From NCBI RefSeq assembly GCF_003590855.1, contig NZ_QYUP01000123.1, forward strand, positions 1 through 64,000: a stretch of DNA of 64,000 nt, given 5' to 3'. Positions within the stretch are counted from its first letter, which is position 1. Every line of letters begins with the position of its first letter. A model generated the notes under the pieces. That model was not told the origin of the DNA and ran no database searches. It saw only the letters and a program-made list of their open reading frames with translations. Made by a program: the position numbers and the translations under genes. Shown one piece after another: positions 1-64,000 of this stretch. The stretch is from Massilia cavernae. Lineage in GTDB: Bacteria > Pseudomonadota > Gammaproteobacteria > Burkholderiales > Burkholderiaceae_D.

Positions 1-1679
1 GCTTCATCAACTACGTCACCAAGGCCGGCTCGAAGGGGCCGGCAGTTTTCCGCACCGAGGCCGGCGCCGATGTCTCGACCAACAAGTTCAAGGCCCAGGG
101 AAGCAGTCCGTCGGTGCGCCAGAGCGTGTCGGGGACAGTCGGACAGTTCGATTACCGCGTCATCGGCATGGTCAGGCGCATTAATGACTACATCGACGCC
201 GACGGCAACGTGATCCCACCGCAGCTCGGTTCCGGCATCCAGAATTCGACGGTCAAGAGCCTCCTGGCCAAGATCGGCTACAGTTTCGGCCGCCAAAGGG
301 TCGAAGCGGCGTTCAACGCGTATGAGCAAGTGGCGGACATCGAGTGGGCGGTCAAGAACGGCAACATCGCCACCGGTGCCCCGGCCACTGCGATCCCGGC
401 CGTGCGGCGGCCAGGGCAGGTGGAAGAGCAGAACAAGAGCCAGGTTGCCAATGTCGTGTATTCGAACGCTGCGCTGTTCGGTTCCAGGAATTCGTTCCGT
501 GCGCAGGCGTATTATGTCGACACCACCAGCTGGTTCCAGTATGCGGTCAACCGCTTCCCCCTGTTCCCGGAGGCGCCGAATGGCCAGTCCGGCAACCTGA
601 CCAAGAAAAGCGGCGCGCGCTTCGATGTGAATACACCACTGCGCTCCGTGCTGCCAATGGACGGCGCGCTGCTGTGGGGCCTGGACCTGATGCGTGACGA
701 TACAAAAATACCGCTGGTCGACGGCCGCCAGTTCGGTATCCCGCAAGTGCTGACCAGCACCGCCGGCTTCGTACAGCTTCAAATGAGCCCCTTCGACAAG
801 CTGAAGGTGAGCCTGGGGCTGCGGCGCGAGGCGAGCGAGGTCGAGGTCAGCGATTACACCTCGCTGTTCACCAAGGCCAGGATCACCGGCGGCACTCTCG
901 ACTTCAAGACCACGCCCAAGAACGCCGGCCTGGTCTATTCGCCGAGCAAGCTGTTCGACCTGTACGGCGGCTTTTCGCAGGGCTTCGATATCCAGCAGAC
1001 CAGCCAGAACTTCCGCGCCTGGCCGGTCGACATTGACCTGACCAGGACCAAGCCGCCGGCCAATGTCATCGACAGCCATGAGGTGGGCGTGCGCTTCCAC
1101 GGTCATGGCATGCGCGCCTCGGCGGGCGTCTACCAGCTCAAGTCCAGCAATGGCATCAGCTATGTGTACAATGCGACAGCGCCACTGGAGCCGCGCGCCG
1201 TCGTGGCGCCGGACAAGGTCAGCGGCATAGAGCTCACGGCCGACTACACGGGCGTCGACGACTGGGTATTCGGTACGACCTATGCGAAAAGCCGCGGCAA
1301 GGCTGACACGAATGGCGACGGCAACTACGACACGCCGCTGCAGAACCGCCGCATCCCGCCGCCGAGCCTGACCGCGCATGCCGAATACGCATTCGCGCCA
1401 GGGTCCTTCGTCCGGGTGCAGGCGCTGTATTCGGGCAAGCGCAATGCGTTTCCGAACACCGTGCCGAATCGTTTCCACGAGGGTAAGGTCAACGCCTACC
1501 ACACGATCGATGTGTCGGCCCGCATCGCCATGGCCGCGAACATGGACTTGAGCCTCGGTGTCCGAAATCTGTTCAACCGGGATTACTTCACCAATTATTC
1601 CGAAGGTTTCAACACCAACGACAACTACCTGAAGGCGCCGGGCCGCAGCATCTCCATGCGGCTGGGCGTGAATTACTAA
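1..1679 (+). CDS. TonB-dependent outer-membrane receptor, C-terminal part (5' end outside window)
   Basis: The frame is open from base 3 to the TAA at 1677-1679 with no plausible start, so the signal peptide, TonB box and most of the plug lie upstream; about 558 residues remain. What is visible is barrel sequence of alternating aromatic/polar strands, a late LGVRNLFNRDY segment typical of the last strands of siderophore-type receptors, and a C-terminal aromatic residue (VNY) as in outer-membrane barrels. The family imports ferric siderophores or other large solutes using TonB energy. A PepSY membrane protein 12.5 kb downstream is a common partner of siderophore receptors, but the ligand cannot be read from sequence. 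A strong terminator follows at once. Confidence 0.88.
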   Translation, partial: FINYVTKAGSKGPAVFRTEAGADVSTNKFKAQGSSPSVRQSVSGTVGQFDYRVIGMVRRINDYIDADGNVIPPQLGSGIQNSTVKSLLAKIGYSFGRQRVEAAFNAYEQVADIEWAVKNGNIATGAPATAIPAVRRPGQVEEQNKSQVANVVYSNAALFGSRNSFRAQAYYVDTTSWFQYAVNRFPLFPEAPNGQSGNLTKKSGARFDVNTPLRSVLPMDGALLWGLDLMRDDTKIPLVDGRQFGIPQVLTSTAGFVQLQMSPFDKLKVSLGLRREASEVEVSDYTSLFTKARITGGTLDFKTTPKNAGLVYSPSKLFDLYGGFSQGFDIQQTSQNFRAWPVDIDLTRTKPPANVIDSHEVGVRFHGHGMRASAGVYQLKSSNGISYVYNATAPLEPRAVVAPDKVSGIELTADYTGVDDWVFGTTYAKSRGKADTNGDGNYDTPLQNRRIPPPSLTAHAEYAFAPGSFVRVQALYSGKRNAFPNTVPNRFHEGKVNAYHTIDVSARIAMAANMDLSLGVRNLFNRDYFTNYSEGFNTNDNYLKAPGRSISMRLGVNY

Positions 1680-1701
1680 GCAATTCTTGAGCAGGCCCGT
1701 T

Positions 1702-1741
1702 CGGGCGCCGCTTCGACAGGTTCGAGCGGCGCCCGTTTTTT
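1702..1741 (+). terminator. Rho-independent terminator of the TonB receptor gene
   Basis: An 11-bp GC-rich stem (CGGGCGCCGCT at 1702-1712 pairing with AGCGGCGCCCG at 1725-1735) is followed directly by six T (1736-1741). It lies 23 bases after the receptor stop codon. Confidence 0.85.
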
Positions 1742-1756
1742 ATCCTGGCCAGGGAC

Positions 1757-1790
1757 GAAAAAAAGCCGGCCTGCGCATTGCGGCCGGCTT
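1757..1790 (-). terminator. Rho-independent terminator of the nitrilase-family gene
   Basis: Read on the minus strand, the stem AAGCCGGCC/GGCCGGCTT (1763-1771 with 1782-1790) runs into a T tract (the A run at 1757-1764 on the plus strand). It lies 18 bases past the nitrilase stop, back to back with the receptor terminator. Confidence 0.8.
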
Positions 1791-1807
1791 GCACGCGATG
1801 GCGGCGC

Positions 1808-2635
1808 CTACGGCATGCTCAATGAGAAAGGCCGGTCGGCGCCCAGGCTGGGAATTGCCCGGCGCGCCTGCTGGACCAGCGCCAGGTCGAGCGTGGCGTC
1901 GATGATGCCTGGTTCGGTCCCCGTTTCGGCCAGTACCCGGCCCCACGGGTCGATGATGATCGAATGGCCGAAGCTTTGCCGGGCGCCGTAGTTGTTGCCG
2001 CACTGCGCGGGCGCGAACACGAAGCAGCCGTTCTCGATGGCCCTGGCGCGCATCAGCGCATGCCAGTGCGCCTCGCCGGTGACCTGCATAAAGGCGGCCG
2101 GGATGGCGAGCACGTTCGCGCCGCCCTTGGCCAGCGTACGGAACAGCTGCGGGAAACGAAGGTCATAGCAGATCGACAGCCCGATGCGGGCATGATCGAG
2201 TTCTGCAACCACGGCGCGGGTGCCGGCCACGTACAGTTTCGACTCCGTCGAGACGACCTCGCCGGGCGCAGCGTCGAACAGGTGGACCTTATCGTAGTAG
2301 CAGGCGATCGCGCCTTGGCGGTCGATGAAGACGCAGCGGTTCACCATCTGGCCCGACTCGTTCAGCGCCGCAATCGAACCCACCAGGACCGCCACGCCCA
2401 GCTCGCGCGCGGCGGCGCGGTAGCCCTTGAGGGCAGGGTGCTGGTGCATGGGTGCGGCAAACGCGCGCATGCGCTCGTTGTCCGCGTCGAGCAGGTCGAC
2501 CGCCTCGGGCAGGCCGATAAGGGTGGCGCCGCGGCTGGCGGCTTCGCGGATCATCTGCAGCGATTCGCGCAGGTTGCGCTCAAAGTCCGGGCCGGTAGTC
2601 GTTTGCACGCAGGCGCAGTGTAGTGGATTGGTCAT
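1808..2635 (-). CDS. Carbon-nitrogen hydrolase (nitrilase superfamily, Nit-like amidase)
   Basis: This 275-residue protein has the full nitrilase-fold triad: Glu44 in GLPEA, Lys116 in YYDKVHLFD and nucleophile Cys156 in SICYDLRFPQ. The length and the DKVHLFD and CYDLRFPQ signatures fit the Nit1/Nit2 branch, whose members hydrolyse deaminated glutathione or omega-amides such as 2-oxoglutaramate; the exact substrate is not resolved. It is transcribed divergently from the GntR-family gene, and the two operator half-sites at 2691-2714 lie in the shared intergenic region, so it may belong to the same regulon. An omega-amidase would fit beside a glutamine-synthetase-like ligase, but that link is inference. 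Confidence 0.88.
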   Translation of the reverse strand: MTNPLHCACVQTTTGPDFERNLRESLQMIREAASRGATLIGLPEAVDLLDADNERMRAFAAPMHQHPALKGYRAAARELGVAVLVGSIAALNESGQMVNRCVFIDRQGAIACYYDKVHLFDAAPGEVVSTESKLYVAGTRAVVAELDHARIGLSICYDLRFPQLFRTLAKGGANVLAIPAAFMQVTGEAHWHALMRARAIENGCFVFAPAQCGNNYGARQSFGHSIIIDPWGRVLAETGTEPGIIDATLDLALVQQARRAIPSLGADRPFSLSMP

Positions 2636-2690
2636 TGTAGGTGACGAGCATGGGAGGCTCGTGTAGACTGAGGTTCAGTTGAACAATTCT

Positions 2691-2714
2691 GCCTACTATT
2701 TTGGCTACTATTTC
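2691..2714 (+). promoter_or_regulatory. Tandem GntR-type operator half-sites in front of the GntR gene
   Basis: Two 12-bp direct repeats, GCCTACTATTTT and GGCTACTATTTC, abut each other and end 6 bases before the GntR start codon. They share the TTGGCTACTAT core found before five other transcription starts in the first 14 kb. Unlike those sites, the left dyad arm is not recognisable here. The position suggests autoregulation and possibly control of the divergent nitrilase gene. Confidence 0.55.
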
Positions 2715-2719
2715 AAATT

Positions 2720-3385
2720 ATGGCAACAAATATTTCGCGTGACGAAAAAACCGAGTCGTTCGGGACCGCCCTGCGCGCCGATCTGCTCTCGGGAAAATAC
2801 TCTCCTGGCGAATGGCTCAAGCAGGCCGACCTCGAGTCGTCCTACGGGGCCAATCGTTTTGAAGTGCGCATCGCGCTTGCCGAACTGAACGCGCAAGGGC
2901 TGCTCGACCACTTCCCGAACCGCGGCTACCGGGTCTGCCAGCATTCCTACGCCGAACGCGAGCAGCTCTATGAGGTGCGTACCTTGCTGGAGGTGGCTGC
3001 CTGCCGCCTGGTCGTGCAACGAGCGACAGCTGAACAGATCGAGGAGTTCGAGCGCATGGTGAAGAAGTTCGACGAGTCGATCGAGAACGAGCGCCTTGGC
3101 AAGCTGCATGAGCTCAATTACGATTTGCATGGCCATCTGTATGAGATGACAGGCAATCCCATCCTCGCCGCCCAGATCCGCAACCTGCGCGAGCGCGGCA
3201 TTCCTGGCCGCCAGGGCATGTGGGACGTGCAGAAGTCGATCAAGGAAAGCAGCGCCGACCACTTCGAGATGCTAGACATGCTCAAGCGGCGCGACGCCGA
3301 CGGCCTTGCCGCCGCGGTGTACCGGCACTTGAACAACTGGCGGCGCGCCCCGGCCGGTTCCGCCGCCGCCACCACCGCCGAGTAA
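2720..3385 (+). CDS. GntR-family transcriptional regulator, FadR/FCD type
   Basis: The 221-residue protein has an N-terminal winged helix-turn-helix (about residues 10-75, with the LKQADLESSYGANRFEVRIAL and GLLDHFPNRGYRV segments of GntR proteins) and an all-helical FCD ligand domain (about 85-210) with candidate metal-binding residues in DLHGHLYE, SADHFEML and YRHLNNW. FCD regulators bind carboxylates or amino-acid-like ligands. Start ATG 2720 has no clear Shine-Dalgarno sequence and follows the operator half-sites directly. Dyads sharing the same core precede most transcription units up to 14.2 kb, so this is the likely local regulator; that assignment is inferred from location and from the dyad form typical of FadR-type operators. 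Confidence 0.88.
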   Translation: MATNISRDEKTESFGTALRADLLSGKYSPGEWLKQADLESSYGANRFEVRIALAELNAQGLLDHFPNRGYRVCQHSYAEREQLYEVRTLLEVAACRLVVQRATAEQIEEFERMVKKFDESIENERLGKLHELNYDLHGHLYEMTGNPILAAQIRNLRERGIPGRQGMWDVQKSIKESSADHFEMLDMLKRRDADGLAAAVYRHLNNWRRAPAGSAAATTAE

Positions 3386-3498
3386 TTCTTCAAATCACGG
3401 CGACGCTTGCCCCAGCAGGCGCCGCCGCATTTCTATCCCTGCTATCCTGAAATCAGCCACTGTGCACGGCTGGCGCCGTCGCGCCTTGCATTTTCACG

Positions 3499-3528
3499 TT
3501 GACATGAGTCGCACAAATTGGCTACTCT
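3499..3528 (+). promoter_or_regulatory. Promoter with dyad operator before the glutamine-synthetase-like operon
   Basis: A -35 box TTGACA (3499-3504) and a -10 box TACTCT (3523-3528) are 18 bases apart. The spacer holds the operator: left arm GAGTCGC (3506-3512), 8-bp spacer ACAAATTG, right arm GCTACTC (3521-3527), with 6 of 7 arm positions complementary. The same geometry occurs at 10244 and 14145. A repressor here would occlude RNA polymerase. Confidence 0.65.
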
Positions 3529-3568
3529 TCAAGTTCGCCGATCCGGCCATTGACCGATGGGAGCAGCA

Positions 3569-4951
3569 ATGCAAGCCAGGGACATCAAAACCGCGCAAGA
3601 TGCGCTCGCGCTGGCCGAAGCACGCCAGCTGACACACGTGAAGGTCGCCGTCACCGATATCGACGGCGTCCTGCGCGGGAAATACCTGTCGAGGGAAAAG
3701 TTCGCCTCGACACTGGAAGGGGGCCTGTCGATGTGCAACGTTGTTCTGGGCTGGGATTCGCAGGACCAGCTCTACGACAACGTCGAGTACACCGGCTGGC
3801 ACACGGCCTATCCGGACGCGCAGGTGCGCCTGCTGCCGCACACGACCCGCGACCTGCCGTTCGAACCGGCTGCCGGCGGCGACATGCTGTTTGTGTTGGG
3901 GGAGTTCAGCGGCGAGGCCGAGCAGATCTGTCCGCGCGGCTTGCTGCGCCGGGTCCTCGAGCGCGCCCGCACGATGGGATTCGACGCTTTCGGGGCGCTC
4001 GAATATGAGTTCTTCATGTTCGACGAAACGCCGGAATCGGTACGCGCCAAAGGCTACCGCGACCTGCGCACCTGGACCCCGGGCGCATTCGGCTATTCGG
4101 TGCTGCGCAGTTCGGTCCATGCGGGCTTCTACCGGGAGCTGATCGAGCTGTGCGAAACGATGGACATGCCAATCGAAGGCTTGCACACCGAGACTGGTCC
4201 CGGCGTGCTCGAAGCGGCGCTGGCAGTCGATGAAGTCGGGGCAATGGCGGACAAGGCGATCCTGTTCAAGACCTTCGTCAAGGTGCTGGCCCAGAAGCAC
4301 GGCCTGATGGCCACCTTCATGGCCAAGTGGTCGCATGAGTATCCGGGCCAGAGCGGGCATATCCACTTGTCGCTGCGCCACCGGCACGACAATCGCTCCG
4401 CCTTTTATGATGCGTCGCAGGCGCACGGGATGAGCCAGGCGCAGCGTCATTTCATGGCCGGTGTCCAGCGCCTGCTGCCCGAGATGATGGCCATGTACGC
4501 GCAGACCGTCAACAGCTATTCGCGCCTGGTGCCGGGCTACTGGGCGCCGCTGGACGCGACCTGGGGCGTCGAGAACCGCACCACTGCGTTGCGGCTGGTG
4601 CCTGGTTCCGACAAATCGCAGCGGGTCGAAGTGCGCATCGGCTCGGCGGACGCCAATCCCTACCTGGCGCTGGCCGCTGCCCTCGCTTCCGGGCTGGAGG
4701 GCATCGAGCAGGGCTGGGAGCCTGGACCTATGGTCGTCGGCAATGCCTACACCCAGCAGTTCCCGGCGGCGCTGGCCTTGCCCAATACATTGTCCGACGC
4801 TGCGCTGCGCCTGCGCGGCTCCGACACCGCACGCCGCCTGTTCGGCGCGGCGTTCGTCGACCACTACGCCGCCACCCGCGAATGGGAGGACCGCCAGTTC
4901 AGGCGCCATGTGACCGACTGGGAACTTGCGCGTTACTTCGAAATTATCTAA
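3569..4951 (+). CDS. Glutamine-synthetase-family ligase (gamma-glutamyl-amine synthetase-like)
   Basis: About 460 residues with the glutamine synthetase fold: beta-grasp N-domain (VKVAVTDIDGVLRGKY) and catalytic barrel with the metal and ATP signatures EYEFFMF, HTETGPGVLE, KWSHEYPGQSGHIHLSL, NSYSRLVPGYWAP and VEVRIGSADANPYLALAA. Related non-housekeeping members (PuuA, IpuC and similar) join glutamate to amines before oxidation. The downstream aldehyde and alcohol dehydrogenases support an amine or amino-alcohol route. ATG 3569 is preferred over 3557 because GGGAG (3559-3563) is correctly spaced before it. It is the first gene of an operon with the dehydrogenases and the RraA-like gene. The substrate is unknown. 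Confidence 0.85.
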   Translation: MQARDIKTAQDALALAEARQLTHVKVAVTDIDGVLRGKYLSREKFASTLEGGLSMCNVVLGWDSQDQLYDNVEYTGWHTAYPDAQVRLLPHTTRDLPFEPAAGGDMLFVLGEFSGEAEQICPRGLLRRVLERARTMGFDAFGALEYEFFMFDETPESVRAKGYRDLRTWTPGAFGYSVLRSSVHAGFYRELIELCETMDMPIEGLHTETGPGVLEAALAVDEVGAMADKAILFKTFVKVLAQKHGLMATFMAKWSHEYPGQSGHIHLSLRHRHDNRSAFYDASQAHGMSQAQRHFMAGVQRLLPEMMAMYAQTVNSYSRLVPGYWAPLDATWGVENRTTALRLVPGSDKSQRVEVRIGSADANPYLALAAALASGLEGIEQGWEPGPMVVGNAYTQQFPAALALPNTLSDAALRLRGSDTARRLFGAAFVDHYAATREWEDRQFRRHVTDWELARYFEII

Positions 4952-4965
4952 GCCGGATTCTTCAT

Positions 4966-6357
4966 ATGACCACAGAAATCGTTACTATCAGTCCCATTGA
5001 CGGGCGTATCGTCGTGCGCCGCGAATGCGCCTCGCCCGCTGCCATCACCCAGGTCCTCACGCGCGCCCGCGCCGCCCAACCGGAATGGAAGCGCATGCCG
5101 CTCGCGCAGCGGGCGGCGCTGGTCGGACGCGCGGTCGACGCGCTGGTCGCCAACAAGGAGGCCATTGCAAGGGAACTGACGCTGCAAATGGGCCGTCCGA
5201 TCCGCTACGCCGGCGGCGAGGTCGATGGCTTCGAGAACCGCGCGCGCCACATGATCGCGATCGCGCAAGAGTCATTGGCCGATGTGGTGCCCACTGCCGC
5301 CACGGGCTTTGTCCGCTTCATCCGGCGCGAGGCGCTTGGCGTCGTGCTGGTCGTGGCGCCATGGAATTACCCGCTGCTGACCGCCGTCAATGCGATCGTG
5401 CCAGCGCTATTGGCAGGTAACACCGTATTGCTCAAGCACTCCGCGCAAACACCGCTGGTTGCCGAGCGCCTGGCCGAGGCTTTCGCGCAGGCCGGGCTGC
5501 CGCCGGGCGTATTCCAGATTATCCAGACCACGCATGACGACACCTGCCGCATGATCGCATCGCCCGAGGTGGATTTCGTCTGCTTCACCGGGTCGGTGGC
5601 GGGCGGCGTGGCGGTCGAGAAAGCCGCCGCCGGCCGCTTCATCGGCGTGGGCCTGGAGCTGGGCGCATGCGACCCCGCCTATGTCAGGGCCGATGCCGAT
5701 ATCGCACACGCCGTGGACAGCCTGGTCGATGGCGCCTTCTTCAATTCGGGCCAGTCGTGCTGCGGCATCCAGCGCCTGTATGTCCATCAATCGGTGTACG
5801 GCGAATTTATCGAACGCGCCGCCGCGCTGGCGCGCCAGTATGTGCTTGGCGATCCGCTCGATCCGGCTACCACCCTCGGTCCGCTGGTGCGCACCTCCGC
5901 CGCCGCCGAAGTGCGCAGCGTAGTCGCCGACGCGATCGGCAAGGGCGCGCACGGCCTGGTCGATCCGCGCGCCTTCGGCCTCGACAACGGCGCCACGGCC
6001 TACATGGCGCCGCAGATCCTGACCGGTGTCGACCACGGCATGCGCATCATGGCCGACGAATGCTTTGGCCCGGTCTGTGGCGTGATGCCGGTCGCCAGCG
6101 ACGAGCAGGCGATCGCGCTGATGAACGACAGCCAGTATGGCCTGTCGGCCGCGCTGTACACCAGGGATGCCGCCGCCGCCGTGCGGATCGGCGAACAGGT
6201 CGACACCGGCACCTTGTTCATGAACCGCTGCGACTACCTTGACCCGGCGCTGGCCTGGACCGGTATCAAGAACAGCGGTCGCGGCGCGACCCTGTCGAGC
6301 ATCGGTTTCGAGCACCTGACCCGACCAAAATCCTTTCACCTGAAGACAATCCTATGA
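4966..6357 (+). CDS. NAD(P)-dependent aldehyde dehydrogenase
   Basis: 463 residues from ATG 4966, 14 bases after the upstream stop. Aldehyde dehydrogenase signatures are present: Asn134 in APWNYP, Glu231 in GLELGACDP and catalytic Cys265 in NSGQSCCG, with CFTGSVAGG in the cofactor domain and ECFGPV near the C-terminus. Where most family members have LELGGKDP this protein has LELGACDP. It presumably oxidises an aldehyde made from the substrate of this operon, for example a gamma-glutamyl aminoaldehyde; that is inference from the neighbouring ligase and alcohol dehydrogenase. The stop codon overlaps the next start (ATGA, 6354-6357), so the two are translationally coupled. Confidence 0.92.
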   Translation: MTTEIVTISPIDGRIVVRRECASPAAITQVLTRARAAQPEWKRMPLAQRAALVGRAVDALVANKEAIARELTLQMGRPIRYAGGEVDGFENRARHMIAIAQESLADVVPTAATGFVRFIRREALGVVLVVAPWNYPLLTAVNAIVPALLAGNTVLLKHSAQTPLVAERLAEAFAQAGLPPGVFQIIQTTHDDTCRMIASPEVDFVCFTGSVAGGVAVEKAAAGRFIGVGLELGACDPAYVRADADIAHAVDSLVDGAFFNSGQSCCGIQRLYVHQSVYGEFIERAAALARQYVLGDPLDPATTLGPLVRTSAAAEVRSVVADAIGKGAHGLVDPRAFGLDNGATAYMAPQILTGVDHGMRIMADECFGPVCGVMPVASDEQAIALMNDSQYGLSAALYTRDAAAAVRIGEQVDTGTLFMNRCDYLDPALAWTGIKNSGRGATLSSIGFEHLTRPKSFHLKTIL

Positions 6358-7523
6358 ACATGACACCTATCCGCGTCAGCTGGAACTATCCCACTGCAAT
6401 CAAGGCCGGCGCCGGCAGCATCGAACTGCTGCCCGGGCTATGCCAGTCCCTCGGCATGACCAATCCCTTGCTTGTCACCGATCCCGGCCTGGCCCGGCTG
6501 GCGCTGCCCGCGGCCGCCGTCGAACTGTGCCGCGCCGCAGGCCTGCGCTGCGCGGTGTTCAGCGAGGTCAAGGGCAACCCAAACGGCGAGAACGTGACCG
6601 CCGGCGTTGCCGCCTACCACGCCGGGCTGCACGACGGCGTCATCGCCTTCGGTGGCGGCTCCGCCATCGATGCCGCCAAGGCTATCGCATTGATGGTCGG
6701 GCAGGACCGCCCGCTGTGGGATTTCGAGGACATCGGCGATAATTGTCTGCGTGTCAAAGTGGACCGCATGGCGCCCGTGATCGCTGTGCCGACTACTGCG
6801 GGCACCGGTTCGGAAGTCGGGCGCGCATCGGTCATCACCGACGAGCAGGCGCGCGTCAAGCGCATCATTTTCCACGCCCGCATGCTGCCTGCGGCGGTGA
6901 TCCTCGATCCCGAGCTGAGCGTGGGGCTGCCGCCGTCGCTGACCGCCGCCACCGGAATGGACGCGCTGTCGCACAACCTCGAGGCCTACTGTTCCCCGTT
7001 CTATCATCCGATGGCGGCAGGAGTGGCGCTGGAAGGCATACGCCTGGTCAAGGACTGGCTGCCGGCGGCGGTCGCAGTCGGGGGCAACCTGGAGGCGCGC
7101 CTGCACATGCTGGTCGCGTCGAGCATGGGCGCGACCGCATTCCAGCGCGGCTTGGGCGCCATGCACGCGCTGGCCCATCCGCTTGGCGCCCTGTACGACG
7201 CCCACCACGGCATGCTCAATGCAATCCTGATGCCGTACGTGCTGAAGGCGAATCGGGCCGCCATCGACACCCGCGTCGCTGCGCTGGCACGCTACCTTGA
7301 TTTGCCGGATCCATCGTTCGACGCCTTCCTGGACTGGGTGCTGGCGCTACGGGCGCAACTGGGCATCCCGCATGCGCTCTCGGCGCTTGGCATCGACGCC
7401 ACCGAGGCCGCTCAGGTGGCGCGCATGGCAGTGGCGGACGGCTCCGCCGCGACCAACCCGATCGCATTTTCGGAGCATGAGTACGCGCGCATCTTCACCG
7501 ATGCCGTGGCCGGCGAACTGTAG
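6354..7523 (+). CDS. Iron-containing (group III) alcohol dehydrogenase
   Basis: 389 residues, the usual length of the Fe-ADH family. The nucleotide-binding loop GGGSAIDAAK lies at about 100-109, PTTAGTGSE follows, and the metal ligands are in MDALSHNLEAY and in the His-rich HALAHPLGALYDAHHGM segment. It would interconvert an alcohol and an aldehyde, feeding or draining the aldehyde dehydrogenase encoded just upstream with a 4-base overlap. It is followed after 31 bases by the interrupted RraA-like gene, which belongs to the same transcription unit. Confidence 0.92.
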   Translation: MNMTPIRVSWNYPTAIKAGAGSIELLPGLCQSLGMTNPLLVTDPGLARLALPAAAVELCRAAGLRCAVFSEVKGNPNGENVTAGVAAYHAGLHDGVIAFGGGSAIDAAKAIALMVGQDRPLWDFEDIGDNCLRVKVDRMAPVIAVPTTAGTGSEVGRASVITDEQARVKRIIFHARMLPAAVILDPELSVGLPPSLTAATGMDALSHNLEAYCSPFYHPMAAGVALEGIRLVKDWLPAAVAVGGNLEARLHMLVASSMGATAFQRGLGAMHALAHPLGALYDAHHGMLNAILMPYVLKANRAAIDTRVAALARYLDLPDPSFDAFLDWVLALRAQLGIPHALSALGIDATEAAQVARMAVADGSAATNPIAFSEHEYARIFTDAVAGEL

Positions 7524-7711
7524 GCGCCGCCAGCTGGAAAGGACAAGGACAAGCATGGACAAGTACCGGCTCGAAGCGATGCCGCCCCAGGTTGCGCCCG
7601 CGCTGGTGGCCAGCCTGGCGGGTATGGCGACCGCCACCATTGGCCACTTTTATCCGACAGCGCGTAAAAGGTGGGGGATATAAGCGCGGGATGCTGAAAG
7701 CATCCTTGCTT

Positions 7712-7747
7712 TTGACTTTAATCTTGATACACTGGATATTTATACAG
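7712..7747 (+). promoter_or_regulatory. tnpB promoter overlapped by a LexA-like box
   Basis: A sigma70-like promoter TTGACT (7712-7717), 17-base spacer, GATATT (7735-7740). Across the -10 lies CTGG-ATATTTAT-ACAG (7732-7747), which differs at one base from the LexA consensus CTGT-N8-ACAG. This is the layout of SOS-controlled promoters, but binding is only predicted and no lexA gene is in the window. Confidence 0.45.
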
Positions 7748-7758
7748 TGATTTCGACA

Positions 7759-8700
7759 ATGATGCCACGCGCTTCCCAATCCCAGACCGGTCCGCTTACG
7801 CGCGTGCTTCGGCTAAGGCTGAAAGATAAGCACGCGGCGGCGCTTCGGGAAAAATCGTATTGGGTCAATATGGTCTGGAATTACTGCAACGATCTGTCAT
7901 TCAAAGTGTGGGAGCGCGAGCGCCGTTTCATGTCTGGCTATGATTTTGCCAAATACACCAAGGGTGCCGGCAAAGCCGGCATCCCACTGCACTCCCAGAC
8001 TATCCAGGCAATTTCGGAAGAATTCGCTGCCCGGCGTAAACAATCCAAGAAACTGAAGCTGCGCTGGAGGGTCTCGGAGGATGCTCGTGGCCGTTGGTAC
8101 ATCAATATCTCCGTCAAGGTCGGCAGGCCGGCCGCGTCGCGCATGGAGCGCTCAATCGGAATTGACTTGGGCTTGAAGGATTTTGCGTCCACCTCGGACG
8201 GCGAGGTGATTGACGCGCAGCACATCTATCGGGATGCTGAGGCGCGACTGGCGGCGGCTCAGCGTGCAGGAAAGAAGAAGATAGTAAGAAATATCCACGC
8301 GAAGACTGCAAACAAACGCAGGGATTTCAATCACAAATTAAGCGCCAGGCTGGTTGTAGGGCATGGCGCAATCTTTGTTGGCAATGTGAATGCGGGCGCG
8401 CTGGCCAAGACGCGGATGGCGAAATCCGTATCGGATGCAGGGTGGTCGCAATTCCGAACCATGCTCAGTTACAAATGCGATAGCGCAGGTGTATGGTTCG
8501 ATGAGGTCCATGAAGCGTATTCCACCCAAGACTGTTCTGCGTGCTTCGCACGCAGCGGGCCGAAAGGACTGCAAGATCTTGGAGTAAGAGAATGGACTTG
8601 TTTGGAATGCGGCGAGCATCACCATCGTGATGTGAATGCCGCCAAGAACATTCTCCGTCGCGGACGTGCGACGCTGGTAGTAGGAATCCCGGTCCTTTAG
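7759..8700 (+). CDS. tnpB: TnpB, RNA-guided nuclease of an IS1341-type element (internally shortened)
   Basis: About 313 residues from ATG 7759; a GTG at 7747 would lie at the predicted transcription start, so the ATG is preferred. RuvC-I is GIDLGLKDF, the zinc finger is CSAC/CLEC and RuvC-III is HRDVNAAKNIL. At the second RuvC site, where canonical TnpB has Ile-Glu-Asp-Leu, this protein reads VGNV, so the usual Glu is missing; an Asp in the conserved KSVSDAGW nearby might replace it. Relatives with the same LAKTRMAKS signature have about 50 more residues between KLRWR and DARGRWY (wedge domain), which are absent here. Its stop TAG lies inside the right-end hairpin. Nuclease activity is uncertain. 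Confidence 0.87.
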   Translation: MMPRASQSQTGPLTRVLRLRLKDKHAAALREKSYWVNMVWNYCNDLSFKVWERERRFMSGYDFAKYTKGAGKAGIPLHSQTIQAISEEFAARRKQSKKLKLRWRVSEDARGRWYINISVKVGRPAASRMERSIGIDLGLKDFASTSDGEVIDAQHIYRDAEARLAAAQRAGKKKIVRNIHAKTANKRRDFNHKLSARLVVGHGAIFVGNVNAGALAKTRMAKSVSDAGWSQFRTMLSYKCDSAGVWFDEVHEAYSTQDCSACFARSGPKGLQDLGVREWTCLECGEHHHRDVNAAKNILRRGRATLVVGIPVL

Positions 8701-8717
8701 GGCCGGGAGGACGTCAA
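8590..8717 (+). ncRNA. Predicted omega-RNA scaffold of the tnpB element
   Basis: In IS200/IS605 elements the guide RNA scaffold is made from the 3' end of tnpB plus the right end, and the guide is the flanking DNA after it. Here the scaffold would end with the hairpin at 8688-8707 and GGACGTCAA, and the guide would begin with CAATGGGGCTTC of the interrupted gene. The 5' limit given is approximate. Confidence 0.45.
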
Positions 8718-9280
8718 CAATGGGGCTTCATGGACCTGGCGCTGCAGCGCCTGCGCCCGGGTGGCGTGGTGGCCGGCACGGCGGTCACCCTGAGCATTCC
8801 ATCCCAGGACTCGACCTTGCTGCATCACGTGATCGGCATGCTGCGGCCAGGCGACTTCCTGGTGGTCGAACGCCAAGGCGATCACCGCCATGCCTGCTGG
8901 GGCGGCGGCGTCACCAGGGCGGCCCGCAATGCCGGCCTGGCGGGAGCGGTCATCGACGGCCCCTGCACCGACCCGGGCGAGATCGCCAGCATTGGTTTTC
9001 CGCTATGGTGCCGCGGCGTTTCAGCCATCACGACCAGGATGAACGATGTCGGCGGCCGCTTCAATATGCCGGTCAGCTGCGGCGGCGTGGCCGTGTCGCC
9101 AGGGGACCTGGTCCTGGCCGACGAAAGCGGCGTTCTGGTCCTGCCGCGCGACGAAGCAAGCGCGGTCGCTCAGCGGGCCCTCGCGCTTGCCGCCGACATC
9201 GAGCGCGGCGAGCAGCGCCTCGATGCCGGCGAACTGCTCGGCAAGGTGTACGGCGCCTCCGCCTTGGTCGTGGCGCGCCG

Positions 9281-10183
9281 CTAGTCGGTGGGCCCGGTCT
9301 GCTTGTGCAGGAAGGCGTTCAGGACGGCGAAGTAGGCCTGCGGCCGCTCGAAGAAAGGCATGTGCGAGCAGTCGCGGAAAATCACCAGCTCCGCGTTTGG
9401 CATCGCCTGCTGCATGCGCGCGGAGCAGGAGGGCGGCAATTCGTCGTATTCGCCGGCCAGCACCAGGCTAGGGATCGTAATGGCGCCCATGGCCGGCACC
9501 CGGTTCCAGTTCCGCATATTGCCGGTGTAGGTAAATTCGTTCGGGCCCTGGATGGCGCGGTAGGGATCCATGTTCCAGCCTTCGATGCTGGCGTTTAGCG
9601 AAGCGGGCCAGTCGTCGAGGCGGCACACGTGGCGGTAGTTGAGGATTGTGATGGCGGCCTGGTACTCCGGATGCCCGATGCTGCCTTCCGCTTCGCGCCG
9701 CGTCATCATGCTGACCGTTTGCTCGCCCAGGCACTGGCGAAGCCGCTGCAGTTCGCCGACCAGGTGCGGAATGTCTGCCGCGCCGTCGGCGGCGACATAA
9801 CTCAACACCCGCTGCGGAAAGGTCAGGCAGTATTCGGTTCCAAGCCAGGTGCCCCAGGAGTGTCCCAGCAAGTGAAAGCGCTCGATGCCCAATTGCGCGC
9901 GAATTTGTTCCAGTTCCGCGACGTAGCGTTCAAGGGTCCACAGTGCATTGTCGCGCGGCCGGTCGGACGCCCCACAGCCCAGCTGGTCGTAGAAGACGAT
10001 GCACCAGTCGTCATTGGCAAGTACCTTGTGGCTCTCGCGCAGATAGTCGCACGGCAAGCCAGGTCCGCCGTTGACGCATACCAGCACCTGCGCGGCCTGG
10101 CTGGGGGCGGGTCCGTAGCGATACGTGACGACCTGGTGGCCTTCGTTTAGGCGCAGCCGTGTTTCGTGGCAGGGGATGGACAT
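9281..10183 (-). CDS. Alpha/beta hydrolase, proline iminopeptidase (S33) family
   Basis: 300 residues with the S33 layout: NGGPG oxyanion loop (HGGPG in most relatives) near residue 40, nucleophile elbow GHSWGT near 110, a helical cap, an acid in GEYDELPP and the catalytic His in DCSHMPF near the C-terminus. Family members release N-terminal proline or other residues from short peptides, or cleave small amides. No signal peptide, so it is cytoplasmic. The start has a good Shine-Dalgarno (GGAG). It is divergent from the aldolase gene, with two operator copies between them, and its 3' end overlaps the broken RraA-like gene by 4 bases. Confidence 0.88.
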   Translation of the reverse strand: MSIPCHETRLRLNEGHQVVTYRYGPAPSQAAQVLVCVNGGPGLPCDYLRESHKVLANDDWCIVFYDQLGCGASDRPRDNALWTLERYVAELEQIRAQLGIERFHLLGHSWGTWLGTEYCLTFPQRVLSYVAADGAADIPHLVGELQRLRQCLGEQTVSMMTRREAEGSIGHPEYQAAITILNYRHVCRLDDWPASLNASIEGWNMDPYRAIQGPNEFTYTGNMRNWNRVPAMGAITIPSLVLAGEYDELPPSCSARMQQAMPNAELVIFRDCSHMPFFERPQAYFAVLNAFLHKQTGPTD

Positions 10184-10220
10184 ACAAGCTCCTTCATTGT
10201 CAGTGGGATTGGAGGTTATT

Positions 10221-10273
10221 TTGGCTACTATAGCAGTTTCGTCTTGACGGTGCTAGCTTGAATTGGCTACTAT
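10221..10273. promoter_or_regulatory. Divergent control region with two GntR-type operators and a promoter
   Basis: Promoter for the aldolase gene: TTGACG (10244-10249), 18 bases, TACTAT (10268-10273). The operator fills the spacer: TGCTAGC (10251-10257), TTGAATTG, GCTACTA (10266-10272), 5 of 7 arm positions complementary. A second core TTGGCTACTA (10221-10230) stands 42 bp upstream, about four helical turns, and is placed to act on the divergent S33 peptidase gene. There it forms the short palindrome GCTA-CTA-TAGC. Confidence 0.6.
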
Positions 10274-10303
10274 TTATCTGTCACCATTTGGCATCGGAAA
10301 AAC

Positions 10304-11071
10304 ATGTTCAGACCAAACCGCCTGCTGGCCAAATTCCGCGCGGGGGAGCCTTGCCTGGGCGCCTGGCTGTTCACGGGCAGTCCCACGGTGTCCGAAGTGC
10401 TGGGACTGGCAGGCTTCGACGCCCTGATCATCGACCATGAGCACACGCCGGGCGGTATCGAGACGGCGGTCGAGCAGATCCGGGCGATCCAGGCGGCCGG
10501 CCCCAGTACCGTGCTTGCGCGCGTCGGCAGTAACGACCCGGCCCGCATCAGGCTGCTGCTCGATGCGGGTGTCGAAGGCCTGATCCTGCCCGACGTCAGG
10601 AGCGCGGAGGAAGCGCGCCGCTTTGTCGCCGCTTGCCGCTACCCGCCCGCTGGCATCCGGGGTGCGCATTTCACGGTGTCGCGCGCCGCCCATTGGGGCA
10701 GGCAAGGGGAGCGCTACTACAGGGACATCGACAAGGAATTGATCCTGATCGCGATGATTGAAAGCGAGGCCGGCGTGCGTGCGATTCCCGCGATGGCAGG
10801 GATCGACGGCCTGACCATGCTGTTCCTTGGGCCGCTCGACCTGTCCGCCAGTATCGGCAAGATGGGCATGCTGGACGATCCGGCAGTCATTGGCGCCCTG
10901 CGCGAAGCCGAGTCGGCCATCCTCGGGCACGGGGTCATGCTGGGCGGCGCGGCGCTTCCCGCGGAGAGCGCCGCCGACTGCTTCGCGCGCGGTTATCGTT
11001 TCGTCACCAGCGGCAGCGACGTCGGCATGCTCCATGCCGGGGCGGCCCGGCTGCTGGCCGGGGCGCGGTAG
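10304..11071 (+). CDS. HpcH/HpaI-family class II aldolase
   Basis: 255 residues, the usual family length. Metal and base motifs of HpcH/HpaI aldolases are visible: DHEH at 44-47 (general base His), LARVGSND, MIESEAG (metal Glu) and FLGPLDLSASIG (metal Asp). These enzymes cleave 4-hydroxy-2-oxo acids to pyruvate and an aldehyde. It sits 23 bases downstream of the RNA start expected from the operator-containing promoter and 6 bases upstream of the M81 peptidase gene, so the two are co-transcribed. It probably performs a late carbon-chain cleavage in the pathway; the substrate is unknown. Confidence 0.9.
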   Translation: MFRPNRLLAKFRAGEPCLGAWLFTGSPTVSEVLGLAGFDALIIDHEHTPGGIETAVEQIRAIQAAGPSTVLARVGSNDPARIRLLLDAGVEGLILPDVRSAEEARRFVAACRYPPAGIRGAHFTVSRAAHWGRQGERYYRDIDKELILIAMIESEAGVRAIPAMAGIDGLTMLFLGPLDLSASIGKMGMLDDPAVIGALREAESAILGHGVMLGGAALPAESAADCFARGYRFVTSGSDVGMLHAGAARLLAGAR

Positions 11072-11077
11072 CTCGCC

Positions 11078-12544
11078 ATGGCACGGATCGCGCTTGCAGG
11101 CTTTTTGCATGAGACAAATACGTTCGCGCGGCGAATGACCGGCATCGACGCCTTCATCGCGGCCGATGCCTGGCCCGGCCTGGTCATGGGGGAAGCGCTG
11201 CTGGAGAGCGTCGCCGGCGCCAACCTGGCGAGCGCCGGCTTCATCGCGGCGATGCGGGGGCTGGGGCACGAGATCGTGCCGTTGCTGTGGTGTTCGGCCA
11301 ACCCGTCCGGCGTCGTCGCCAGCGATGCCTATGAAACCATCTGGACCATGCTGGCGCAGCAGCTGCGCGATGCGGGACAGATCGAAGGCTTGTTCCTCGA
11401 TTTGCACGGCGCGATGGTGACCGAGCACCATCCGGACGGCGAAGGTGAATTGCTGTCCCGGCTGCGCGCCGTGACCGGGCCGTCGATGCCCATCGTCGCC
11501 GCCATCGATTTTCACGCCAACGTCAGTGCGCGCATGGTCGAGCTGACCGACGCCATGGCTGCCTACCGCAGCTATCCCCATGTCGACATGGCGGACACCG
11601 GCGGGCGCGCAGCGCGCCTGCTGGACGGTATGCTGGACGGAACACGCCCGCATAAGGTGCACCGCCAGCTGGACTTCCTGATTCCGATGCTGGCGCAATG
11701 CACGCTGGCGCAACCGTTTGCGGGCCTGGTGGCCCTGCTCGAACGCACCGAAGCCGAGACTGGCGTCCGTGCCGCGATCGTACCTGGTTTTCCGCTGGCC
11801 GATACGGCCGATTGCGGCCCGTCGATCCTGGCCTATGGTCCCGACCCAGGCGCCGTGGAGTGTGCCGCACAGCGCCTGCATGACGCCGTGGCCGCGCAGC
11901 GCCCGAACATGGCTGTTCGCCTGCTGGCGCCGAAGGAGGCGCTGGCCGAGGCGCAGGCCGTGCTGGCGCGCGGCGGCGGTCCGGTGATCCTGGCCGACAC
12001 CGAAGACAACCCGGGCGGCGGGGCCAGCGGGGACACGACCGATATCCTGCATGAACTGGTGCGTGGCGATGCCGATGCCTGCCTCGGCTTGCTGTGCGAT
12101 CCAGCCGCGGCGGAGCAGGCATGGCTGGCCGGGGTCGGCGCGCAGCTAGCGCTGGAGCTGGGCGGGGGCAGCGGCATTGGCGCGCCGCCCCTCAGCGCTT
12201 TGTTCCGGGTAGAGGCGCTGGGCGACGGCGAGATTACCGGCACGGGGCCGTTCTATCTGGGCTGCCGCATGTCGCTCGGCCGCATGGCCTGCCTTCGCAT
12301 TGGCCGGGTGCGGGTGGTGGTCGCGAGCCGCAAGCAACAGGCGGCGGACCAGGCGATGTTTCGCCACGTCGGCATCGAGCCCGGCCTCGAAACAATACTG
12401 GTCCTGAAAAGTTCGATTCACTTCCGCGCCGACTTCGAGCCGATCGCCGCGGCGATTCTGACCGTATGTGCGTCCGGCGACAACATTGCCGATACCAAGG
12501 CCCTGGACTACAAGCGCTTGCGCGCTGGCGTGTCGCGAGGCTAG
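11078..12544 (+). CDS. M81-family metallopeptidase (MlrC-like)
   Basis: 488 residues with the M81 arrangement: HETNTF at 11-16, DLHGAM at about 108-113, DFHANVS at 144-150 and YPHVDMADTG at about 167-176 supply zinc ligands, followed by the C-terminal MlrC domain (DNPGGGASGDTT). The named family member, microcystinase C, cleaves linearised microcystin and its tetrapeptide; many relatives act on unknown small amides or peptides. Together with the S33 peptidase and the truncated M17 gene it points to breakdown of a peptide- or amide-containing molecule. Co-transcribed with the upstream aldolase; the next start follows 6 bases after the stop. Confidence 0.88.
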   Translation: MARIALAGFLHETNTFARRMTGIDAFIAADAWPGLVMGEALLESVAGANLASAGFIAAMRGLGHEIVPLLWCSANPSGVVASDAYETIWTMLAQQLRDAGQIEGLFLDLHGAMVTEHHPDGEGELLSRLRAVTGPSMPIVAAIDFHANVSARMVELTDAMAAYRSYPHVDMADTGGRAARLLDGMLDGTRPHKVHRQLDFLIPMLAQCTLAQPFAGLVALLERTEAETGVRAAIVPGFPLADTADCGPSILAYGPDPGAVECAAQRLHDAVAAQRPNMAVRLLAPKEALAEAQAVLARGGGPVILADTEDNPGGGASGDTTDILHELVRGDADACLGLLCDPAAAEQAWLAGVGAQLALELGGGSGIGAPPLSALFRVEALGDGEITGTGPFYLGCRMSLGRMACLRIGRVRVVVASRKQQAADQAMFRHVGIEPGLETILVLKSSIHFRADFEPIAAAILTVCASGDNIADTKALDYKRLRAGVSRG

Positions 12545-12550
12545 GAACCG

Positions 12551-13093
12551 ATGAAGCAGGCAGACGTTCCGGCGCTGGCGATTGCACCGATGGCGGTGCG
12601 GCGCTCGCTGGCCACTGCGGACAGCGACTGCATCGTGGTCGCTGTCTCTGGCGGCGGCGGATTGTCGAAGCAGGCAGCGGCGCTCGACCGCTACGGCGAA
12701 ATAACGGAGGCAGTCGCGTCCGGCGACATCAGCGGGGAGCCTGGCTCGACGCTCCTGCTGCGGAACTTGCGCGGCGCACGCGCGGCGCGCGTCCTGCTGG
12801 CCGGATTCGGCAGCGGGCCGTCGATCGCGGAGAAGGACTTCATCGGCGCGCTCAGGCGCATCGCCGGATGCCTTGCCGCACTCGGTGCGCGCCGCGTGCT
12901 GCTGGCGCTGCCGATCCGGCAGGTGACAGGGCGTGGTCCGGACTGGGCGATACGATTGATTGTTCAAAGCGTCCACGACGCGTGGTTAGGAACGGCGTAT
13001 GTGCTGGCGGGCGGGCATGGCGCCACCGGGCGGCCGGTGTCCCTGCTGGCGACCTTCCTGATAAACCGGGCCAGGCGGGCGAGCCGGCTTTAG
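12551..13093 (+). CDS. M17 leucyl-aminopeptidase N-terminal-domain protein lacking the catalytic domain
   Basis: 180 residues. Residues about 20-145 resemble the M17 N-terminal domain (LDRYGEITEAVASGDISGEPG, TLLLRNLRGARAARVLLAGFG). The metal-binding catalytic domain that normally follows (roughly 300 residues) is missing: the frame ends in an unrelated tail (SLLATFLINRARRASRL) and no M17 catalytic motifs are seen in any frame before the convergent hydrolase gene at 13158. It could be a deletion remnant or a stand-alone regulatory domain. It is the last gene of the aldolase-M81 operon. No peptidase activity is expected. Confidence 0.6.
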   Translation: MKQADVPALAIAPMAVRRSLATADSDCIVVAVSGGGGLSKQAAALDRYGEITEAVASGDISGEPGSTLLLRNLRGARAARVLLAGFGSGPSIAEKDFIGALRRIAGCLAALGARRVLLALPIRQVTGRGPDWAIRLIVQSVHDAWLGTAYVLAGGHGATGRPVSLLATFLINRARRASRL

Positions 13094-13157
13094 CTGCCTC
13101 GATGCGCCGCTGGGCGCAGCCAGGGGGCGGGGGAGCCGGGCGGCCCGCGCAAGCGGC

Positions 13158-13973
13158 TCAGTCCACGAAGGTGGAAGGCCGCCGCAAGAACGTGATGGCT
13201 GCCTGCACGACCGGTTCGAGCTGGTGGGCGACGCCGTCGAGTTCTTCGAGTGTGGCATGGATATGGTTGCGCGCGAGGTCGCGATGAAGGCTGCGAATCC
13301 GTTCGAGACGATTGGCGCCGGCGCTATCGACACCTTCCATCCAGCGCCGGTTGTCGCGGCCCTGGACGATTCCGGCGGTATTGATGTCGTCGCCGCCAAC
13401 GACCAGGTGAACCGGCACTTCATGCAGCGCCGCCCACGGGACTGGGCGTCCGAACAATTGCTCGTAGTCGTACAGTCCCACCCACCAGGGATAGGCGAGG
13501 CTGGGTAGCGTGACTGATCCGGGCGCGGCAACGATGACGGCACTCAGGCGTTCAGGGTGGACATAGAAGAAGCGATGTGCAAGGTGTGCGCCGCCCGAGA
13601 AACCAAACAGCGCGAAGCGGTCCGCATTGAGCTTGTAGGCCGCTGCGACCTGTTCGACCATCGCCAACAGGATCCTGTCATAACGGATGCCGTCGTTGTT
13701 CAGGTATTTGTAGTTATCCAGGTCGTCATCCTCTACACCCACCGGAAACAGTGGGGCAAGCACGACGGTATTGGTTTGCTGGGCATACTCGCTGAACAGG
13801 TCGCGCAAGTATTGATTGTTGCGGTCGGTTCCATGCACCGCCACCAGGATCCGGCCCGGCGGGTTGCTGTGGTAGTCGCGCGGTACGTACAGGCAGAACG
13901 AGAAGCGAGGGTCAAGCGCGCACGTAAAGCTGACGGTTTTTTCAACGTGGAAGGGAGAAGTAGGAGAGCCCAT
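13158..13973 (-). CDS. Alpha/beta hydrolase (PHB-depolymerase/dienelactone-hydrolase-like)
   Basis: 271 residues from ATG 13973. A longer frame to a TTG at 14012 exists but would start inside the operator, so the shorter form is chosen. Features are a VAVHGTDRN oxyanion segment, nucleophile elbow GFSGGAHLAHRF, an acid candidate in VVGGDDINTAG and a C-terminal His in ELDGVAHQLEP. There is no signal peptide. The fold suggests an esterase or amidase for a small substrate. It has its own operator-linked promoter region, divergent from the PepSY gene, so it appears to be a regulon member. Confidence 0.82.
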   Translation of the reverse strand: MGSPTSPFHVEKTVSFTCALDPRFSFCLYVPRDYHSNPPGRILVAVHGTDRNNQYLRDLFSEYAQQTNTVVLAPLFPVGVEDDDLDNYKYLNNDGIRYDRILLAMVEQVAAAYKLNADRFALFGFSGGAHLAHRFFYVHPERLSAVIVAAPGSVTLPSLAYPWWVGLYDYEQLFGRPVPWAALHEVPVHLVVGGDDINTAGIVQGRDNRRWMEGVDSAGANRLERIRSLHRDLARNHIHATLEELDGVAHQLEPVVQAAITFLRRPSTFVD

Positions 13974-14000
13974 CAATGGTGGCCTTGTTGAGTTCAAAAG

Positions 14001-14024
14001 GATAGTAGCCAATAATAGCTTCTA
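14001..14024 (-). promoter_or_regulatory. GntR-type dyad operator before the alpha/beta hydrolase gene
   Basis: Read on the minus strand: left arm TAGAAGC, spacer TATTATTG, right arm GCTACTA followed by TC; 6 of 7 arm positions are complementary. The right arm contains the -10-like TACTAT, ending 30 bases upstream of ATG 13973. No good -35 is seen at the expected distance, unlike the three other dyad sites. Confidence 0.55.
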
Positions 14025-14144
14025 TTTTGTGCGCTTGTAAACAGAAAGTCGCGTTGTTTCTGATGTTTGTCTGCTGCGCTGGCCCTGCCGCCTGTGGAGC
14101 CGTGTCCCGTTTTAACGTTCTTGCTCATGCCGCCCATTCGAAGC

Positions 14145-14174
14145 TTGACGATGGTAGCCGTGATTGGCTACTAT
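14145..14174 (+). promoter_or_regulatory. Promoter with dyad operator before the PepSY gene
   Basis: TTGACG (14145-14150), 18 bases, TACTAT (14169-14174). The spacer carries TGGTAGC (14152-14158), CGTGATTG, GCTACTA (14167-14173), with 6 of 7 arm positions complementary. Geometry matches the sites at 3499 and 10244 base for base. Confidence 0.65.
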
Positions 14175-14213
14175 TAATCGGTCTTTTCTCCTACCTTTGC
14201 AAAGGAATATGGA

Positions 14214-15350
14214 ATGAATATTCGCGGATTGCCGCTGTTGGCGCATCGTTACCTGGGGTTGGCACTCTTGTTATTTGTGTGCAGCGCCGGCCTGACCGGT
14301 TCGCTGCTGGTGTTTCGGCACGAGCTAGACTATGCCTTGAATGCCGATGTGGTCCGTGTCCAGGCCGGGGGCAAACGCTTGACCGTCGCGGAGATGGTGA
14401 TTGCCCTGGCGATTCAGCGGCCTGGCGCCAGCGTCGAACAGTTTGTGGTCGGCAAGGGGCCCGACCGGGCATGGTTGTTCACGCTGGCGGGACATCGGAA
14501 TGGCCAGGCGGTGGTGACCGATGTGTGGATCGATCCCTATACCGGCCGCATCACGGGCCAGCGCAACCCTACAGAAACGGGCCTGGATCGGCGGCATCTG
14601 ATGACCACGATCTGGAAATGGCACAGCTCGCTGCTGATGGGAACGGGGGGGAAGACGCTGGGCGGAATTCTCGCCATCCTCTGGGTCGGCTTGTCATGCA
14701 TTGGCGTTTACCTCGCCTTGCAGCGCGGCCTGCGCAACGCCTTGCGCATCAAGGCCAATGGCAGTGGCTTTCGCGCGATCTATGACGGACACCGTGCCGT
14801 TGGCCTGGCGACCGTCCTGATCCTGTCCGCCAGCCTGCTGACGGCGATCAACCTGGCATTGCCGGACGCTTCCCGGCAGCTGATCAGCGCTTTGGCCTCG
14901 ACGCGGCCGCGGCTGCCGCAATCGCTGCCGGATCGGCCAGAACGAGAAACGCGCATCGAATTCGAGAACGCGTTGGAGATCGGGCGGCGCGCCATGCCAG
15001 ATGCTGTATTGACGGGCCTGGTTGCCTACCACGGTAAAGGTGTGTACCTGGTTCGGTTCCGTACTGCGGGCGATATCGCCGTCACCCATGGCACCGGGCG
15101 TGTCATCGTCGATATGGCCGACGGAACGGTTTTGCACCGCGAGAGCGCCGCCGATACCGGCGCGCCCGGGAATACTTTGATCACGTGGATGTATCCCCTC
15201 CACAGCGGGCAGGCGTTTGGTACGCCAGGGCGCCTGTTCATCATGGCGGTGGGCCTGGTGCCGGTATTGCTTTCCTTGACGGGTTTTTGGATCTGGCGCC
15301 AGAAGCGCCGCAACCTGAAGCCTGGATCCGCCTTGCAGCGCAGCCGGTAA
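14214..15350 (+). CDS. PepSY-domain inner-membrane protein (iron-regulated / siderophore reductase-like)
   Basis: 378 residues with four predicted membrane helices (about 15-37, 143-165, 190-212 and 340-362) flanking periplasmic PepSY regions. Conserved His residues lie at helix ends: AHRYLG near 11, KWHSSLL near 141, DGHRAVG near 190 and PLHSGQAFG near 330. This is the PepSY_TM architecture of proteins such as FoxB and PiuB, which bind haem and help reduce ferric siderophores after uptake. The operator before it places it in the same regulon as the catabolic genes, which links this cluster to import of an iron chelate or similar compound; that link is inference. Confidence 0.85.
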   Translation: MNIRGLPLLAHRYLGLALLLFVCSAGLTGSLLVFRHELDYALNADVVRVQAGGKRLTVAEMVIALAIQRPGASVEQFVVGKGPDRAWLFTLAGHRNGQAVVTDVWIDPYTGRITGQRNPTETGLDRRHLMTTIWKWHSSLLMGTGGKTLGGILAILWVGLSCIGVYLALQRGLRNALRIKANGSGFRAIYDGHRAVGLATVLILSASLLTAINLALPDASRQLISALASTRPRLPQSLPDRPERETRIEFENALEIGRRAMPDAVLTGLVAYHGKGVYLVRFRTAGDIAVTHGTGRVIVDMADGTVLHRESAADTGAPGNTLITWMYPLHSGQAFGTPGRLFIMAVGLVPVLLSLTGFWIWRQKRRNLKPGSALQRSR

Positions 15351-15404
15351 CATGGCTGTGTCGTGAAAATTCCGTCGCGTGCCGGAACGCCTGCCGCGCC
15401 TGTG

Positions 15405-15602
15405 CTCAAGGTTTGCATGCTGACCCGGGCAGCAGCATGCGCTCCAAGCCGGTGACCACGTTGCTGTCCGACTTGGGCATTGTCAAGTCACACAGTAGGC
15501 CCTACGTCTCCGACGCTCTGGAAGACGCCTTCCAGCGCACGCCGAATCGCTTCAAACACCGCATGCCGTAGCCGCAGAAACTGCCGACAGCTGCTGTGGT
15601 TG
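15405..15602 (+). mobile_element. IS3-family transposase remnant with internal deletion
   Basis: A short stretch translates as LHADPGSSMRSKP, then VTTLLSDLGIVKSHSRPYVSD, the integrase-core segment of IS3-type transposases (usually HADRGSSM...SRPxVSDDNP). It then jumps to TPNRFKHRMP, a stop, and PQKLPTAAVV, which resembles the C-terminal tail of the same family. Most of the catalytic core between is missing. It is a dead fragment between the PepSY gene and arfB. Confidence 0.55.
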
Positions 15603-15605
15603 TAA

Positions 15606-16000
15606 TCAGGCGGTGACCTTGGCCCGCAGCGCCTTCACATTCCCACTACGCGCCTTGGACTCCAGCCTCCGCCGCTGCGAGCCCCGCGTCGGCCGCGTCG
15701 CCTTGCGCACAATCGGCACTTCGGCAGCGCTATCGACCAGCGCCTGCAAGCGCCGCAGTGCATCGTCCTTGTTCTGCTCCAGGCTGCGTGACTGCTGAGC
15801 CTTCAGCACCACCACGCCTTCATGCGTGATGCGGCCGTCGCGCAGTTCGAGGAGCCGCGCCTTGATCTCGGGCGGCAGCGACGAAGCGCCAATATCGAAG
15901 CGCGCGTGCACCGCGCACGACACCTTGTTGACGTTCTGCCCGCCCGGTCCTTGCGCGCGGATCGCGCTGAACTCGACCTCGGCCGGATTGATCGCCGGCT

Positions 16001-16004
<4 letters not shown>
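15606..16004 (-). CDS. arfB: Alternative ribosome-rescue factor ArfB (peptidyl-tRNA hydrolase)
   Basis: 132 residues. The release-factor GGQ motif lies at 21-23 (QGPGGQNVNK), and the C-terminus is basic (TRPTRGSQRRRLESKARSGNVKALRAK), as in ArfB/YaeJ, which inserts this tail in the empty mRNA channel of stalled ribosomes and hydrolyses the peptidyl-tRNA. The length fits the family and excludes full release factors. Its ATG overlaps the stop of the upstream lhr gene by four bases (16001-16004), so the two are translationally coupled. Confidence 0.93.
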
Positions 16005-20392
<4,388 letters not shown>

Positions 20393-20447
20393 CCGGGACA
20401 ATATGAGGGCATCGCGCGCGATTGGCAAGTCCGGCGTCCGGGTGGAA

Positions 20448-21392
20448 TCAGCTAAGTTGTTTCCCCGGCCGCAGCAAGCGTTCCCCCACCGCGGAGTGAA
20501 CCGTGCTGCATAGTGCGTGGCGTTTACGCAGCTCCGAGCGCCGCTTGGATTCGACTTCCTCCAATGCCGGCGGAGGCAGGTCCCTGCACTCCAGTTCGAA
20601 ATCGCCATCCGGACGACGCACAGCGCCGAGTTCGGCCCACGCCTGGTCGTAGTCCGCCAGCACCTTTCCCTGGCGCAGCGCACCATGCACGACCCGGTTC
20701 GTATTGCCGACCAGATGCGCATGCGTGCATCCCAGGTCATGGCCGATCTGGCGCACCAGGCCGATCAACAGGTTTTTCGGCCGCAGTCCGTGCAGCGAAC
20801 GCGTGCAGGCGCGGATCAGTTCGGGAGCGACATCGCTTTTCGGACCCTGGATACACCCGACGAACACCACATGCTTGCCGATAGAACCGGAAAAGGAAAA
20901 TGCCAGCGAGTACACCAGCGCCCCTCCGGTGCGCAGTTGCAACACCAGCTCGCCTTCGCGCTCGAGCGGGGCGACGGCCCTCAGCCAGATTTCATAGGGC
21001 GTGCCGCATTTCCCCTCGAAGCAGGCCAGCAGGCTGCCCTCGCGTGCGGCTTCCAGCACCACGGCGTCGAGGCCGTACTCGATGACGAAGCGGTAGTGCT
21101 GCTCAAGGGCGGCAAGCCGGCGCTCCGGGCACAGCGTATTGGTCAGGTAGGGACGGTAGACTTTGTGCAGCAGGTGCGGCGCGGTGCACGCCAGCCTGCC
21201 CAGGAAGGGGTGGGAGTTGAGGATTCCCAGCCAGCGCCGGGTCAGTGACCGTTGCCAGTGCGCGCGCACGCTCAGCTTGAGCAATTCGCGCACGTAGGGC
21301 ACGCCCCGGCGGATGTGGGTGACGCCCATCCTGAGCGTCACCGCATTGTCCGCGCCATGCCATGACGGCACGGAACTCCAGAATCCTTGCAT
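20448..21392 (-). CDS. VirK/YbjX-family (DUF535) protein
   Basis: 314 residues matching the DUF535 pattern: an N-terminal basic region, LACTAPHLLHKVYRPYLT near 70, HYRFVIEYGL, FSGSIGKHVVFVGCIQGPK near 185, GLRPKNLLIGLVRQIG and NTNRVVHGALRQGK near 245, then ADYDQAWAELGA. Members (VirK of Shigella, YbjX of E. coli) are associated with envelope stress and antimicrobial-peptide tolerance, but the biochemical function is not established. The start is supported by AGGA upstream of ATG 21392. It lies 55 bases upstream of lhr on the same strand. Confidence 0.85.
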   Translation of the reverse strand: MQGFWSSVPSWHGADNAVTLRMGVTHIRRGVPYVRELLKLSVRAHWQRSLTRRWLGILNSHPFLGRLACTAPHLLHKVYRPYLTNTLCPERRLAALEQHYRFVIEYGLDAVVLEAAREGSLLACFEGKCGTPYEIWLRAVAPLEREGELVLQLRTGGALVYSLAFSFSGSIGKHVVFVGCIQGPKSDVAPELIRACTRSLHGLRPKNLLIGLVRQIGHDLGCTHAHLVGNTNRVVHGALRQGKVLADYDQAWAELGAVRRPDGDFELECRDLPPPALEEVESKRRSELRKRHALCSTVHSAVGERLLRPGKQLS

Positions 21393-21616
21393 TTCCTGTC
21401 TCCCTCAGGCGGCCTTTCCGGGGCAAGGCATCAGCCCGATCCCGTGCACGTAATGTCGCGCATGCCCGTATTTACACTTTACCCGATTTGCTTACAAAAT
21501 TGCAAGTTACCTGTCCTTTTTGAAACAATCAGCTTCCATATCGTGCGTAAGCAATCCGGGCGCATACTGTCAACATCCCGGTACGTCCCGTCGCGAACCA
21601 CCTTTAGTCTTGTGCA

Positions 21617-21633
21617 AAGGAGGAATGCCCATG
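21617..21633 (+). promoter_or_regulatory. Ribosome binding site deciding the DUF5996 start
   Basis: AAAGGAGG (21617-21623 region) lies 7 bases before ATG 21631 but only 1-2 bases before the in-frame ATG 21625, so 21631 is the start used. Confidence 0.7.
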
Positions 21634-22587
21634 AACCCCTCACCCGGCGTTTCCAGCAGCCATCCCTGGCCGCCATTGCCGTACAAGGAGTGGAAGGATA
21701 CCTGCGAGACCCTGCACCTGTGGTCGCAGATCGTCGGAAAGGTGCGGCTGGTGCAGTCGCCGTGGCTGAACCATTCCTGGCACGTTCCGTTCTACGTCAA
21801 CGCGCGCGGCATCACCACGTCGGCGATCCCCTACGGTGCGCGCAGTTTCGAAGTCCAGTTCGACTTCATCGACCATGTCCTCAGGATTTCCACCAGCGAC
21901 GGCGCGGTGCGGACCATGCCGCTGCAGCCGCAGGAAGTCGCCGATTTCTACCGCGATTTCCTGACCCATCTCGCGGAGCTCGAACTGATCGTCCGCATTA
22001 ACCCCAAGCCGAATGAGATGCCGGTCGCGATCCCGTTCGACGAAGACACAGTCCACGCATCCTACGACCGGGCCGCCGTCAGCCGCCTGTTCCAGGTGCT
22101 GCTCCTCTCGGACAAGGTAATGAAGGAATTCCGCGCCCGCTTCATCGGCAAGTGCAGCCCGGTTCACCTGTTCTGGGGCGGCTTCGACCTCGCCGTCACG
22201 CGCTTCTCGGGCGCGCGTGCGCCTGAACATCCCGGCGGCATCCCCAACTGCCCCGACTGGGTCACGCGTGAAGCCTATTCCCACGAAGTCAGCAGTTGCG
22301 GCTTCTGGCCGGGCAACGATGCGCTGCCGTTCCCGGTGTTCTACGCCTACGCCTATCCCGAACCGGCGGGCTTCAAGACAGCCGCGGTAAAGCCTGCCGA
22401 AGCCTATTACGAAACCAACTTCGGCGAGTTCGTGCTTCACTACGAAGCCGTGCAAAAGTCGGACAAGCCCGATGCGATGCTGCTCGACTTCTTCCAGAGC
22501 ACCTATGAGGCGGCAGCCGACCTTGGCAAGTGGAACCGCAGCGAACTCGAAGCCCAGGGAGGGCTGGTCGGCAGGGTGCCCAGATGA
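21631..22587 (+). CDS. DUF5996 family protein
   Basis: 318 residues from ATG 21631. The family signature is clear: PLPYKEWKDTCETLHLWSQIVGKVRL near the start, NHSWHVPFYVNARGI, EVQFDFIDHVL, SPVHLFWGGFDLAVTRFSG near 190 and the C-terminal NFGEFVLHYEAV. The protein is predicted to be cytoplasmic. DUF5996 members have no established function. Here the gene opens a run with PEP synthase; its TGA overlaps the ppsA start (ATGA, 22584-22587), so the two are co-translated, suggesting a role tied to PEP/pyruvate metabolism or its conditions of expression. Confidence 0.85.
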   Translation: MNPSPGVSSSHPWPPLPYKEWKDTCETLHLWSQIVGKVRLVQSPWLNHSWHVPFYVNARGITTSAIPYGARSFEVQFDFIDHVLRISTSDGAVRTMPLQPQEVADFYRDFLTHLAELELIVRINPKPNEMPVAIPFDEDTVHASYDRAAVSRLFQVLLLSDKVMKEFRARFIGKCSPVHLFWGGFDLAVTRFSGARAPEHPGGIPNCPDWVTREAYSHEVSSCGFWPGNDALPFPVFYAYAYPEPAGFKTAAVKPAEAYYETNFGEFVLHYEAVQKSDKPDAMLLDFFQSTYEAAADLGKWNRSELEAQGGLVGRVPR

Positions 22588-25010
22588 GCCAGCCCGATGA
22601 ATACATCCGATGGTTTTCAAGCCTGAGCATCGCGGATGTGCCGCTGGTCGGCGGCAAGAACGCTTCGCTGGGCGAGATGTACCGCGAACTGACGCCGCAG
22701 GGGGTAAGGGTGCCGAACGGCTTTGCCGTAACGGCTGAAGCCTACAAGACCACGCTCGACCAGGCTGCCGCATGGCCGGCCTTGCGGGAGGCGCTCGATG
22801 GCCTGAACGCGGCGGATGTCGACGACCTTGCCAGCCGCGCCCGCACCGCGCGCGAGCTGGTCTACAACGCGCCGCTGCCCGGCGCCGTGCGTACCCAGAT
22901 ACTGGAAGCCTACCGCCGCCTGGCCGCAGAATACGGCGACACCCTCACGGTCGCGGTGCGCAGTTCCGCCACCGCCGAGGACCTGCCCACGGCCAGCTTC
23001 GCGGGCCAGCATGAAACCTACCTCAACATCGCCGGCGAGGAACGCCTGCTCGACAGCGTACGCCAGTGCTTCGCCAGCCTGTTCAAGGACCGTGCGATCG
23101 CCTACCGGATCGAAAATGGCTTCGACCATTTCAAGGTTTTCCTGTCGGTGGGCGTCATGAAGATGGTGCGCTCCGACCTTGCGTCCAGCGGCGTGATCTT
23201 CTCGCTCGACACCGAGACGGGTTTCCGCGACGTGGTCTTCATCACCGGCGCCTACGGCCTGGGTGAGAACGTCGTGCAGGGTACGGTGGACCCGGACGAG
23301 TTCTATGTGTTCAAGCCCACGTTCAAGCAGGGACGCCGCACTGTGCTGCGGCGCAGCCTTGGCGGCAAGGAGATCATGATGGTGTACTCAGGCGCGGCCA
23401 CCGGCGACACCACGCGCAACGTCCCCACGCCGGAGGCCGACCGCCAGCACTTCTGCGTCAGCGACGATGAAGTCATGCAGCTGGCCGACGCCGCCATCCG
23501 CATCGAGGAGCACTACAGCGGCAAGGCAGGCCACCCGGTGCCGATGGACGTGGAATGGGCGAAGGACGGCATCGACGGGCAGCTCTACATGGTGCAGGCC
23601 CGCCCCGAAACGGTGGCGTCGCGCCAGTCCACCGCCATGCTCGACGAGTACCAGCTTGAGCGCAAGGACAAACCGCTGGCGTCAGGGCGGGCGGTTGGCA
23701 ACAAGGTCGCGGTCGGGAAGGCGCGCGTGATCAGCGACGTCGCCCACCTCAACGAATTCAAGCCTGGCGAGATCCTGGTGGCCGAAACCACCATGCCCGA
23801 CTGGGGCACGGTCATGAAGACGGCGGGCGGGGTCGTCACCAACCGTGGCGGGCGGACCTGCCACGCCGCCATCGTCGCGCGCGAGATCGGCGTGCCCGCC
23901 ATCGTCGGCTGCGGCAACGCCACAACGGAGATCAGGACCGGCGACGAAATCACCGTCTCCTGTGCCGAAGGCGATGTCGGAAGAGTCTACCCCGGCGCGA
24001 TTCCGTTCAAGGTCACCAGCACCGACCTCTCCACCCTGCAAATGCCGGCCACCCACATGATGGTCAACATCGGCAACCCGGAAACGGCCTTCAAGACGCG
24101 CTTCCTGCCCAACGACGGCGTCGGCCTGGCGCGCATGGAATTCATTGTGGCCGAATACATCAAGGTGCACCCGATGACGCTGGTGCATCCCGAACGCATC
24201 GACGACGTCGCGGTGCACGCCACAATCGACCTGTTGTCGCGCGCATACGCGTCACCTTCCGATTACTTCGTGCGCCAGCTGTCCGAAGGCGTCGGCACCA
24301 TCGCCGCTGCCTTCTATCCCAAGCCGGTCATCGTTCGCATGTCCGACTTCAAGACCAACGAATACGCCAGCCTGGTGGGCGGCGCATGGTTCGAACCGAA
24401 GGAAGAGAACCCGATGCTGGGCTTTCGCGGCGCCGCGCGCTACTCGCATCCGGCGTACGCCGAGGGTTTCGCGCTCGAATGCCGCGCCATGAAGCGGGTG
24501 CGCGAAGACATGGGCCTCACCAACGTGCGGCTGATGATCCCGTTCTGCCGCAGGGTCGGCGAGGCCGAGGACGTGCTGCAGGCGATGGCCGGGCACGGCC
24601 TGGCACGCGGCGAGAACGGGCTTGAAATATACATGATGTGCGAAATCCCCAACAACGTCATCCAGGTCGACGCCTTCGCCAAACTGTTCGACGGTTTTTC
24701 GATCGGCTCGAACGACCTTACCCAGCTGACGCTTGGCGTCGACCGCGATTCCGACATCGTGGCCTTCGACTTCGACGAGCGCGACCCCGGCGTGCTCGAT
24801 ATGATCCGCATGGCGATCGAAGGCGCCAAGCGCAACGGCCGCCATGTCGGCATCTGCGGCCAGGCGCCGTCCGACTATCCGGAAGTGGCGCGCTTCCTGG
24901 TGGAGCACGGCATCGACTCGATCAGCCTGAACCCGGATTCGATGATCCGCACCATCCGCGATGTGCTGGAAGTCGAGCGCAAGCTCAATATCGCGCCGCG
25001 CGCGAGTTAG
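22584..25010 (+). CDS. ppsA: Phosphoenolpyruvate synthase
   Basis: 808 residues. The N-terminal pyruvate/ATP-binding domain (LVGGKNASLGEMYREL, AVRSSATAEDLPTASFAGQHETYLN), the swivelling phosphohistidine domain with GGRTCHAAIVARE (His427) and the C-terminal PEP-binding barrel (ARMEFI, MIPFCRR, GSNDLTQLTLGVDRDS) are all complete. It converts pyruvate, ATP and water to PEP, AMP and phosphate for gluconeogenesis. The usual partner, a PEP synthase regulatory protein, is not adjacent; instead a CBS protein and a phosphofructokinase follow. ATG 22584 is chosen for its overlap with the previous stop and the family N-terminus. Confidence 0.95.
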   Translation: MSQPDEYIRWFSSLSIADVPLVGGKNASLGEMYRELTPQGVRVPNGFAVTAEAYKTTLDQAAAWPALREALDGLNAADVDDLASRARTARELVYNAPLPGAVRTQILEAYRRLAAEYGDTLTVAVRSSATAEDLPTASFAGQHETYLNIAGEERLLDSVRQCFASLFKDRAIAYRIENGFDHFKVFLSVGVMKMVRSDLASSGVIFSLDTETGFRDVVFITGAYGLGENVVQGTVDPDEFYVFKPTFKQGRRTVLRRSLGGKEIMMVYSGAATGDTTRNVPTPEADRQHFCVSDDEVMQLADAAIRIEEHYSGKAGHPVPMDVEWAKDGIDGQLYMVQARPETVASRQSTAMLDEYQLERKDKPLASGRAVGNKVAVGKARVISDVAHLNEFKPGEILVAETTMPDWGTVMKTAGGVVTNRGGRTCHAAIVAREIGVPAIVGCGNATTEIRTGDEITVSCAEGDVGRVYPGAIPFKVTSTDLSTLQMPATHMMVNIGNPETAFKTRFLPNDGVGLARMEFIVAEYIKVHPMTLVHPERIDDVAVHATIDLLSRAYASPSDYFVRQLSEGVGTIAAAFYPKPVIVRMSDFKTNEYASLVGGAWFEPKEENPMLGFRGAARYSHPAYAEGFALECRAMKRVREDMGLTNVRLMIPFCRRVGEAEDVLQAMAGHGLARGENGLEIYMMCEIPNNVIQVDAFAKLFDGFSIGSNDLTQLTLGVDRDSDIVAFDFDERDPGVLDMIRMAIEGAKRNGRHVGICGQAPSDYPEVARFLVEHGIDSISLNPDSMIRTIRDVLEVERKLNIAPRAS

Positions 25011-25019
25011 GAGAATGCG

Positions 25020-25400
25020 ATGGACAAGCCAATCTCAACCCTGATGTCACCCGACGTCACCACAGTGCGTGCCGACGACACCATCGAAGCGGTCGGCGCC
25101 ACGCTGCGCAGCAGCGGCCTGACCTTCGTGCCGGTGGTCGACGCACCGGGCGACACCGTGCTGGGCATCATCAGCGCCGAAGACATCGTGCGCTTCGAGG
25201 GCGCAAAGCGCGACCCGGCCAGCGTGCGCGCATGGGAGATCTGCAGCTACAAGCCGGTGGAAGTGACGGCGGATGCTTCGGCGTGCGACGTGGCGCGCCT
25301 GATGGTCGAACGCCAGGTGCACCATGTGGTGGTCATGGACGAGGACAGCCTGGTCGGCGTGGTGTCGTCGCTCGACTACGTGAAGGAGTTCATCAAGTGA
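25020..25400 (+). CDS. Two-CBS-domain protein
   Basis: 126 residues comprising two CBS motifs (about 1-60, ISTLMSPDVTTVRADDTIEAVG; and 65-125, ICSYKPVEVTADASACDVARLMVERQVHHVVVMDE). CBS pairs bind adenine nucleotides and act as energy sensors or allosteric modules. A good Shine-Dalgarno (AGGAG, 25009-25013) precedes ATG 25020. It lies 9 bases after ppsA and its stop overlaps the phosphofructokinase start (GTGA), so it may modulate either of these two opposing enzymes; this is inference from the gene order. Confidence 0.9.
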   Translation: MDKPISTLMSPDVTTVRADDTIEAVGATLRSSGLTFVPVVDAPGDTVLGIISAEDIVRFEGAKRDPASVRAWEICSYKPVEVTADASACDVARLMVERQVHHVVVMDEDSLVGVVSSLDYVKEFIK

Positions 25401-26518
25401 CCCGTATCGCGGTGCTGACAGGCGGCGGCGACGCGCCCGGGCTGAACGCGGTGATCCGGGCCGTGGTGCTGGCCGCGGAGGGCCTGGGCTGGGAATGCCA
25501 CGGCATCCGCGACGGCTTCAACGGCCTGCTGGCGCCGGCCACCTGCGTGGGCGCACCGGTGCAGCGCCTCACCGCCCACCACGTGCACGGCATCGGCCAC
25601 CTGGGCGGCACCATCCTCGGCAGCACCAACCAGGGCAACCCGCTGCGTTTTCCCACCCGCGCGGCCGACGGCGCCGTCACGGAAACCGACCGCTCGGACG
25701 AGGTGGTTGCGCTGTGCGGGCGGCACGGCTTCGACGCGCTGGTGGTAGCCGGAGGCGACGGCACGATGGGCATCGCCAACGCACTGCGCCAGAAGGGCAT
25801 GCGCGTGGTCGGCGTACCCAAGACCATCGACAACGACCTTGACCGCACCTTTTCCACCTTCGGATTCGACAGCGCCATCGGCTTTGCGACCGAATGCATC
25901 GACCGCCTGCACAGCACCGCCCACAGCCACCACCGCGTGATGGTCGTCGAGGTGATGGGACGCTACGCCGGCTGGATAGCGCTCCACGCCGGCATGGCGG
26001 GCGGCGCCCACGCCATCCTGATTCCCGAAATCCCGTTCGACCTCGACGCCGTCGCCGCCGCCATCCACGCGCGCGACAGCGCGGGCAGGGCGCATTCGAT
26101 CGTGGTGGTGGCCGAAGGCGCGCAAATGGCGGGCGGCGCGCGCGAAATCCAGGCGCCGGCCTCCGGCGGCCACGAGGAGCGGCTGGGCGGCATCGGCGCG
26201 CGCGTGACGGCCATGCTCGAACAGCGCACCGGCAAGGACTGCCGCTCGCTGGTGCTCGGCCACCTGCTGCGCGGCGGCAGCCCCTCCGCTTTCGATCGCG
26301 TGTGCGGCTCGCGCTTCGGCGCGGCGGCGGTTCGCGCGCTGGCGGCGGGCCATGACGGCGTCATGGTCGCGCTGGGCGAAGCCGGTATCAACCTGGTGCC
26401 GCTGGCTGAAGTGGTCGGCCGCAGCAGGCGGGTCCCGGTCGATGGCGACACCGTGCTGACCGCGCGCGAACTGGGCATCTGCATGGGCGATGTGCCGCCC
26501 GGATCCTCTGCTTCCTGA
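25397..26518 (+). CDS. 6-phosphofructokinase, GGDGT/PKTIDND type
   Basis: 373 residues from GTG 25397, which overlaps the CBS stop by four bases; the protein starts with LTGGGDAPGLNAVI. GGDGT at 119-123 has the Gly of ATP-using enzymes, while PKTIDND at 141-147 has the Lys seen in PPi-dependent and some ATP-dependent members, so the phosphoryl donor (ATP or PPi) cannot be fixed by sequence. The fructose-6-phosphate region (EVMGRYAGWIALHAGMAGG) is intact. Many betaproteobacteria lack Pfk and use the Entner-Doudoroff route, so its presence in one operon with PEP synthase is unusual. Confidence 0.9.
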   Translation: MTRIAVLTGGGDAPGLNAVIRAVVLAAEGLGWECHGIRDGFNGLLAPATCVGAPVQRLTAHHVHGIGHLGGTILGSTNQGNPLRFPTRAADGAVTETDRSDEVVALCGRHGFDALVVAGGDGTMGIANALRQKGMRVVGVPKTIDNDLDRTFSTFGFDSAIGFATECIDRLHSTAHSHHRVMVVEVMGRYAGWIALHAGMAGGAHAILIPEIPFDLDAVAAAIHARDSAGRAHSIVVVAEGAQMAGGAREIQAPASGGHEERLGGIGARVTAMLEQRTGKDCRSLVLGHLLRGGSPSAFDRVCGSRFGAAAVRALAAGHDGVMVALGEAGINLVPLAEVVGRSRRVPVDGDTVLTARELGICMGDVPPGSSAS

Positions 26519-26534
26519 CCGCGGCTGGGTGGCG

Positions 26535-26558
26535 ATGTATATCACGGCATGATATAGT
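26535..26558 (+). promoter_or_regulatory. Perfect palindromic operator upstream of the HPP-marR operon
   Basis: TATATCA-CGGCA-TGATATA (26538-26556) is a perfect 7-bp inverted repeat with a 5-base centre. A -10-like TATAGT (26553-26558) overlaps its right arm. It stands 14 bases before the HPP start. MarR-family proteins bind such AT-rich palindromes, and a marR gene is the last gene of this unit, so autoregulation is likely. Confidence 0.55.
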
Positions 26559-26569
26559 TGCTGTCTTTC

Positions 26570-27706
26570 ATGCCCGTGTTGTTACAAATGAATGATGTGA
26601 TGCTGTGGCTGAGGGGCTTTGTTCCCCAGCCAGTCCTTGCGCCCTGGCGCGAACGTGCGGTTGCCTGCCTTGGCGCCTGCGCCGGGTTGTTGTTCACCGC
26701 GTGGTTCAGCCGTTTGACCTTCGGCGAGGCCAATCCCTGGTTCATCGCGCCGATGGGCGCATCGGCGGTGCTGCTGTTCGCCGTACCGGCCAGCCCGCTG
26801 GCGCAGCCATGGTCCGTCATCGGCGGCAACCTGGTGTCGGCGTTGATCGGGGTGGCATGCGCCAGCCTGGTGCCGGACAAGTCCGCGGCTGCGGCACTGG
26901 CCGTGGCGCTGGCGATCTGCGCGATGTTCGCGCTGCGTTGCCTGCACCCGCCCGGCGGCGCCGTCGCCTTTACCGCCGTGATGGGCGGCCCGGCTGTTCA
27001 TGAGCTGGGTTACCGCTTCGCCCTGTCGCCGGTAACGGTCAATTCGCTGTTCCTGGTCGCCGCGGCACTGGTGCTCAACAACCTGTTGCGCCACCATCGC
27101 TATCCGCACCCGGCGTACCCGCCGGGCAACCGCCACGGCGCGACCGACCGCGCGCCGGCCGAGCGCCTCGGTTTCAACCGGGCTGACCTCGACGCCGCGC
27201 TGAAGGACCACGACGAACTGCTCGACGTCAGCGAGTACGACCTCGAACAGATCTTCCGCGACGTCGAACTGCGCGCCTGGCGCAGGCGTTCCGGCGGCGC
27301 GCGCTGCAAGGACATCATGGCGCGAGACGTGATCGTGGCGAGGCCGGAGATGACGCCCGCCGGCGCGTGGATGCTGCTCGACCGGCACGAACTGCGTGCG
27401 CTCCCAGTCGTGAACGAGCACAGGGAGATTGTCGGCATCATCACCTTGCGCGACCTGATCGCGTCGCCTGACGCCAATCCGCCGCAACTGGTGACGCAGC
27501 CCTTCGTATCCGACGTGATGTCGCGCGGCATGCAGGTCACCAGCCCGGAGCAGACCGTGGCCGAACTGGTGCCGCTGTTTTCGGACGAGGGCTTCCATCA
27601 CCTGCCCGTCGTCGACGCCAGCCGCCGGGTGGTCGGCATGGTCACGCAATCGGACATCATCGCGGCGATGTTCCGCGACAAACTTGAATCGGCGGGCCGC
27701 GCATGA
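26570..27706 (+). CDS. HPP-family membrane protein with two C-terminal CBS domains
   Basis: 378 residues from ATG 26570 (an internal ATG at 26588 is possible). An N-terminal HPP domain with four to five membrane helices (about 25-170) includes the family signature CLHPPGGAVAFTAVMGG near 130. After a polar linker, two CBS motifs follow (about 245-300 and 310-375: CKDIMARDVIVARPEMTP, VSDVMSRGMQVTSPEQTV). The HPP family includes nitrite transporters of chloroplasts and cyanobacteria; the bacterial HPP-CBS fusion has no established substrate. It overlaps the marR gene by four bases. Confidence 0.87.
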   Translation: MPVLLQMNDVMLWLRGFVPQPVLAPWRERAVACLGACAGLLFTAWFSRLTFGEANPWFIAPMGASAVLLFAVPASPLAQPWSVIGGNLVSALIGVACASLVPDKSAAAALAVALAICAMFALRCLHPPGGAVAFTAVMGGPAVHELGYRFALSPVTVNSLFLVAAALVLNNLLRHHRYPHPAYPPGNRHGATDRAPAERLGFNRADLDAALKDHDELLDVSEYDLEQIFRDVELRAWRRRSGGARCKDIMARDVIVARPEMTPAGAWMLLDRHELRALPVVNEHREIVGIITLRDLIASPDANPPQLVTQPFVSDVMSRGMQVTSPEQTVAELVPLFSDEGFHHLPVVDASRRVVGMVTQSDIIAAMFRDKLESAGRA

Positions 27707-28143
27707 CCGGCCCCCAGCTTCCCGCTGAACTGCGCAAGGGCGACTACGAGGCCCTGGCCGACTTCCGCTACCAGATCCGCCGCTACCTGCGCTTCAGCGA
27801 AACGATCAGCCACCAGCACGGCATCACGGTGCTGCAGTACCTGCTGCTGTTGCAGCTGAAGGGCTATCCCGGACGCGAATGGGCCACCATCGCGGAGCTG
27901 GCCGAGCGCCTGCAGGCGCACCACCACGGCGTGGTCACGCTGGTCACGCGCTGCGAAGAGGTGGGCCTGGTCGAACGGCGCAAGGGGGAAGGCGACCGGC
28001 GCGTGGTGCAAGTGGTGCTGCTGCCGAAGGGCGAAGAGCTGCTGGCCCGCCTCGCGCTGCTGCACCGGGAACAACTGCTCCACCTCGGCGACGAGCTCGC
28101 GGTCCCAAGTGCCGCGGTCTTCATGCAGGACGATAAGGCCTGA
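27703..28143 (+). CDS. MarR-family transcriptional regulator
   Basis: 146 residues with the MarR winged helix-turn-helix (about 45-115): QYLLLLQLKGYPGREWATIAELAERLQAHHHGVVTLVTRCEEVGLVERR, then the wing GEGDRRVVQVVLLPKGEELL. MarR dimers usually repress nearby genes and release DNA when they bind small aromatic or oxidising ligands. Its start overlaps the HPP stop (ATGA), so it is co-translated with the membrane protein and probably controls the palindromic site at 26538-26556. Confidence 0.9.
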   Translation: MTGPQLPAELRKGDYEALADFRYQIRRYLRFSETISHQHGITVLQYLLLLQLKGYPGREWATIAELAERLQAHHHGVVTLVTRCEEVGLVERRKGEGDRRVVQVVLLPKGEELLARLALLHREQLLHLGDELAVPSAAVFMQDDKA

Positions 28144-28205
28144 GCGGCGCAAGGATGGTCGCCCGCGCGCTAGAATGGACGGCGGCACCACTCGCTGGAG
28201 TACCC

Positions 28206-29729
28206 ATGGAAATCGAACTCAAGCTGCTGCTGGAGCCGGCCGATGCCGACGCGCTGCGGCGGCATCCGATGCTGGCGCAGTACGCCGCCGCACCGGCCCG
28301 CGAACAGCAGCTTTCCGACACCTACTACGACACGCCCGCCCAGGATTTCAGGCAGGGTGGCGCCGGCCTGCGCGTGCGCCGCGTCGGCACGGAGTGGATT
28401 CAAACGCTCAAAGGGGGCGGCGACGCCGGCGCGGGCCTGCACCGGCGGCAGGAATGGGAGTCGGCGGTGGTCGGCCCCGAACCCGACCTGGCTGCGCTGC
28501 GCAAGTTGGTAGGCCGCAAGGATGCCTGCGGCGATCTGCTGCGCGCCCCAGGCACCGCTGCGAGGCTGGCCCCGGTGTTCCGCACCGAGGTGACGCGCAC
28601 CGTCTGGGACCTCGTGCTCCCCGGCGGCGACACCGTCGAACTGGCGCTCGACCAGGGCAAGCTGGAAGCCGGCGGAGCGACGGCGGCGGTCAGCGAAATC
28701 GAACTGGAACTCAAGTCCGGCGATGCGGTCCGGCTATTCGACTTCGCCCTCGCGCTGCAGCAGCAGGTGCACCTGCGCGTGGCATCAAGCAGCAAGGCCG
28801 AACGCGGCTATGCGTTGGGGCAGGCGCTGCCTCATCAGCCAGTAAAAGCCAGCCCGGTAAAACTGTCGCGCAAGGACAGCGTGGAGAAAGCCTTTCGAAC
28901 GATTGCCGCCAACTGCGTGGCCCAGATCCACGCCAATTCCGCGGGGGTGGCCGACGCCTACGACGAGGAAAGCCTGCACCAGATGCGCGTCGGCCTGCGG
29001 CGCTTGCGTTCGGCCCGCGGCGTGTTCGGGAAGGTGCTGCAGCTGCCGCCGGCGCTGTCGGCGGAGCTGGACTGGCTGGCGTACGAACTTGGCCATGCGC
29101 GCGACTGGGACGTGATGGCGGGCTCCACCCTGCCTTCGATCGAGGACGGCATGCCGCCCTGCCGTATGTTGTCCGACGTGATCCACGCCGCCCGCGAGAC
29201 CGGCCAGGGCGCGCGGGCGGCGGCAACGGACGCGGCCAGGTCGCAGCGCTACACGCGCCTGATGCTGTCGCTGGGCCGCTGGTTGTACGGGAAAGGCTGG
29301 CGCCAGCAGGTGCCGGCGCGCGCCCGGCTCGATGTGCCGGCCAGGCGTGTCGCCGCCACCGTGCTGCGCCGCGCCGATAACAAGCTGCGAAAGCGCGGCA
29401 AGGCCCTGGCCGGCGGTACGCCGGAAGCGCGCCACCGCACGCGCATCGCGGCGAAGAAAATGCGCTACGCCAGCGAGTTCTTCGCATCGTTGTATAGCGG
29501 CAAGCAGGTGAAGTCCTTCGTCAAGGCGCTGACCGGGCTGCAGGATGAACTGGGGTTGCTGAATGACGCCGTGGTGGCCGAAACGCTGCTCGCGAAAGTG
29601 GAAGACGCCCACCCCGGCCTGGCCGGCCCGCTCGCCATGGTGCGCACGGCGCTGCGGCAGCGCGCGGACGATACTACGCAGGCGCAAAAGGCATGGAAGC
29701 GTTTTGCCAAGGCCAGGCTGCCGCGCTGA
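28206..29729 (+). CDS. CYTH-CHAD domain protein (inorganic triphosphatase-like)
   Basis: 507 residues from ATG 28206, preceded by GGAG. The N-terminal CYTH tunnel domain (about 1-200) begins with the EIELKLLL (ExExK) signature; basic residues follow in VRRVGTEWIQTLKG and RTEVTRT. The C-terminal CHAD helical domain (about 225-500) has LHQMRVGLRRLRS and ARHRTRIAAKKMRYASEFF, whose conserved Arg/His/Lys residues bind polyphosphate. CYTH-CHAD proteins hydrolyse inorganic triphosphate and associate with polyphosphate granules. It follows marR on the same strand after 62 bases and may form its own unit. Confidence 0.9.
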   Translation: MEIELKLLLEPADADALRRHPMLAQYAAAPAREQQLSDTYYDTPAQDFRQGGAGLRVRRVGTEWIQTLKGGGDAGAGLHRRQEWESAVVGPEPDLAALRKLVGRKDACGDLLRAPGTAARLAPVFRTEVTRTVWDLVLPGGDTVELALDQGKLEAGGATAAVSEIELELKSGDAVRLFDFALALQQQVHLRVASSSKAERGYALGQALPHQPVKASPVKLSRKDSVEKAFRTIAANCVAQIHANSAGVADAYDEESLHQMRVGLRRLRSARGVFGKVLQLPPALSAELDWLAYELGHARDWDVMAGSTLPSIEDGMPPCRMLSDVIHAARETGQGARAAATDAARSQRYTRLMLSLGRWLYGKGWRQQVPARARLDVPARRVAATVLRRADNKLRKRGKALAGGTPEARHRTRIAAKKMRYASEFFASLYSGKQVKSFVKALTGLQDELGLLNDAVVAETLLAKVEDAHPGLAGPLAMVRTALRQRADDTTQAQKAWKRFAKARLPR

Positions 29730-29735
29730 CGTGGC

Positions 29736-30206
29736 TTACCTGCGTGGCTGGTCCAGCACCGAACTGCCGGCCAGTTCCATGCGCAGTTCCTGTGCCACCT
29801 GGCGGCGTATCTTTTCCGATACAAATCCCCCGACTTCGACCTTCACGCCGCGCGATTCCAGCCCGATCAGGGTGTGGCGCCGCGTGGGCGGCATGATGCG
29901 TGTCCAGTACGGATCGAGCCGCACCTGCTCCACGCTGCCGGCCTGGATCCGCTCGATCAGCAGGCAGCCGTCGCTGAGCGCGATGTGCTCGTGGTCGGTG
30001 GCGTGGCGCGCGTAGTGCAGCAGCGCCAGCGCGACAGCGCCGCTTTCCAGCGCCGCATAGGCAAGCACCACCCAGAACCCGTTCAGCGCGAACGGGGCGG
30101 CGATGATGAAGGTGAACAGGCACAGGAAACCGTAGGCATAAGCCGCCTGGCGCGGAGACATCGAACAGTTCCGCTTCAACAGCCATTCGTGCGTGGTGGA
30201 GGCCAT
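29736..30206 (-). CDS. DUF2244 membrane protein
   Basis: 156 residues from ATG 30206 (MASTTHEW); a start 18 codons earlier is also possible. Two adjacent hydrophobic helices (about 20-65) and the family segment FCLFTFIIAAPFALNGFWVVL are followed by a soluble domain with HEHIALSDGCLLIER and VEVGGFVSEKIRRQVAQELR. Function of DUF2244 proteins is unknown; they are often encoded beside cytochrome oxidase genes, which is not the case here. It converges with the CYTH-CHAD gene with only 6 bases between the stops. Confidence 0.8.
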   Translation of the reverse strand: MASTTHEWLLKRNCSMSPRQAAYAYGFLCLFTFIIAAPFALNGFWVVLAYAALESGAVALALLHYARHATDHEHIALSDGCLLIERIQAGSVEQVRLDPYWTRIMPPTRRHTLIGLESRGVKVEVGGFVSEKIRRQVAQELRMELAGSSVLDQPRR

Positions 30207-30291
30207 GGCTTCAGGGACATCAAGGCGTACGTCCCAGTATAAGCCCGGCGGCATGCGCGGCAGCGCACAGATGGCTCGGTGCGCGCGGAAA

Positions 30292-31386
30292 TCAGGCCGG
30301 CGGACCGAGGCGGGCGGTGGCGCCGTCCACGAAGGTGGCGGAATACACGCGCCGCTCCGGCGTGGCGTTGCCGTCGGCAACAAGGCCGAGCAGGAGGGCG
30401 GCGGCGGCCTGCGCCATGCTGTGCAGCGGCTGGCGCATCGTGGTCAGCTTGTAGCTGATCCAGCGCGAGGCGGCAATGCCGTCGAAACCCGCGACCGACA
30501 GGCGGCCCGGCACGTCGAGGCGGAAGTCATGGCGCGCGGTGTCGATGCAGCCGATCGCCATCAGGTCGTTGGCGCAGATGACCGCGTCGGGCACCCCGCC
30601 GAAGCGGTCGATGATCTCGCGCAGCCCGCGCGCGCCGCTGGCGTAGTCGAAATTGCCTTCGACCGACAGCGGCAGTGCCAGGCCCAGCTCTGCCAGCCGG
30701 GTTGCCACGCCATGCTTGCGCTGCTGTGCGGCGGTCGAATGGGCGGGGCCGTCGATCATGGCAAAGCGCTTGTGGCCGGCGGCGGCCAGGCGCGTCACCA
30801 TCGCGCGGGCGGCTTCTTCCTGGTCGCAGACGACGGCATTGACGGTGCGGTCGGCCAGGTTGCGGTTGAACAGCACCAGCGGCACGCTGCGGCGTTCGAA
30901 TTCGGCCACCTGGGCGGCCGACAGGCGCACGGCGACGATCGCGCCGTCCACCTGGTGCTGCCACACTTCGGCCAGGGTCTGGTCGATGCCGGCCTCGGTC
31001 GGCAGGTTGAACAGGATGATATGCATGCCGCGCAGGCTGAATTGCCGGCTCAGCTCGGTCAGGATGTCGGGATAGTTCAGGCCTACCGTGTCGGACAGGA
31101 TCACGGCCACCAAGTTGGAGCGGCGGGTGATCAGGCTGCGCGCGGCGGCGTTGGGAGTGTAGTCGAGGCTGCGCGCCGCTTCCATCACGCGCGCGTAGGT
31201 CGCCTTCGAGACGCTGGCGCCCGGCTTGAAGCAGCGCGACACGGCCGATTGCGACACGCCGGCCAGCATCGCCACGTCGTAGGACGTGACGCGCCGCGAT
31301 TCGCGGTGAATCAGGGCCTTGATGTCGGCGATGGTGTTGCTGAGGGGCGGCGTTGATTTGGTCATCACGGGAAAGTGGCTGGGCAT
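30292..31386 (-). CDS. LacI-family transcriptional regulator
   Basis: 364 residues (357 if the second ATG at 31365 is used). The LacI helix-turn-helix is TSYDVAMLAGVSQSAVSRCFKPG with hinge YTPNAAARSL (about 35-85), followed by a periplasmic-binding-protein-like effector domain (NLVAVILSDT; DAVICANDLMAIGCIDTAR; VAGFDGIAASRW). The effector, normally a sugar or related compound, is unknown; no sugar operon lies nearby. It is divergent from the Hsp70-like gene, with a large inverted repeat between them that could be its operator. Confidence 0.9.
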   Translation of the reverse strand: MPSHFPVMTKSTPPLSNTIADIKALIHRESRRVTSYDVAMLAGVSQSAVSRCFKPGASVSKATYARVMEAARSLDYTPNAAARSLITRRSNLVAVILSDTVGLNYPDILTELSRQFSLRGMHIILFNLPTEAGIDQTLAEVWQHQVDGAIVAVRLSAAQVAEFERRSVPLVLFNRNLADRTVNAVVCDQEEAARAMVTRLAAAGHKRFAMIDGPAHSTAAQQRKHGVATRLAELGLALPLSVEGNFDYASGARGLREIIDRFGGVPDAVICANDLMAIGCIDTARHDFRLDVPGRLSVAGFDGIAASRWISYKLTTMRQPLHSMAQAAAALLLGLVADGNATPERRVYSATFVDGATARLGPPA

Positions 31387-31421
31387 CCCTAACGGCGGAA
31401 TGCCCAGTTTAGCCTAATAAC

Positions 31422-31453
31422 TTTCCTTATGGCAATAAATATCCACAAGGAAA
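31422..31453. promoter_or_regulatory. Large inverted repeat between the LacI and Hsp70-like genes
   Basis: Arms TTTCCTTATGG (31422-31432) and CCACAAGGAAA (31443-31453) are complementary at 10 of 11 positions around a 10-base AT-rich centre. It lies 36 bases from the LacI start and 90 bases from the Hsp70-like start. It has no T tract and sits between divergent genes, so it is more likely an operator than a terminator. Confidence 0.5.
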
Positions 31454-31543
31454 CACCAGCGGGTGCACGTCCAGTTCGCAAAAGCGGCTTGGGGCGGCCA
31501 TTAATCTGGTAACATACCGCCCCTCTTGAACAGGAAGGGTCAC

Positions 31544-32806
31544 ATGGCAATTGCTTGCGGGGTCGATTTCGGCACCTCCAACTCCACCGTCGGCTGGATC
31601 GGCCATGAAACCGCCGGGCCGGGGAGCGCCTTGCTGCCCCTGGAAGAGGGCAAGGCGACGCTGCCGTCCGTGGTGTTCTTCAACGCCGAGGACGAGGAAG
31701 TCAGCTACGGCCGCGCCGCGCTGGCGGGCTACCTGGCCGGCTACGAAGGCCGGCTGATGCGCTCGCTCAAGAGCCTGCTCGGTACCAGCCTGATCGACGG
31801 CCAGACCGAAGTGGCCGGCCGCGCACTGCCGTTCCGCATGCTGCTGGCCCAGTTCATCGGCGAGGTCAAGCGCCGCGCCGAGGAATCCTCGGGACGCGGC
31901 TTCACATCCGCCGTCTTCGGCCGTCCGGTTTACTTCATCGACGACAATCCCGATGCCGACCGCCTGGCCGAGGACACGCTGGCCGAGGTGGCCCGCTCGG
32001 TCGGCTTCAGGCACGTCGCCTTCCAGTACGAGCCGATCGCGGCCGCGTTCGACTACGAATCCCAGATCAGCCGCGAAGAGCTGGTGCTCATCTGCGACAT
32101 CGGCGGCGGCACCTCCGACTTTTCGCTGGTGCGCCTGTCGCCGGACCGCGCCTTGCGCGCCGAACGCCGCGACGACATCCTGGCCACCGGCGGCGTCCAC
32201 ATCGGCGGCACCGACTTCGACAAATACCTGAGCCTGGACGCGGCCATGCCGCTGCTCGGCTACAAGAGCCTGCTGAAAAACAACAGCGAGATCCCGTCCA
32301 GCTACTATTTCAACCTGGCGACCTGGCACACGATCAACCAGGCCTACACCCGCAAGGCGATGGCCCAGCTCGACGACCTGGTGCGCGACGCCCGCGAGCC
32401 GGACAAGATGCGCACCCTGCAGGCCCTGATCGAAGACCGTGCCGGCCACTGGCTGGCGATGAAGATGGAAGAGGGCAAGATCGCCCTGTCAGGGGCCGCC
32501 ACCGCGGAGTTGGAACTGGACCGGCTGTCGCCGCCGCACACCGTGCACCTGCAGCGGGCGCTGTTCGAGGCCGCCACCGGCCACCTGGTTGGCGCCTGCG
32601 AGCAATCAGTGCACAAGCTGCTGCAGGATGCCGGCATCGGTGCCGAAGCCGTGGATACTGTATTCTTCACCGGCGGCTCCAGTGGTGTGCCGATGCTGCG
32701 CGAACGCCTCGGTGCGCTGGTGCCCAAGGCACGCAAGGTCGAGGGTGACCTGTTCGGCAGCATCGGCGCCGGCCTCGCGCTCGATGCTGTACGTAAATTC
32801 GGATAG
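31544..32806 (+). CDS. Hsp70-family protein (YegD-like)
   Basis: 420 residues from ATG 31544, preceded by GGAAGG. The actin-like ATPase signatures of Hsp70 are present: GVDFGTSNSTVG near 6-17, phosphate-2 CDIGGGTSDFSLV near 185 and adenosine motif FFTGGSSGVPMLRERL near 380. The substrate-binding beta domain of DnaK is absent and the protein ends after the ATPase domain, as in E. coli YegD. Such single-domain relatives have no established client. The next gene starts 5 bases downstream. Confidence 0.9.
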   Translation: MAIACGVDFGTSNSTVGWIGHETAGPGSALLPLEEGKATLPSVVFFNAEDEEVSYGRAALAGYLAGYEGRLMRSLKSLLGTSLIDGQTEVAGRALPFRMLLAQFIGEVKRRAEESSGRGFTSAVFGRPVYFIDDNPDADRLAEDTLAEVARSVGFRHVAFQYEPIAAAFDYESQISREELVLICDIGGGTSDFSLVRLSPDRALRAERRDDILATGGVHIGGTDFDKYLSLDAAMPLLGYKSLLKNNSEIPSSYYFNLATWHTINQAYTRKAMAQLDDLVRDAREPDKMRTLQALIEDRAGHWLAMKMEEGKIALSGAATAELELDRLSPPHTVHLQRALFEAATGHLVGACEQSVHKLLQDAGIGAEAVDTVFFTGGSSGVPMLRERLGALVPKARKVEGDLFGSIGAGLALDAVRKFG

Positions 32807-32810
32807 GCTC

Positions 32811-33452
32811 ATGATTCAAAAACCAATCGTCATGATCGACTTCGAGACTACCGGCTTGTCGCCGGCGATGGGCGACCGCGTGACCGAAGTGGCGGCGCTG
32901 CGGGTGGTTGGCGGCCGAGTCACCGAGCGCTACGTCTCCCTGATCAATTGCGGCGTGCGCATCCCGGCCTTCATCACCTCGCTTACCGGCATCAGCCAGG
33001 ACATGGTCGACAACGCGCCGCCGGTATCAACCGTGTTCCCGGAACTGCTCGATTTCATCGGCACCGACATGTTGTCGGCCCACAATGCCAGCTTCGACGA
33101 GAAATTCCTCAAGGCCGAGGCCGAACGGCTCGGCCTGTCCACGGGACATGCCGGCCTGGTCTGTTCGCTGAAGCTGTCGCGCCGGGTGTTCCCCGGCATG
33201 CCGAGCTACAAGCTGGGTACCCTGTCCGGCCAGCTTGGCATCCGCTTCCGCAGCGCCGCCCACCGGGCCGAGTCGGATGCGGAAGTGGCGGCAGAAGTGC
33301 TGAGCGACATCGGCCGCCACCTGGGTTCGACGTACCGGCTGCCGTCGGTCGAACCGCAGCTGCTGGTATCGGTCAACAAGCTGAGCGCCGCGAAAGTGCC
33401 CGCGTATTTGCATAAATACGCGCAAGAAAATAACACTTCACAATCCGCGTGA
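32811..33452 (+). CDS. DnaQ-like 3'-5' exonuclease (DEDDh)
   Basis: 213 residues. The DEDDh catalytic motifs are DFETTG near 10-15 (Asp, Glu), HNASFDEKFL near 93-102 (Asp) and HRAESDA near 148-154 (His, Asp), with SLTGIS between them. This matches the proofreading exonuclease domain of DNA polymerase III epsilon or PolC type, but there is no polymerase partner region, so it is probably a stand-alone exonuclease. It is encoded 5 bases after the Hsp70-like gene and is probably co-transcribed with it. Confidence 0.9.
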   Translation: MIQKPIVMIDFETTGLSPAMGDRVTEVAALRVVGGRVTERYVSLINCGVRIPAFITSLTGISQDMVDNAPPVSTVFPELLDFIGTDMLSAHNASFDEKFLKAEAERLGLSTGHAGLVCSLKLSRRVFPGMPSYKLGTLSGQLGIRFRSAAHRAESDAEVAAEVLSDIGRHLGSTYRLPSVEPQLLVSVNKLSAAKVPAYLHKYAQENNTSQSA

Positions 33453-33462
33453 TCGCATTACA

Positions 33463-33816
33463 ATGTCGGCCATGTTGAGCCGCCGGTCCATGTTCCGCGT
33501 ATTGCTGTCGCTTCTGCTGCTGATCTCGCAGCAGATGGCGTTCGCGCATGCGCTGACGCATCTGACCGGTTCGTTGCATGAACCTGGCGCGCGCCATCAC
33601 CAGCAACATGGCAAGAGCCTGTCGGCCGCTGTCGCCCAGGATCAGTCCTGCGACCACTGCCTGGCGCTGGCGCAGCTGGGCGCGCCGCTGGGCAGCACGC
33701 CGCGCACCTTTGCCGCCGGCGACAACGGCGCCACCGCCTTCATCTCCACCGATACCGGCTCGCACTGCGCCGCCACCGTCTGCGGATTCAATCCGCGCGC
33801 ACCTCCTCAAGCCTGA
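33463..33816 (+). CDS. Small secreted Cys/His protein (DUF2946-like) preceding a TonB receptor
   Basis: 117 residues with a signal peptide (basic RRSMFR, hydrophobic VLLSLLLLISQQMAFAHA, cleavage near residue 29). The mature part holds a His cluster (HEPGARHHQQHG) and two Cys in CDHCLALAQL plus one in GSHC, a pattern of small periplasmic proteins found next to metal-linked TonB receptor genes. Metal binding is inferred from these residues. The TonB receptor starts 85 bases downstream, so the two are probably one operon. Assignment to DUF2946 rests on layout only. Confidence 0.65.
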   Translation: MSAMLSRRSMFRVLLSLLLLISQQMAFAHALTHLTGSLHEPGARHHQQHGKSLSAAVAQDQSCDHCLALAQLGAPLGSTPRTFAAGDNGATAFISTDTGSHCAATVCGFNPRAPPQA

Positions 33817-33901
33817 CAGCAAGTCGTTTCACCAGCACATCCTGTGGCCGCTCGCGGCCCCGGCGTGCTCGCCTGTCAAAAACATTAGCTTGAGGAAGTC
33901 C

Positions 33902-35890
33902 ATGAAAGTCCAACGTACGCTGCTCGCCAGCGCGGTATTGTCCGCGCTCGCGCCAATCTCCCATGCCCAGACCGCCGCCCCGGCGCCTGATGCCGCGCCC
34001 ATCCAGAAGGTAGTCGTCACCGCCACCCCGTTCGGTACCGGGGAAGGCGAACAGATCCTCGCCCCCGCCAAGGTGCTGGCCGGCGACGAACTGCGCGAAA
34101 AAGTCGGCAGCTCGCTCGGCGAAACGCTGTCGCAGGAACTGGGCGTGTCCGCTTCCGGCTTCGGCGCCGGCGCGTCGCGACCGATCATCCGCGGCCTGGA
34201 AGGGGCGCGCGTCAAGATGATGGAAAACGGCATGGCCGTGTCCGACGTCTCCGGCCTGTCCAATGACCACGCGGTCGCGGCAGAGGGCGCGGTGGCGCGC
34301 CAGATCGAGATCCTGCGCGGACCGGCCGCGTTGCTGTACGGCTCGGGCGCTATCGGCGGCCTGGTCAATGTCGTCAGCGAACGCATCCCGACCCACCTCG
34401 AGCCTAAGACGGTGGGCCAGGCCGAAGTGCGCTACGGCACGGTCGACAATTCGCGCAATGCTTCCGGCTCTATCGACGGCGCCAGCGGCATGATCGGCTT
34501 CCACATCGACGGCAACGTGCGCCGCGGCCATGACTACAAGATCCCCGGCGCGCACGCGCTGGGCGACCCGGCGTCGGAGCGTGGTCGCCTTGCCAATTCG
34601 TTCACCGAACAGGAAACCGCTGGCGTCGGCGCGTCGCTGATCGGCAAGCGGGGCCATGTCGGCGCGTCGGTATCGCTGCTGGACAGCCTGTACGGCATTC
34701 CGAGCGGCGAGGGCGCACGCATCGACCAGTCGCAGACCCGCTACGACATCGACAGCCTGCTCAATGCGCCCTTGCCGGGCTTCGAGACTTTCAAGTTCAA
34801 GCTGGGCTACACCGACTACGGCCACGAGGAGATCGGCGCGGATGGCGCCACTGAAGTCGCCTTCTCCAACCGTGCGCTGGAATCGCGCTGGGAACTGGCG
34901 CACAAGCCGGTGGCCGGCATGCACGGCACCGTCGGCATGCAGACCGAAAACACCCACTACTCCGCCGCCAGCGAGCACGGCCACGTCACGGTGCCGCCAA
35001 CCCATTCGACCTCGGTGGCGGGCTTCCTGGTCGAGGAGCGCGACTTCGGCCCGGTGCGCATGAATGCCGGCGTGCGCCTCGAAAACGTCAAGCGCCGTCC
35101 GCTCGGCCATCCGAAGCGCGACTTCGACCTGACCTCGTACTCGGTGGGCGGCATGCATGAGTTCGCAAAGGGCTACAGCGCGGGCGTGACCCTGTCGGTC
35201 GCCCAGCGCGCGCCGTCGGCGGAAGAACTGTATTCGGAGGGCCCGCACCACGCGACCGAAACCTTCGACATCGGCAACGCCACCTTCACCAAGGAAACCT
35301 CGCACAACATCGAACTGAGCCTGCAGAAAACCAGCGGCCTGTTGCGCTGGAAGGCCAACCTGTTCAAGAACAAGGTGAAGGACTTCGTGTTCGGCCACAT
35401 CACCGGCGACATCGTTGAGGACGAGGGCGAGGAGCTGCGCGAACGCATCTTCGAGCAGGCCGACGCCAGCATCCACGGCGCCGAGGCCGAGATCGGCTAC
35501 AACCAGCACGGCCAGGGCCTGTCGCTGCGCGCCTTTGCGGACATGTCCCGCGGCAAGCTGGACCGCGGCGGCAGCCTGCCGCTGCAGCCGGCCAGCCGTG
35601 CCGGCATCGACGCCGGCTACCGTACCGGAGCCATAAGGGCCGGCATGTCGCTGGTGCGCGCATCGACGCAGGACCGCCTGGCCAGCTTCGAGGAAACCGT
35701 GACGCCGGGCTACACCCAGCTCAACGCCAACATCTCGTACACCCAGCGCATGAAGGAGCATGACCTGACCTGGTTCCTGCTCGCGAAGAACCTGCTGGAC
35801 GAAGATATCCGGTTGTCGACCTCGCTGTTGAAGGACATCGCGCCGCTGCCGGGCCGTAACTTTGTGTTCGGCGTGCGCACCAAGTTCTGA
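33902..35890 (+). CDS. TonB-dependent outer-membrane receptor (probable metal receptor, ZnuD-like)
   Basis: 662 residues from ATG 33902 with a good Shine-Dalgarno (GAGGAAG). A signal peptide (to about residue 23, SHAQ), TonB-box-like KVVVTATP near 35, the plug domain with RPIIRGLEGARVKMMENG, EILRGPAALLYGSGAIGGLVNVV, and a 22-strand barrel ending in Phe are complete. The sequence resembles ZnuD-type receptors, and extracellular loops carry His/Asp clusters (GPHHATETFD, ENTHYSAASEHGHV). With the His/Cys-rich small protein upstream, zinc or another transition metal is the likely ligand, inferred. A terminator follows. Confidence 0.88.
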   Translation: MKVQRTLLASAVLSALAPISHAQTAAPAPDAAPIQKVVVTATPFGTGEGEQILAPAKVLAGDELREKVGSSLGETLSQELGVSASGFGAGASRPIIRGLEGARVKMMENGMAVSDVSGLSNDHAVAAEGAVARQIEILRGPAALLYGSGAIGGLVNVVSERIPTHLEPKTVGQAEVRYGTVDNSRNASGSIDGASGMIGFHIDGNVRRGHDYKIPGAHALGDPASERGRLANSFTEQETAGVGASLIGKRGHVGASVSLLDSLYGIPSGEGARIDQSQTRYDIDSLLNAPLPGFETFKFKLGYTDYGHEEIGADGATEVAFSNRALESRWELAHKPVAGMHGTVGMQTENTHYSAASEHGHVTVPPTHSTSVAGFLVEERDFGPVRMNAGVRLENVKRRPLGHPKRDFDLTSYSVGGMHEFAKGYSAGVTLSVAQRAPSAEELYSEGPHHATETFDIGNATFTKETSHNIELSLQKTSGLLRWKANLFKNKVKDFVFGHITGDIVEDEGEELRERIFEQADASIHGAEAEIGYNQHGQGLSLRAFADMSRGKLDRGGSLPLQPASRAGIDAGYRTGAIRAGMSLVRASTQDRLASFEETVTPGYTQLNANISYTQRMKEHDLTWFLLAKNLLDEDIRLSTSLLKDIAPLPGRNFVFGVRTKF

Positions 35891-35923
35891 TCCCCGCGCG
35901 GGCTTTACTTTCCCGCCGAAATG

Positions 35924-35958
35924 AACCCCGTTGTGAGAGATCATTCCGGGGTTTTTTT
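35924..35958 (+). terminator. Rho-independent terminator after the TonB receptor gene
   Basis: Stem AACCCCG (35924-35930) with CGGGGTT (35947-35953), then a T run to 35958. Confidence 0.8.
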
Positions 35959-36109
35959 ACGCCGGCACGCCGTGCGCCGCCGGTCGCACGCTTGTGCGCA
36001 GTCAAACCGGCAGGCACCTCGCGAATTAAGCTTTTATCAATAGTTCATAGCCCGCCTGGCGCAAGGCGCCTCCCCAGTCCTGCATGGTCAACGGCACGCG
36101 TGCCCGAGG

Positions 36110-37513
36110 ATGACAATGAACCGCCAGAATATCTCTCGAGAACACTACCAGACCTATGTCTGGTTCCGGCACGCGGCCGAAGCGGGGAACGCCTACGCAC
36201 AGTTCAATCTCGGGCTGATGTACAAGAAAGGCGACGGCATCGAGCGCGATTACGCGCGCGCCTTCCGCTGGCTGCGCCAGGCCGCGCTGCAGGGGCTGGC
36301 CTTCGCCCAGAACCATCTCGGCGCGCTGTACTACAACGGCCGCGGCGTGCAAAAAAGCGATGTCGAGGCAGTGTACTGGTTTCGCCACGCCGCCGAACAG
36401 GGCGACCCCTCGGCCCAGCAGAACCTGGGCCAGATGTACAAGAAAGGCCGCGGCGTCGAGCAAAGCCCCGAACTGGCGCTGGCCTGGTTCTACCGTGCGG
36501 CGGAGCAGGGCGTGGCCAGCGCGCAAAGCCTGCTGGCCGAATGCTACCTGCACGGGCGCGGCGCCCCCGTCAATTATCCGTTGGCGATGGCCTGGTTCCG
36601 CAAGGCGGCGGTACAGGGCGACGCACTGGCCCAGCTTCATCTCGGCCTGATGTACAAGCGTGGGTTCGGGGTCGAGGCCAGCGCAGCCCAGGCCTTGTGC
36701 TGGTTTCGCCAGGCCGCCGCGCAAGGCTGTGCCGGCGCCCAGCGCGAGCTGGGGCTTGCCTATGCCGACGGCCTCGGCGTGCGCAGCGATGCGCTGCGCG
36801 CCTGTGCCTGGCTGCAGCGCGCCGCCGACCAGGGCGACAAGGAATCGCAGTACAAGCTGGGCACGATGCTGGCCAACGGCCAGGGCGTCGAGCGCGACGA
36901 GGCGCGCGCCCTGGTCTGGTATCAGCGCGCGGCCGAGCATGGCCACGTGATGGCGCAGTACAACCTCGGCAGCATGTACGCCAACGGCCGCGGCGCCGCG
37001 CGCGACGAAGCCAGGGCGCTCGACTGGTACCGCAAGGCGGCCGAGCAGGGCGCACCCAACGCCCAGTTCAACCTCGGCGTCATCTACGCGACCGGGCAGG
37101 GCGTGCCGAAAGACGAGGTGCAGGCCTCCCAGTGGTACCGCACCGCCGCCGAGCAGGGCGACCCCAGCGCCCAGAACAACCTCGGCGTCATGTACGCAAA
37201 CGGGCAGGGCGTGCCGCAGGACGACGCCATGGCGGTCTACTGGTACGGCCAGGCCGCCGAGCAGGGCCACGCGCTGGCCCAGTACAATCTGGGCGGCATG
37301 TACGGAAGTGGGCGCGGGGTGCCGCGCGACGCGGTGCGCCAGTACATGTGGATGCTGCTGGCGGCCGACGCCGGCGATCAGACCGCCAGCGCCAACAAGA
37401 GCATCGTGGCGCGCCGCCTGACCCCGGCCGAGATCGGCTCGGCGCTCGACCTGTCGCGCCGCTGGGTAATGGAACACGGCAAGCTCAGCCATATTGACCA
37501 CAGCCGCCCCTAG
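36110..37513 (+). CDS. Sel1-like (SLR) repeat protein
   Basis: 467 residues made almost entirely of about eleven 36-residue Sel1 repeats (pattern AxxWYRKAAEQGxxxAQxNLGxMYxxGxGVxxD) from residue 15 to about 425, then a short helical tail. There is no signal peptide or membrane helix, so it is predicted to be a cytoplasmic alpha-solenoid scaffold. Sel1 proteins mediate protein-protein contacts in signalling or envelope assembly; the partner is not identifiable here. It stands alone between two terminator-bounded units. A second in-frame ATG (36116) is equally possible as the start. Confidence 0.9.
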   Translation: MTMNRQNISREHYQTYVWFRHAAEAGNAYAQFNLGLMYKKGDGIERDYARAFRWLRQAALQGLAFAQNHLGALYYNGRGVQKSDVEAVYWFRHAAEQGDPSAQQNLGQMYKKGRGVEQSPELALAWFYRAAEQGVASAQSLLAECYLHGRGAPVNYPLAMAWFRKAAVQGDALAQLHLGLMYKRGFGVEASAAQALCWFRQAAAQGCAGAQRELGLAYADGLGVRSDALRACAWLQRAADQGDKESQYKLGTMLANGQGVERDEARALVWYQRAAEHGHVMAQYNLGSMYANGRGAARDEARALDWYRKAAEQGAPNAQFNLGVIYATGQGVPKDEVQASQWYRTAAEQGDPSAQNNLGVMYANGQGVPQDDAMAVYWYGQAAEQGHALAQYNLGGMYGSGRGVPRDAVRQYMWMLLAADAGDQTASANKSIVARRLTPAEIGSALDLSRRWVMEHGKLSHIDHSRP

Positions 37514-37622
37514 GCTTCCTTGTAATTACGCCATTAATGCGACCCCATCCGGAGGTCGCCATCCGCATTATTTCGCGCTATCATCCTGTCGGCAATCCAG
37601 CCTCACGATTCCTCACCGAAAG

Positions 37623-39803
<2,181 letters not shown>

Positions 39804-39820
39804 TCGAAGCCGCAATAGAC

Positions 39821-39858
39821 AAAAAAAGCGCACGGTCGAAAGCCCGTGCGCTTTTTTT
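39821..39858. terminator. Bidirectional Rho-independent terminator
   Basis: Stem GCGCACGG (39828-39835) with CCGTGCGC (39844-39851), a T run on the plus strand (39852-39858) and an A run before it that gives a T run on the minus strand. It serves the convergent prolyl oligopeptidase and XRE-cupin genes. Confidence 0.85.
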
Positions 39859-39939
39859 ATGTTCGATTAGAAGAGTGGGGTAGGGCGGATAAGCGTGGCT
39901 GCCGCCGAGGCCGCATCCGCCGCGTTGACGCTTAGGCAA

Positions 39940-40515
39940 TCAGCGATGCACAACCACCAACAACGCCTTCGCCTCCGTCTTCGACGTATTCCGAATCACA
40001 TGATCCTGGTCCGCCGGATACCGCGCCGTCCCGCCAAGCTTCAACTTGCGCTTGCTTGAACCGACTTCGACCTCCACCGCCCCCTGCGTCACGGTCACAT
40101 GCTCGCTGGTCCCCGGGTCATGCGCCTGGGACGCCAGCTCGCCCCCCGGCGCCAGCGTAAGCTCATACCACTCATACTTCCCCGCCAGCTCCATCGGCCC
40201 GAGTATCCTTAGCACATACCCGGCATGACTTCCCGGAAGGGTGGGCGTCTCATGCGCATCCACCACGCGAATGGTCTCGACCTCGCGCGTCTCCGACGCC
40301 AGCAAATCCCCAATCGGCACCCCCAGCGCATTGGCCAGCCGCCAGGTGATGGCGATGGTCGGATTCGCCTTCTCCCGCTCGATCTGCGACAGCATTGACT
40401 TTGACACCCCCGCGATCCGCGACAGGTCCTCCAGGGTCAACCCGCGCGCCAGCCGCATGCGCTGCAGGGTGGCGCCAACTTCAGGCGGTTGATTGGTTGT
40501 CAATGGTGTGTTCAT
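39940..40515 (-). CDS. XRE-family regulator with C-terminal cupin domain
   Basis: 191 residues. The helix-turn-helix (about 12-68: ATLQRMRLARGLTLEDLSRIAGVSKSMLSQIEREKANPTI) is joined to a cupin barrel (about 110-185, with HDPGTSEHVTVTQGAVEV and ARYPADQDHVIRN). Such regulators often sense an amino acid or amine and control a neighbouring catabolic operon. It is divergent from kbl-tdh-sdaA with 211 bases between the starts, so threonine breakdown is the obvious target; that is inferred from location. Confidence 0.9.
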   Translation of the reverse strand: MNTPLTTNQPPEVGATLQRMRLARGLTLEDLSRIAGVSKSMLSQIEREKANPTIAITWRLANALGVPIGDLLASETREVETIRVVDAHETPTLPGSHAGYVLRILGPMELAGKYEWYELTLAPGGELASQAHDPGTSEHVTVTQGAVEVEVGSSKRKLKLGGTARYPADQDHVIRNTSKTEAKALLVVVHR

Positions 40516-40564
40516 GGCGGGCGCTTATATATGGTTCAGTTGATGTAAAAGGCTAAACTGCTGC

Positions 40565-40593
40565 TTGCCAAGTTCAATGTGCTTGGGTATTAT
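40565..40593 (+). promoter_or_regulatory. Predicted sigma70 promoter of the kbl-tdh-sdaA operon
   Basis: TTGCCA (40565-40570), 17 bases, TATTAT (40588-40593). It would give a leader of about 125 bases before the kbl start at 40727. It lies 50 bases from the divergent XRE-cupin start. Confidence 0.5.
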
Positions 40594-40726
40594 CCATTAT
40601 ATTGAATTTCAGTTCGACATACAGGATTCGACGGAGCAGATCGAACTGGTGCAAGATCTGGAACTACGGTACAGCATAGTGCAACCGCCGGTCAAGCAGC
40701 CGGCACCCACCACGACGAGGATAGAG

Positions 40727-41938
40727 ATGAGCGACCAAGCGAAAAGCACGTTTTTCAGCGGCCTGCAGCAAAACCTGGACACCCTGCGCGAGCAGGGCCT
40801 GTACAAGCCGGAGCGCGTGATCGCTTCGCGCCAGGGTGCGGAAGTGACGGCCGAAGACGGCCGCAAGCTGATCAACATGTGCGCCAATAACTACCTCGGC
40901 CTGTCGGGCGACCTGCAGACGCAGCAGGCTTCCATCGAAGCGACCGAAAAGTACGGCTACGGCCTGTCGTCGGTGCGCTTCATCTGCGGCACCCAGACCG
41001 TGCACAAGCAGCTGGAAAAGGCGCTGTCCGACTTCCTCGGCACCGAAGACACGATCCTGTACGCGGCGGCCTTCGACGCCAACGGCGGCGTGTTCGAGCC
41101 GCTGTTCGACGAAAACGACGCCATCATCTCCGACGCGCTGAACCACGCTTCGATCATCGACGGCATCCGCCTGTGCAAGGCCGCGCGCTACCGCTACGCC
41201 CATAACGACATGGCCGACCTCGAAGTTCAGCTGCAGGCCGCAACTGCAGCCGGCAAGCGCCACAAGATCATCGTCACCGACGGCGTATTCTCGATGGACG
41301 GCACCATCGCCCAGCTGGACAAGATCTGCGACCTGGCCGACAAGTACGGCGCGCTGACCATGATCGACGAATGCCACGCATCGGGCTTCATGGGCAAGAC
41401 CGGCCGCGGCACCCACGAGCACCACAACGTCATCGGCCGCATCGACATCATCACCGGCACCCTGGGCAAGGCGCTTGGCGGCGCGATGGGCGGCTTTACC
41501 TCGGCGCGCAAGGAAGTGGTCGACACGCTGCGCCAGAAGTCGCGTCCTTACCTGTTCTCGAACACCCTGGCCCCGAACATCGCCGGCGCCTCGCTGTCGG
41601 TGCTCGAACGCCTCAGCAAGTCGACCGAACTGCGCGACCGCTTGCACGAAAACACCGCGTTCTTCCGCAGCGAGATCGAACGTATCGGCTTCACCATCAA
41701 GCCTGGCACACACCCGGTGGTGCCGGTCATGCTGTTCGAGGCGCCGGTGGCGCAGAAATTCGCGGCACGAATGTATGAACTGGGCGTGCTGCTGTCGGGC
41801 TTCTTCTACCCGGTGGTGCCGATGGGCCAGGCGCGCGTGCGCGTCCAGCTGTCCGCCGCACACACCCGCGAGCAGCTCGAGACGGTACTCAAGGCATTCG
41901 AACAGGCCGGCCGCGAGCTCGGCATTCTCAAGAACTAA
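40727..41938 (+). CDS. kbl: 2-amino-3-ketobutyrate coenzyme A ligase
   Basis: 403 residues from ATG 40727, preceded by GAGG; the frame is open further upstream but without homology. It is a fold-type I PLP enzyme of the alpha-oxoamine synthase family: NNYLGLSG near 50, FICGTQTVHKQLE, DALNHASIIDGIRLC, DECHASGFMGKTGRG near 210 and the PLP-lysine segment GTLGKALGGAMGG near 245. It cleaves 2-amino-3-oxobutyrate with CoA to glycine and acetyl-CoA, the second step of the threonine dehydrogenase route. The dehydrogenase gene follows 21 bases downstream. Confidence 0.95.
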   Translation: MSDQAKSTFFSGLQQNLDTLREQGLYKPERVIASRQGAEVTAEDGRKLINMCANNYLGLSGDLQTQQASIEATEKYGYGLSSVRFICGTQTVHKQLEKALSDFLGTEDTILYAAAFDANGGVFEPLFDENDAIISDALNHASIIDGIRLCKAARYRYAHNDMADLEVQLQAATAAGKRHKIIVTDGVFSMDGTIAQLDKICDLADKYGALTMIDECHASGFMGKTGRGTHEHHNVIGRIDIITGTLGKALGGAMGGFTSARKEVVDTLRQKSRPYLFSNTLAPNIAGASLSVLERLSKSTELRDRLHENTAFFRSEIERIGFTIKPGTHPVVPVMLFEAPVAQKFAARMYELGVLLSGFFYPVVPMGQARVRVQLSAAHTREQLETVLKAFEQAGRELGILKN

Positions 41939-41959
41939 GAATTGGATAACAGGATCATC

Positions 41960-42922
41960 ATGGAACGCATTCTCATCATCGGCGCCAACGGCCAGATCGG
42001 TAGTGAACTGGTCGAGGCGCTCGCCGCCCAGCACGGCGCGCAAAACGTCATCGCATCGGACATCGGCGCCACCAACGTGTACAAGGCTGCGCGCTACGCC
42101 CAGCTGAACGTGCTGGACAAGGCTGGCCTGGCCAAATTCATCGCCGACGAAGGCGTCACCCAGGTCTACCAGCTGGCCGCGCTGCTGTCGGCCACTGGTG
42201 AGAAAGACCCGCTCAAGGCGTGGACCCTGAACATGGATGGCCTGCTGAACATCCTCGAAATCGCCCGCGAACGTGGCGAAGCGGGCAAGCCGCTGCGCAT
42301 CTTCTGGCCTTCATCGATCGCGGCCTTCGGCCCGAACACCCCGGCCCTGAACACGCCGCAGTACACCGTGATGGACCCGACCACGATCTACGGCATCAGC
42401 AAGCTGGCCGGCGAGCGCCTGTGCGAGTACTACTTCACCAAGTACGGCGTCGACGTGCGCAGCATCCGCTACCCGGGCATCATCAGCTTCAAGTCGCCAC
42501 CGGGCGGCGGCACGACCGACTACGCGATCGCGATCTTCCACTCGGCCCTGAAAGGCGAGCGTTACGACTGCTTCCTCGGTCCTGAGACCACGCTGCCGAT
42601 GATCTACATGCCCGACGCGATCCGCGCCACCATCGAACTGATGGACGCGCCGGCCGGCGAGGTGAAAATCCGTTCGTCGTACAATGTGGCCGGCCTGTCG
42701 TTCAACCCGGTCGAACTGGCTACCGCGATTACCCGCGCGCTCCCTGCGTTCAGCATCGCCTACGCCCCGGACAGCCGCCAGGCGATTGCCGATACCTGGC
42801 CGAAGAGCCTGGACGACAGCGCCGCGACCGCCGACTGGGGCTGGAAGGCCAGCATCGGCCTGGACCAAATGGTCGCCGACATGCTCGCGAATATCGACGT
42901 CGGCCTGACCAAGGCTGCCTGA
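41960..42922 (+). CDS. L-threonine 3-dehydrogenase, SDR (epimerase-like) type
   Basis: 320 residues from ATG 41960 (AGGA upstream). It is an extended short-chain dehydrogenase: IIGANGQIGSELVEAL binds NAD, Ser in FWPSSIAAFGP and YGISKLAGE (Tyr/Lys) form the catalytic set. The whole-length pattern, including PGIISFKSPPGGGTTDYAI, matches the non-metal threonine dehydrogenases rather than sugar epimerases. It oxidises threonine to 2-amino-3-oxobutyrate, the substrate of the Kbl enzyme encoded just upstream. It differs from the zinc-dependent Tdh of E. coli, so the symbol tdh is used only loosely for it. Confidence 0.92.
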   Translation: MERILIIGANGQIGSELVEALAAQHGAQNVIASDIGATNVYKAARYAQLNVLDKAGLAKFIADEGVTQVYQLAALLSATGEKDPLKAWTLNMDGLLNILEIARERGEAGKPLRIFWPSSIAAFGPNTPALNTPQYTVMDPTTIYGISKLAGERLCEYYFTKYGVDVRSIRYPGIISFKSPPGGGTTDYAIAIFHSALKGERYDCFLGPETTLPMIYMPDAIRATIELMDAPAGEVKIRSSYNVAGLSFNPVELATAITRALPAFSIAYAPDSRQAIADTWPKSLDDSAATADWGWKASIGLDQMVADMLANIDVGLTKAA

Positions 42923-42972
42923 TCGCCTGATTTACGCGCTTCACCCAAAACTATAAATTAAGAGACAAACAG

Positions 42973-44358
42973 ATGGACATGAGTGTTTTCGACCTGTTCA
43001 AGATAGGCATCGGGCCATCGAGCTCCCACACGGTGGGACCGATGGTTGCCGCACGCCGCTTCCTGATCGAATGCGGCCCGCTGGACAAAGCAGTGGGCGT
43101 CGAAGCCGCGCTGTATGGCTCGCTCGCGCTGACCGGCGTCGGCCACGCGACCGACAAGGCCGTGATCCTTGGCCTGATGGGCGAAACCCCGCAGGACATC
43201 GATCCGGACAGCGTCGACGACAAGCTGGCAGTGGTTGAACTGGACGGCAAGATCCGCCTGCTGGGCACCCACGAAGTGCCGTTCGTCCCGCGCACCGACG
43301 TGGTGCTGCACAAACGGGAAACGCTGCCCGAGCACCCGAACGGCATGCGCTTCACCTTGAAACTGGCGAACGGCACGAGCATGTCGCGCGTGTTCTACTC
43401 GGTCGGCGGCGGCTTCATACACGCCGAAGGCGAGGCGGAAGGGCGCGCGGCCGCGCCGGCCGCCAAGCCGCTGCCGTACCCGTTCGACACCATGGAACAG
43501 TTGCTCGCCCACGGCAAGGAATCTGGCCTCAGCATTCCTGACATGCTGCGCGCGAACGAACGCGTCAACCTCAGCGACGAAGAACTCAACGCCGGCATCG
43601 ACAAGATCTGGCATGTGATGCGCGACTGCATCGCTCACGGCCTCGTCACCGGCGGCCAGCTGCCGGGCGGCCTGAACGTCAAGCGCCGTGCCGCCACGCT
43701 GTGGAAGCAGTCGGCGGAAAGCGTCGACCGCGCCAACGACCTGCCGCACGACGCGCTGCACCACGTCAGCCTGTACGCGATGGCGGTGAACGAGGAAAAC
43801 GCCGCCGGTGGCCGCGTAGTCACCGCACCGACCAACGGCGCAGCCGGCATCATCCCCGCGGTGCTGCGCTACTACGCCGAGGACTGCCGCCCTACCGATG
43901 CGGTCAAGGGCATCCGCGACTTCATGCTGACTTCCGCGGCTATCGGCATGCTGTGCAAGAAGAACGCGTCGATCTCCGGCGCCGAAGTGGGCTGCCAGGG
44001 CGAAGTGGGCGTGGCCTGCGCCATGGCCGCTGCGGGACTGGTGGCGGCGCTGGGCGGGACCAACGAGCAGATCGAAAACGCGGCCGAAATCGGCATCGAG
44101 CATCACCTCGGCATGACCTGCGACCCGATCGGCGGCCTGGTGCAGATCCCATGCATCGAGCGTAACGGCATGGGGGCGATCAAGGCCATCACGGCCGCAT
44201 CGCTGGCGTTGAAGGGCGACGGCACCCACTTCGTCAGCCTCGATTCGGTCATCGAAACGATGCGCCAGACCGGGGCCGACATGCAGGACAAGTACAAGGA
44301 AACCTCGCTGGGCGGCTTGGCGATTCACGTCGTAACGGTAAATCACCCGGCCTGTTAA
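42973..44358 (+). CDS. sdaA: L-serine ammonia-lyase (iron-sulfur)
   Basis: 461 residues. The beta domain begins at [16 protein letters not shown]; the alpha domain carries [14 protein letters not shown] and the [4Fe-4S] cysteines in [19 protein letters not shown] and QIPCIERN. It deaminates serine to pyruvate and ammonia. Kbl yields glycine, which serine hydroxymethyltransferase can turn into serine, so the kbl-tdh-sdaA order forms a path from threonine towards pyruvate. The gene starts 50 bases after the dehydrogenase stop and is probably co-transcribed with it. Confidence 0.95.
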
Positions 44359-44462
44359 CATCGTTAGCTTCAAGACCGTCGTGCCCGGCATTGCCGGACT
44401 CGACGGATTAAGCGTCCCGGGCAAAAAATTGGCGCGCTGCGGTAGACCTTTCTTGTCCGGGC

Positions 44463-44468
44463 TATAAT
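44463..44468 (+). promoter_or_regulatory. Probable -10 element of thrC
   Basis: TATAAT at 44463-44468 in the 160-base sdaA-thrC gap, 51 bases before the thrC start. No convincing -35 is found at 16-18 bases, so an activator may be needed or the call is wrong. Confidence 0.4.
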
Positions 44469-44518
44469 TAACGTTCGATTGCATTCCAGCGTTAGCCAAG
44501 AACGGACTTCTCCCATCT

Positions 44519-45994
44519 ATGCACTACGTGTCTACCCGCGCCGCCAAGGCCTCCCAGTCGCAAGAACCCCAGCAATTTTCCGATATCCTGTTAGGCGGTC
44601 TGGCCCCTGACGGTGGCCTGTACCTGCCCTCCGAGTACCCGCAGGTGACCGGCGCCGAACTCGATGCATGGCGCAAGCTGCCGTACGCCGAGCTGGCTTT
44701 CGAAATCCTGAAGAAGTTCGCGACCGACATTCCCGAAGCGGACCTGAAGGCGCTGACCGCCAAGACTTACACGGCCGATGTCTACCGCAACGCGCGCGAA
44801 GGCGAGAAGGCATCCGAGATCACCCCGCTGCGCATCCTCGAACAGGACGGCGGCAAGACCCTGATCCTGCAGGCGCTGTCCAACGGCCCGACGCTGGCCT
44901 TCAAGGACATGGCGATGCAGCTGCTCGGCAACCTGTTCGAATACGCGCTGGCGAAGAACAACGCTGAACTGAACATCTTCGGCGCCACCTCGGGCGACAC
45001 AGGCAGCGCCGCCGAATACGCGATGCGCGGGAAAAAGGGCATCCGCGTCTTCATGCTGTCGCCGCACAAGAAAATGAGCGCCTTCCAGACCGCGCAGATG
45101 TTCAGCCTGCAGGACCCGAACATCTTCAACATCGCCGTCGAAGGCGTGTTCGACGACTGCCAGGACATGGTCAAGGCAGTCTCCAACGACCTCGAATACA
45201 AGGCGCGCCAGAAGATCGGCACCGTCAACTCGATCAATTGGGCGCGCGTGGTCGCGCAAGTGGTCTACTACTTCCGCGGCTACCTCGCCGCGACGACCAG
45301 CAACGACCAGAAGGTATCGTTTACCGTCCCATCAGGTAATTTCGGCAACATCTGCGCGGGCCATATCGCCCGCATGATGGGCCTCCCGATCGACAAGCTG
45401 GTGGTCGCCACCAACGAGAACAACGTGCTCGACGAATTCTTCCGCACCGGCGTCTACCGCGTACGCAAGGCGTCCGAGACCTATCACACCAGCAGCCCGT
45501 CGATGGACATCTCCAAGGCGTCCAACTTCGAGCGCTTCGTCTACGACCTGGTAGGCCGCGACGCCGCCCGCACCCGCGCGCTGTTCCAGAAAGTGGAAAC
45601 GGACGGCGGTTTCGACCTGTCGGGCAAGCCTGGCAGCGATGGCGACGAGTTCCAGCGCGTGGCCGAATACGGCTTCCTGTCCGGCTGCTCGACGCATGCC
45701 GACCGCCTGGATACGATCCGCGAAGTCCTCGACGACTACGACATCACCATCGACACCCACACCGCCGACGGCATCAAGGTCGCGCGCGAAAACATCGAAC
45801 CCGGCGTGCCGATGATCGTGCTCGAAACCGCGCTGGCGGCCAAGTTCAACGAAACCATCCTCGAGGCAGTTGGCGTGGATGCGGAACGCCCGGCCGGTTT
45901 CGAGGACATCGAATCGCTGCCGCAAAAGTTCATCGTGATGCCGCCGGATGTCGAGAAGATGAAAGCCTACATCGCCGCAAACACGGGCCTGTAA
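44519..45994 (+). CDS. thrC: Threonine synthase
   Basis: 491 residues, matching the long proteobacterial ThrC. An N-terminal STRAAKASQSQ segment and GGLAPDGGLYLP are typical; the PLP lysine is in SNGPTLAFKDMAMQ near 120, FGATSGDTGSAA binds phosphate and VPSGNFGNICAGH lies near 275. It makes threonine from O-phosphohomoserine. In many Burkholderiales hom precedes thrC directly; here the upstream neighbour is sdaA and hom is not in the window. An IS200/IS605 end begins one base after its stop codon. Confidence 0.95.
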   Translation: MHYVSTRAAKASQSQEPQQFSDILLGGLAPDGGLYLPSEYPQVTGAELDAWRKLPYAELAFEILKKFATDIPEADLKALTAKTYTADVYRNAREGEKASEITPLRILEQDGGKTLILQALSNGPTLAFKDMAMQLLGNLFEYALAKNNAELNIFGATSGDTGSAAEYAMRGKKGIRVFMLSPHKKMSAFQTAQMFSLQDPNIFNIAVEGVFDDCQDMVKAVSNDLEYKARQKIGTVNSINWARVVAQVVYYFRGYLAATTSNDQKVSFTVPSGNFGNICAGHIARMMGLPIDKLVVATNENNVLDEFFRTGVYRVRKASETYHTSSPSMDISKASNFERFVYDLVGRDAARTRALFQKVETDGGFDLSGKPGSDGDEFQRVAEYGFLSGCSTHADRLDTIREVLDDYDITIDTHTADGIKVARENIEPGVPMIVLETALAAKFNETILEAVGVDAERPAGFEDIESLPQKFIVMPPDVEKMKAYIAANTGL

Positions 45995-45995
45995 T

Positions 45996-46318
45996 TTGAC
46001 ATCCTCCCCTTCGTAAACGGAAGGGAATTCCCACTGCTGGCGTCTGATGCCCCAGACGGAAGCCGGACTGAAAGTAGCCCAGCTTCTTATTCAATCCGCA
46101 GGATATCTCTCGACCTCGCCTAAAGGCGACTGCGGATCGGAAAAAACGGTACAGGTGACTCATGCCCCAGCGCGTAATCGCATACTGAAGCACTTATGAA
46201 GTTTGACCATGCCCCGACACCAGAGTTCAAAACATTTTTTCACGTGGACGGCTGCGGGCGCTACGCGCCAGGCTCCTTTCACTCCTCGCCCTGAAGGACG
46301 AGGTTTCTCGGAGCAAAT
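45996..46318 (-). mobile_element. Remnant of an IS200/IS605-type element (right-end/omega-RNA region only)
   Basis: The 327-base gap between thrC and moeA starts with the reverse complement of an IS200/IS605 right end: on the minus strand, hairpin CCCTTC/GAAGGG followed by GGAGGATGTCAA, ending at 45996. Inside, minus-strand translations such as CGLNKKLGYFQSGFRLGH resemble spurious products often read from the right-end RNA regions of these elements. A second hairpin of the same kind (CCTCGTCC/GGGCGAGG, 46284-46303 region) lies near the moeA side, so two element ends may be fused. No tnpA or tnpB coding domain is left. Confidence 0.65.
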
Positions 46319-46321
46319 CTG

Positions 46322-47556
46322 ATGAACGACGTGGCGAAGAAACCGATGTTGGCAGTGCGCGAAGCACTCGCTTTCTTGATGGCGGCGGCGCGCCCCGTGA
46401 CGGAAACCGACACCGTGCCGACGCTGGAGGCGAACGGCCGCGTGCTGGCGCAGGACCAGTTGTCCATGCTCGCGGTGCCGTCGGCCGACAACACCCAGAT
46501 GGATGGCTACGCCGTGCGTACTGCCGACTGCGCCGGCGGCGACGCGGTGCTGACGGTCAGCCAGCGCATCCCGGCCGGCCACGTCGGCCAGCCGTTGGCA
46601 GCGGGACAGGCCGCGCGCATCTTCACCGGCGCGATGATCCCGGAAGGCGCGGACGCCGTCGTGATGCAGGAGCAGTGCGAGGCGCAGGCGCCCGACAAGG
46701 TCGTCATCCGCCATGCGCCGCAGCCTGGCGAATGGATCCGCCGCACCGGCGAGGACATCAGGGCAGGTTCGGTGATCGTCCCCGCCGGTACGCGCCTGCG
46801 CAGCCAGGAGCTTGGCCTTGCCGCATCCGTGGGACTGGCAAACGTGCCGGTGTTCCGCAAGTTGCGCGTGGCGGTGTTTTTCACCGGCGACGAGCTGGCG
46901 ATGCCCGGCGAGCCGCTCGCTCCCGGCGCCATCTATAACTCCAACCGCTTCACGCTGCGCGCGCTGCTCGAGAATCTGGGCTGCGAGATCACCGATTTCG
47001 GCATCGTTCCCGACACGCTGGCAGCCACGCGCGCCACGCTGCGCAGCGCGGCTCACGAGCATGACCTGATCATCACCTCCGGCGGCGTTTCGGTCGGCGA
47101 AGAGGATCACATCAAGCCGGCCGTGGAAGCGGAAGGCCGCCTGGACATGTGGCAGATCGCCGTCAAGCCGGGCAAGCCGCTGGCGTTCGGCGAAGTCGAC
47201 CGCGATGGCGGCAGTGCCTTCTTCCTTGGCCTGCCGGGCAATCCGGTATCGAGCTTCATCACCTTCCTGCTGTTCGTGCGGCCGTTCATTTTGCGCCTGC
47301 AGGGGTGAAGGGCGACATCCAGCCGCGTGCCTGGGAGATGCGTGCCGATTTCAGCTGGCCGAAGCCCGACCGCCGCAACGAGTTCCTGCGCGCGAAGGTA
47401 AACGGAAAGGGCGGCCTCGACCTGTTCCCCAACCAGGGTTCGGGCGTGCTCACGTCGACCGCATGGGCCGACGGGCTGGTCGACAATCCGCCCGGGCAAG
47501 TCATCGGCGCGGGCGACACGGTGCGCTTCATCTCCTTTAGCGAATTACTGAACTAG
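46322..47556 (+). pseudogene. moeA: Molybdopterin molybdotransferase moeA with a 1-base frameshift
   Basis: The 5' frame (46322-47308) gives 328 residues of MoeA: domain III motifs AVPSADNTQMDGYAVR near 52, IFTGAMIPEGADAVV, FFTGDELAMPGE, YNSNRFTLRALLE, IITSGGVSVGEEDH near 245 and KPGKPLAFG. It stops with CAG GGG TGA. From GTG 47305 the -1 frame continues as VKGDIQPRAWEMRADF to the TAG at 47556, which is MoeA domain IV. Adding one G to the GGGG run (47302-47305) restores a full-length protein of about 411 residues. MoeA inserts molybdate into molybdopterin. Ribosomal slippage on the G run or a sequencing error would leave the gene functional. GGAG at 46311-46314 is the ribosome binding site. 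Confidence 0.88.
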
Positions 47557-47564
47557 GAACACGA

Positions 47565-47822
47565 ATGGACATTACGCTGCGATTCTTTGCCAGCGTGCGT
47601 GAAGCACTTGGAACCGCACAGGAGCAGTTGACGCTGCCGGCCGGTGTCGCGACGGTAGGCGGGGTGCGCGAACTGCTGGTGGCGCGCGGCGGCGCCTGGG
47701 CCGAAGCATTGTCCTCCGAGCGTCCGCTGCGCACGGCATTCAACCACGTGATGTGCAGTCCCGACACCCCGGTCGAACAGGGCGGGGAAGTGGCGTTCTT
47801 CCCGCCGGTGACGGGCGGCTAG
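47565..47822 (+). CDS. moaD: Molybdopterin synthase sulfur-carrier subunit MoaD
   Basis: 85 residues with the ubiquitin-like MoaD fold and the essential C-terminal Gly-Gly (FFPPVTGG), which is adenylated and thiocarboxylated to deliver sulfur to precursor Z. ASVREALG near 9 and NHVMCSPDTPVEQGGEVAFFPP are typical. It follows moeA after 8 bases. Its partner moaE, usually next, is absent here: the following gene is a convergent alpha/beta hydrolase. Confidence 0.93.
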   Translation: MDITLRFFASVREALGTAQEQLTLPAGVATVGGVRELLVARGGAWAEALSSERPLRTAFNHVMCSPDTPVEQGGEVAFFPPVTGG

Positions 47823-47824
47823 GC

Positions 47825-48754
47825 CTACAGCGAGTTCAGGAATCCCCTCAGTACGTCGGTGAACCGTTCCGGCTGGTCGATCATCACATAGTGGCGCGAG
47901 CCCGACATTCCCATGATGTCGAGCTTCGGCGTACCTGTCATCAGCTCGCGGTAGTAGGCCACCTTGCTGGCCAGCGTCGCGTTGGGGTCGGCTTCATCGA
48001 GCTCGAAGTAGGGCGCGATCACCATCACTGGCGCCGTGATCTTCGATAAGCCGGGGCGCAGGTCGGCCGCGGTGCGCGCGGCGGTGTACTGCACCGCTGC
48101 CTCCGGATCGCTGCGCGAGCTCAACTTGGCCAGTTCGTCTGCCCGGCCCATGTCGAGCACACCGGCGCCGCGGAGGTATTGCTGCTGCTGTGCCGCGTAC
48201 TGCTCAGGCGTCAGCCCGCTGGTGCGGCGCACGATGCCGTCGGCCAGTTGCGCACGCTGTTCCGGCGGCAGCTCTTCGGTGCCTGCCACCACCGGCAGCC
48301 CGTCGATGCTCACCACGCCGCCGACCAGGCCCGGAAGGTCCTGGGCCACCGCCAGCGCGATCATGCCGCCAAGCCCATGCCCGACCAGTACCGGCTTTGC
48401 CAGCTGGCGCGAGGTCACCAGGTCCCGCAGCGACTGCTGGACCGCTTCCATCATGTTGCCCGGAACGCGAGCGCGTCCGTCGAAGCCGGGCAGCGTGACC
48501 ACGTACACACTGTGGCTGCCGCGGAATTTGCGGATCGTGTCCTGCCATACCCACGCACCGCCGGCCACGCCGGGAACCAGGATGAGGGGCCGGCCGCGCT
48601 GTCCATGGCGTTCCACTTGCAGCACGCCCACGTCGAAGCGTTCCTGCGCCACCTCGGTCGCCGCAAATCGGTTGACGGGCGGCTGCGCCTGCGCGCCGGC
48701 AAACGCCGGCGCCGCGGCCAGCAGCAGCGCGAGTATCAGGGAGGCTCGTTTCAT
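47825..48754 (-). CDS. Secreted alpha/beta hydrolase
   Basis: 309 residues from ATG 48754 with a strong Shine-Dalgarno (AAGGAG). A signal peptide (MKRASLILALLLAAAPAFAGA) directs it to the periplasm. The hydrolase core follows: oxyanion segment VPGVAGGAWVWQ near 62, nucleophile elbow GHGLGGMIAL near 122 with Gly-His-Gly-Leu-Gly-Gly, i.e. the usual Ser position reads Leu, and a C-terminal SGSRHYVMIDQPERF with the expected catalytic His. Loss of the nucleophile Ser suggests either a non-hydrolytic member or a different catalytic residue. It is divergent from the MFS gene. Confidence 0.8.
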   Translation of the reverse strand: MKRASLILALLLAAAPAFAGAQAQPPVNRFAATEVAQERFDVGVLQVERHGQRGRPLILVPGVAGGAWVWQDTIRKFRGSHSVYVVTLPGFDGRARVPGNMMEAVQQSLRDLVTSRQLAKPVLVGHGLGGMIALAVAQDLPGLVGGVVSIDGLPVVAGTEELPPEQRAQLADGIVRRTSGLTPEQYAAQQQQYLRGAGVLDMGRADELAKLSSRSDPEAAVQYTAARTAADLRPGLSKITAPVMVIAPYFELDEADPNATLASKVAYYRELMTGTPKLDIMGMSGSRHYVMIDQPERFTDVLRGFLNSL

Positions 48755-48845
48755 GCGCGCTCCGCTCCTTAGGTTGACGATAAGATGCAAAGCATACCTT
48801 AACTGAGAGTGGTCCGAATGGGCGACTCGTCCAAGCGGTTTACGC

Positions 48846-50144
48846 ATGAGTATTGATTCGTCGACGCGCGCGCCTTCCAAGCCATCGATGGTCGCCAGGC
48901 CTGAGCTGGAACTCGGCTTGCGCGCGAACTGGAAACAGTTCAGCTTGCTTGTGGTGGTCAATGCATTTGTCGGGGCTATGGTTGGTATGGAGCGTAGTAT
49001 TTTGCCGGCCATCGCGGAACAGGAATTCAGGTTGGTTGCGCATACTGCGATTCTCGCCTTCATCGTCGTATTCGGCGTATCAAAGGCGTTCACCAACTAC
49101 TTTGCCGGTCGCTTTTCCGACACCTGCGGGCGCAAGATCGTACTGGTTATTGGCTGGCTGATCGCTACGCCCGTGCCGTTTCTGCTGATGTGGGCGCCGT
49201 CCTGGAACTGGATCTTGCTGGCGAACGTCTTTCTCGGGGTGAGCCAAGGACTCACCTGGTCAACGACAGTCATCATGAAGATCGATCTTGCCGGGCCGAA
49301 CAATCGCGGCACCGCATTGGGCATCAATGAATTCGCCGGCTATTTTGCAGCCGGCGCTGCGGCGCTGGCAACCGGCTGGATCGCCAGCGAAGTTGGTCTG
49401 CGACCGCAGCCGTTTTACCTGGGCGTGGCCTTCGTACTCATCGGACTTTTGCTATCCGTAATGGTCGTGCGCGAGACAAGAGACTACGCGCGGCTGGAGG
49501 CGGCGCGGACGCCAAGCCAGGGAGCGGCGGCGATGCCATCGCAAAGTTCAATCTTTTGGCAGACCAGCGTACGCGACCCTAACCTGTCGTCGCTCAGCCA
49601 GGCCGGCCTTGTTAATAACCTAAATGATGGCATGGCGTGGGGCTTGTTCCCCGTTGTGTTCGCTGGCGCAGGCATGACGTTGGCCCAAATCGGCACGCTC
49701 GCCGCCATCTACCCCACGGTTTGGGGGCTGTGCCAGTTGTTCACGGGCGCCCTGTCCGATCGTATTGGCCGCAAGGGATTGATTGTCGCCGGAATGTGTG
49801 TGCAGGCGCTAGGAATCGCCATCATCGCCATCGCGTCACAGTTTTCCTGGTACGCGGTGGGCGCAGTACTGTTGGGACTTGGTACCGCCATGGTGTATCC
49901 AACGCTGCTTGCCGCAATCGGCGATGCGGTCAGTCCCGCCTGGCGAGCGTCGACGGTTGGCGTTTATCGATTCTGGCGCGACCTTGGATACGCAGTGGGC
50001 GCGATGCTGTCGGGACTCGTCGCCGACCAGTATGGAGTGGCAAGCGCCGTCTGGCTGGTCGCCGGCATCACATTCCTGTCCGGCATGTTCGTCGCGGTCC
50101 GCATGCGATCGGGCACGCAGGCTCGGAAACGCTCGCGAAAATAA
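48846..50144 (+). CDS. MFS transporter
   Basis: 432 residues with twelve predicted membrane helices. The two MFS motif A loops are present: AGRFSDTCGRKIVLVIG after helix 2 and GALSDRIGRKGLIVAG after helix 8, with a central cytoplasmic loop at about 210-240. The N-terminal 30 residues are polar. The substrate is unknown; the protein resembles general drug or metabolite exporters of the major facilitator superfamily. It is transcribed alone, divergent from the secreted hydrolase. Confidence 0.88.
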   Translation: MSIDSSTRAPSKPSMVARPELELGLRANWKQFSLLVVVNAFVGAMVGMERSILPAIAEQEFRLVAHTAILAFIVVFGVSKAFTNYFAGRFSDTCGRKIVLVIGWLIATPVPFLLMWAPSWNWILLANVFLGVSQGLTWSTTVIMKIDLAGPNNRGTALGINEFAGYFAAGAAALATGWIASEVGLRPQPFYLGVAFVLIGLLLSVMVVRETRDYARLEAARTPSQGAAAMPSQSSIFWQTSVRDPNLSSLSQAGLVNNLNDGMAWGLFPVVFAGAGMTLAQIGTLAAIYPTVWGLCQLFTGALSDRIGRKGLIVAGMCVQALGIAIIAIASQFSWYAVGAVLLGLGTAMVYPTLLAAIGDAVSPAWRASTVGVYRFWRDLGYAVGAMLSGLVADQYGVASAVWLVAGITFLSGMFVAVRMRSGTQARKRSRK

Positions 50145-50225
50145 CCGCAATCCCGGCCGACCTTCTAACTGAGCCGCGTCCAACTCGACTAAAATGTCGA
50201 TCCTTTCCCCGCACCCGACCGCCAC

Positions 50226-51476
50226 ATGCCTTCCAATTCGCCCCGCACCTCACGCGTCGCCGTCATTGGCGGCGGACCGGCCGGCCTGATGGCGGCCGAA
50301 GTCCTGAGCCAGGGCGGCGTGCAGGTCGACCTGTATGACGCGATGGCCTCGGTCGGGCGCAAGTTCCTACTGGCCGGGAAGGGCGGCATGAACATCACCC
50401 ACTCCGAGCCTTACGAAGCTTTCGTGGGGCGCTACAGCGGCCGCGAGGTGGAGGTCGGCGAGTGGCTGCGTCAGTTCGACGCACAGGCGGTGCGCGACTG
50501 GATCCACGGCCTCGGCATCGATACCTTCGTCGGCAGCTCGGGCCGCATTTTCCCTACGGAAATGAAAGCCGCCCCCTTGCTGCGCGCCTGGCTGCACCGC
50601 CTGCGCGAGGACGGCGTGCGCTTTCACATGCGCCACCGCTGGACCGGCTGGCACGGCGACGCGCTGGCGTTCACGACGCCCGACGGCGACGTCGACGTAC
50701 AGGCCGACGCCGTCATCCTCGCCTTGGGCGGCGCCAGCTGGGCGAGGCTCGGATCGGACGGCGCCTGGGTGCCGCTGCTGCGCGAGAAATCGGTCGACGT
50801 GGCGCCGCTGCGGCCCGCCAATTGCGGCTTCGACGTCGACTGGAGCGAACATTTCAGCAGCCGCTACGCCGGCGAACCCCTGATCACGGTCGCCATCGGT
50901 TCGCGCGATGCCGGCGGCCAGCTGGTGCGCAAGCAGGGCCAGTTCGTCGTGACCGCCACCGGCATCGAGGGAAGCCTGGTCTATGCGCAGTCGGCCGCCT
51001 TGCGCGACCAGGTCGAAGCGGAGGGCAGCACCACCATCTGGCTCGACCTCTTGCCCGACATGCCGGCGCAACGGGTGGCGGACGAAGTGGCACGCCCGCG
51101 TGGCGCCCGCTCGATGTCCAGCCACCTGCAAAGCCGCCTGGGGATCAAGGGCGTCAAGTCCGGCCTGCTGCGCGAGTGCGTCAGCGCGGCGGACTTCGCC
51201 GACCCGCAGGCGCTGGCAGCGGCCATCAAGGCGCTGCCCGTGACGTTGACGCGCGCACGCCCGCTCGACGAGGCGATCAGCACGGCGGGCGGGGTGAAGT
51301 TCGATGCGATCGACCCGGCCAGCGGCATGCTGCGGGCGCTGCCTGGCGTGTTCGTCGCGGGAGAAATGGTGGACTGGGAAGCGCCGACCGGCGGCTACCT
51401 GCTGACCGCATGCTTCGCCAGCGCGCGCGCCGCGGCGAAGGGCGCGCTCGGCTGGCTGGGTTCTAGCGGAAGCTGA
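50226..51476 (+). CDS. BaiN/HI0933-family FAD-dependent oxidoreductase
   Basis: 416 residues. The FAD-binding Rossmann motif VAVIGGGPAGLMAAEVLSQ starts near residue 11, followed by the family-specific GRKFLLAGKGGMNITHSEP near 50, SGRIFPTEMKAAPLLRAWL, ALGGASWARLGSDG near 175 and the C-terminal VFVAGEMVDWEAPTGGYLL. The family (YhiN/BaiN, TIGR03862-like) contains flavoproteins of mostly unknown reaction; BaiN is a bile-acid dehydrogenase in gut anaerobes. Its 3' end overlaps the convergent DUF2807 gene by 14 bases. Confidence 0.9.
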   Translation: MPSNSPRTSRVAVIGGGPAGLMAAEVLSQGGVQVDLYDAMASVGRKFLLAGKGGMNITHSEPYEAFVGRYSGREVEVGEWLRQFDAQAVRDWIHGLGIDTFVGSSGRIFPTEMKAAPLLRAWLHRLREDGVRFHMRHRWTGWHGDALAFTTPDGDVDVQADAVILALGGASWARLGSDGAWVPLLREKSVDVAPLRPANCGFDVDWSEHFSSRYAGEPLITVAIGSRDAGGQLVRKQGQFVVTATGIEGSLVYAQSAALRDQVEAEGSTTIWLDLLPDMPAQRVADEVARPRGARSMSSHLQSRLGIKGVKSGLLRECVSAADFADPQALAAAIKALPVTLTRARPLDEAISTAGGVKFDAIDPASGMLRALPGVFVAGEMVDWEAPTGGYLLTACFASARAAAKGALGWLGSSGS

Positions 51477-52269
51477 CGTCGCCCGAACCCGTCTTGCTGA
51501 TGCTGCGCTGGTTCGGATCGCCGTAGATGCTGACGTTGCCGCTGCCGCGCAGGCTGACGGCGGCGGTTTCGCGGGCCTGCACGATCGAGTTGCCCGAACC
51601 GAGCAGCTGGACCTTCGCTTCCTTCGCCGCCAGGTGACGGGCGTTGAGGTCGCCCGAGCCGGTCTGTTCGGCCTTGAATTCATCGCAGGCGCCGACCACG
51701 GTCATCTGGCCCGCACCCATCAGCTCGACCGCCACCTTGTCGCTGCTGCCTCCGTTCAGTTCCAGCTCGCCGCTGCCATGCACGCCTGCCAGCACCTTCT
51801 TGAAGCGGCCGTTGAACTTGACGTTGCCCGAGCCGTGCAGCTGCACGTCGACCTGGTCGCCACTGAAACCGTTGACCGTGCTGTCGCCGCTGCCGTGGAT
51901 TTCGACGTTTTCCAGCGCCGGCAACACCAGCGTCACCTGCAGCGGATGGCGGTGGTGCAGCAGCATGCCCTTGGTGGCGATTTCCAGCGAATCGCCGTCC
52001 TGGACGGTTTCGACATTGCCCAGCAGGCGCTTCTCGCCGCGCACCGTCAGTGACGGAATCGCGCCCTGGCGCAGGGTCAGGTCGATCGGACCGGAAAGCT
52101 CGACGTTGACGATGCGCGCGTCGACCTTGCGCGTTTCGCTGGCGACCACCCGGCCTTCGGGGTTGGACGGTCCCGCGGTGCCCTCGGCCCGCAGCATGCT
52201 GTACGACAGGCCGATCAGCGCGAACGCCAGTGCCAGCATGCCGAATCCGACTTTCATCAATGCGCGCAT
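51463..52269 (-). CDS. DUF2807 (head GIN domain) protein
   Basis: 268 residues with an N-terminal hydrophobic helix (about 8-26, signal anchor or signal peptide) and a beta-helix of short repeats such as VEIHGSGDSTVNGF, VQLHGSGNVKFNG, GVHGSGELELNGG, LLGSGNSIV and LRGSGNVSIYG. This HGSG repeat is the hallmark of DUF2807, proposed to form an extracytoplasmic adhesin-like or sensor fold without a known ligand. It is encoded 18 bases downstream of the DUF1700 gene; such pairs often act with a PadR regulator, which is missing here. Confidence 0.87.
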   Translation of the reverse strand: MRALMKVGFGMLALAFALIGLSYSMLRAEGTAGPSNPEGRVVASETRKVDARIVNVELSGPIDLTLRQGAIPSLTVRGEKRLLGNVETVQDGDSLEIATKGMLLHHRHPLQVTLVLPALENVEIHGSGDSTVNGFSGDQVDVQLHGSGNVKFNGRFKKVLAGVHGSGELELNGGSSDKVAVELMGAGQMTVVGACDEFKAEQTGSGDLNARHLAAKEAKVQLLGSGNSIVQARETAAVSLRGSGNVSIYGDPNQRSISKTGSGDVSFR

Positions 52270-52287
52270 GGCGTCTCCGATCAGGTA

Positions 52288-53214
52288 TCAGCTGCCCTTG
52301 AGCAGGGACAGGTTCATTTGAATGTAGCGGCGGATGCCGATGAAGGTATAGCGGGTGATGACCAGGGCGAGCAGGAACAGCACGATCCCGCCCAATACCA
52401 TCGCCAGTCCGACCGCCGATTGGGTGGCGCGCGAGTCCGAATCCCTGTCGGTGTAGATCTTCACGCCGCGCTCGGCGACCGCTTCGGCGCGGCGGATCAC
52501 CCGTTCCGAGCGACTGGCGTCGCCGTCGGGATCCCCAGCCGCGAAGGCGGCGGCATCAGCTTCCGCCGATGCTTCCGCCGCGGCTTCTTCGGCGGCCCGC
52601 GCCGCGGCTTCCGCACCGGCTGCGGCTTCGGCCGCCGCTTGCGCGGCGACTTCCGCAGCCGCAGCCTCAACCTCGGCGTTCATGGATTCGCGGTCGCCCG
52701 CATTTTCGTCGACGTGGACGCCGGTGGCGTCGATCGTCACCTTGGCCTGGCGCGGGATGCCATGATCGTCGCGCCCGTGGATGACGAAGTGCTTCAGCGG
52801 GCCGTCCAGTACCAGCTCGGTGGCGCCTGCCAGGCCGCTGGCGGTGACCGCGACGCCACCCAGGTAGAAGCCGAGTGCCGCGCCATACAGCGCCGCCAGC
52901 AGCGATGCGTAGACGATCGCTGGCACCACCATGAACAGGTTGAAGATCGCCAGGCCCAGCCCGGAGACCACCAGCCGCACGAAGTTGGCCGGATTGCGTT
53001 TTTCTTCGAAGGCGCGCATGTGGGTGCTTGCGCGCAGCGTCATGGCGATCTTCTTCGGATCGCCCAGCTCTTTCGCGATCTCTTCCTCGCTGCGGCCGGC
53101 GGCTACGCCGTCGACAAAACGCTGCTCGTAGAATGCCAGTGTCCTGGCCTGCGTTTCAGGCGGCAGGCCCGCCATCGCTCGCTTTAATGCGTCGAGATAT
53201 TCCAGTTTGCCCAT
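52288..53214 (-). CDS. DUF1700-family membrane protein with alanine-rich insert
   Basis: 308 residues from ATG 53214. The N-terminal helical DUF1700 domain is clear (LEYLDALKRAMAGLPPETQARTLAFYEQRFVDGVAAGRSEEEIAKELGDPKKIA), followed by two membrane helices (about 85-125), a beta region and a C-terminal helix (about 270-292). Between them lies a low-complexity Ala/Glu segment of about 50 residues (about 185-235), which would form a long helix. The function is unknown; in other bacteria DUF1700 genes sit with PadR regulators and DUF2807/DUF4097 genes. It is upstream of the DUF2807 gene in one operon. Confidence 0.85.
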   Translation of the reverse strand: MGKLEYLDALKRAMAGLPPETQARTLAFYEQRFVDGVAAGRSEEEIAKELGDPKKIAMTLRASTHMRAFEEKRNPANFVRLVVSGLGLAIFNLFMVVPAIVYASLLAALYGAALGFYLGGVAVTASGLAGATELVLDGPLKHFVIHGRDDHGIPRQAKVTIDATGVHVDENAGDRESMNAEVEAAAAEVAAQAAAEAAAGAEAAARAAEEAAAEASAEADAAAFAAGDPDGDASRSERVIRRAEAVAERGVKIYTDRDSDSRATQSAVGLAMVLGGIVLFLLALVITRYTFIGIRRYIQMNLSLLKGS

Positions 53215-53236
53215 GGCGTACTCCAATTCGTTGCCG

Positions 53237-53380
53237 TCAGCCGTGGGCAAGGACCACGACGGCTTGATGCGTTTGCGGCGCCATGGCGCCGCCGATCAGT
53301 TCAGGTTTGATAATCACGGCTGTACTTACTGCGACAAATGCCACGACGGCCAGCGCGCGAAAGACAAGTGCGGTGCTCAT
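53237..53380 (-). CDS. Possible small one-helix membrane protein
   Basis: A 47-residue frame starting MSTALVFRALAVVAFVAVS, with one hydrophobic helix (about 5-25) and a short polar tail. It lies 22 bases upstream of the DUF1700 gene on the same strand and fills the gap between it and hpnE. An upstream ATG at 53392 would add four residues. There is no homology that can be recognised; it is listed because of its position and hydrophobicity. Confidence 0.35.
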   Translation of the reverse strand: MSTALVFRALAVVAFVAVSTAVIIKPELIGGAMAPQTHQAVVVLAHG

Positions 53381-53491
53381 TTTCAACCCCATCACGGATA
53401 CTCGTTTCGATGATGAAACTGTACCCATTCCACCCGGCGGCCACCACCGGCGTGCGACAGGCTGCACATTTCGCGGGGCAGGCGGCCATAT

Positions 53492-54820
53492 TCAGGCGGT
53501 GGTCGCCGCCAGCACGGCGCGCGCGGCGGCGCTGCCGCTGCGCACGGCGCCTTCAAGCGTTGCCGGATAGTCATTTGCCGTGTAGTCCCCGGCCAGGAAC
53601 AGGCTTGGCAAACCGATATCATTGCCGGGACGAACCAGGCCCGGGGTGCAGGCGAAGGTTGCGCGCTTTTCCGTGATCGCGCGGCTCCATTGCGGTGCGG
53701 CAAGCTCCGGCCGGCCAAGCACCGAGGCCACCTGCCGCGCGACCGCCGTGCACAGTTCGTCATGGCCAAGGCTTGCGGCATCGCTGGATGCGCTGATCAC
53801 CACCGCCAGCAGGCCCGCCTGGGTCGCGTCCAACTGGCCGCGGTCGAACAGGAACTGGCCCCAGTGGCCCGCTTCCCGGTCGTCCTCCAGCGCGTAGAAG
53901 GGCAGCGCGAGGCGGGTGTTTTCCGGGTACTGCAGGTAGCAGGTCGTAATCGGTTCGTGGTCGAAGGACGGCAGCGGCTGCGGCAGCTGCGCATCGAGCA
54001 GGGCGCCTGCAACGGCGGGCGGCGTTGCCACGACCACGGCGTCGAATTCGTCGCTGCTAGACGCCGTGTGCACGCGCCATGCCGCGCCGCTGCGTTCGAC
54101 CTTGTCGACCCGCGCACCGCCGCGCACATCGCCGCCGCGCTGGTCGATGAATGCGGCCGCAGCCTGGGGGAACAATGCGCCGAGCGCAAGCCGTGGCACC
54201 AGCATGTCGGATGCGTGGCGGCGCGCGCCCAGGCTGTCGCGCAGCACGTTGAGGAACACCTGCGCCGACGCGCGTTCCGGCGGCGTATTCAGCGCCGCCA
54301 GGCACAGCGGGCGCCACATCAGCGCCACCAGGCGCGGAGTCTGGTCGAAGCGATCAAGCAGTTCGGTCACGCTGCAGTCGGCGTACAACGTCCAATCCAT
54401 CCAGCGCGCGCTGGTGGAAAAGCGCGCCAGCGCCATCTTGTCCTCGCGCGCCAGTCCTTTCGCGCGCAGCAGGGCGATGGCGAGGTGGAAGGGCGCAGGC
54501 AGGCGCGGCGCGACGAAGTCCATGCCGCTGCCGAGCGGGTAGCGCATCTGCAAGGGCAGGTGCAGCAGCGCGCTGGACGGATCGATGCCGACGCGGCGCA
54601 GCAGGCGCAGGGTGTCCTTGTATGCGCCCAACATGATGTGCTGGCCGTTGTCGAGGGTCTTGCCATGGACCTCGACGCTGCGCGCACGCCCGCCGAGGGT
54701 GCGCGCGGCTTCGAACAGCGTTACGCGGCAGCCGGCGGCAGCCAGTTCGACCGCGGCAGTGCAGCCCGCCCATCCGGCGCCGATGACGGCGGCGGACGGC
54801 AGGCGCTTAGCTGCGGACAT
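53492..54820 (-). CDS. hpnE: Hydroxysqualene dehydroxylase HpnE
   Basis: 442 residues. An FAD-binding Rossmann motif AAVIGAGWAGCTAAVELAAAG near residue 10, then GGRARSVEVHGKTLDNGQHIMLGAY near 45, which is characteristic of the squalene-associated flavoprotein HpnE, and the C-terminal FAD motif FLAGDYTANDYPATLEGAVRSG. It reduces hydroxysqualene to squalene, the last step of the HpnC-HpnD-HpnE route from farnesyl diphosphate. Its start overlaps the end of hpnD by 14 bases, so the two are translationally coupled. Confidence 0.93.
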   Translation of the reverse strand: MSAAKRLPSAAVIGAGWAGCTAAVELAAAGCRVTLFEAARTLGGRARSVEVHGKTLDNGQHIMLGAYKDTLRLLRRVGIDPSSALLHLPLQMRYPLGSGMDFVAPRLPAPFHLAIALLRAKGLAREDKMALARFSTSARWMDWTLYADCSVTELLDRFDQTPRLVALMWRPLCLAALNTPPERASAQVFLNVLRDSLGARRHASDMLVPRLALGALFPQAAAAFIDQRGGDVRGGARVDKVERSGAAWRVHTASSSDEFDAVVVATPPAVAGALLDAQLPQPLPSFDHEPITTCYLQYPENTRLALPFYALEDDREAGHWGQFLFDRGQLDATQAGLLAVVISASSDAASLGHDELCTAVARQVASVLGRPELAAPQWSRAITEKRATFACTPGLVRPGNDIGLPSLFLAGDYTANDYPATLEGAVRSGSAAARAVLAATTA

Positions 54821-55640
54821 AGGTCTTCCACGCCAGCCACAGCTTGCGGATCGGCGTCAGCGAGATGCGCTGGTTCAGCACCTGGTACTTGTCGCGCTCT
54901 ATCTCATCGAGCACGGTGCGGTAGATCGCCGCCATCATCAGACCGGGACGCTGGGCGCGCCGGTCTTCCTTCGGCAGCAGCGCCATCGCTTCGTCGTACA
55001 TCTTGTGGGCGCGCTCGACCTGGAAGCGCATCAGCGCCTCGAACTTGTCGCTGTGGCGCGCATTGAGCAGGTCGGCCGCGGTTACGCCGAACTGCTGCAG
55101 CTCGTTGATCGGCAGGTAGATGCGGCCCTTGCGCGCATCCTCGCCGACGTCGCGGATGATGTTCGTCAGCTGGAACGCGAGGCCCAGCTTTTCGGCGTAT
55201 TCCAGGGTCTTCGGATTGGTCACGCCGAAGATGCTGGCCGAGAGGATCCCCACCACGCTGGCCACGTGCCAGCAGTAGTTCTTCAGCGCGGTGTAATCAA
55301 GGTAGCGGCTCTGGTTCAGGTCCATCTCCATGCCGTCGATGATCGCCTGCAGGTGCTTCTGTTCCAGGTTGTAGATGGCCAGGTGCGGCTGCAAGGCCTG
55401 CATCACCGGATGGGTCGCCGTCCCTGCATACATGGCCTGCACCTCGGTGCGCCACCAGGCCAGCTTGATGCGCGCGACCGATTCGTCGGTGCAGTCGTCT
55501 ACCGTGTCGTCCACTTCGCGGCAAAACGCGTACAGCGCGGTGATCGCGCGGCGGCGCTCCTGCGGCAGGAACAAAAAGCTGTAGTAGAAGCTGGAACCGC
55601 TTTGGACGGTTTTTTGTTGGCAGTATTCGTCGGGAGACAT
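54807..55640 (-). CDS. hpnD: Presqualene diphosphate synthase HpnD
   Basis: 277 residues from ATG 55640 (MSPDEYCQQK, the conserved family N-terminus); the frame is open upstream into the insertion element but is not homologous there. Trans-prenyltransferase motifs: SFYYSFLFLP near 19, first Asp motif in CREVDDTVDD near 43, second in NIIRDVGEDARKGRIYLP near 165. It condenses two farnesyl diphosphates to presqualene diphosphate. The gene is separated from hpnC by about 3.5 kb of mobile DNA and is coupled to hpnE. Confidence 0.95.
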   Translation of the reverse strand: MSPDEYCQQKTVQSGSSFYYSFLFLPQERRRAITALYAFCREVDDTVDDCTDESVARIKLAWWRTEVQAMYAGTATHPVMQALQPHLAIYNLEQKHLQAIIDGMEMDLNQSRYLDYTALKNYCWHVASVVGILSASIFGVTNPKTLEYAEKLGLAFQLTNIIRDVGEDARKGRIYLPINELQQFGVTAADLLNARHSDKFEALMRFQVERAHKMYDEAMALLPKEDRRAQRPGLMMAAIYRTVLDEIERDKYQVLNQRISLTPIRKLWLAWKTYVRS

Positions 55641-55738
55641 GTATGAATGGCAATGGTGTGCGACAAGAGGCGCTATTCTAGCCGATGGGCAATCCCGGGT
55701 CGATCTATTGCGCGGCAAAGCAGTCCTTGCCTTTGACT

Positions 55739-56150
55739 TTAGTGCGGAGTCTGCTGCTGTTCGATGTACTGCCGAATAACTGCGATGGGTGCGCCGCCGC
55801 AACTACCCGCAAAGTAGCTGGGCGACCAAAGCGCGCCGCCCCACAGTTTTTTTCGAATACTCGGATAGTTCTTCTTCCGAATCATGCGGCTGGAACCACC
55901 TTTCAGGCTGTTGACTAGATTGGAAACGGCAACCTTGGGCGGGTTGTTCACCAGAAGGTGAACGTGGTCATCCTCGCCTTCAAACCCACCAGTTCCGCTT
56001 CAGAGTGCAGACGCTGGCGAACATCGGGCGCAGGTCGTCAAGAATCTCTTTTGTGAAGACTTCACGGCGGTATTTTGTGACAAAGATCAAATGCACATGC
56101 ATTAGAAAAATACAGTGTCTTCCGTGGCGAATGTCGCTGCTATTACTCAT
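55739..56150 (-). pseudogene. IS200-type tnpA (Y1 HUH transposase) with two frameshifts
   Basis: Translating the minus strand from ATG 56150 gives SNSSDIRHGRHCIFLMHVH, then LIFVTKYRREVFTKEILDDLRPMFASVC, the N-terminal half of IS200 transposase. The frame then shifts twice, each consistent with one missing base: around 56002 (SEAELVG) and around 55985 (FEGEDDHVHLLVNNPPKVA). The last frame continues to TAA at 55739 with the catalytic Tyr segment VIRQYIEQQQ. HVHL supplies the HUH metal site. About 137 residues would result without the shifts. The element cannot make TnpA unless the calls are errors. Confidence 0.8.
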
Positions 56151-56171
56151 AGACCGAACGATAATCGAAGC

Positions 56172-57389
56172 ATGCAGCGTCTACAAGCCTACAAATACGA
56201 ACTGATGCCAGATGGCGAGCAGGAGCGCGCTATGCGCCGCTTCGCCGGATCGTGCCGGTTCGTTTATAACAAGGCGTTGGCGCTGCAAAAAGAAAATTAC
56301 GAAGCGGGTAACAAGTTCATCGGCTATGTGGCGATGGCGAAACACCTTACGGGATGGCGCAATGGTTTTGACACGCCGTGGCTCAAGGACGTGCCTTGTC
56401 ATCCATTGCAACATGCCTTGAAGGACTTGGAGAAGGGGTACAAAAATTTCTTCGCCAAACGCGCCGATTTCCCGCGCTTCAAGCGCAAGGGCAGCGGCGA
56501 TGCTTTCCGCTACCCCGACCCGAAACAGATCAAGCTCGATCAGGCCAACAACCGCCTCTTTCTTCCCAAATTGGGCTGGCTGCGCTACCGCAACAGCAGG
56601 GACGTGCTCGGCGAACTGCGCAACGTCACCGTGAGCCAGTCGGGAGGCAAGTGGTTCGTGTCGATTCAGACGCGACGCGAGGTCGAGCAGCCCCTGCCCG
56701 CAGCGACCACCGCCATCGGCATCGACGTCGGCATCGCTCGGTTCGCCACCATGAGCGACGGGACCTATATCGCCCCACTCAACAGCTTCAAGAAGCACCA
56801 ACAGCGCCTTGCCCGCTACCAGCGCCGCATGAGCCGCAAGGTCAAGTTCAGCAACAACTGGAAGAAGGCAAAGGCCCGCGTCCAGAAGGTTCACACCCGC
56901 ATCGCTAACGCCCGCAAGGATTTCCTGCACAAAACCACAACGACGATCAGGCTCGCCGCCCGCGCAAACCACGCGTTCGTATGCATTGAGGATTTGCAGG
57001 TACGGAACATGTCCAGGTCTTCCAAAGGCAGCAGCGAACGGCACGGCAAGATGGTGAAACAGAAGTCCGGCCTGAACCGCGCCATTCTCGATCAGGGATG
57101 GGGTGAATTCAGGCGACAACAGGATTACAAGCTGGCGTGGAACGGCGGCATACTGTTGGCCGTTCCGCCGCACCATACCAGCCGGACGTGCCCGTGCTGC
57201 GGCCACGCATCGAATGACAATCGGCAAACCCAAGCGAAATTCTTATGCGTCGATTGCGGTTACGAAAATCACGCCGATGTGGTCGGTGCGATCAATGTTT
57301 TAGCGCGAGGACATCGCGTTCTAGCCTGTGGAGAGCCGGTGCAGTCAGGCCGCTCGGCGAAGCGTGAGCGCATGCGCTCACCCCACTGA
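56172..57389 (+). CDS. tnpB: TnpB, RNA-guided nuclease of an IS605-type element (full length)
   Basis: 405 residues from ATG 56172 (MQRLQAYKYELMPDGEQERAM, the family N-terminus). All parts are present: helix-turn-helix and wedge (GSCRFVYNKALALQKENY; FPRFKRKGSGDAFRYPDP), RuvC-I GIDVGIARFA with Asp, RuvC-II CIEDLQVRNM with the catalytic Glu, the zinc finger CPCC/CVDC and RuvC-III ENHADVVGAINV with Asp. Unlike the copy at 7759 it keeps all catalytic residues. Its omega-RNA is probably disabled because an IS1182-like element splits the right-end hairpin 50 bases after the stop. Confidence 0.93.
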   Translation: MQRLQAYKYELMPDGEQERAMRRFAGSCRFVYNKALALQKENYEAGNKFIGYVAMAKHLTGWRNGFDTPWLKDVPCHPLQHALKDLEKGYKNFFAKRADFPRFKRKGSGDAFRYPDPKQIKLDQANNRLFLPKLGWLRYRNSRDVLGELRNVTVSQSGGKWFVSIQTRREVEQPLPAATTAIGIDVGIARFATMSDGTYIAPLNSFKKHQQRLARYQRRMSRKVKFSNNWKKAKARVQKVHTRIANARKDFLHKTTTTIRLAARANHAFVCIEDLQVRNMSRSSKGSSERHGKMVKQKSGLNRAILDQGWGEFRRQQDYKLAWNGGILLAVPPHHTSRTCPCCGHASNDNRQTQAKFLCVDCGYENHADVVGAINVLARGHRVLACGEPVQSGRSAKRERMRSPH

Positions 57390-59096
57390 AGCGACTGTGC
57401 AAATCGCCGCGTAGCGCCGTAGGAATCCTCTTCCTTCAGAGGGTGTCGCAAAACGTTTTTCTGCGATCACATCAGGCCCGGGCGATGTTGTGGTTGAGGA
57501 CGCAAGCCAAAAAAACGCGGCATGCGGCCGAAAAAACGTATGCGCCCCTCTGAGAGCGTATGGAACGGCGTAAAAGTAGAAAAACAGCGCTCTCAGCAGG
57601 GCAACCGCTCTGGACAAGTTGTACGCCATGACATGTAAGGCAAATTCGCGCTTGACCGCCTGTAGCCCACGTCGGCGAAAGCGATCCAGGCCCTGCTGAC
57701 CGCGCAGGCTGCTGAACACTGGTTCGACGATCGCCTTGCGCTGGCTGAAAATGTAGCGCGCCTGGCGATGCTGCATCACGAGACGAAGCGCGTCCCGTTG
57801 TTCATCCTCGGGGTAGCGTTTGATGCGCCGCCCCTGCGCGGCCTTCGTACAGTTCGCACGCAGGCGGCAAGCTGTGCAGCTTGATGCCGCATACACGCTC
57901 ACTGCCCGCGTGCGCGGTGTTTCTCCGCATTTGGAAATGAGGACCAAGGTTTGGCCGGCAGGGCATCGGTAAGTGTCGGTATGCGCGTCGTAGGTGAATG
58001 CGCTCTTGTGGTACAGCCCCTCCTCTTTGGTCTTGGCAGGCCACTGGCCCTCCGGACACAACAAGCTGATATCGCGTGTGAGCGTCGCGTCAATCACTTC
58101 ATCATCGAAGTAGCCGGCGTCGAGCAGCAATTCCCTGACATCTTCTCCAGTCACGCGTGCACTTTGATCGAGCATCGGTGCGATCACCTTCGTCTCGCTC
58201 GATGGATCGATTTCGAAGGCTGTGATGATTCTGTCTGGATTTGCCAGTACCGATGGTTTGTACGACGCCGCAAACCCGTGTCCACGTTTCAGGCGCTGTA
58301 CCATGGCCTCCGGTTCGCTGCCGCTGATACGCAAGGTCTCGACATTCTTGCCATTGCTGCGGCGCGCAGTCTGGCGCTGCTCGAAGAGTTCCTGGCATCG
58401 CGCACTGCGTTCCTGTTCCTGCTGCGCCGCCCGATTCTCCGGTGTGCGTTCTACGGCCTGGTGCGCCGCTGTTGCGCGCGCCTTGACGGCCTCTTCCTTG
58501 AGCAGATTGTAGTGCGAGCAAGCCGCTTCAATAACGGTGCCGTCACCGGCCAACCGAGCGCTGCCAGAACCCGTCGCTTTCAAAATCGACCCGGTCAGCG
58601 ATTCAAAGAAATCCCGGGTCAGCGACGCTTCATGCTGGACGATGAAGCGTCCGATGTTGGCATGGTCCGGCGCGATGCCGCCGGTCACCCACATGCATCC
58701 GAGATCGAGTCGCGCCAGCCGTTCCAATTCGCGCAGGGAATGCACCCCTTGCATCACGCCGTACAGGATCAGGCCGACCATCAGTTGCGGCGCATAGGGA
58801 GCGCGGCCAGTTGCAGCGTAGCGCCGCTCAAACGCTTGCCAGTCTTGTGCTCCGAGCAGACGGGCCACGGTAAATGGAGCATGCTGGCCAGAACGCTTCA
58901 GATGTTCTTCCAGACGCATCGTCCCCAGGAAAATGGCGTTGGCATCGCCCGTCACGAAACGCCGACCGCTATGGACCGCCGTTTGCAGAGCCGGCGCATC
59001 CGAACCTGCCGGCACGCCGCCAAACAAATCGTACTGCGGATCGTCGGGCGAAGGTAATTTGCGGGTGCTGCTCATTGTCGGTTCCTGGCGTTTCAT
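57378..59096 (-). CDS. IS1182-family transposase
   Basis: About 572 residues from ATG 59096 (MKRQEPTMSS). A DUF772-type N-terminal domain (YAPQLMVGLILYGVMQGVHSLRELERLARLDLGCMWVTGG), then DDE residues in LAGDGTVIEAAC and LLLDAGYFDDEVID and VEPVFSSLRGQQGLDRFR, and a Cys-rich insert (CPAGQTL; CTACRLRANC) typical of IS1182. The frame has no stop before the element's end: the last 20 residues and the stop at 57378 come from the flanking IS605-type DNA, so the C-terminus depends on the insertion site. Confidence 0.82.
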   Translation of the reverse strand: MKRQEPTMSSTRKLPSPDDPQYDLFGGVPAGSDAPALQTAVHSGRRFVTGDANAIFLGTMRLEEHLKRSGQHAPFTVARLLGAQDWQAFERRYAATGRAPYAPQLMVGLILYGVMQGVHSLRELERLARLDLGCMWVTGGIAPDHANIGRFIVQHEASLTRDFFESLTGSILKATGSGSARLAGDGTVIEAACSHYNLLKEEAVKARATAAHQAVERTPENRAAQQEQERSARCQELFEQRQTARRSNGKNVETLRISGSEPEAMVQRLKRGHGFAASYKPSVLANPDRIITAFEIDPSSETKVIAPMLDQSARVTGEDVRELLLDAGYFDDEVIDATLTRDISLLCPEGQWPAKTKEEGLYHKSAFTYDAHTDTYRCPAGQTLVLISKCGETPRTRAVSVYAASSCTACRLRANCTKAAQGRRIKRYPEDEQRDALRLVMQHRQARYIFSQRKAIVEPVFSSLRGQQGLDRFRRRGLQAVKREFALHVMAYNLSRAVALLRALFFYFYAVPYALRGAHTFFRPHAAFFWLASSTTTSPGPDVIAEKRFATPSEGRGFLRRYAAICTVASVG

Positions 59097-59140
59097 TCTG
59101 AGCAATATTTTATCGCGCAGAGGGCTTTTGCGACACCCTC
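57439..59140 (-). mobile_element. IS1182-like insertion sequence nested in the IS605-type element
   Basis: A 1702-bp element bounded by perfect 15-bp terminal inverted repeats, GAGGGTGTCGCAAAA (57439-57453) and its complement (59126-59140), and flanked by the 4-bp duplication TTCA (57435-57438 and 59141-59144). Removing the element and one TTCA restores the right-end hairpin of the host IS605-type element, which fixes the insertion order. The transposase reads on the minus strand, in the direction of the hpn genes. Confidence 0.88.
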
Positions 59141-59168
59141 TTCAGGGAGGGGAGGATGTCAAAATTCG

Positions 59169-59978
59169 TTACATTTTAAGGGCGCGCCAGCCCAGTACCA
59201 GCCAGTCGAAGGCATTCAGCTTGGGGCGGCGGCTAAACACGTCGTAGCCGACCTGCTCGATCTTGTCGAGGATGCGCAGGCCACCCTGGACCACCAGCCG
59301 CAGCTCCCAGCCGATGCGTCCCGGCAGGCGGCGCGCCAGCGGAGCGCCGGACAGCATCAGCGCGCGGGTGCGTTCCACTTCGAAGGCCATCAGCGCGCGC
59401 CAGTTGGCGTCCACCAGCTGGCGGTCGAGCTGCCCGGGCGCGACGCCGTGGGCGGCAAGGTCGTCCAGCGGTATATAGATGCGGTCCTTCTGGCGGTCGA
59501 TGGCAACGTCCTGTAGAAAATTGATGAGCTGCAGGGCGGAGCAGATCGCGTCCGAATCGCGGACGTTGCGCTCATCGGCCGCCCCGTACAGCGACAGCAT
59601 CAGGTAGCCGACCGGGTTGGCGGAGCGCCGGCAATAGTCGAGCAATTCTTCTAATTTTTGGTAACGGGTCGTGACAATATCCTGCCTGAAAGCCGACAGC
59701 AGGTCGCGGAAGGGTTGCAGCGGCAGCCCGAATTGCGCGATCACCGCCGCCAGCCGCCGGAACATCGGATCGGTCTGAAGCTCGCCCCTTTCGATGCCAT
59801 CCAGCGCCGCTTCATAGGAGGAAAGTGCCGCCAGTCGCTCTGCCGGGGCGGCGTTGCCTTCGTCGGCGAGGTCGTCGGCGCTGCGCGCGAACGCGTAAAT
59901 CGCTTCGACCGCAGGCACCAGGCGTTTCGGCAACAGCACTGACGCGACGGGAAAGTTTTCGTAGTGGTCAACAGGCAT
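59169..59978 (-). CDS. hpnC: Squalene synthase-like HpnC (presqualene diphosphate to hydroxysqualene)
   Basis: 269 residues from ATG 59978 (MPVDHYENFPVAS, the conserved start; an ATG at 59996 would add six). Trans-prenyltransferase motifs: RSADDLADEGN near 33, DIVTTRYQKLEELLDYCRRSANPVG near 110 and NFLQDVAIDRQKDRIYIP near 160. HpnC converts presqualene diphosphate to hydroxysqualene, between HpnD and HpnE. It is the first gene of the hpnCDE operon; the mobile element begins 7 bases after its stop and now separates it from hpnD. Confidence 0.93.
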   Translation of the reverse strand: MPVDHYENFPVASVLLPKRLVPAVEAIYAFARSADDLADEGNAAPAERLAALSSYEAALDGIERGELQTDPMFRRLAAVIAQFGLPLQPFRDLLSAFRQDIVTTRYQKLEELLDYCRRSANPVGYLMLSLYGAADERNVRDSDAICSALQLINFLQDVAIDRQKDRIYIPLDDLAAHGVAPGQLDRQLVDANWRALMAFEVERTRALMLSGAPLARRLPGRIGWELRLVVQGGLRILDKIEQVGYDVFSRRPKLNAFDWLVLGWRALKM

Positions 59979-60003
59979 TGGAAATAAATGACGCAAAAGT
60001 CAT

Positions 60004-60053
60004 TTGTTTTAAAAATCTTTGCACTTTATAATTACTTACTGGCAAGTCAGTAA
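60004..60053 (+). promoter_or_regulatory. RND operon promoter overlapped by a TetR-type palindrome
   Basis: TTGTTT (60004-60009), 17 bases, TATAAT (60027-60032). An inverted repeat starts at the last base of the -10: TTACTTACT (60032-60040), GGCA, AGTCAGTAA (60045-60053), with 8 of 9 arm positions complementary. Operators of this form are bound by TetR-family repressors of efflux pumps. No tetR gene lies in the window. The site is also in the hpnC upstream region. Confidence 0.6.
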
Positions 60054-60137
60054 CAAAAACCCGGCCGGACGAGAGTAGAATCTTGTCGCTTAAGCAATCG
60101 GGGCGCGTCGCGCCACCGCATAGTAAAGGAAAACAAC

Positions 60138-61280
60138 GTGTTCGCCCTGAAAAACCTGCGCCCGGCGGTTACCGCTCCCCTCGGCACGACGCTCGCGGCC
60201 TCCCTGTTACTGCTGCTCGGAGCCTGCTCGAAGGAAGCGCCAAAAACAGAAGAAGTGCGCCCGGTGCGGGCCATTGTGGCCGGCAGCAGCGACATCGACC
60301 TCAGCTCGGAATTCGCGGGCGAGGTGCGTCCCCGCGTGGAATCGCGGCTCGGCTTCCGGGTGGGCGGCAAGATCACCGCGCGCAAGGTCGACGTGGGCGC
60401 GACCGTCAAGCGCGGGCAGGTGCTGATGCAGCTCGATCCGCAGGATCTCCAGTTGACCAGGGCCCAGGCCGCAGCGTCCTTGCGCGCGGCTGAAACGCAG
60501 CGCGACCTGGCACGCGCCGACCTCAAGCGCTTTGAGGAACTGCGCGCCACCAATTTCGTCAGCCAGGCGACGCTCGATGCGCGCCGCACCGCGTTCACCG
60601 CGGCGCAGGCCAATGTGGAAGCGGCCAGGGCCGGCTTCTCGGCGCAGTCGAACCAGGCCGGCTATACCACGCTGACGTCAGATATCGACGGCGTCGTCAC
60701 CTTGGTCAGCGCGGAAGTAGGGCAGGTCGTCGCGCCCGGGACGCCGGTGGTGCAGGTCGCCAATCCAAACGAAAAGGAAGTCGTGATCGCTCTGCCTGAA
60801 GACAAGGTCGATGCAATGCGCAAGGTCGGCAACGTCACCGTGCGCCTGTGGTCGAACCCGGACCTTGCGCTGCAGGGCAAGATCCGCGAGGTGTCGCCGG
60901 TGGCCGATCCGGCCACGCGCACCTACCAGGTCCGGGTAGCGATCCCGGGCGCGGGACCGGAGGTGCGGCTCGGGATGACCGCGCGCGTGCAGTTCGCCTC
61001 GAAAGCCGGTACGCAACAGATCCGCCTGCCGCTGACGGCGCTGTTCCATGATAAATCGTCGAGCGCCGTGTGGGTGGTCGACAAGGGCGCCGTCAAGCTG
61101 GTGCCGGTGCAGGTTGGCGGCACCACGGGCAACGAGATCGTTGTCGCCGGCGGGCTGCAGCCTGGCCAGACCGTGGTCACGGCCGGTGTGCACCTGCTCA
61201 AGAACGGCCAGAAAGTCCGCATCCTCGGCGCCGACGCGCCCGTGGCCGGCGCCGCCCCTGCCGGCGGGGCAGCCAAATGA
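60138..61280 (+). CDS. RND efflux periplasmic adaptor (membrane fusion) lipoprotein
   Basis: 380 residues. A lipoprotein signal peptide ends in the lipobox LLGAC (Cys near 31). The adaptor domains follow: barrel-sandwich halves (SRLGFRVGGKITARKVDVGATVKRGQVLMQLD, and TLTSDIDGVVTLVSAEVGQVV) flanking a coiled coil (about 105-165, LRAAETQRDLARADLKRFEEL), a beta-barrel and the membrane-proximal domain. It bridges the permease to an outer-membrane channel, which is not encoded adjacent within the window. Its stop overlaps the permease start (ATGA, 61277-61280). Confidence 0.93.
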   Translation: MFALKNLRPAVTAPLGTTLAASLLLLLGACSKEAPKTEEVRPVRAIVAGSSDIDLSSEFAGEVRPRVESRLGFRVGGKITARKVDVGATVKRGQVLMQLDPQDLQLTRAQAAASLRAAETQRDLARADLKRFEELRATNFVSQATLDARRTAFTAAQANVEAARAGFSAQSNQAGYTTLTSDIDGVVTLVSAEVGQVVAPGTPVVQVANPNEKEVVIALPEDKVDAMRKVGNVTVRLWSNPDLALQGKIREVSPVADPATRTYQVRVAIPGAGPEVRLGMTARVQFASKAGTQQIRLPLTALFHDKSSSAVWVVDKGAVKLVPVQVGGTTGNEIVVAGGLQPGQTVVTAGVHLLKNGQKVRILGADAPVAGAAPAGGAAK

Positions 61281-64000
61281 AAGGGTTCAACCTCTCCCGC
61301 TGGGCCCTCGAGCATGTCCCGCTGATCCGCTACCTGATCGGCGCCTTGCTGATCGGCGGCATCCTCAGCTACACCAACCTGGGCCAGGACGAAGACCCGC
61401 CGTTCACCTTCCGCGTGATGGTGGTGCGCGCCATCTGGCCGGGCGCGACTGCCGTGCAGATGGCGGAACAGGTCACCGACAAGCTCGAACGCAAGCTGCA
61501 GGAGACGCCCCATATTGACAAGATCCGCAGCTACTCCAAGCCGGGCGAAACGCTGATCATCCTGCAGCTGCGCGAATCGGCGCCACCGTCGGAGATCGCC
61601 GATTCCTGGTACCAGGTGCGCAAGAAAATCGGCGATATCCGCGGCACCCTGCCGGCCGGCGTGATCGGTCCGTTCTTCAACGACGAATTCGGCGATACCT
61701 ACGGTTCCATCTTCGCCCTCAGCGGCGACGGTTTTACCTATGCCGAGATGAAGGACTATGCCGACTTCGTGCGCCAGCAGCTGCTGCGCGTGCCGCTGGT
61801 GTCCAAGGTCGAACAGTTCGGCGTGCAGGACGAGAAGATCAACATCATTTTCTCGCACAAGAAATTCGCCCAGCTGGGCGTGCCGTTCGAGGCCATCGTC
61901 AACCAGATCGCCACCCAGAACGTGGTGGAATCGACCGGCACCGTCGTTACGCCGACCGACAACCTGCAGGTGCGCGTGACCGGCGCGCTGCAGACCGTGA
62001 AGGACCTCGAGAACCTGCGCCTGCGCGCGAACGGCACCAGCTTCCGGCTTGGCGACTTCGCGAAGATCACCCGCGAGTACAAGGATCCGCCGCAGGACAA
62101 GATGCGCTACAACGGCAAGGAAGTGATCGGCCTTGGCGTGTCGATGGAAAAGGGCGGCAACATCATCACGATGGGCGAGGGGCTGGAGCAGACTGTCGCC
62201 AACGTCAAGTCCAAGCTGCCGGTCGGTATCGAGCTCGAACGCGTGTCCGACCAGCCGCGCGCCGTCACCGCGTCGGTCGGCGAATTCACGACCACCCTGG
62301 TCGAGGCGATCCTGATCGTGCTGGCCGTGAGCTTCGTCGCGCTCGGCCTGCACACCAAACCGCTTCGGATCGACTTCCGTCCCGGCATGGTGGTGGCGCT
62401 GACGATTCCGCTGGTGCTGGCGATTACCTTCCTGCTGATGCGGATGCTCGACATCGACCTGCACAAGATCTCGCTCGGCGCGCTGATCATCGCGCTCGGC
62501 CTGCTGGTGGACGACGCGATCATCGCGGTGGAGATGATGGTGCGGAAGATGGAGGAGGGCATGTCGCGCTTCGACGCCGCCACCTTCGCCTACACCTCGA
62601 CCGCGATGCCGATGCTGACCGGTACCCTGATTACCGCCGCCGGCTTCCTGCCGATCGGGCTGGCCAAGTCGCAGGCGGGCGAATACACCTTCTCGATGTT
62701 CTCGGTGAACGCGATCGCCCTGATGGTGTCGTGGCTGGTGGCGGTGGTGTTCACGCCGTACATCGGCTTCCTGCTGCTGCGCGTGAAACCGCACACCACG
62801 TCGCCGGGCGAAAGCGAGCATAACGTCTACGATTCGGCTGGCTACCAGCGCTTCCGGCGCATCGTCGCCACCTGCGTGGAGTGGCGCAAGGCCACGATCG
62901 CGCTGACCCTTGGCATATTCATGCTTGGCCTGCTTGGCTTCAACTTCATCGAGAAGCAGTTCTTCCCCGATTCGAGCCGGCCGGAACTGATGGTCGAAAT
63001 GTGGTCGCCGGAAGGCACCAGCTTCGCCGCCAACGAGGCGCAGGTGAAGAAGTTCGAAGCCTGGGTCGGCAAGCAGGCGAACGTGGAAAGCGTCACCAGT
63101 TATGTCGGTACAGGCAGCCCGCGCTTCTACCTGCCGCTGGACCAGATTTTCCCGCAGTCGAACGTGTCACAGGTCGTGGTGCTGCCGAAGGACCTGCACG
63201 CGCGCGAGGAGCTGCGCCTGAAGATCATCGACATCTTCAAGACCGACTTCCCGGAAGTGCGCGGGCGGGTCAAGCTGCTGCCTAACGGGCCGCCGGTGCC
63301 GTATCCGGTGCAGTTCCGCGTGGCCGGGCCGGAGATCGCGCCAGTGCGCGCGCTGGCCGACCAGGTCAAGGAAATCATGCGCGCCAATCCGAACGCGGTG
63401 GGCGTCAACGACAACTGGAACGAGTCGGTCAAGGTGCTGCGCCTCGACCTGGACCAGGACAAGATGCGCGCCCTCGGCGTGACTTCGCAGGCCGTGATGC
63501 GGGTGGCGAACACCATCCTGTCCGGCACGCCGGTCGGCCAATTCAGAGAAGACAACAAGCTGATCGACATCGTGATCCGCCAGCCGGTCGAGGAGAGGGC
63601 GACCATTTCGGCCCTCAACGACAGCAACGTCGCGACCGCGTCGGGCCGTTCGGTGCCGATCTCGCAGCTGGCGCGCGTGGCGTTCGTGTGGGAGCCGGGC
63701 GTGGTGTGGCGCGAAGGGCGCGAATGGGCGATCACCGTGCAGTCGGACATCGTCGACGGCATCCAGGGGCCGACCGTGTCCGACCAGGTGCTCAAGTCGC
63801 TGGAAGCGATGCGCGCGAAGCTGCCGGCCGGTTACACAATTTCCCTGGCTGGGGCCGCGGCCGACAGCGCGGCGGCGGAAGCGTCGATCGCGGTCAATGT
63901 GCCGCTGGTGCTGTTTATCGTGTTCACGCTGCTGATGCTCCAGCTGCACAGCTTCTCGCGTTCGGTGATGGTGTTCCTCACCGGGCCACTGGGCGTGGCC
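61277..64000 (+). CDS. RND efflux permease (3' end outside window)
   Basis: The frame is open from ATG 61277 to the window edge, giving 908 residues of an RND pump normally about 1020-1050 long. Visible are the first helix after MKGFNLSRWALEHVPLIRYL, the two periplasmic loops, the helix-4 proton-relay segment LGALIIALGLLVDDAIIAVEMM (Asp-Asp near 415), SAMPMLTGTLITAAGFLP, and helix 8 near the end. The DxxxxE motif and overall layout fit the HAE/HME-type proton antiporters; the substrate is unknown. It is translationally coupled to the adaptor gene. Confidence 0.95.
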   Translation, partial: MKGFNLSRWALEHVPLIRYLIGALLIGGILSYTNLGQDEDPPFTFRVMVVRAIWPGATAVQMAEQVTDKLERKLQETPHIDKIRSYSKPGETLIILQLRESAPPSEIADSWYQVRKKIGDIRGTLPAGVIGPFFNDEFGDTYGSIFALSGDGFTYAEMKDYADFVRQQLLRVPLVSKVEQFGVQDEKINIIFSHKKFAQLGVPFEAIVNQIATQNVVESTGTVVTPTDNLQVRVTGALQTVKDLENLRLRANGTSFRLGDFAKITREYKDPPQDKMRYNGKEVIGLGVSMEKGGNIITMGEGLEQTVANVKSKLPVGIELERVSDQPRAVTASVGEFTTTLVEAILIVLAVSFVALGLHTKPLRIDFRPGMVVALTIPLVLAITFLLMRMLDIDLHKISLGALIIALGLLVDDAIIAVEMMVRKMEEGMSRFDAATFAYTSTAMPMLTGTLITAAGFLPIGLAKSQAGEYTFSMFSVNAIALMVSWLVAVVFTPYIGFLLLRVKPHTTSPGESEHNVYDSAGYQRFRRIVATCVEWRKATIALTLGIFMLGLLGFNFIEKQFFPDSSRPELMVEMWSPEGTSFAANEAQVKKFEAWVGKQANVESVTSYVGTGSPRFYLPLDQIFPQSNVSQVVVLPKDLHAREELRLKIIDIFKTDFPEVRGRVKLLPNGPPVPYPVQFRVAGPEIAPVRALADQVKEIMRANPNAVGVNDNWNESVKVLRLDLDQDKMRALGVTSQAVMRVANTILSGTPVGQFREDNKLIDIVIRQPVEERATISALNDSNVATASGRSVPISQLARVAFVWEPGVVWREGREWAITVQSDIVDGIQGPTVSDQVLKSLEAMRAKLPAGYTISLAGAAADSAAAEASIAVNVPLVLFIVFTLLMLQLHSFSRSVMVFLTGPLGVA

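Follow-up and report, generated by a model that had tools for sequence, protein, structure and literature searches.

A motif with the core TTGGCTACTMT recurs at the promoters of most gene groups in an uptake-and-breakdown gene island of Massilia cavernae; it is probably an operator, and the island sites probably mark a new, rare regulon. Judging from sequence, we estimate a probability of about 80% that the motif serves as operator for the GntR/FCD protein whose gene starts at 2720, and that this protein would repress sigma70-type promoters by overlap with the -10 hexamer. A rare transcription factor would thereby gain a predicted operator, a target list, and a promoter logic. The window analyzed here is a stretch of 64,000 nt (assembly GCF_003590855.1, contig NZ_QYUP01000123.1, positions 1 to 64,000).

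Core motif and layout of the gene island

Six exact copies of TTGGCTACTMT were found in the window, whereas 100 dinucleotide shuffles gave 0.00 on average; here and below, shuffle figures exaggerate the certainty because the sites are few and mutually related. The copies lie at 2701, 3518, 10221, 10263, 14002-14012 (minus strand), and 14164. The initial annotation had placed the core at six positions, all of which proved to be exact, but its last two coordinates were one base off. When up to two mismatches were allowed, 11 matches were obtained in the window against 9.63 by chance, and 40 of 100 shuffles equaled this number, indicating no excess. Across the whole genome, there were 10 exact cores and no match to the reversed control pattern, and eight of the ten were inside the island, including two on contig C80. 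The other two, on contigs C29 and C32, are probably coding, as they fall within open frames 448 and 111 codons long, respectively. Only strong sites were used in this study, the core at two mismatches in the window and the dyad described below at three mismatches in the genome being near background. The core string does occur in papers, but those listed all belong to other fields, judging from titles and the beginnings of abstracts.

The island (plus strand unless noted) begins with the C-terminal part of a TonB-dependent receptor gene cut by the contig start (1-1679; Pfam PF00593). In alignments with the receptor of the related cluster L024, the two halves correspond to residues 181-744 and 34-151; the N-terminal part is probably on C80, which probably abuts the window. 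C80 carries two exact cores and an ABC-transporter operon, and the proposed regulon extends to this transporter. A carbon-nitrogen hydrolase gene (1808-2635, minus; PF00795) diverges from the GntR/FCD gene (2720-3385, 221 aa; PF00392 and PF07729). Between them, core copies with a 12-bp period stand in tandem (2689-2711), one at 2689 (9 of 11 matches) and one at 2701, which bears out the earlier claim of tandem copies at the regulator gene's own start. L024 and G030 have the same direct repeat next to their GntR genes, which makes three genomes in all.

Pattern searches located the other sites. The promoter TTGACA-18-TACTCT (3499-3528; composite dyad 3506-3527) precedes genes encoding a glutamine-synthetase (GS)-like gamma-glutamyl ligase (3569-4951; PF00120, below all NCBIfam cut-offs), an aldehyde dehydrogenase (4960-6357; PF00171), and an iron-containing alcohol dehydrogenase (6354-7523; PF00465). 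The GS-like gene has a further in-frame start upstream at 3557. An RraA-like aldolase gene (7555-9284; PF03737 on 8730-9281, 5' part assigned by eye) is split by a TnpB-type gene (7747-8700; TnpB domains), followed by a gene for a proline-iminopeptidase-family hydrolase (9281-10183, minus; TIGR01250 above cut-off). An exact core with a weak left arm (10221-10231; 4 of 7) lies between the iminopeptidase and aldolase genes; it is ca. 40 bp ahead of the start, at 10183, of the divergent minus-strand gene, which it may serve. The promoter TTGACG-18-TACTAT (10244-10273; dyad 10251-10272) precedes genes for an HpcH/HpaI aldolase (10304-11071; PF03328) and an M81 (MlrC-like) metallopeptidase (11078-12544; PF07364 and PF07171). 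An esterase-like (PHB-depolymerase-like) hydrolase gene (13158-13976, minus), assigned from weak sub-cut-off matches and with homologues in three relatives' clusters, is preceded by a composite dyad (14002-14024, minus) that has no TTGAC at promoter distance. Finally, the promoter TTGACG-18-TACTAT (14145-14174; dyad 14152-14173) precedes a PepSY_TM membrane protein gene (14214-15350; PF03929). The transcription starts assumed for these sites are predicted ones.

There are signs of rearrangement in the island: unlike in L024 and G030, the hydrolase gene stands apart from the transporter, and the aldolase-like gene is interrupted by the TnpB gene. The copies might thus be recent duplications of one promoter fragment without common regulation. 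We consider this most improbable, since similarity between the hydrolase and transporter promoter regions compared ends at the site, except for ca. 32 bp between the PepSY and G030 regions, and homologous genes in another phylum are preceded by the same sites.

Dyad, spacing, and overlap with promoter hexamers

The dyad TAGTAGC-N8-GCTACTA at up to three mismatches gave seven matches in the window compared to 0.45 in shuffles, and none of 100 shuffles equaled this number; two of the seven (2295 and 45249) were away from the sites annotated initially. The inverted left arm was also maximal at a spacing of exactly 8 bp (3.94 of 7 vs 2.00 ± 0.28; 18 sites), the spacer length given in the initial annotation. 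For the 12 non-window sites alone, the arm score was 3.5 at spacing 8, equaled at any spacing by 2 of 4000 shuffles. The 18-site test did not include -7607 of L024 (within the GS-like gene), -11537 of L024 (TTGGCTACCAA, two mismatches, before the hydrolase gene), or -1120 of G030 (CTGGCTACTAT, one mismatch), which is outside the scanned stretch and outside the cluster. In the letter comparison, nine composite sites were chosen by eye, which favored the left arm.

In the genome-wide search, every dyad match at zero or one mismatch was an island site. At exactly two mismatches, two of five places were in the island and three were elsewhere; the latter, on C29, C30, and C57, are inside long open frames and probably coding. 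At up to three mismatches, 61 matches against 45 for the reversed pattern indicate mostly background. This search was one of the checks proposed in the initial annotation, whose interpretation is supported overall.

The proposed operator in its composite version consists of the inverted arms T-R-G-T-[A/C]-G-C and G-C-[T/G]-A-C-T-A placed 8 bp apart. TTG directly precedes the right arm, which overlaps the -10-like hexamer (TACTAT), with the -35-like hexamer (TTGACA/G) just upstream. The pattern TTGACN-N11..13-TTGGCTACTMT occurs four times in the genome, three times in the window and once on C80 upstream of the ABC-transporter operon. The 18-bp spacer was found in all three promoters named in the initial annotation, but the dyad does not fill it exactly as was claimed: the 22-bp dyad begins one base within the spacer and runs over five bases of the -10 hexamer. 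TACTAT in the core stands at -10 distance from TTGAC at seven sites, as would also be expected if the motif were a mere promoter signature, that is, a -10 element that tends to have TTGGC ahead of it, perhaps one used by a special sigma factor. This is very unlikely given the inverted arm at a fixed spacing, the tandem copies, and the restriction of the motif to one island; moreover, a TTGAC placed 18 bp away is what ordinary sigma70 promoters have.

In the mechanism that we favor, GntR on the operator would block RNA polymerase. Because the bound protein would block RNA polymerase, the regulator would most likely be a repressor. Its targets would be the ABC transporter with the TonB receptor, the hydrolases, the gamma-glutamylation enzymes, the aldolase/M81 pair, and the PepSY_TM protein, and it would repress its own gene through the 12-bp-period direct repeat. 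Binding of a small effector to the FCD domain would then free the DNA of the repressor. We infer the binding, the repression, and the effector alike.

A different division of the operator is a real possibility, somewhat short of even odds. The compact core TTGGCTACTA would be the primary site, bound by one dimer as an ordinary FadR-type pseudo-palindrome, and a second dimer would use the left arm or the tandem copy as an accessory box, an arrangement like that of NanR. By eye, the core matches 8 of 10 letters of TKGTM-KACMA (consensus from an excerpt of PMC4494728), its letters are better conserved than those of the arm, and a good left arm is missing at several sites (8 of 18 score 3 of 7 or less). 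Asymmetric binding of NanR to direct repeats is described in an excerpt of PMC8012715. On the other hand, this core has GG where the consensus strictly requires GT, a left arm at exactly 8 bp far exceeds the shuffles, and conservation of the core is inflated because the core was used to choose the sites.

Recurrence of the motif with the regulator

The same GntR/FCD protein, 57-65% identical, was found in three further genomes; one belongs to the same family as M. cavernae, and the others to an Opitutaceae family of a different phylum. Within the M. cavernae family, the gene was found in 2 of 245 genomes. The relatives' clusters share parts of a core comprising the carbon-nitrogen hydrolase, the prolyl-iminopeptidase-like and esterase-like hydrolases, the ABC transporter, and the gamma-glutamylation enzymes. 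The site or a one-letter variant is present in cluster promoters in all three (L024 of genome G631, G030, and G794). Genome-wide, two exact cores were found in G631 and one in G030, each within the cluster, and none in G794. Since the reversed core pattern also matches once in each of these genomes, the evidence lies in the position of the sites and not in their number. The recurrence of the motif in two phyla makes chance unlikely.

This conservation has a limit. In two plasmid clusters that keep the gene core with a GntR of 33-37% identity, the motif was absent outside annotated genes at zero or one mismatch, so that the expected presence in related clusters held for the closer relatives and failed here. 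One-mismatch cores were solely within annotated genes (L061, 9072; L062, 5027); intergenic two-mismatch cores also occurred (L061, 7149; L062, 3021/3030, forming the palindrome AAATTGGCGCCAATTT). A Rhizobium etli plasmid homologue of the regulator has different neighbors and none of the core genes, an argument against a wide occurrence of the gene core with distant homologues.

The composite promoter pattern occurred among the 245 family genomes four times in the M. cavernae genome and once each in G030, G053, and G089, and GntR was not detected in the last two. With GntR binding itself inferred, these two genomes could suggest that the motif belongs to another DNA-binding protein encoded elsewhere and that GntR is a bystander. 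We regard this as unlikely. The single matches in G053 and G089 are at the background level given by the reversed pattern, which occurs in three genomes; the former lies inside a 119-codon frame and the latter precedes the likely ATG of a long frame, with the left arm absent by eye, and both were regarded as chance matches. Furthermore, GntR is the sole regulator observed in the clusters of M. cavernae, L024, G030, and G794, has the tandem at its start, and is accompanied by the motif across phyla. Its recognition helix reads GANRFEVR in all three proteins that go with TTGGCTACT, and it differs in those whose motif is altered or missing.

Relation to known regulators and possible substrate

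The regulator has the architecture of the FadR subfamily, with HTH (PF00392, 37.8 bits) and FCD (PF07729, 93 bits) domains both above cut-off. FCD metal sites follow the pattern Asp/Asn-x3-His, His, His; the corresponding residues N133, H137, H181, and H203 are invariant in three orthologues and kept in six proteins. The common FadR-type operator is NyGTM-N0-1-KACNy in an excerpt of PMC4494728, which also records subfamily members with other motifs, and membership is thus compatible with the present one. The arms contain the letters GTM and KAC, but the operator is non-standard, with GTM-N12-KAC instead of GT and AC 2-3 nt apart, GG for GT in the core, and a direct repeat where it adjoins the regulator gene. 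FadR-type letters at such a spacing, together with the direct repeat, would be informative on DNA recognition by FCD regulators. E. coli NanR is likewise an FCD regulator with a direct-repeat operator and weak sequence similarity (NCBIfam model, 65.4 of 260 bits, below cut-off), but differs in half-site and period. NanR cooperativity requires a 32-residue N-terminal extension (excerpt of PMC8012715), which is absent here, the HTH match beginning at residue 16. The best NCBIfam models for the regulator, fused permease, and ATPase were those of Burkholderia-type phnR (TIGR03338) and a PhnU2/PhnT2-type transporter, all far below curated cut-offs (91.3 of 271.5, 171 of 593, and 349 of 458, respectively); the phosphonate-regulator papers listed yielded no operator for comparison.

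Placing a PipA-like hydrolase and a gamma-glutamylation set under one regulator suggests a concrete catabolic role. As a low-confidence guess, the substrate may be an amide formed by ethanolamine or by a different amino alcohol, with a relation to the plant-responsive pip/LuxR loci. HEHEAA is the reported ligand of PipR. It is conceivable, if doubtful, that the island is a GntR-controlled counterpart of the pip loci in two phyla: an ethanolamine-type (HEHEAA-like) amide would be imported by the TonB receptor and a PhnT2/iron-type ABC importer and split by the PipA-like hydrolase, and the amino alcohol set free would be used by way of gamma-glutamylation. Control would lie with the stretched FadR-type operator GTM-N12-KAC and, next to the regulator gene, with the 12-bp direct repeats. 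The island shares a related iminopeptidase with pip loci carrying a LuxR solo (PipR/OryR/NesR type) but has GntR instead of LuxR and another transporter type, and no autoinducer-binding domain was found among the window cluster proteins scanned. How the pip genes in such loci act is described as unknown in an excerpt of a review (PMC10134790). The iminopeptidase is 52-54% identical to rhizobial ones (25 listed of 157 plasmid records), and a LuxR gene and an ABC transporter lie beside it in all three rhizobial loci opened.

The Streptomyces coelicolor GlnA4 set for ethanolamine gamma-glutamylation (SCO1611-1615) similarly combines a GS-like ligase with alcohol and aldehyde dehydrogenases, but it has another regulator, and a likeness in substrate would be by analogy. 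A gamma-glutamyl-hydrolase homologue was not found in the window or the C80 stretch, nor was the set found in the 33-kb G030 stretch. Three of the four components are in the window, and homologues of all four are present in L024 and G794, the gamma-glutamyl-hydrolase homologue being under cut-off (107.5 of 266).

Core sites and the regulator in Massilia cavernae and its relatives

The initial annotation reported a core repeated before several genes. This observation stands, as TTGGCTACTMT occurred at six sites, all in the window's first 14.2 kb, and at none in 100 dinucleotide shuffles. With two mismatches allowed, the count was unremarkable (11 versus 9.63 in shuffles), and the claim therefore rests on the near-exact sites. 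The whole genome (5.44 Mb) contained ten cores (reversed control, 0), six in the window, two in contig C80, and one each in contigs C29 and C32; the last two lay inside open frames and were discounted as likely coding. The core followed TTGAC at promoter distance at four sites, namely 3499, 10244, and 14145 of the window and C80:4553 (minus strand), the last preceding an operon that encodes a substrate-binding protein, a fused permease, and an ATPase. In the titles and the beginnings of abstracts of 20 of the 78 papers containing the core as text, from a collection that covers a minority of subscription journals, it was not presented as an operator.

We searched for the GntR/FCD regulator (221 aa) encoded at 2720 in genome samples drawn evenly from the larger groups, with part of the first-look candidates scored in many genomes, so that occurrences could be missed in the counts that follow. 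It was found in 2/245 genomes of the family (M. cavernae and G030), 1/399 of the order, and 1/369 of the class (M. cavernae in both) at E 1e-30, and, at E 1e-35, in 3/398 of the phylum, where two hits reached only ~140 bits. A six-peptide-pattern scan of GTDB returned one locus, L024, in a metagenome-assembled genome (G631) of Opitutaceae, which belong to another phylum; 2/252 genomes of that family carried the regulator (G631 and G794). Identity to the M. cavernae protein over the alignment was 65% (L024), 64% (G030), and 57% (G794). At the recognition helix, the three proteins that go with TTGGCTACT share GANRFEVR, whereas G794 has HAARFEVR, and two plasmid homologues from clusters without the motif have GVGRFDVR and GCTRSAAR. 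Metal-site residues of the FCD pattern were kept in this protein and the homologues aligned. The ligands of FadR-subfamily proteins are small molecules such as carboxylic acids (excerpt of PMC4494728).

In L024, the exact core was present at 9979 before the GntR gene and at 11708 before the binding-protein gene, the latter with TTGAC and a left arm, and TTGGCTACTTT was at 15782 at the TonB gene. G030 has a tandem at 16513/16525 between the CN hydrolase and GntR genes (one mismatch per copy), TTGGCGACTAT at 16672 at the GntR start and at 19045 (minus strand) before the hydrolase gene, and the exact core with TTGACA at 19236 before the binding-protein gene. In G794, TTGGCGACTCT lies at 20658 near the GntR start and TTGGCGACTAT with TTGACA at 21504 before the hydrolase gene; the exact core was absent from the whole genome. 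Genome-wide, G631 has two exact cores and G030 one, every copy within the cluster; since the reversed pattern also occurred once each in G030, G631, and G794, position rather than count is the evidence in these relatives. Among the 245 family genomes, TTGACN-N12..14-TTGGCKACTMT matched four times in M. cavernae and once each in G030, G053, and G089, and its reverse once in each of three genomes.

Site geometry and predicted mode of action

To evaluate the dyad spacing, we took 18 sites that had been located through their right half alone and compared the upstream 7-mer with TAGTMGC at 26 spacings; 35-bp flanks with shuffled letters served as the control. The left arm scored 3.94/7 at spacing 8 (shuffles, 2.00 ± 0.28; 0/4000 as high) and 2.78 at most at all other spacings. 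The 12 sites outside the window scored 3.5 at spacing 8, which 2/4000 shuffles reached at any spacing, and the seven TTGAC-bearing sites scored 5.43. Left arms were weak (2 or 3) at 8 of the 18 sites; among nine composite sites that were selected visually, the arm letters G, G, and C were each kept in eight. Because the sites are not independent, these figures serve as guides. At offset 12, the tandem beside the GntR gene gave 9, 8, and 10 matches out of 11 in three genomes; at this offset, 8 matches were reached by 0.05 to 0.2% of shuffles.

A typical FadR-type site has GT and AC separated by 2–3 nt (PMC4494728, excerpt), whereas the island arms read GTM-N12-KAC. Alternatively, TTGGCTACTA, which agrees with TKGTM-KACMA at 8/10 positions, may by itself be a compact site, in which case the arm or tandem would act as an accessory box. 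Weaker extra boxes are reported 7–12 nt from site centres in PMC4494728, and NanR, an FCD repressor that binds direct repeats asymmetrically, is a precedent (PMC8012715, excerpt).

Counted by eye, the −35 to −10 spacing is 19 bp at L024 11708 and 18 bp at the other six sites that carry a TTGAC. The left arm sits in this spacer and the right arm overlaps five bases of the −10, so that a bound protein would obstruct polymerase and act as a repressor. The core ends 8, 11, and 6 nt (by eye) before the GntR ATG in the window, L024, and G030, respectively, a placement consistent with autoregulation. The main interpretation of the initial annotation, a shared operator defining a GntR regulon, holds with GntR binding as a prediction from sequence. 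This analysis adds a second contig, recurrence across two phyla, a test of the spacing, a tandem that is conserved, and a limit to how far conservation reaches.

A −10-like hexamer ends 6–11 nt before the GntR ATG (window 2706-2720, L024 9984-10001, and the G030 GntR start); at this distance, the transcript may be nearly or entirely leaderless. The first tandem copy in the window forms an alternative −10 for this gene.

Extent and gene content of the island

The C80 operon continues into a frame that stops at the contig end and corresponds to residues 34-151 of the TonB receptor in L024, and the window opens with a frame matching residues 181-744 of that receptor (26–30% identity). In L024 and G030, hydrolase, transporter, and TonB receptor follow one another in unbroken order. 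Given these complementary halves and the intact order, C80 and the window contig most likely adjoin. Eight of the ten exact cores would then share one island of about 19 kb, which probably extends beyond what the window shows. Each contig ends within a TonB-receptor gene (L015, the C80 stretch, 1-346; window start), the halves being complementary. At L015 4720-4730, an exact core points away from the transporter operon, and no long frame was seen in the stretch it faces; since the hydrolase gene stands at the corresponding position in L024 and G030, this core may be a relic.

The L024 cluster encodes homologues of the CN hydrolase (59%), iminopeptidase (71%), hydrolase (55%), binding protein (62%), permease (64%), ATPase (70%), glutamine-synthetase (GS)-like protein (46%), Fe-ADH (43%), and ALDH (37%). 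G030 has the CN hydrolase (47%), iminopeptidase (60%), hydrolase (52%), aldolase (64%), and transporter (65–71%); the 33 kb examined there yielded no GS/ADH/ALDH set. The 35-kb G794 contig carries this set (38–48%), the hydrolase (43%), and a TonB receptor, with no match for the transporter, CN hydrolase, or iminopeptidase.

Candidate substrates and neighbouring features

The hydrolase, transporter, GntR, iminopeptidase, and CN hydrolase also have homologues (33–52% identity) that cluster on plasmids from Nitratireductor sp. OM-1 and from Roseicitreum antarcticum, the latter plasmid with an aldolase homologue in addition; beside a third plasmid GntR homologue, in Rhizobium etli, none of this gene core was found. 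A LuxR gene lies near both clusters, that of Nitratireductor encoding an autoinducer-binding domain and that of Roseicitreum, cut at the locus end, showing the GerE domain alone. Before the Roseicitreum hydrolase gene (L062 3018-3033), a perfect 16-bp palindrome, AAATTGGCGCCAATTT, has TTGGC in common with the core and is a candidate for the operator of that cluster.

Among the matches listed (25 of 157 records), the window iminopeptidase showed 52–54% identity to plasmid enzymes, and those of the two GntR plasmid clusters are more distant (33–36%). All three loci opened for the 52–54% enzymes have an adjoining LuxR gene and ABC transporter, the layout of plant-responsive pip loci, for which an ethanolamine derivative is reported as the PipR ligand (excerpts of PMC10134790 and PMC4981722). 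Streptomyces coelicolor has an ethanolamine gamma-glutamylation set (excerpt of PMC9397018) that the GS-like gene and the two dehydrogenase genes (alcohol and aldehyde) resemble, and a gamma-glutamyl-hydrolase homologue is present in L024 and G794. Our best guess, at low confidence, is an ethanolamine- or amino-alcohol-type amide as the substrate. Phosphonate or iron may be the substrate instead, because the transporter's best models are phosphonate ones, scoring below the cut-off, and the best solved relative of the binding protein is named an iron-binding protein; iron would also be in keeping with a TonB receptor and a PepSY_TM protein.

A TnpB-type (IS605-group) gene at 7747-8700 splits an RraA-like aldolase gene (7555-9284). 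A leucyl-aminopeptidase-like frame at 12551-13093 has the N-terminal M17 domain only, the catalytic domain not being seen by domain scan. The stretch 56115-59105 holds another TnpB-like gene (26% to the first) and, end to end with it, a frame (57378-59105, minus strand) that, by reading alone, looks like an IS transposase.
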